From Stramenopiles sp. TOSAG23-6 (lineage: Eukaryota > Sar), in NCBI GenBank assembly GCA_900128565.1, contig LT635989.1, forward strand, positions 1 to 25,984: a stretch of 25,984 bases of DNA. Reading direction: 5' to 3'. Position 1 is the first letter of the stretch, and each line of letters starts with the position of its first letter. The notes beneath the pieces were generated by a model. It saw only the letters and a program-made list of their open reading frames with translations. It made no database searches and was not told the origin of the DNA. The position numbers and the translations under genes were made by a program. This document shows positions 1 to 25,984 of the stretch, piece after piece.

Positions 1-55
1 CAAAATTTCGTACGAAAAAAAATAAATTCGAAATTGAAAAAAAAATAAAACATAC
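1..55 (-). repeat. Partial intron of the repeated family (5' half), intron 1 of the PIGG-like gene
   Basis: On the minus strand it begins GTATGTTTTATTTTT and runs to the TTTCGTACGAAA palindrome, where the window is cut. It matches the 5' half of the nine complete copies elsewhere in the window. The CTAAC box and 3' end are missing. Confidence 0.85.
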
Positions 56-739
56 GTGTCCTATGTGGTCGAGTCCGAGGTAGTGTAATAGTAAAACATC
101 CCAATCCTGACTTTTTGAATGTATCCAAGTTGGATCTAATTCGTCAATGAGATGCCGTGTAACATTGTTATCAACTTCAGTGAAATCATTTGTGAAGAAA
201 CTCACAGTTCCGTCGGCGCGCAAAAAACGATTTGGAAACAATTTTAACCACGTATCATCGCCGTACATGACAAGTTTTTTTCCAGCTGTGCGTAATCGAT
301 CCAATAAACTATACTCCGAATTCGCTGCTTTATCATCATGCCCATTATCCGAAATATCTTCTGCATTGAAATTGTGAATTACATCAATAAACTTTGGTGT
401 TGAACCAGTAGCTAAAGCCTTGAGACGAGGAAGAGTCACGGTAGGTGTCTGTGCCTCTGCAACATAGGCGTGAGCGCGCTCATTATGAATGAGGGACTGT
501 ACATACGGCATGTTACCTTCAAATGCAAAGTCTGAACGTAGAGCATCTACTAACATAATCACAACACGATCATAAACTGCTTCCATACTTGTCTCAGAAT
601 TTGAGTTATTTTGATTATCTAAGTGTCCGACAGGTTGAGGCATCTGATTGGTATTACTGACATCAAAAAACGTAAAAGAAAACTTTGATACTGCAGCAAA
701 CTGTAAAGCAATAACACCACATAAAAGTGCCAATAACAT
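56..739 (-). CDS. PIGG: GPI ethanolamine phosphate transferase 2 (PIGG/GPI7-like), exon 1, 3' part outside the window
   Basis: This is the first exon (228 codons, phase 0) of an ER-membrane enzyme that adds ethanolamine phosphate to the second mannose of the GPI anchor. The start is the ATG at 739; an in-frame TAA lies just upstream. The product opens with a hydrophobic signal-anchor (MLLALLCGVIALQFAA). It then shows the alkaline-phosphatase-superfamily landmarks of this family: IMLVDALRSDF (metal-binding Asp), TPTVTLPRLKALATG (catalytic Thr region), GKKLVMYGDDTWLKLFP, DFTEVDNNVTRH and the LHYLGLDHIGH metal site. The exon ends exactly at a GTATGT donor after the conserved GH, and an element of the repeated intron family follows to base 1. 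Family length is usually 800-1000 residues, so most of the multi-span membrane part lies off the window. The assignment is strong; PIGO or PIGN are less likely because the GDDTW/DFTEVDNN pattern is PIGG-like. Confidence 0.9.
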
Positions 740-994
740 TATGTATTACTTTCTATGCTGTAGCTTATACATTAACAAACATCATGACGAAAGATGAATA
801 TAAAATTATAGATACTATAATATGGTCAAAAGTCACACAAGTGTTGAGTCGTCTATCAACGACACGTGTCAAACGAAAAGTCAAAGTTCGTTTTTAGCGG
901 TCAGCACAAACACGTGCCAATTCTGCATACTTACCTGGTACAGTGTATACACTTCAATAATAGATTGAGTAGTAGTAATAGCATTGCAGTTAGA
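740..994. other. Divergent intergenic region between PIGG-like and bL28m genes
   Basis: This 255-bp AT-rich stretch separates two divergent start codons, so it should hold both promoters. The only distinct element I see is the 10-bp palindrome GACACGTGTC (861-870), which contains an E-box-like CACGTG core. An open frame extends the bL28m frame upstream to 866, but it starts with GTG. I see no gene here. Confidence 0.4.
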
Positions 995-1528
995 ATGAGT
1001 TTCTTTGGGCGACGATTAGTCAATTCTCTTCCCAAATGCGCTGAATTTGCACGCNGATCATCAGGACACCGTGGCCCTCATCAACAGCAAGTGATGAAGA
1101 GAAGATTAAGAGGACTTTACGCCGGAAAACACATACAGTTCGGTAACAACGTATCGCATTCCAAGCGGCGAACCCGCCGTTGTTGGAAACCTAACGTACA
1201 ATCTAAAAGATTGTGGAGTGTTGCTCTTAATGATTGGCTTAAGTTTAATGTAACAACAACAGCTCTTCGATGTATCGATAAAGCTGGAGGTATCGACAAC
1301 TACTTATTATCAAACACACGAAAAGATCTTGACTCTATTGTTGGAGAAACTGCTAGAAAGCGCATACAGAACGCCCTCGATGGAATAAATGAAGAGAAGA
1401 AGAAGGCATTTGATCGTAGAAATATTGATAATACACGTCAGCGTATGGGATTAACGAAACGTTTTGGGCGCGCTCACCGCTCTGATGTCCACCCTCAAGT
1501 GAAACAGAAATTGAACTTTACCAGTTAG
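995..1528 (+). CDS. MRPL28: Mitochondrial large-subunit ribosomal protein bL28m
   Basis: The 177-residue product belongs to the bL28 family and is expected in the mitochondrial large ribosomal subunit. The ATG at 995 is chosen because it is the first ATG of the frame; the 43 codons before it start at a GTG and look non-coding. The bL28 core is clear: RGLYAGKHIQFGNNVSHSKR, then RTRRCWKPNVQSKRLWS (the basic rRNA-binding signature that in bacteria reads like SHSNRKTKRRFLPNLQKKR), then a C-terminal stretch with TTALRCIDKAGGIDNYLL. The N-terminus is basic (MSFFGRRLVNSLPKC), as expected for a mitochondrial targeting peptide. One ambiguous base (N at 1055) lies in the N-terminal part. There is no intron. 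The stop is TAG. Confidence 0.88.
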   Translation: MSFFGRRLVNSLPKCAEFARXSSGHRGPHQQQVMKRRLRGLYAGKHIQFGNNVSHSKRRTRRCWKPNVQSKRLWSVALNDWLKFNVTTTALRCIDKAGGIDNYLLSNTRKDLDSIVGETARKRIQNALDGINEEKKKAFDRRNIDNTRQRMGLTKRFGRAHRSDVHPQVKQKLNFTS

Positions 1529-1814
1529 AATAGAATTTTTTTTATATAAAGCATACATAATATTTAGATGCTGTTTTTATAATTGTATGTAAGGTAGTGT
1601 ATAGTACTTTATACTTATAATTTATTTTATTTGAGTAACAATAACCACAAAAATGTACGAACTTTCGTCATTCCAAAATTGAATTTTTTACCTACATATT
1701 TTTTCGTAGAAAATTTCGTACGTAACGATTTTGTTTTACTAAAAAAATTGGTATTAAACTTTCCAATCAACTTCTGTCAACACAACAAAATGTAGATGTG
1801 ATGACAAGTAAACC
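1529..1814. other. Convergent 3' intergenic region
   Basis: This is the AT-rich space between the bL28m stop and the stop of the secreted-protein gene. Apart from the decayed intron-family core at 1698-1740 I see nothing distinctive. No ORF of interest lies here. Confidence 0.4.
1698..1740 (+). repeat. Decayed copy of the intron-family core, outside coding sequence
   Basis: The plus strand reads TTTTTTCGTAGAAAATTTCG then TACGTAACGATTTTG. This closely follows the family core (TTTTTTCGTACGAAATTTTG then TACCTAACGATTTTT). It lies about 170-210 bp downstream of the bL28m stop and in sense with that gene, so it may sit in its 3' UTR. I cannot find clean GTAYGT or AATACAT ends around it, so it appears degenerate. 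Confidence 0.55.
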
Positions 1815-2582
1815 TTAAAATTGGAGATAAAAATGGAATGCATGAATATAAGCAAAACCACCAGGTTGTTTGGTGCATTTTTTGTGTGTGTAAGGCGTGG
1901 GCAATTGGAATATAGACATTGATGGTTGACTTAATTTGACATTGGTAAACTGATACGTCATGTATTTTGGAAAAATATTTCAAAAGAAAAATCGTTAGGT
2001 ACAAAATTTCGTACGAAAAAAAAAATCGAATTTGAAAAAAAATAAAACATACATTAAAGGTTCAGAAATTCCCTGTCCATCTTCACCTACAGCTAACCAC
2101 TCTTCTGTCAACATAACAGGATAACCAGTATCGGCATTCTGCCAGATATGGATGTATGAATCTAAAGTTTTGACGATAAATCGTTCGCAGTTTGTGCAAA
2201 TGCCAGAGAGCGACTCATTTCCTTTATAGGTTGCTGTAGAAGGAAACTTTGGTTCTGGCATATTCTCACCCAAGTAGAACCTATTACACTCAGCATATTC
2301 GCCACTTTCAATCATATACTCTTGTTTTGAGTCATAGCGTCGGATGTAACTTCTTCCTGCTTCATAGCCGACGCTGATGTCAGCCCGAGCACGGCGATTT
2401 GTATAGTCATAATAGACTTTTAGTTTTCGCTCCCGATGAGGATATTCTGTGCCCTCCGGTATCTGATGTGCTGTAATTACTAAATCGGCAGAAAATTGTA
2501 GTGGAAAACGAAGTACGGGTGTTAAAGAGTAACCAAAGTGAACAAGTATGAAGCAGAAGAGTAAAACTGACTGTAGCATCAT
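1815..2582 (-). CDS. Conserved secreted protein of unknown function (two exons)
   Basis: The exons are 2053-2582 and 1815-1959, joined across the family intron at 1960-2052; together they give 224 residues ending in TAA. The product begins with a signal peptide (MMLQSVLLFCFILVHFGYS). The mature part looks like a beta-rich lipid- or ligand-binding fold: YYDYTNRRARADI, a YIRRYDSKQEYMI strand pair, several cysteines (AECNRF, GICTNCERF) and IHIWQNADTGYPVMLTEEW. After splicing the frame continues smoothly as EPLMTYQFTNVKLSQPSMSI and FQLPTPYTHKKC to a short C-terminus. The overall pattern recalls ependymin-related or LolA-like secreted proteins in other protists, but that is an impression from memory, not a search. 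It is divergent from the TRANK1-like gene, with about 440 bp between them. Confidence 0.8.
1960..2052 (-). repeat. Family intron (93 nt) in the secreted-protein gene, GT...AT
   Basis: On the minus strand it starts GTATGTTTTATT, contains TTCGTACGAAATTTTG and TACCTAACGA, and ends TTTTTCCAAAATACAT. Phase 2. Exon flanks are TTTAAT and GACGTA. Splicing at GT...AT restores the open frame. Using the next downstream AG (after GTATCAG) leads to a stop within a few codons. Confidence 0.88.
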
Positions 2583-3018
2583 GCCTGCGGAAGAAAAAGC
2601 GTCAGTAAACTCTCACCGTATTCTAAAATAAATATAGTATGTAAAAGCGTAAATATGAATATTGATATCTTAAAGAAGGTAATGAGTTTAATTCCTTTCG
2701 ATGGTCTTTTAGAGTATTCCTCGCATTAAAAGAAGCTCTTTTTTGTCAAGTCAAAATTTTTAATGGTAAAAAAAAGGAAAAAAAAGCACAATAACAATAA
2801 TTTTAGAAATTCAACAATCAATCATTCGCATTCGAATAATAATGACGTCATCGTGTCAAAAATGCTACCAATACGAATTCCTTTCTCAGCTGACTCAGGA
2901 AACTAGTCATTAGGTAATTTTAGTACGTACCATTCTATAACATTCACTATATTCGAAACAAACATTTGCTACTCTCTTGAAAGGAGGTAATTTAACTTGG
3001 TGTTACTTTGATTGCAAC
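2583..3018. other. Divergent promoter region, with a CRE-like palindrome and a possible intron-family remnant
   Basis: This 436-bp AT-rich stretch lies between two divergent genes. It contains the palindrome TGACGTCA (2843-2850), a typical bZIP/CREB-type binding site. It also contains CATTAGGTAATTTTAGTACG (about 2909-2928), which resembles the antisense family core (CGTTAGGTACAAAATTTCG). I see no further gene. Confidence 0.4.
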
Positions 3019-6000
3019 ATGTACTGCAATATGAAAAGATTATTACTATCTATATTACTTATTGCTCTTCTTTGCACCACCGCAGAAGCCGGCAAAAAAA
3101 GAAGAAGGAAAAAAGCAACGTCACTGTATGAAGCTGCAAAGAATGGTTATGTTGGAGTAGTTCGACAACTTCTCAAAGCGGAGAATATTAATGTCAATCT
3201 GGCTAGTATTGATGGAGTTACTCCATTGTATATTGCTTCACAATATGGTCATGCAGGAATAGTTGCACAACTTATTACTGCTGGTGCTGATGTCGATAAG
3301 GCTACTAACAAAGGAGCTACCCCATTGTATATTGCTTCACAGAATGGTCATGAAAATGTAGTTGAAAAACTTCTTGCTCTAGGTGCTGATGTCGATAAGG
3401 CTGGTCGTCTCGGGAAAACACCATTGTATATTGCTTCAGAGTATGGTCATCCAGGAGTAGTTGCACAACTTATTGCTGCTGATGCTGATGTCGATAAGAC
3501 TGATCTAAGAGAATTTACCCCATTGCATGTTGCTTCACATAATGGTCATGCGGGAGTAGTTGAACAACTTATCACTGCTGAAGCTGACGTCAATCGGGCT
3601 AGAGCAGGATTCACCCCATTGATGAGTGCTGCGCGTGAAGGTCATGCAGGAGTAGTTGCACAACTAATTGCTGCTGGTGCAAATGTCCACGAGGCTAGGA
3701 ATGGAGTTACCCCATTGATTTTCGCTTCAGCGAGTGGTAATGTGGAAGTAGTTCAACTTGTTCTTGACGCAGGTGCTGATGTCCATCATGCTGATAAGAA
3801 CGGAGCTACCCCATTGTATGCTGCTGCTTCGTTGAAAGTTCATGAAGAAGTAGGTGCACGACTTATCGCTTCAGAGAAGGGTAATGTGGGAGTAGTTCAA
3901 CTTCTTCTTGATGCAGGTGCTGATGTCAATCATGCTGCTGAGAACGGAACTACCCCATTGTATATTGCTTCAAAAGAAGGTAAGGATGAAGTAGTTGTAC
4001 AACTTATCACTGCTGGTGCTGATGTCAATCAGGCTGATAACGATGGTATTACGCCATTGAGTATTGCTTTAGCGAAAGGTCATGAGGGAGTAGTTAAAGA
4101 ACTTCTCGAAGCAAAGGCAGATGTCAATCAGGCTAATAAAGACAGAGAAACCCCATTGCATATTGCTTCATGGAGTGGTCATGCGGGGGAAGTTGTACAA
4201 CTTATCACTGCTGGTGCTGATGTCAATCATGCTAATAAAACCGGGGCTACAGCATTGTATATGGCTTCATTGAATGGCCATGATAAAGTAATTGAACTAC
4301 TTCTCAAAGCAGATAATATTGATGTCAATAAGGCTGATCAAGACGGAGATACCCCATTGATAGCTGCTTCACGAAATGGTCATGCAGTAGTACTTGGGCT
4401 ACTTATTGGTGCTGGTGCTGCTACTGATGTCAATCAGCCTAACAAAAAAGGTGCCACCCCGTTGTATATTGCTTCACAGGAAAATAAGGTAGAAGTAATT
4501 GAAAAACTAATCGAGGCAAAAGCATATGTCAATTTTGCTGATAACGACGGAGCTACCCCATTGTATATTGCTTCACATAATGGTCATGTTGGAGTAATTC
4601 GACAACTTCTCAAAGCGGAGAATATTAATGTCAATCTAGCTAGTATTGATGGAGTTACTCCATTGTATATTGCTTCACAATATGGTCATGCAGGAGTAGT
4701 TGCTCAACTTCTTAATAAAGAAGCTGATGTCAACAAGACTATGAAAGGCGAATTTACCCCATTGTATGTTGCTTCAGAGTATGGTCATGTTGGAGTAGTT
4801 CGACTACTTCTTGATAAGGGTGCTGGTATCAATCATGCTGATCATCAAGGAATTACCCCATTGTATATTGCTTCACAGAATGGTCGTGTTGGAGTAGTTG
4901 GAGTACTTCTTGAAAAGCATGCTGATGTCAATCAGGCTACTGACGACGGATGTACCCCATTGCATGTTGCTTCAGCACATGGTTATGTAGGAATAGTTGA
5001 AGAACTCATTGCTGCTGATGCTGTTGTCAATCAGACTACTAAAAGCGAAGTTACCCCATTGTTTGTTGCTTCGGAGAATGGCCATGATAAAGTAGTTACA
5101 CAACTTATCACTGCTGGTGCTGATGTCAATCAGGTTGAAAACACCGGAGGTACACCATTGTTTATTGCTTCAAAATATGGTCGTGTTGGAGTAGTTGAAC
5201 TACTTATTAAAGCAGGTGCTAATGTCAACACGGCTAAAAAATACGGAGAAACCGCATTGCTTATTGCTTCACAGAATGGTCATGCTGGAGTAGTCAAACT
5301 ACTTATTGATGCTGGTGCTGATGTCAATCAGGCTGCAGCAGGCGAATATACCCCATTATATGTTGCTTCACATAAGGGTTGTGCAGGAGTGGTTGGGCTA
5401 CTTATTGGTGCTGGTGCGGATGTCAATCAGCCTAACAAAAAAGGTGTCACCCCATTGTATATTGCTTCACAGGAAAATAAGGTAGAAGTAATTAAAAAGC
5501 TGATCGAGGCAAACGCATGTGTCAATTTTGCTGATAACTTCGGATCTACCCCATTGCTTATTGCTTCACAGAAGGGTCATGTTGGGGTAGTTAAATCACT
5601 TCTCAAATCAGATGATATTGATATCAATCAGGCTAATGAAGACGGATATACCCCATTAATGATTGCTTCAGCAAAGGGCAATGGAAAAATTGAAAAGCTA
5701 TTGAAACTAAGGGGACTACAGCCCCTCTTTGATGCATTTGACAAAGTTGGCATACCATCTGCGAGAATCTTGAGTAATAAAAACCCGAAGTTGGTGCAAG
5801 CATTTTCAGAGTTGAACACTCTAAACGACATTATTGAAGGTACTTTCACAGCCCTTGAAAATCTTTGCGGTTCTATGGATTCAATGAATGTAGTAGCCAT
5901 TAAAAACGAAAATAAAAAGATATGGACATCATTTATGGAAGCCTATGAAACAAAACCAAAGTATAAAGATTTCACAAAGCTCAGCAAAAGATTACATAAT

Positions 6001-9000
6001 AAATTTTGGAAAATCATAAAAATCAATTCGTGGATCAATAAATATGAGAGTCCGGGGACACAAGAAAGCAAATCCGGTGAAACTTTGCAGTCTCAAAAAT
6101 CAAAACGTGCCCATCCGAAGCAATCACTTCCCATATCTCAGAAGAAGGAGGCAAGTAAAAAAGACAAAAACAGTGGTGAGAAAACGCAACAACTAAAACC
6201 AAATACGAAGCAATCATTTCCCAAATCTCAGAAGAAGGAGGCAAGTAAAAAAGACAAAAACAGTGTTGAGAAAACGCAACAACTAAAACCAAATGCAACT
6301 GAACAACAGTCGCTAGAATTAATGTGGCAATCAGTCAATGATCAACTACCAAACGAACGATTTAGCTGGGAGCAACAGAAAGCAACAGTTGAAGCAAAGG
6401 AAGTAAAAGACAGTCTGTCTATAACTTTAAGTAATGGTATTGCTAATGATATTCCAATGCAAGCCATGGGGGGTACTGCGTCTGCCGCAAGAGCCGATGA
6501 TGAACATATTGATTCTGCAGCCAATGCTGAACATATTGATCATAAAGTACAGGAGTTGTATGAAACAACACTTGGGTCACCCGTTGCAAAGATTGTCAAA
6601 GGAAATGGAGGAGGAGGAGGTGGTAGTACCAGTTTAAGCAGGCGACAAAGAAAGAAGAAAAATAAAAGAGAAATGCAACGTTATAAAACAATCTTGAAAA
6701 ATACTCGTGTTGAGTATAGAAATCCTGTGGCGAAATGGATAGAAACTGCAGGAAAAACAGAATTGAAACAATTTGCAAACATTGTGCAAAATATTTATTA
6801 CCCAAATCGCAATCATAAGAAAATATTACAAGGCTATAAGGGTGAGTATGGTAACTTTGTGATAGAAGCTCGTCTGGATAAAGCTGCACGTGTTTTATTT
6901 GAGCTACGAGGAAAGGATGATGATGGACATGTAAATCCGGCAGTCATTCATCGAGTTGTATTAGATCATGACGATGTACCACACTATGCTAGTCAAATTG
7001 CGCATAATCTTAGTTCTCCAGATATGATATCAATGGATGCAGAATCAAAGGGAGCAGAAGAGGCAAAAGAATCTAAAGAAGTTGCATCAGATATGAAATT
7101 TCGGAAAAATGCAGGCGCTGTGAAACGATTTTTCTTTGAACCTAATGAAGACTTTGAATGGTTACATCAGGATAAGAGAGCAATGGATCGCTATCAACAG
7201 TTAGAAGATACACAAAATAAGCTGGTGCAGATGAATGGATATCTAGCGATTCAAGGCCGAAGTGGTACAGGTAAGTCTATTGTGTTATTACATCGAATGC
7301 TACGCTGGCATTATTATCAACAAGGAGAAGTTGAAGCTAACGAAACGAAACGCGTGTATACTCAAGTATATATTGCAAAATCGAAACTTCTTACAGATGC
7401 AATAAAGAATAAAGTATCACCTGATGAGTGTGATGCAAAATATGCGAAAATGAAGTTTTTACCACTTGTTGTTTCTAAGGCAAATCCTGAATTTACTACA
7501 CTACTAGTATATTTAGAGAATGAGACAAAGCCTTTAGACCATGAGCCTGAGCGTGTGTTTTCAGAGGATATGCGTGTTGATTTCATATTGTTCAAGAAAT
7601 GGTATGATGGGGAGCACGGATTTAAACCAATCCAAAGGCGAAGTAAGCTTACATTCTCTGCACTAACAGTGTGGACACAAATACAATCCATTATCAAAGG
7701 TTCTTTACAAGCATTTAAGAGTGGTAAGCCATTGACTAGAGAAGAATATTTGGCATATAATGGACGCAAAGTACCGTTTAAAAAAGAGGAGCGAGAGGTG
7801 ATCTATGCTGTATATGAACGTAGTCAAAAATCATATGGCCTCAACAAATATGATAATGGTGATCGTGTTTTACAATTAGCTCGGAGGCTTAATAGAAAAG
7901 ATACTGGATGGAAAAGTGGAATACATCCTTTTGATCGTGTTTATGTAGATGAAGTGCAAGATTTAACTCCAGCTGAACTTGCATTAATTTTTATGGCTGT
8001 TGGTGAGAATCCAAAAGCAGTTACTGTAGCAGGTGATGTAGCCCAACAAGTCACTGCCGGTGTAGAGTTTAAATTTAGTGATGTTCTGACAGTAATGAAT
8101 ATGCATAAAATAAACCCTGCATTTCGTAAACAAAAGGAAACTTTTAGAGCAGACGCAAAAATATTGACTGAAAACTTCCGTACACATCAAGGTGTGCTCA
8201 AACTAGCAAACTATTTTATTAATCTTCTCAGAAAGGACTTTTATTTAGAAAATGCACTTGAAGAACATAGTAAAAATATGGGGCCTCCTCCAGCGACATG
8301 GGTAACTACTATTGAGCAACTTTTGGTAGAGTTGGGTGAGAAATCTAGTGCATTGTTGCTTTTCATAGATGATACTTCAAAACAAGCATTCCGTCAGTCG
8401 AAAGCATTTCAAAAACTAATGGAAAAAAAACAGCAAACAATACTTATGTTTACAGTTGTCGAAGCAAAAGGTCTTGAATGGGAACATGTTGTTCTTGTTA
8501 ATTTCTTTTCAACGCCGAATATGAGATGGAATACAAAGCATATTTCAAAGGACCCCGATACTAAACATTTGTTAAAATTGATTTACACGGGAATAACACG
8601 ATGTCAGAGTCGTCTTTTTATCGTCGAAACTAATCCATTCAAAGGTTCTCACCCAGCACTCGGTAAAATAAAAGACTCAACTCAAGTGTATCATCAAACG
8701 TGTGAAGCACCAAAACTAGCATTAAACCAATTGCAATTGAACCAATTTGGTATGATTAAACAAGGTTTTATGTTGGTATCAATGGCACTTAATGGCGAAG
8801 GCGATCAATACCAGTTTTTGTCACAAGCTGCAAATGCATTTGCATTAGCAAATAGGGAGGACTTAGCTGAAAGAGCTATTGCAACTAACTATTGTATGAA
8901 TAGCTCTCTTGCATTTCGAAATGAGGAAAAACTTGTATTATTTGTAAGTAATTGTATTAAATGTGGAATGTATAGTAAAGCAAAGCAAGAGGTGGTCAAG

Positions 9001-9063
9001 TGGTATAGTAAAAATCCTCTTCATATTGATTATTTGAAAGCAATAGAAGAAAAAATTCAATAA
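3019..9063 (+). CDS. TRANK1-like protein: signal peptide, long ankyrin array, UvrD/Rep-type superfamily 1 helicase
   Basis: An intronless gene for about 2014 residues. The first ATG in frame is at 3019; a second at 3031 is equally possible. The N-terminus looks like a cleavable signal peptide (MKRLLLSILLIALLCTTAEA) followed by GKKRRRKK. Roughly 25 ankyrin repeats follow (about residues 35-905, consensus GxTPLYIASxxGHxxVVxxLLxAGADVNxA). Next comes a charged linker with a 30-residue tandem repeat and a GGGGGG patch, then a region ending in EARLDKAARVLFELRGK and VLDHDD that also precedes the helicase in TRANK1-type proteins. Helicase motifs: Walker A GRSGTGKS (about 1413), DEVQD (about 1644), GDVAQQV, NFRTH (about 1719), EAKGLEW (about 1815) and TGITRCQSRL (about 1857). 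These are intact, so ATPase activity is plausible. Substrate and compartment are unknown. The order ankyrin-helicase matches TRANK1; the signal peptide is unexpected for a helicase. Confidence 0.88.
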   Translation: MYCNMKRLLLSILLIALLCTTAEAGKKRRRKKATSLYEAAKNGYVGVVRQLLKAENINVNLASIDGVTPLYIASQYGHAGIVAQLITAGADVDKATNKGATPLYIASQNGHENVVEKLLALGADVDKAGRLGKTPLYIASEYGHPGVVAQLIAADADVDKTDLREFTPLHVASHNGHAGVVEQLITAEADVNRARAGFTPLMSAAREGHAGVVAQLIAAGANVHEARNGVTPLIFASASGNVEVVQLVLDAGADVHHADKNGATPLYAAASLKVHEEVGARLIASEKGNVGVVQLLLDAGADVNHAAENGTTPLYIASKEGKDEVVVQLITAGADVNQADNDGITPLSIALAKGHEGVVKELLEAKADVNQANKDRETPLHIASWSGHAGEVVQLITAGADVNHANKTGATALYMASLNGHDKVIELLLKADNIDVNKADQDGDTPLIAASRNGHAVVLGLLIGAGAATDVNQPNKKGATPLYIASQENKVEVIEKLIEAKAYVNFADNDGATPLYIASHNGHVGVIRQLLKAENINVNLASIDGVTPLYIASQYGHAGVVAQLLNKEADVNKTMKGEFTPLYVASEYGHVGVVRLLLDKGAGINHADHQGITPLYIASQNGRVGVVGVLLEKHADVNQATDDGCTPLHVASAHGYVGIVEELIAADAVVNQTTKSEVTPLFVASENGHDKVVTQLITAGADVNQVENTGGTPLFIASKYGRVGVVELLIKAGANVNTAKKYGETALLIASQNGHAGVVKLLIDAGADVNQAAAGEYTPLYVASHKGCAGVVGLLIGAGADVNQPNKKGVTPLYIASQENKVEVIKKLIEANACVNFADNFGSTPLLIASQKGHVGVVKSLLKSDDIDINQANEDGYTPLMIASAKGNGKIEKLLKLRGLQPLFDAFDKVGIPSARILSNKNPKLVQAFSELNTLNDIIEGTFTALENLCGSMDSMNVVAIKNENKKIWTSFMEAYETKPKYKDFTKLSKRLHNKFWKIIKINSWINKYESPGTQESKSGETLQSQKSKRAHPKQSLPISQKKEASKKDKNSGEKTQQLKPNTKQSFPKSQKKEASKKDKNSVEKTQQLKPNATEQQSLELMWQSVNDQLPNERFSWEQQKATVEAKEVKDSLSITLSNGIANDIPMQAMGGTASAARADDEHIDSAANAEHIDHKVQELYETTLGSPVAKIVKGNGGGGGGSTSLSRRQRKKKNKREMQRYKTILKNTRVEYRNPVAKWIETAGKTELKQFANIVQNIYYPNRNHKKILQGYKGEYGNFVIEARLDKAARVLFELRGKDDDGHVNPAVIHRVVLDHDDVPHYASQIAHNLSSPDMISMDAESKGAEEAKESKEVASDMKFRKNAGAVKRFFFEPNEDFEWLHQDKRAMDRYQQLEDTQNKLVQMNGYLAIQGRSGTGKSIVLLHRMLRWHYYQQGEVEANETKRVYTQVYIAKSKLLTDAIKNKVSPDECDAKYAKMKFLPLVVSKANPEFTTLLVYLENETKPLDHEPERVFSEDMRVDFILFKKWYDGEHGFKPIQRRSKLTFSALTVWTQIQSIIKGSLQAFKSGKPLTREEYLAYNGRKVPFKKEEREVIYAVYERSQKSYGLNKYDNGDRVLQLARRLNRKDTGWKSGIHPFDRVYVDEVQDLTPAELALIFMAVGENPKAVTVAGDVAQQVTAGVEFKFSDVLTVMNMHKINPAFRKQKETFRADAKILTENFRTHQGVLKLANYFINLLRKDFYLENALEEHSKNMGPPPATWVTTIEQLLVELGEKSSALLLFIDDTSKQAFRQSKAFQKLMEKKQQTILMFTVVEAKGLEWEHVVLVNFFSTPNMRWNTKHISKDPDTKHLLKLIYTGITRCQSRLFIVETNPFKGSHPALGKIKDSTQVYHQTCEAPKLALNQLQLNQFGMIKQGFMLVSMALNGEGDQYQFLSQAANAFALANREDLAERAIATNYCMNSSLAFRNEEKLVLFVSNCIKCGMYSKAKQEVVKWYSKNPLHIDYLKAIEEKIQ
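3142..3276 (+). repeat. Ankyrin DNA segment duplicated at 4579-4713
   Basis: This 135-nt segment is repeated at an offset of 1437 nt with only about seven differences by eye. It encodes LLKAENINVNLASIDGVTPL and flanks. Other ankyrin units are much more diverged, so this copy pair is recent or homogenised. Confidence 0.85.
4396..4545 (+). repeat. Ankyrin DNA segment duplicated at 5395-5538
   Basis: This segment (GLLIGAGA through VNFADN) recurs about 1 kb downstream with few substitutions and a 6-nt (two-codon) length difference. It is a second recent internal duplication in the ankyrin array. Confidence 0.85.
6118..6297 (+). repeat. 90-nt tandem repeat (two copies) in the linker of the TRANK1-like gene
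   Basis: Units 6118-6207 and 6208-6297 are nearly identical and in frame. Each encodes a basic 30-residue unit containing SQKKEASKKDKNS and EKTQQLKPN. The segment joins the ankyrin and helicase halves and is probably disordered. Confidence 0.9.
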
Positions 9064-9341
9064 ACTATTTTTGTATGAAAAAATTTATTGAGAGATATTG
9101 TAAATATAAAAAACTTGATATACAAATAACTAACTATAACATTGGTGGTGGAATTTGAAATTATTATATTTATTTTAAGATGGAAAAAAACTAAAAACAT
9201 GAAAACTCAATAACTAACTATGACTTTGGTGGTGGAATGGTAAAAACTTCCTTTGACTCTTCAACATTGAAAAAAATAATTATTTCATCTATTTGTTTTT
9301 GTTTGACGTTGTTTTACACTAAAAAATATGAAAGTAATATC
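9064..9341. repeat. Convergent intergenic region with a 30-bp direct repeat (9125-9154 and 9209-9238)
   Basis: The two copies, AATAACTAACTATRACWTTG then GTGGTGGAAT, match at 28 of 30 positions and are 84 bp apart. They lie between the 3' ends of the TRANK1-like and Sel1-MYND genes, so they may fall in a 3' UTR. Function unknown. Confidence 0.75.
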
Positions 9342-10469
9342 TCATTTTGTTGTTCTTTTCAAACACTCGTTCTTGTGTGTAATCTTCCAATGTATTTTCT
9401 GACACTTTTTTGAACAATATGTCGCACAGTTACACCGACTACAAAGAAGCATTTTATAATGTGTACCCTCTTTACCACAAGTAAAACATGTTGATTTGCT
9501 GTATTTAATTATTAATCTCTTTACCTCATCATCTTCTACATCTTTTATCTGCTTTTTGGCCTTTGCATTCCACTTTGATGCAGTTTTCAAACATTTAGTG
9601 ACACCACGACCATGATAATAGCAGCAACCAAGCATACATTGTGCAGTACTATCACCAGCATTCGCAGATTTAGTATACCACTTAAAAGCTTCTTTTTTGT
9701 CTACAGCAACACCATCACCATCTAAATAGCAATAACCAAGATGATTTTGTGCATAACTATTACCAGCATTTGCAGATTTAGTATACCACTTGAAAGCTTC
9801 TTCTTTATCTATAGCAACACCAACACCATTATCATAGCAGACACCAAGATTCTTTTGTGCACTACTATTACCAGCATTCGCAGATTTAGTATACCACTTG
9901 AAAGCTTCTTCTTTATCTATAGCAACACCAACACCATTACCATAGCAACAACCAAGAGTATATTGTGCGTAACTATCACCAGCATTAGCAGATTTAGTAA
10001 ACCACTTGAAAGCTTCTTTTTTGTCTACAGCAACACCATCACCATTAAAATAGCAATAACCAAGACTGCATTGTGCTACACTATCACCTGCATTCGCAGA
10101 TTTAGTATACCATTTGAAAGCTTCTTCTTTGTCTTCAGCAACACCATCACCATTATCATAGCAATTACCAAGTTGATTTTGTGCAGTAATATTACCAGCA
10201 TTTGCAGATTTAGTATACCACTTGAAAGCTTCTTCTTTGTCTTCAGCAACACCATCACCATTTTCATAGCAATAACCAAGATGATTTTGTCCATTGCTAT
10301 TGCCAGCATTCGCAGATTTAGTAAACCACTTGAAAGCTTCTTTTTTATCTTCAGCAACACCATCACCATAAAAATAGCAACAACCAAGACTGTTTTGTGC
10401 GGCACTATTACCTGTATTAGCAGATTTAGTATACCGCTTGAAAGCTTCTTGTTTGTCTTTTGCGCCCAT
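9342..10469 (-). CDS. Sel1-like repeat protein with a C-terminal MYND zinc finger
   Basis: A single-exon gene for 375 residues, ATG at 10469, stop TGA. About eight Sel1-like repeats of 36 residues fill the first 300 residues, each close to AFKWYTKSANAGNS then AQxxLGxCYxNGDGVAxDKxE. They are so alike at the DNA level (108-nt units) that they must have been amplified or homogenised recently. After a basic linker (KWNAKAKKQ) comes a MYND finger (about residues 328-369) with the expected Cys/His ligands: CFTCGKE, LLCSRCN, YCSKKCQKIHW, HKNEC. Sel1 arrays are alpha-helical protein-binding scaffolds, and MYND fingers bind proline-rich peptides, so a scaffold or adaptor role is likely. Sel1-MYND architectures are familiar from protists such as diatoms. 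The start lies in a tandemly duplicated segment. Confidence 0.88.
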   Translation of the reverse strand: MGAKDKQEAFKRYTKSANTGNSAAQNSLGCCYFYGDGVAEDKKEAFKWFTKSANAGNSNGQNHLGYCYENGDGVAEDKEEAFKWYTKSANAGNITAQNQLGNCYDNGDGVAEDKEEAFKWYTKSANAGDSVAQCSLGYCYFNGDGVAVDKKEAFKWFTKSANAGDSYAQYTLGCCYGNGVGVAIDKEEAFKWYTKSANAGNSSAQKNLGVCYDNGVGVAIDKEEAFKWYTKSANAGNSYAQNHLGYCYLDGDGVAVDKKEAFKWYTKSANAGDSTAQCMLGCCYYHGRGVTKCLKTASKWNAKAKKQIKDVEDDEVKRLIIKYSKSTCFTCGKEGTHYKMLLCSRCNCATYCSKKCQKIHWKITHKNECLKRTTK

Positions 10470-10693
10470 CTTGAAGATACTCTGATACTCTCTCTCTCTC
10501 TCTCTCTCTCGCTTGGATGCTAAACACTGAACAACGTAACGAATGTTTAGTTGTAGTTAGTGCTTTTGTCTTTCGCGCCCATCTTGAAGATACTCTGATA
10601 CTCTCTCTCTGATACTCTCTCTCTCTCTCTCTCTCTCCCTTGGATGCTAAACACTGAACAACGTAACGAATGTTTCGTTGTACGTAGTTAGTG
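10452..10693. repeat. Tandem duplication (about 111 and 129 bp) covering the Sel1-MYND start codon, with CT microsatellites
   Basis: Unit A (10452-10562) and unit B (10565-10693) both run from TTTGTCTTT, GCGCCCATCTTGAAGATACT, a (CT)n tract and TTGGATGCTAAACACTGAAC to GTTAGTG. B has an extra CTCTGATA stretch. The copies are almost identical outside the microsatellite. Unit A contains the gene's own ATG; unit B carries a second ATG upstream. Confidence 0.88.
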
Positions 10694-10973
10694 TTTACTT
10701 ATGATTATTAAGTTAACACAAAGCCAATCGATCCAATGTCATATCGGTTGGCCGAATTCTGTCACATCAGGATGTGCGGTCAGAAAAAAAAAATTAAAAC
10801 CTCCGTCGATTGCTGTCCGGTAATTCCGGTCGAAATTCAACGTATCATCAGTTACAAAGTTCTTGTCCCCTAATATGATACTCCAACACAAAGGATATAT
10901 CATTGACATAATTATTCACTTTCATCCAACCGAACTTCAGACACGTACAATAGCAAAATCCAAATAGAAGAAG
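10470..10973. other. Divergent intergenic region, Sel1-MYND / coiled-coil gene
   Basis: Its left part is the tandem duplication described separately. The rest (10694-10973) is less AT-rich, with short motifs such as CACATCAGGATGTG (6-bp arms) and GTCCGGTAATTCCGGTC. It should hold the promoters of both divergent genes. I see no other gene. Confidence 0.4.
10547..10582 (-). other. Short upstream ORF created by the duplication
   Basis: The duplicated start context opens an 11-codon ORF (MGAKDKSTNYN, stop TAA). It ends about 78 nt before the Sel1-MYND ATG. If transcription begins further upstream, this uORF would sit in the 5' leader and could lower translation of the main ORF. It may be only a by-product of the duplication. 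Confidence 0.5.
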
Positions 10974-12662
10974 ATGCTTCAATTCTCGGAGTATTTACGC
11001 GATCCTAATCATAGGAAAAGTAAAGGACGAGGAAGTCTTCGCTCTTCTAAGCCTACTGGAGTCGGAAATGTTTTGGGCGGACAAGCATCATTGTCTTCAC
11101 TCAGTAAACCTCCATCAAGAAGTGGAGCTTTACTCGCGAAACGTTATGAGGAACTTAAAAGAGAAAACATGGCACAGCTAACTTTGAATCAAGTTGATAA
11201 AAATAGAGCTTTTACTTCTGAGCTCACTCCATTTGTAGAGAAAGCTATTGATAATCCACAAAGTCTTCCAGACCATGAAGAAGTGAAACCAAACCCACTG
11301 TCACCAAAAGTCCGACAAGCTGCGAGTGCCTCACGTTTCCGAAATGTATCAAGTACACTCAATAATAAACAAGATATGCCTCTAGATCATCAATATGAAA
11401 CAGAAACCGAAAAGGTTTTTAGATATTCAAACGAAAAAAGAGATCAAGTAAGTCCTCGGAACTTGCAATACAAGCCTACAAGAGGTCGTAGGGCCGTTCG
11501 TATATCAGACACAGAAGAAAAACGTCTAAATTCTAAAGCCAAAAGTATGGCAATGTCTGGAAATGAACCTCTTGAATCTTTGCATATTCCAAATCGGCTG
11601 AGCATGCGAGGAGGAACTCTGTACAGAGGAGGTAAGAAATTAAACATCATTGGTCAAAACAAAAAAAATAATTTACCGCCGTTTGCTGTGGATTATTATG
11701 AAAATGCCGATGATATCGACGACGAAACGATACAATTTTCTGCAGTGGAGAAGCAACATCAGGTAAATGGAAAATATAAAAACGTTGTTGATAGCATAAT
11801 TCCTGGTATAACTATGCAAAAACCATTTGGTACAGATATTGACATTCAAAAAAATCTTTCAAGTGTTCCAATATGGCAAAGTAAGGTACGAAAATATCGA
11901 CAAATATATAAACCTTCTGATAACATTAAAATTGGTGCTGGTGTTTCAATAAGAAATGATGCTATAGATGCTACCACAGAAGCATCAAATAGAGGTTTAG
12001 GTCGTGGTGGCGTGATTGCTTCTAAATTATCCCGCGATCACGTCGGTCGTATATTGAATGAAAATTTATTAAATGATGCAATCAACGACAGTACTCAAAA
12101 TAGAACTGATGAAATTGAAATATCTTTAGTTCCACCTTTACCTAGACTAAAGCAACGCCCACAACTAAACCCATTGGATAGAAAAACTGCACTAGAACAA
12201 CAAATTGAAGAAAAACGAATTAGGAAAGAAAAGATGAAACGCTTGGAGAAAGCTAAGGATATTGAAGATGAGACAAGAGCCGAAGAACAACGCAAAGCAG
12301 AAACATTACAATATATGGAAGAACTCAAGGCTAATGGACAATTTGGAAGACTACGAAAAGTTAGAAGTGAAATAGTAGGACAAATGAAAAAAGATCTTTC
12401 ACTTTCAAAGAAACGCTCAACAGCTTTACGACAAATGAACAATCAAGGAACTCAAGGATGGGAATTCTTCCAAAAAGAATCAAAACCTTTTCGAACAGGA
12501 AAACGATTGGCTCATGCAGGTAGAGCATATACTCGAAGTCAAGTTAATTTACATAATACCAATACTACTACAGGTGGCTCCAGTGATTATTTTCTACGAC
12601 GTGAGATGGGAAATTTCCACGTAAATAATAGGCAAGGACAACTATATCGCCGAAAAAGATGA
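10974..12662 (+). CDS. Basic, mostly disordered protein with a C-terminal coiled coil; function unknown
   Basis: A single-exon gene for 562 residues, ATG at 10974 and TGA at 12660-12662. The N-terminal 400 residues are polar, low in hydrophobics and rich in S, R, K and N, with no recognisable catalytic motif. A highly charged helix follows (about residues 405-510: LEQQIEEKRIRKEKMKRLEK through RAEEQRKAETLQYMEELKAN), with heptad-like spacing. The C-terminus is basic and ends GQLYRRKR. Charged helices of this LEQQIEEK...R type are seen in centrosomal and ciliary proteins such as CSPP1, so a cytoskeletal role is possible, but the similarity could be compositional. Its stop is only 96 bp from the stop of the convergent next gene; AATAAA at 12692-12697 could be its poly(A) signal. 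Confidence 0.75.
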   Translation: MLQFSEYLRDPNHRKSKGRGSLRSSKPTGVGNVLGGQASLSSLSKPPSRSGALLAKRYEELKRENMAQLTLNQVDKNRAFTSELTPFVEKAIDNPQSLPDHEEVKPNPLSPKVRQAASASRFRNVSSTLNNKQDMPLDHQYETETEKVFRYSNEKRDQVSPRNLQYKPTRGRRAVRISDTEEKRLNSKAKSMAMSGNEPLESLHIPNRLSMRGGTLYRGGKKLNIIGQNKKNNLPPFAVDYYENADDIDDETIQFSAVEKQHQVNGKYKNVVDSIIPGITMQKPFGTDIDIQKNLSSVPIWQSKVRKYRQIYKPSDNIKIGAGVSIRNDAIDATTEASNRGLGRGGVIASKLSRDHVGRILNENLLNDAINDSTQNRTDEIEISLVPPLPRLKQRPQLNPLDRKTALEQQIEEKRIRKEKMKRLEKAKDIEDETRAEEQRKAETLQYMEELKANGQFGRLRKVRSEIVGQMKKDLSLSKKRSTALRQMNNQGTQGWEFFQKESKPFRTGKRLAHAGRAYTRSQVNLHNTNTTTGGSSDYFLRREMGNFHVNNRQGQLYRRKR

Positions 12663-12758
12663 TGAGGTATTTATGATAATGAAAAGTAATTAATAAAAAT
12701 AAAACAACAATGTATTTGGTTACAGTTTACAGAAAATTTATAATATATTTAAATATCA

Positions 12759-14403
12759 TTAGATATCTACAATTTTACACAAATCATCAATATTATAACG
12801 AGGCATAGTTTTACTATCTTTCTTTTGATGAATATTCCAAATACATTGAGTGATTAATTTTGTCATTGCCATGTCTACAGAGTCATACATTTTTTTACAT
12901 TTACTATAATCTATGTTTATACTTTCTTCTTTGTCAAACTCTGTGAGTTTATTGTTTTCAACAGTATCATTAAACTGTTTTATCGCGGTATAAAAATCTT
13001 TTTTAGATCCAAAATGGCCGAAACCAAAACCATAACGATTTATTCCAACCATTCTTAGTGTTTGTTTCAACGAATTTTTATCATTATTTCGTTGATTCTT
13101 CTGAGCTTTACATGAATGTCTCATGAAAATCCGACCCCATTTACATGTGCTAGGTGGAATATCTACTATACTTTCCTTACATTTTTGGAATGATTTTTTA
13201 TCATGTTTCAGAGTGAAATTGCCTGCATTTTTGTCATTGTACAAAATCGAGGACTTTCTTGTAGTTGACATATTTGTATTGATCATAGTTTTTATATTTG
13301 AAGTTTTCGTTTGATTACATACAAATGCATCTATAGAATTCAAAGTTTTCTTTTCTTTTACTCTACATATTTTGTGAAAAAATATTTTTTTTTATACAAT
13401 TTGTTAGGTACGAAATTTCGTACGAAAAAATAATTGAAAAAAAAAATCTATCTGTAAAGTACTAACAAATTCAGAGGAGAGACAAGTTGTCCCTTTGAGC
13501 TTTTGAACTGTTGTCCTAAACCAATGAATAATACTGTATATATGTATTGTGAAAACAAATTTCAAAAAAAAATGTTTTTTTGTTAGGTACAAAATTTGGT
13601 ACAAAAAAAATAAAATAGAAATTTGTAAAATGTACAATAAAAATCGATAAAAAGAAGTTCCCTACAGTTGTATGACGTAGCCAATGTCTTGTTTCAAGTA
13701 TGCTCCATGATGTATTATTATGCAAATTGTTACTCCTAGATACATCTTGGTTAACAACGAAATCTCCAACAATTATGCCGTGGTTACAGCCTACTTGAAA
13801 CTCTACACCTTCTACTGGCTGTATATGGCTACATATGACTCTATCAGAGTGAGTTGAAGCAATATTATCTCTAATTTTTAACCGATACCAAGTATTTGGT
13901 TTGAGGGTTATAGTATTCAAGTTACTTAACTTTGTCAAATCAAAGAGTATACTTTGGGGATTTACATGATCATCATTAGAGATAGTAGTACTATCTACAC
14001 CATTTTTACACACATTCTTTGGAAAAGTATTCTTTAAAGGGAAACTTGATAAAGACGATAAAGACGGACTAGTCGTACAACTATTAATTTGATAGTAACT
14101 ATATAAGTTAGGTATGACATGAATATTTTCAAGAATGAGACCACAAGAAACAACCTGATCATCTAATAGTCCACTGATTCTAAATAAAGATGTTGTTCTT
14201 CGAGGAAATGGTTCACCATATTTACACGAAGTCATAATATCTACAAAGTAATAATAAGAAGACAGTTTTGTTGTTGGACTTTTTTTTGTGCTAGCATTAC
14301 AATTACAAAGCTTATTTTTGTTATCGGGATGACAGGTTGTATTTTTCAAATTAATGGGAAGACGATCTTCATCATCCAGCGACTCGGAAAGTTGCAAAGA
14401 CAT
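12759..14403 (-). CDS. Unrecognised three-exon gene (484 residues)
   Basis: The exons are 13636-14403, 13463-13541 and 12759-13366, with family introns between them. The exon sum (768+79+608 nt) is a whole number of codons and the joined frame is open from ATG to TAA. I do not recognise the family. The first exon contains SYYYFVDIMTSCKYGEPFPR, FRISGLLDDQVVSCGLILEN and ITLKPNTWYRLKIRDNI, beta-strand-like segments that could form a small barrel. The second exon adds a hydrophobic stretch across the junction (FFLSIFIIYSIIHWFRTTV), possibly membrane-associated. The third exon is polar, Lys/Asn-rich and Cys-containing, with GRIFMRHSCKAQ, RMVGINRYGFGFGHFGSKKD and YDSVDMAMTKLITQCIWNIH. It is the least conserved-looking gene here, but the coherent splicing supports it. 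Confidence 0.65.
13367..13462 (-). repeat. Family intron (96 nt), second intron of the 484-residue gene, GT...AT
   Basis: It starts GTACTTTACAGATAG, has TTTTTTCGTACGAAATTTCG then TACCTAACAA, and ends TTTTTTCACAAAATAT. Phase 1. Exon flanks are TTGTTA and GTAGAG. This is the most divergent 3' end (AAATAT). Left-shifted borders such as TG...CA are impossible here because the exon ends in A, which helps fix the family rule as GT...AT. Confidence 0.75.
13542..13635 (-). repeat. Family intron (94 nt), first intron of the 484-residue gene, GT...AT
   Basis: It starts GTACATTTTACAAATTTC, contains TTTTGTACCTAACAA and ends GTTTTCACAATACAT. Phase 0. Flanks are TTTATT and ATATAC. The AG at ATATACAG just downstream cannot be the acceptor, because the frame would hit TAG a few codons later. 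Confidence 0.8.
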
Positions 14404-14725
14404 CGGAAAATGATAATATCGAACTTTGTTTTACCATCTCATGATGATGCAACACACGAGAGAAAGAATCTCTGTGTATGACAGTCCGGTTTTTTGATTG
14501 ATGAAAAATAATATCCGAACTTCAAGTTCGGACAGGTTTGTCAGAATTCGATTTTTCAATTATTATGTATGCGCATTTTCCCCCATGCTTTTGATTTCAT
14601 CTGATGAAATCAAACTCAAAATCTGAATATCAAAGAAAAGTATATCATCATGAGAGTTAGAGTTTTTTTATTATCAACAGTAATTAATAATGAATTACTT
14701 GAATAAGTCAACTGCTTAAATTCTC
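14404..14725. other. Intergenic region with two strong palindromes
   Basis: This 322-bp region lies upstream of the 484-residue gene and downstream of the RAMA gene. It contains TCCGAACTTCAAGTTCGGA (14514-14532; 9-bp arms around one base) and a perfect 12-bp inverted repeat around one T at 14590-14614 (left arm TTTGATTTCATC). Either could be a dimeric-factor site or a short hairpin. I see no gene. Confidence 0.65.
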
Positions 14726-16855
14726 TTATTCATTTGAACAAACATTTTTCATAATCCATTCACCTTCCTCTAGTGCACATGTAGCATGCGTTGGATGCGT
14801 AGGTAATGCAATCCATGTATCTTTCTCTAGTGCTGCTGTCGCAGTAAGACTTTTATAAACAGTTTCATTTAATTTCAAAGTGTTTTTAATATCAACACCA
14901 AGTAATACTGATATTGTCTTTATCGACTCCTTCTTTCTTCGACCCTTGACTATATACCAATATATTGCATCTCCCCATTTCATAATATTAGCACTATCCT
15001 TTAAACTGCTTGTATTACTCATTGTTTTAGACTTACTATATGTTGAACGTTTGGCTTTTGAGCAAGGAACTTTTGTAGTTTCATGTTTGCTATGTAAACA
15101 ATGACACGAAATCTCTCGAAATGATTTGTCAGAAGAATTACATTTCAATCTATCACACGAATAAATAGTCTCATATGCCCCCGAATTTTTATACCTTACT
15201 TCAATGCCGTTTTTATTTTCAAAACACTCGCGAAATGAAGCTCTATACCATGCATTGTGAAAAATACCAAAAATCAATTCGTTAGGTACAAAATTTTATA
15301 CAATTTTTTTTTGAAATTCATGATAAGAAAACATACACGTACCTTTATATTCTACCATAAGGCCCGCATCATTCAAATGTAATGCATTAGCCCATGCAGA
15401 CATACAAGAAGGAAGATTTGAGTGAGAAATACTGCTGGAAGTGGAAGAAGCACTTTCTTGTTGTGATAAGAGATTTTGTTCTTGATATTTACATTTGTAT
15501 GACTTATTACTAAGCATATCCTCAGTTGAACTCTTCCTTTTCTTTCTGTATGACTTATTACTAAACATATCCTCAGTTGAACTCTTCCTTTTCTTTCCAG
15601 AACTTTTCTTACGTGTTTTAGAAGTTTTGCTTGAAGTGGCAGAAGAAGGTGCAGATATTGAAGATAAGTATTGATTACGAAAAGATAAGTATTGATTACG
15701 AAGTGATTGTAATGAAACTCCAGCCTGTTTCACACTTAACCAACCATTATCAGTTTTTTTCGATGGTACAATCCTGCGCTTCGTACATGTATTTTGGAAA
15801 AATATTTCAAAACAAAATTGTTCGTTAGGTACAAAATTTCGTACGAAAAAAAATTCGAAATTAAAAAAAATAAAATATACATATAGCCCAGCCAGAAGGT
15901 GCGTTAAACATAGCTCTAGTAGTTTCATCAACAATTATACCTTCTTTGGTCAATGCGGCATTGAAGACAACACCTTTGAAAGTTATTGTCAGTGCTTTTG
16001 GACCTGATAATAAAATCCCGGATTTGACAAGATCTAGAAGACTACATGTATTTTGGAAAAATATTTCAAAAAAAAATTGTTAGGTACAATTTCGTATGAA
16101 AAAAAATTGGAATTCGAAAAAAAATAAAACATACATGACTTTGAGGAGTTTTCATCTTCAATATCAGATGAATCAATAGCCGAATCAGTCGCCGAATTAG
16201 ATGCTGAATCAAATAAAGATTCATCGGAATTATGATTTCGTTTGTTAAACTCTTCTTCTTCACTTCCAGAAGAAGTATTTGAAAAATCATGTTTTTGGTA
16301 TTTATTGTAGTAGATTTGGCGAGAGTTACGTATTTTCTGAACATTTTTCGCTGAAGGAACATTTACTTGACCTCGATGCCTCAATAGAATTCGAGGAAAT
16401 ATCTGAACATTACCATTTGGAAACTCCAACCAATCGGCAGTGTTGTTATCATAATCGATCAGAAATATCAATACGTGTTGATTTTTTTTATGTTGCTGAT
16501 TGTTTGTTAGGTATGGATTTTTTTCAGCAAATGGAGATAAATTAGGTAAATCCTCTTGTAATAAAACCAAAGTTTTTCCCACATCAGATTTCTTTATATT
16601 GTAATACAACTTGATGTACCCCAAAATAAGTTGGTTGTGATATCTGACTTGTACTCTCCTTCCAATAAGGTTAGGAAAATTATTCATAATAATCTGAGAT
16701 TGATGAGGGTGAGCATAAGAATGAACTTGTCGAGAGTTATTCTTTATATGTCTAACTCTTTCCGTCTGACCATCTCTTTGAGTATTGTTACTGATAAGTT
16801 GGCCAGGTTTATCGGAATTTACGCCAATTGCATCAGGAAGAGAAAATGCTCTCAT
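14726..16855 (-). CDS. RAMA-domain protein with Tudor-like regions (four exons)
   Basis: The exons are 16135-16855, 15881-16045, 15337-15786 and 14726-15249, joined over three family introns; 1860 nt, 619 residues, stop TAA. The ATG at 16855 is the first in frame after an upstream TGA. Residues about 63-160 look Tudor/Agenet-like (IGRRVQVRYHNQLILGYIKL, then VLIFLIDYDNNTADWLEFPN). After an acidic Ser-rich linker, residues about 242-325 form a RAMA domain: LLDLVKSGILLSGPKALTI, TFKGVVFNAALTKEGIIV, FNAPSGWAICTKRRIVPSKK, GWLSVK. It is split by intron 2. A basic linker with a repeated unit (RKKRKSSTEDM, SNKSYK) follows. A second Tudor-like piece (GLMVEYKGTWYRASF, KNGIEVRY) is assembled across intron 3, whose removal creates its Trp. 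RAMA domains accompany adenine DNA methylases and the metazoan protein MPND, so a nuclear reader of modified DNA or histones is inferred. Confidence 0.8.
15250..15336 (-). repeat. Family intron (87 nt), third intron of the RAMA gene, GT...AT
   Basis: It starts GTATGTTTTCTTATC, contains AAAATTTTGTACCTAACGAA and ends GTATTTTTCACAATGCAT. Phase 1. Flanks are GTACGT and GGTATA. Splicing gives EYKGTWYRASF; the Trp codon is built across the junction. This is the shortest complete copy and has lost the TTCGTACGAA palindrome. Confidence 0.85.
15787..15880 (-). repeat. Family intron (94 nt), second intron of the RAMA gene, GT...AT
   Basis: It starts GTATATTTTATTTTTT, contains TTCGTACGAAATTTTG and TACCTAACGAA, and ends TTTTTCCAAAATACAT. 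Phase 1. Flanks are CTATAT and GTACGA. Splicing rebuilds the RAMA core as PSGWAICTKRRIVP. Confidence 0.88.
16046..16134 (-). repeat. Family intron (89 nt), first intron of the RAMA gene, GT...AT
   Basis: It starts GTATGTTTTATTTTT, contains CATACGAAATTGTACCTAAC and ends TTTTTCCAAAATACAT. Phase 1. Flanks are AGTCAT and GTAGTC. Splicing joins the acidic linker to the RAMA domain (SSKSCSLLDLVKSG). Confidence 0.87.
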
Positions 16856-17243
16856 CTCAAGTGACAATAGTGTTTTTTTCGAAAGTGGTGAAAGAAGAAT
16901 CCATCAACAACAACGAAAAAAAATCCGCTGTTATTTTTTTCAAAAACACGAAAAATTCAGATTTTTTTTTCATGTTTTCCAAGGTTGAACATTTGAAATG
17001 ATAAATATTTTTAAAAACATCATATTTTCATTAATTCTATTCCGATGGCAAAATTTTTCTGAAGCAAACGCTGATGATGATGAAACTGTAGTTCATTTAG
17101 ATATTCTATGTTTTGAAACTTAAAGTAGTGAATTAACAATGAGTCACTTGAATGAGTCCTCTTATTAAATTTCTACAAATTCAATTCAATTTTGAAAATA
17201 AACAAGGAATATCTATTTATTATGTACGATGAATCAATTTCAT
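16856..17243. other. Intergenic region between the RAMA and VPS53 genes
   Basis: This AT-rich region is the RAMA promoter and VPS53 3' region. On the minus strand an AATAAA (17221-17216) lies about 23 nt after the VPS53 stop and could be its poly(A) signal. Positions 17131-17158 match 14682-14709 (downstream of the RAMA stop) at about 24 of 28 bases. No gene seen. Confidence 0.45.
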
Positions 17244-20133
17244 TCAATTTTGGCTACTACTACTACTACTTCCCATTCTGAACATTGATGCAAAATTAGC
17301 TGCTGTTGCTGCCGCAGTATTCGTATTAAATCGTTGTGAGAGTTCTGCGGCAGCATCGGACACAGTTCCTGTAAGACTTGTCGGTTTATACTCGAGACCC
17401 ATCTTTTCAATAACTTCCTGTTGATCACTTTTCTTCTCACCTTTTAGGGTCATAACACGTTGTAAATCTGCAGCGGTGCCACCAACCCATAAAATTTTAA
17501 AACTTTGAGGTAAACGTTCCAAAGGAGTCCCGATTAGTTTCAGCAGCATGACGGCTTTATTCGCTTCTTTATTTGCATATTTACTGAATGTGGAGAGAGA
17601 TCGAATCATCGTAGCTTTTTCATCAGATTCTAAGTCTGAAGTCGGAACAGAAAGAAATGATGTTTTAACAGCATGTGTATCGAGTAATAGTTGTTGTGCA
17701 GCCATTTCACTGATGCGTTTACATTTGAAGATATTTTGTGTAAATCGCGGTAAAAATAAAGCTGCGAAACGATCACAGAAATTATTAAAGTAAATCGGTC
17801 CAGATAGCGCAGAACGAATGGGTATCACTTGTTCCCGAAGTATTTTTGATATTTCAACCACATAAGGAGACTGGTCGCCAACATCAACACATGTATTTTG
17901 GAAAAATATTTCAAAAAAATCGTTAGGTACAAAATTTACTATAAAAAAAAATTCCGAAATTGAAAACAAATAAAACGTACATGTACCCCACGGCATTCGA
18001 TGCATTGCAATGAGAGAGGGTTCTAATTTAACGACACAACCAGATATTTATTGTGAAAAAATATTTTTAAAATTTGAAATTCATTAGGTACGGAATAATT
18101 TAACAAAAAAAACAAATAAATAAAAATATGAAATTCATAAATGTAAAACGTACACTAGACACTTAATCGCTGCTCCAATGACATCATAAAATGCATCGGG
18201 AGAAATATCAATATGTATTTTGGAAAAATATTTCACAAAAAAAAAATTGATTTTTGTTAGGTACAAAATTTCGTATGAAAAATAAATTAGAAATTGAAAA
18301 AAAAATAAAACATACATGTTCCTCAAATACTTCGTCGATTTCATCTTGTAGCAACTCTTCTAATTGGGGCGAAGTCTCCGCACAATAGGCAGCTGTGTTT
18401 ACAATAAAACAAATCCAGTCACGAGTTTTATCATCTTTAATAACAAAATGATCTCCTAAAGAAGAATTAAATTGAGACTTTGGAAGTTTTTCACTTAATC
18501 TTTCAGAATATGTTGCTAAAACAGATTTAATTTCCTTTTGAAGTAAAAATAAAGTTTGACCATTAGAAAAATGAACACAACGTTCGATTGCTTTTTTGAT
18601 ATATCGAAACAAAACTGCCGCAGATTGTAAAACTCCAATGTTACCTGATGTCATGTTTTCTTCTTCTTCTGACATAGCCTGTTCCATAATAGTAATCATA
18701 TTAGCCTTTTCAGCTTCTACATATTTTGACAAATATGGTTGAAATGCTGCGCTAATTATGCCTTTAAACTTTTTCAATTGTATTTCATTATTTATATTAT
18801 CTCCATTTTTTCCATTGAGTGACGTAGCACTCCCAAGTGGTGCATTAGAGGTGTCATCAAGACCATCATTAAAACGATTTGTCTCTCTTTTCTCTTTTTC
18901 TTTCTTTTCACGTTCGATTCGTTTGGCTTCAGTCCTCTGTTTTTCATATTTTCTACGAATGCCTTCTGCACTATTTGGATCAATTAATTGACCATCATCA
19001 TCAAATTCTGGACCACCTCCACCACTACGATTTGTTGAATCATCAGAATCTTCAATTTCTTTAAAACGATCACATAACATACGTTCAAATGATTTGGTTA
19101 CACGAAGATGATGCATTAATAATTTCACATGCAAATCTTCGTTCAATAAAGAATTCAATTGAAGCCGCGTCGCTTCACAAAATTGAATACAAATGCGCCG
19201 ACACATTTGCCAATTTTGGGGGAAAACGTCAGCTAAATGTTTATCAAAGATCTTGAGAAGTCGTTTAAACCATTTAAAACGTCGATCAACTGCAGCTTCT
19301 TCAGTTAAAATATAACCTTCGCCACCTCTCCCAAATAATCGATTATATGGACGAAGTTGATCTTCATAAAATAAGCGGATAAGTCTCTTTTGATGTGTAC
19401 CACCGATTGATTCAACTACGAGGCAAGCATCACGTAGAGCTTCAGGGTCTATACCAGCTAACTGAGGATTATCTATAATTGCTCCAACTTCTCGAAATTG
19501 ATCAAATATTTTCTCCTTTAAATCTTTTTGAAGCTCTTTGACGACACCACATAACTCAGCCACCTTTGGTACATCCGTGTATGCTTCAAAATATGATGCT
19601 AATGATGTTACAGCACTCACCAGGTACGCTGCACGGTTATATTCTCCAGTCTTTGACATCTTTTGGAGTTGGTCAATGGCAGTCACCCACATTTGGAGCT
19701 TCTTCAGGGATGCAATTGTCGTAGTCAAGTGATGCTTTGCGGAATCTAATTGTTTAATATCGCGGCATATTTCTTCTACCATTACTTCAGACTGCTCTGC
19801 TTTTGACTTGATATCTTTTATTTTGTGCGAAAGCTGCAGGATAGACTGCTTCGCATCATCTACATCACGTGAAGTCTGCTTTGAAGCAACAGCCTGTTCT
19901 CTAATTGCTTCAAATATTTCCTCATCTAAATTTTGTATTCGATCATTTAAATCTACAGAAAATTGATCAATGCGTGAAAGGGATACTTCATCTGGAAATT
20001 GTGTGTTCAAATACGCAATAGGATCAAAGTCAGCACAATCTAGAGGGTCGTCCGAAGGAAGCACGTCTGCGATAGCTCGTTCTACAGCATCACTGAAACG
20101 GTCACGATCAACTGGACTCTGAGATGCTGGCAT
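17244..20133 (-). CDS. VPS53: VPS53, subunit of the GARP/EARP tethering complex (four exons)
   Basis: The exons are 18316-20133, 18154-18212, 17981-18045 and 17244-17890; 2589 nt, 862 residues, near the family's usual 800-830. The first ATG in frame is at 20133; the open frame before it starts at GTG. VPS53 acts in the GARP complex at the trans-Golgi, tethering endosome-derived vesicles. The Vps53 N-terminal signature is clear: PLDCADFDPIAYLNTQFPDE, HKIKDIKSKAEQSEVMVEEI then CRDIKQLDSAKHHLTTTIASL, LRDACLVVESI, DRRFKWFKRLL and NWQMCRRICIQFCEATR. The C-terminal half has AYCAETSPQLEELLQDEI, then, across three introns, IAMHRMPW, VGDQSPYV and NIFKCKRISEMAAQQLLLDT, all well conserved in VPS53. The predicted splice joins restore these blocks without gaps. 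The long charged insert near residues 360-430 is typical lineage-specific variation. This is the best gene for judging the intron borders. Confidence 0.94.
17891..17980 (-). repeat. Family intron (90 nt), third intron of VPS53, GT...AT
   Basis: It starts GTACGTTTTATTTG, contains AAATTTTGTACCTAACGA and ends TTTTTCCAAAATACAT. Phase 1. Both flanks show ACATGT. Splicing joins HRMPWGT to the conserved VGDQSPYV block in frame. Confidence 0.92.
18046..18153 (-). repeat. Family intron (108 nt), second intron of VPS53, GT...AT
   Basis: It starts GTACGTTTTACATTTATG, has GTACCTAATGAA (the only copy with T instead of C at the end of the box) and ends TTTTTTCACAATAAAT. Phase 2. Flanks are CTAGT and ATCTGG. 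The most diverged complete copy; no AG is near its 3' end. Confidence 0.88.
18213..18315 (-). repeat. Family intron (103 nt), first intron of VPS53, GT...AT
   Basis: It starts GTATGTTTTATTTTT, contains CATACGAAATTTTGTACC then TAACAA, and ends TTTTTCCAAAATACAT. Phase 0. Flanks are GAACAT and ATTGAT. Splicing joins EVFEEH to IDISPDAFYDVIGAAIK, matching the helix pattern of VPS53 in this region. Confidence 0.9.
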
Positions 20134-20447
20134 ATAGGCCGCCAAGGACACAACAGTATTGTGTTTGTAATATCAATGTGGGAAGCAGTGCAAATTGAAT
20201 TGGTATTTAAGTCTGCCTAAAATTCCAGCGAATGATGAAAGCGATGAGACGAATTAAGATGTCAACACGACGACTTTGACCCACGGGAACCCTAACCCTA
20301 GCCTAGCGTGTCTATCAAGAATTTCAAAATTCATGATGGCTGTCATAAAAAAAACACTTTCGATTTCGGCAAGAGCAAAGCTTTGCCTTTGAGTTGTTCA
20401 ATTTAAATTGGATCATAAAGTCGTGATTACTTCATATCGGAAAAAGA
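20134..20447. other. Divergent promoter region VPS53 / DUF1330 protein, with a telomere-like motif
   Basis: This 314-bp region lies between two divergent start codons. It contains CCCTAACCCTAG (20290-20301), two telomere-type units similar to the telo-box found in some plant promoters. It could be a regulatory site or a chance or relic telomere repeat. I see no gene. Confidence 0.4.
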
Positions 20448-21086
20448 ATGCCGGAGACTTATCTTGTAGCGTACTTAAAAGTGACTGGAAATCTTGAAGA
20501 GTTCAAGACAGAATATGCAGCAAAAGTACCAAAGACTTTAGAACCCTTCGATGGACGCTATTTGGCAAAAGCTCTCCCTTTGAGTAATGCAAAATTTTCT
20601 GAAGGGACTACTGCAAAGGACTACACGTTGTGTGCAGTACTTGTATTTCCAAGCAAAGAAAAAGCTATGGCATGGAAAAGTAGTGCTGCGTATCAAGCTA
20701 TCCTTCCTGCACGAAAAGCAAATACTCAAGGTCCTGTCGCCATTGTCGAAGGACTTGGAAATGAATCCAAGCTGAGTGGTAAGGTAAAGGCAATTCTTGT
20801 CGCTTTCCTCAATGTATCCGACATGGACACTTTCAAGCAATATGCAGGTAAAGTCCCAAGCACGTTAGAACCGGTTAATGGCCAATATTTGGTCAAAGCC
20901 TTGCCTCTTGACAAAACTGCTCTTTATGCGGAGGGTTCGGAAAGTTTTACTCTCGCAGCTGTACTTGGTTTTGAAAGTATCGAAAAAGCTATGGAGTGGC
21001 ACGACTCTAAACTTTATCATGAAGAAACTTTGCCTCTGCGCCTGAAAAGTGCTACTGGTCCAATGTGTATCACTGCAACGCTGTAA
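20448..21086 (+). CDS. Tandem DUF1330-like protein (two domains)
   Basis: A single-exon gene for 212 residues, ATG at 20448, TAA stop. Two homologous halves of about 105 residues each follow the DUF1330 (dimeric alpha-beta barrel) pattern: YLVAYLKVTGNLEEFKTEYA with VPKTLEPFDGRYLAKALPL in the first, and AILVAFLNVSDMDTFKQYAG with VPSTLEPVNGQYLVKALPL in the second. Each then has the F.S.EKAM.W..S..Y....LP.R strand-helix end. DUF1330 proteins are small cytosolic proteins of unknown activity, common in bacteria, usually with one domain that dimerises; the fused pair could mimic that dimer. Codon use resembles the neighbours, so a bacterial origin, if any, is old. Confidence 0.85.
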   Translation: MPETYLVAYLKVTGNLEEFKTEYAAKVPKTLEPFDGRYLAKALPLSNAKFSEGTTAKDYTLCAVLVFPSKEKAMAWKSSAAYQAILPARKANTQGPVAIVEGLGNESKLSGKVKAILVAFLNVSDMDTFKQYAGKVPSTLEPVNGQYLVKALPLDKTALYAEGSESFTLAAVLGFESIEKAMEWHDSKLYHEETLPLRLKSATGPMCITATL

Positions 21087-21333
21087 TTGAAAGTGATGAT
21101 TGAAACAATTCTACTAAAACGATAATCACAGTAACAATTCGCTAAGCAAAAATGTCCAATAGCGATGGGATACACATAAAATTTTGGATATTTTTTAAGT
21201 TTCGAATATAAAAATGTAAAATTCCTCAAATGATTGTTTTATTATTTTTGAATAATAGTATTATTCTAATTAACAATATTTGGTACACATTTGAATGTTT
21301 TTCGTCTCAAATCTTTAATAATATCTTCTGATA
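21087..21333. other. Convergent 3' intergenic region
   Basis: This 247-bp AT-rich stretch separates the DUF1330 gene and the Cys-rich gene, tail to tail. I see nothing distinctive beyond AT-rich stretches such as GTTTTATTATTTTTG (from about 21236). Confidence 0.35.
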
Positions 21334-24300
21334 TTACAAGATAAACATTAAAATGCAAAAAGTTATACTCAAGAAGGACGCCAATTCTTTTGATGAAGCT
21401 CCACTTGAACCTAATGCCATCGCATGTACATTTTCAGCAGTTACAGTTGGAACTAAACCATTATTGACTTTTGCCGATAACAATCGATCTTTCGTTAATG
21501 CTTCCATCTCTTTTCCCATCAATTGGAGTTCATTTTTTTCTGATTCGTTAGCAGTCATTTGTACAGTCATATCTACTTTGAGAGAACCATCGTAAATTTT
21601 CACCCCATTTGTACCATTTTTAACAGATAGTAAACCTCCCGATTCAACTGCAGTCACAATTTCACTCTTAAGTTTTGCAGCGTTAACACTAGCATCATAT
21701 TCCATATTGTATTTAAGAGTTATATCAGCACTAAATGTTGCTTTTGCATTCGGTTTAAGTTCTTTTTCTCCGCCTTTGCTGGTATCATCTTTTACGGTTA
21801 CGTCTCCATCTTTTGTTTTGTCATTCGGTGTTGGAGTTTTGTCATTCGGTGTTGGAGTAGGAGGGCTAGTACACGACGTTTTCTGTAATAACCAGTTGCC
21901 ATCTGTATCACATTCCCTGGTAATAGCACCGCTTTGTCCAGAAGGGCACGCTATTGACGCTGTTTTGCCAGCTTCAGTGGTTGGAAAGCCATCAACTGCA
22001 TTGCAATCAGGGGACTTCGGGGGAAGACCAACCTCCATATCACTCTGTCTCTTTACAAAGATCCATCGGCCTGCAGATAAACCAGTTGCGCAGAGTAAAC
22101 CATCTTTTGTCGTAATAGTCGTCTTTATAGGAACACCAATGACACCCGATTCAGTAGATTGTGCAACATCGAGAGTATCAAATTTTGTACAAATCTCCTT
22201 ATCAGGCACATCAACTTTCCTACACAATAATGTGCTGGCCCCTTCTACTTCAGTTTTTACAAACGAGTCATTTAGAGTTTGTCCAATGATGTGCCCTTTA
22301 GCATTAGGTACGTTAGCCCATTTTTCACACGCTTGATATTCAGATGGCATAAGTCTTCTTCGTGTACTTAGGGGTTTTGTATTATAAAGACCAAGACCAA
22401 GTTCAAGGTTTTCAACAACACGTGTTTTGTCTCCACTTGAGCAACTTTTTGTTGTGCAACCACCAGGACATGAAATACGGACACTTGCATTAGCCAATTC
22501 AAATCCACTCGACGCTATACTTTCACATAACACAGTTTTTGACTTGAGTACAACATTGACTACTCCTTTTTGTTCTTGAACTTTGTCACTTCCAACACCA
22601 CACGCATTTGCCACAACAGAAATCGCTGCAACGTTAGGAGCCGTATGACATTGAATTTGACGTTTATACATTTCATTAAATACGACAGCAATTCCATCAT
22701 CAATTAATGCATCCATTTTTCGTCTATCAATATCATCATCCACAACATACTTTGAAGTGTACTCTCTCTTCATCCATTGTCCCCGTCGAACTTCACCTGC
22801 AGTTGTCCACTTACCTGGATACCATTGTGCTCTGGGGTACCACTTTTTATCTGAACATTTACTTGTATTTTCACAGTCTGCTTTGCTCAATCCGGTCTCG
22901 GTCCAATCATTGTGTTTAGATCCACATGTACCTCCATGGGCATCACACGATACTTTATCGTTGGCCTCTTTAATCCATTTGTGATTTTTCATTGCTTCGC
23001 ATTCTCCTTTTTTATACACTGGAGCATGGCAACCAAATTTATGTGCGTAATCGTAAGTACTGGCATTATGATCACCATTCAGAAAAATATTACGACAGGA
23101 CTTGCGTCGGCCAGTTTCATCGGGTTCATATGGAAGTATACACTTACCACCACGTACATCCCAATCTGTACATTCCCCTTGCTGAGTACATTCGGCTTCA
23201 GTTTTACACGATGAATGTCTGTAGAATTTACACTGCATCAAACGTGACATTTTGGCCTCCGTGACAGATAATGTATGAAGTGACAATACTGCATCTTTGT
23301 GTTCATTAATACAATCTTGATCACTTGTTGGAGCAGATGTCATATTACGTAAAAAACATGTTTGTGTCCACCAATCAAAGTCACCTTTAGCAGCATGACA
23401 TGAAGTATAATCCGTCGCCGATTTAACTTCACATGAAACTTCACATTTTCCACGGTCAGACTTACTATCTTTACCTGATAATGTGCTACATGAATAAAAT
23501 GTCGCCGCTTCCTTTTTGCATACTGCTTCACCTTGCTCATCATTAAAATCAAAATCGCGAAGCAAGCAAACCTTTTCGGTATCATTCCATTCATACTTTG
23601 ATGTGCAATCATTTTGAGATTTATCAACAACACACAATGACTTTTTAGCATTATACGAAGTATAATTGTTATGACATGCAGAACAATGCCTGTTGCAACT
23701 TCCAGAATCTTCACCAAGACATTTGGCATTATAATCCCTACCCTGATTCCTCCTGTAACAAAGGCCTTCTTCGCATGCTTGTTTACTGTCGTTGTAACCT
23801 TTATAATGAGTTCGACCTTCCCACCATTGACCAGCATTTTTTTCACAATTTGCTTTGTTCACGTCAGTTTTGCTATGACTCCTAAACACAAGACACAAAC
23901 CAGCCCCACTAGCATAGTTGCTGTAAAAATAAAGACCCGAAAACATTGGGATAGTATTATTAGCAGTTTTTAATGAATGACACTTATCGTTATCGTTCTT
24001 ATCAGGAAAGAAACACATGGGTTCTCGACATTGATGATGGTCTCGATTTTCATTATGATCAACCGGCAGAATGGATTCGTTTGGTTCACATTTCACTACC
24101 CACTGGTTCAATTGTTGCTTTGTCTTTGTGTCACATGTTGAAGTATCACATTTCTTAATATGCTCACAATAAGCCTTTGAGTCTGTTTCAATATGATGAA
24201 AATATCCTGGAAACTTTGACGATGCATCCTTAAAACATGCTTTAACACACGTAGGTGGGTATGTCGTATTCCTACGAGGTTTAGGACATACTTCTGACGG

Positions 24301-25934
24301 TAAACATTTTTGCAAATTCCTCTTATCAGGACGCCCACAAATGTTTCTACCATGTCTTGACAGTAAAGTAGATTTAGTAGTGAGAATTTCTGTCTCAACT
24401 TTTGTCCATGCACTATGACCATTTTCCGAACAAGTGCACCCTCTATTTTTATTCCAGTAGCATCTCTCAATTACGCATTGATCTAAATCCATGTCTTGTT
24501 CACAATTACCACCTCCACAGTATTGCCCACAAAAAAAGTTATCACCATTAACATCAGTTACACCTTCTTTTTTGAAACATTCATCTTTTGTAGTTGGTGT
24601 CACTCCATTATCTCTCCAATTACAGTTCTTTTCTAACTCGCACAATGAGAGATTGGCCTCTTGCCATACATGTCCATTAGAAGTATAAGCATAACCAGAC
24701 TTAAGTCTATGAAATGTACCAACTGATTCATTTACATCAACCCATTTGTAATCAAGATCTTTTTGACAATCAACCTTTGCATGGTTCACATACGTCTCAC
24801 CATTTTTTGCTTTCGTAGCAGTTGGTACACAAAACGACAATTTCTTTACAGCAGTATCGCAACTAACAATCATCTCTGAATCAAGACGATTTTGCGCCGA
24901 ATCACCAAAATGATTTTGGCCTACTTTACAGTAACTTTTCTTATTTTTGTCATCATAGAGAGAGGTCACTGTAATGCCATTCATAGCTTCCAATGCTTTG
25001 CATTGTTCTTCTGTTAGAGGGCCTGTTTTCAAATCAATCATACACACACCCTGTTCATGCATGTATCCACTACCAACACAATTTTTCATTGTAACCTTTT
25101 TCATCCATTTTTGTTCTGCACAGTAGTAATAATCGCTCGGTTTTTTTATCAACTCTGTTGCTTTCGTCAAATCCGAAGGGCAAACTAAACTTTTAGAAGT
25201 TGGAACATCGTATAAACCTGCCAACAGTCCACTAGAATTCACAATTTTACTACTGAATCCTAAATCATCTGCAACATAATCCCAAACGCCCGGATCTTTC
25301 TCAGTGCCATGAGGAGCATTTTGTACCCAACATTTAAATAATGCTTTTGCTGCAGCTGATCCACTCATTTGCGTACATTGTTTCTTGCTATGATTGTCAG
25401 AGCATACTCCAGAATAACAATCACTCGATGTTGTGCAATCGTCTAAATTTGCCTTTGTTTTACCGTGATATACAGCCGATTGACATTCATTGACAAATTT
25501 CCTTGCTGCGTCAATGTCGTCCTCTGATGCATTTTGCTCAACTTCACTATCGCAGTTCATATCACCTGGAATATTTTTCAGGTACATCTGTTTACCGTAA
25601 TATTGAATAAAGGATTTTGCTTTTTCATAATCAGCACCACATCCTCCAGGTTCAGTCTTTTCTTTTTTTGCAATTGCCGTCGCTGTATCAGAAAGCACAC
25701 AATCATCTTTACCTGGTTCACCACCTACTCCAACAGAACACGTGTCAGTGTGAACACCCACTTTTTCTTCTCTGACGCAACATTGTGTCCACGCAGCAAT
25801 TTTGCTACAACAAGGATCCTTGTTGAATTCGGCTTTTTTTGCTGGATCATTTGGATCTATTGTACAAGCCACTGAATTGGGTAGCGTAACGGTAGTCGTT
25901 GCAGGTGTCAAAAAGGAATCAAGGTAGTGTAAGC
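21334..25934 (-). CDS. Large Cys-rich extracellular protein with a GPI-anchor-like C-terminus; last exon, 5' part outside the window
   Basis: One 4601-nt exon encodes the last 1532 residues; it begins in phase 1 right after a family intron. The first roughly 1100 residues are an array of diverged Cys-rich units with many C-x(2-6)-C pairs, Trp and Asp/Asn (DCTTSSDCYSGVC, QYCGGGNCEQDMDLDQC, CNRHCSACHNNYTSYNAKKS), like disulfide-rich surface proteins. Towards the C-terminus is a unit resembling sushi/hormone-receptor-type modules (CNAVDGFPTTEAGKTASIAC, PSGQSGAITRECDTDGNW). A PTPNDKTPTPNDKTKDGD stalk and a Cys-free membrane-proximal domain follow. The tail (SSGASSKELA, then FLSITFCILMFIL) is typical of a GPI-attachment signal. 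The presence of a PIGG-type enzyme in the same window fits GPI use. The N-terminus and signal peptide lie off the window. Function (adhesion, wall, prey or host contact) is unknown. Confidence 0.82.
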
Positions 25935-25984
25935 ATGTATTGTGAAAAATATTTTTTTTTTTGGTTTAAAAAAATCGTTAGGTA
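25935..25984 (-). repeat. Partial intron of the repeated family (3' half), upstream of the Cys-rich exon
   Basis: On the minus strand the fragment reads TACCTAACGATTTTTTT, then an A-rich tract, and ends ATATTTTTCACAATACAT. It matches the 3' half of the family. The window stops inside the GTACCTAAC box. Confidence 0.85.

Follow-up and report, generated by a model that had tools for sequence, protein, structure and literature searches.

Protein-coding genes in the genome studied here are interrupted by copies of one short repeat, which we call introners. Their exact removal can be followed at the protein level in many genes, with borders that fit GT...AT and fall outside the GT-AG, GC-AG and AT-AC classes, as a preliminary description of this DNA had claimed. 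At least one GT-AG intron occurs beside them. Judged from sequence, the most likely account would be removal by the spliceosome with an acceptor specific to this class of intron. The earlier finding did not include the membership of these introns in a single repeat family, or the 2-bp direct repeat on either side of them.

The stretch of DNA analysed (the window) is an entire contig, C39, of 25,984 nt, from a genome that totals 8,027,113 bases in 408 contigs; both contig ends fall within copies of the repeat. The top match to the VPS53 protein of the window is EukProt entry GSMAST32.ASY1.ANO1.893.1 (98% identity over the alignment), and the two differ at the joins of the EukProt model and where that model translates an intron. 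Going by the name of this entry, the host is probably an uncultured marine MAST-3 stramenopile from a single-cell co-assembly. At 8.0 Mb the genome analysed is smaller than both published MAST-3 co-assemblies, given as 18.9 Mb for MAST-3A and 21.1 Mb for MAST-3F in the part of PMC5778133 drawn on here. A tRNA search of the window found none, and an Rfam search of 133,594 bases at gathering thresholds gave no match.

Rebuilding the four interrupted genes of the window with GT...AT borders reproduced all nine junctions of the preliminary description, together with their phases and whole-codon coding lengths: 675 nt (phase 2), 1455 nt (phases 0 and 1), 1860 nt (1, 1 and 1) and 2589 nt (0, 2 and 1). 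The positions are collected in the table. The longest of these genes encodes VPS53, and its three introns span exactly 17891-18315 on the minus strand. The spliced protein fits its family at each junction, as had been stated: aligned to 10 homologues, it shows no gap at any of the three cuts, and the W-x5-V spacing at cut 3 is constant in 10/10; a 2-residue gap lies within an exon, 5 residues past cut 1. The cut in the secreted-protein gene falls within PLM/TYQF and is gapless against 8 homologues (e.g. PLL/TYDY), although a protein search found no protein of this species matching the spliced product. Homologues thus back exact, gap-free removal at four of the nine cuts, the support for the other five being the reading frame by itself.

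Table. Introners and the VPS53 gene in the window (positions on the 25,984-nt contig).
Feature	Position	Strand	Description	Basis
Introner, 5' part	1..55	-	contig left end	sequence and partial match
Secreted-protein gene, intron	1960..2052	-	GT...AT, phase 2	frame and homologues
484-residue gene, intron 2	13367..13462	-	GTACTT...AAATAT	rebuilt frame; in-frame GT..AG options present
484-residue gene, intron 1	13542..13635	-	GTACAT...ATACAT, divergent copy	frame only
619-residue gene, intron 3	15250..15336	-	GT...AT, divergent copy	frame only
619-residue gene, intron 2	15787..15880	-	GT...AT	frame only
619-residue gene, intron 1	16046..16134	-	GT...AT	frame only
VPS53 gene	17244..20133	-	862 residues once spliced	sequence, homologue alignment, rebuilt frame
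VPS53 intron 3	17891..17980	-	90 nt, AT|GTACGT...AATACAT|, phase 1	frame and homologues
VPS53 intron 2	18046..18153	-	108 nt, GT|GTACGT...AATAAAT|, phase 2, divergent copy	frame and homologues
VPS53 intron 1	18213..18315	-	103 nt, AT|GTATGT...AATACAT|, phase 0	frame and homologues
Introner, 3' part	25935..25984	-	contig right end; branch point to CACAATACAT	sequence

A profile made from 34 copies gave 156 hits in 311,920 bases of fetched sequence; some of this sequence overlapped, and part had been chosen because copies lie there. The hits represent 121 distinct copies. Of these, 66 are nearly full length and have flanks, and these 66 were selected by sequence similarity alone. When 90 nt from either side were joined at the exact GT|AT cut, a frame remained open in 58/66 copies, whereas moving the cuts by -2, -1, +1 or +2 left 14-19 open; retention of the element left 10 open, the antisense strand 11, and shuffled flank partners a mean of 30.8 (maximum 42). 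Phases are even among the 56 copies with one open frame (22, 18 and 16). Whole-codon shifts (-6, -3, +3 and +6) still leave 54-58 of the 66 frames open, so precision to the single codon comes from homologues only. On inspection of the eight misses, we read two as VPS53 introns next to short exons and one as running into a stop after 73 nt; in two more the left boundary was badly called, another adjoins a further intron, and one fits with a donor 2 nt upstream. The only unexplained miss (L037:5421-5533, plus strand) has a stop directly at the cut. Junctions are spanned by 50 joined frames; many of the copies are similar to one another, each being an intron in a different gene.

Introners were also collected by scanning 220,789 bases on six contigs (about 79% coding by hexamer score; somewhat less of it unique sequence, since contig C2 holds an inverted duplication) for same-strand gaps shorter than 260 nt, a scan that misses long introns and any intron through which a frame stays open. 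Introner-like motifs were present in 48 of the 80 gaps, the rest looking mostly intergenic by eye with a few undecided; no solution combining motif and frame was obtained for 24 of the 80, and there were 50 distinct solutions. From these 50 we kept the 37 scoring above 15.4, which were picked by end score and frame. Their lengths run from 86 to 144 nt, the element being mostly about 100 nt. A wider set of 83 introns combines these 37 with 62 retained profile hits, overlaps counted once; from the 156 hits we had dropped 37 that were 3'-partial, 10 lying at edges, 23 whose match began beyond model position 2 and 24 duplicates.

Conserved proteins outside the window show the same exact removal and also place a GT-AG intron among the introners. 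Three junctions, two in eIF3b and one in a RING finger gene, lie in genes hand-picked from the 50 joined frames for looking conserved. At the first eIF3b introner the joined protein reads GKNWCEMYV/AWSPNGTY; relative P0057 has the same residues uninterrupted and P0058 all but two, both passing the site without an insert (compared as proteins only). The second cut, KDAI/IVWD, yields DAIIVWD beside QAIIIWD of a solved eIF3b, with the nearest gap about 7 residues off. The RING finger retains C-G-H-S-L-C-A-P-C across its cut and fills the C3HC4 profile to the last position. Matches to PhyH, FkbM, MFS and ankyrin domains also span cuts, at the domain level, and in a DNA polymerase (IMS) protein the cut sits between domains. 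The two eIF3b introners flank an intron of 402 nt, ACG|GTATGT...AAATACAG|T, whose join KILR/LAHTGVQFIDF matches IQRFSHQGVQLIDF without a gap; the two intron classes therefore coexist, and the canonical introns that the preliminary description suggested looking for are represented by this one. The idea that all introns are introners, drawn from same-strand gaps below 260 nt in which no clear canonical intron was seen, is refuted by eIF3b. A protein search for the spliced product found no transcript of eIF3b, its identical match P0056 reading into the intron. A broader scan, over 63 pairs with gaps of 20-1500 nt, gave two loose GT..AG candidates that lacked a start codon and four candidates that had one, two of the four being mirror copies in C2.

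Copies share a GTAYGT donor, a TACCTAAC branch point and an end close to TTTTTCACARTACAT. The end pairs of the 66 sequence-picked copies are GT-AT in 58, GA-AT in 3, and GT-TT, GT-GT, GT-AC, TT-AT and TC-AC in one each, the left end being poorly called in the last two; the donor is thus GT in 61, GA in 3 and other in 2, and AG never stands at the 3' end. Among the 83, GT-AT accounts for 72, GA-AT for 3, GT-TT, GT-GT and GT-AG for 2 each, and GT-AA and GT-AC for 1 each; both AG ends have a doubtful boundary, as do the two of the 37 gap-scan introns called as AG-ending. In 28 diverged, older copies the donor is GT in 28/28, followed by A, Y, G and TTTT, the branch reads GTACCTAAC and the end TTTTTCACA[A/G]TACAT, where young copies have the acceptor block TTTTTCCAAAATACAT. 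G stands at +5 in 24/28, and the branch motif lies 32-47 nt before the end in 25/28, the copies having been chosen partly by donor score. The exon base preceding the donor, a position used by no model, is T in 25/28. The last three intron bases follow YAY, the third-last being C in 21, T in 5 and A in 2 copies, the next A in 26 and the final one T in 25. Information content is 1.41 bits at the intron's final T, against 0.04-0.17 for the first four exon bases and 0.67 for the fifth, a contrast in part built in by choosing these copies partly on inner positions. Mean identity among diverged copies is 68% (55% when shuffled); since they remain relatives, their shared motifs reflect partly descent and not function alone.

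The borders are flanked by a direct repeat. In 67/83 introns the dinucleotide just before the donor is the same as the one that ends the intron, a match expected 60.9 times by shuffling and reached in 0.0002 of 5000 shuffles. The test is weak because AT dominates both sides, and where neither side is AT (5 introns) 3 match. The triplet upstream of the donor is CAT in 26, TAT in 22 and CAC in 1 of the 83, as raw counts without background. Inverted GTAT..ATAC ends are visible in copies, and the dinucleotide match is what a 2-bp target duplication would leave. Since the repeat lets the borders slide, most copies yield one and the same mRNA under GT-AT, TG-CA or AT-AC. We prefer GT-AT because the donor consensus begins at its G and because it is the sole rule that fits all nine introns of the window; in this respect the earlier border assignment stands as the shared rule, the ends being defined except for sliding inside the AT repeat.

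We consider it probable that the introners are copies of a MITE-like element that the major, U2-type spliceosome cuts at GT, joining the exons after YAT. A short AT-rich element would have inserted into genes as DNA, flanked by a direct repeat of 2 bp that is mostly AT. Each copy supplies its own donor (GTAYGTTTT), its own branch point (GTACCTAAC, some 32-47 nt before the intron end) and an acceptor block of unusual sequence. The pre-mRNA would most likely be cut at GT by the major spliceosome, and joining right after the final YAT, with U at the last intron position, would remove one repeat copy and restore the pre-insertion sequence. Introners would thus leave AG acceptors unused, despite at least one GT-AG intron in the genome. 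As a guess, the acceptor might be recognised by a divergent U2AF-like reader. More tentatively, the second class may have an acceptor code of its own, in which a CACAG 5 nt before the end is skipped and joining follows the next YAU, so that one spliceosome would serve an AG and a YAU class; if true, a transposable element would have spread the very code by which its acceptors are read.

The preliminary description had called for a modified spliceosome or another excision route. This was overstated, and we treat it as a possibility, given the coexisting GT-AG intron and a PRP8 that is almost unchanged in the part compared. PRP8 is present as a single open frame of 2021 residues, and a stretch of 316 residues taken from its later part is almost identical to PRP8 chains of solved structure, including one named hPrp8. 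Of the splicing homologues whose examination had been proposed, PRP8 is thus ordinary where tested; U1 and U2AF35 were not found, nor were the U2 and U6 snRNAs, U1-70K and Prp18, in a partial genome and by searches with weak or no positive controls; we do not count them as absent. Two U6 pattern matches were discarded, the surrounding sequence being unlike U6. Because a GT-AG intron is present in the same genome, ordinary AG recognition probably still exists.

Excision without a spliceosome, of the euglenid and diplonemid kind, in which paired ends align the exons and an unknown enzyme joins them, is an unlikely alternative. The direct repeat at the cuts and the complementarity of the AUGUAU and AUACAU ends suit it, as does the pairing of intron ends in 23/36 folds against 12.0 with shuffled interiors. 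By another count the ends pair in 28/35 young and 31/46 older copies (mean z -1.18 and -0.62; 2/83 with N excluded). Such a route would have no need of the GTAYGT donor and the CTAAC block at constant distance, both kept in diverged copies, though descent explains this partly, and positions +4 and -6 oppose C to A, which do not pair, in 24/83 introns and C to G in only 3.

Displacing the borders by two bases would turn the introners into AT...AC introns, removed by the minor spliceosome or as U2-type AT-AC introns. Sliding within the AT repeat does yield AT...ATAC in most copies, and A at +1 with C at -1 is a known compensating pair. The minor (U12) class has the donor ATATCCTT or GTATCCTT and a branch site, TTCCTTAAC, close to the intron end; the introners, with a GTAYGTTTT donor and 32-47 nt from branch to end, are unlike it. 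Copies with unequal flanks (from 11 listed) would moreover become mixed pairs such as GC-AC, TT-AC, GT-AA or TT-AT, and VPS53 cut 2 would give I where most homologues have V. We regard this reading as improbable.

It is very improbable that the introners are ordinary GT-AG introns with acceptors slightly downstream or internal, even though eIF3b contains a real GT-AG intron. The statement that no AG acceptor fits failed at one of the nine window junctions, intron 2 of the 484-residue gene, which has in-frame GT..AG alternatives (e.g. 13462-13361). Between branch point and end, 28/37 gap-scan introns have no AG. In 4/37 an AG lies in frame (at -33, -27, -15 and -6) and does not discriminate, since the frame is kept there; in 4/37 an AG at -5 (CACAG|TACAT type) is out of frame, an observation and not an independent test because the 37 were accepted for keeping frame. 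The case against AG acceptors is carried by frame statistics and by homology in VPS53, eIF3b and the secreted protein. With 60 nt joined from either side, the GT|AT cut is open in 62/66 copies and shifted cuts in 25-30, whereas cutting at the first AG past the branch point leaves 37/66 open and at the first AG past the AT end 35/66; at the cuts in VPS53, eIF3b, the RING finger and the secreted protein, AG acceptors would remove or displace conserved residues. Programmed elimination from DNA rather than RNA, as with ciliate IESs, would suit elements that are short and AT-rich and have inverted termini as well as direct repeats of 2 bp, but it gives no purpose to the sense orientation (58 or 62 of 66 against 11 antisense) or to the kept donor and branch signals, we know of no case in stramenopiles, and we hold it to be extremely improbable.

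Introners and non-AG introns are each already known. In the open-licence PMC literature, covered mainly through titles and the openings of abstracts, we found no report of a stramenopile with one GT...YAT introner family beside a GT-AG intron, nor, in the same literature, of MAST-3 introns of the GT...AT kind; the terms "intron" and "splic" are absent from PMC12614181, and in PMC8163842 "intron" is absent and "splic" occurs once, in a reference title. The genome would add one more lineage to the few with mass non-AG splicing. Since the odd acceptor is tied to one family with a single main rule, how a 3' splice site without AG is recognised can be tested on a uniform substrate. Genes whose introns end in AT, in place of the nearly universal AG, may be misread by ordinary gene finders; the public VPS53 model of this organism (P0001) omits exon pieces and translates an intron. 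For MAST-3F, the part of PMC5778133 used here reports too few complete protein matches to train a gene finder. If our host belongs to MAST-3F rather than MAST-3A, hidden GT-AT introns would be a possible cause.

Four known systems come close, described here from the sections of each paper that we draw on. The introners of Amoebophrya (PMC7789003) are likewise repeated non-canonical introns in a genome that also has GT-AG introns and in which U1 was not detected; they have inverted repeats of 8-20 nt near their ends and direct repeats of 3-5 nt over their borders. Their terminal motifs vary widely, more than 60% are non-canonical and no clear dinucleotide signature is described, whereas here, in another lineage and known from DNA alone, there is one family with a main GT...YAT rule and a clear donor and branch point. 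The DNA-transposon introners of Gozashti 2022 (PMC9860276) are similarly introns born by insertion, with target site duplications and/or terminal inverted repeats; the sections drawn on describe GC and GA donors and GY/AG core nucleotides and do not mention non-AG acceptors, and "MAST" and "Stramenopiles" have zero occurrences in the main text. Euglenid and hemistasiid diplonemid introns (PMC12621601) share the direct repeats and pairing ends, but a branch-point motif is reported in only 2.4-15.8% of their introns, depending on species, whereas the donor and branch signals are strong here. In Fritillaria borealis (PMC13326754), as described in the sections used, acceptors are AC or AT, YAY stands at the intron end and often also just upstream of the donor, a minority of introns is GT-AG, and the core spliceosome is retained; divergent U2AF paralogues are a feature documented there. 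The main non-canonical classes of F. borealis begin with AG (AG/AC 18%, AG/AT 16%), whereas in our genome GT is retained as the donor and the introns visibly form a single repeat family.

The VPS53 and introner matches of the window (contig C39) recur in a second contig of the assembly, C81, where all are displaced by a constant 4970 bases. Since this offset equals the size difference between C81 and C39, C81 is probably a redundant contig. Contig C13 resembles C14. Within the first 30,000 bases of a further contig, C2 (fetched as stretches L036-L038), segments are found in mirror image, which suggests an inverted duplication with its centre near position 17,000; this duplication is likely an amplification chimera.

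Interstitial telomere-like CCCTAACCC was found at 14 places in the 220,789 bases of the six contigs scanned for introns, a count in which the mirror copies in C2 figure twice, and three distinct places of this kind lie within introns.

When the introner at 2995-3086 (+) of the fetched stretch L035 is removed, the reading frame is kept only if the GT located 2 bases upstream serves as donor (GTGTATGT), a possible donor shift. Exact removal of the copy at 5421-5533 (+) of L037 leaves a TGA at the cut.

Further reading frames of the window are listed in the table. By eye, a duplicated (CT)n block (about 10480-10690) adjoins the Sel1/MYND frame. The cysteine-rich frame, for which Pfam gave no match, is apparently a 3' exon only.

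Telomere-like sequences and additional reading frames
Feature	Location	Strand
Telomere-like CCCTAACCC, interstitial	window 20290-20300	
Telomere-like CCCTAACCC, interstitial	C384 7265-7370	
Telomere-like CCCTAACCC, interstitial	C384 47262-47392	
Telomere-like CCCTAACCC, interstitial	C2 15891-16025	
2010-residue frame: many ankyrin repeats (18 Ank stretches), then UvrD-like helicase parts	window 3031-9060	+
Frame with Sel1 repeats and C-terminal MYND finger	window 9345-10484	-
Cysteine-rich long frame, 1542 residues	window 21337-25962	-
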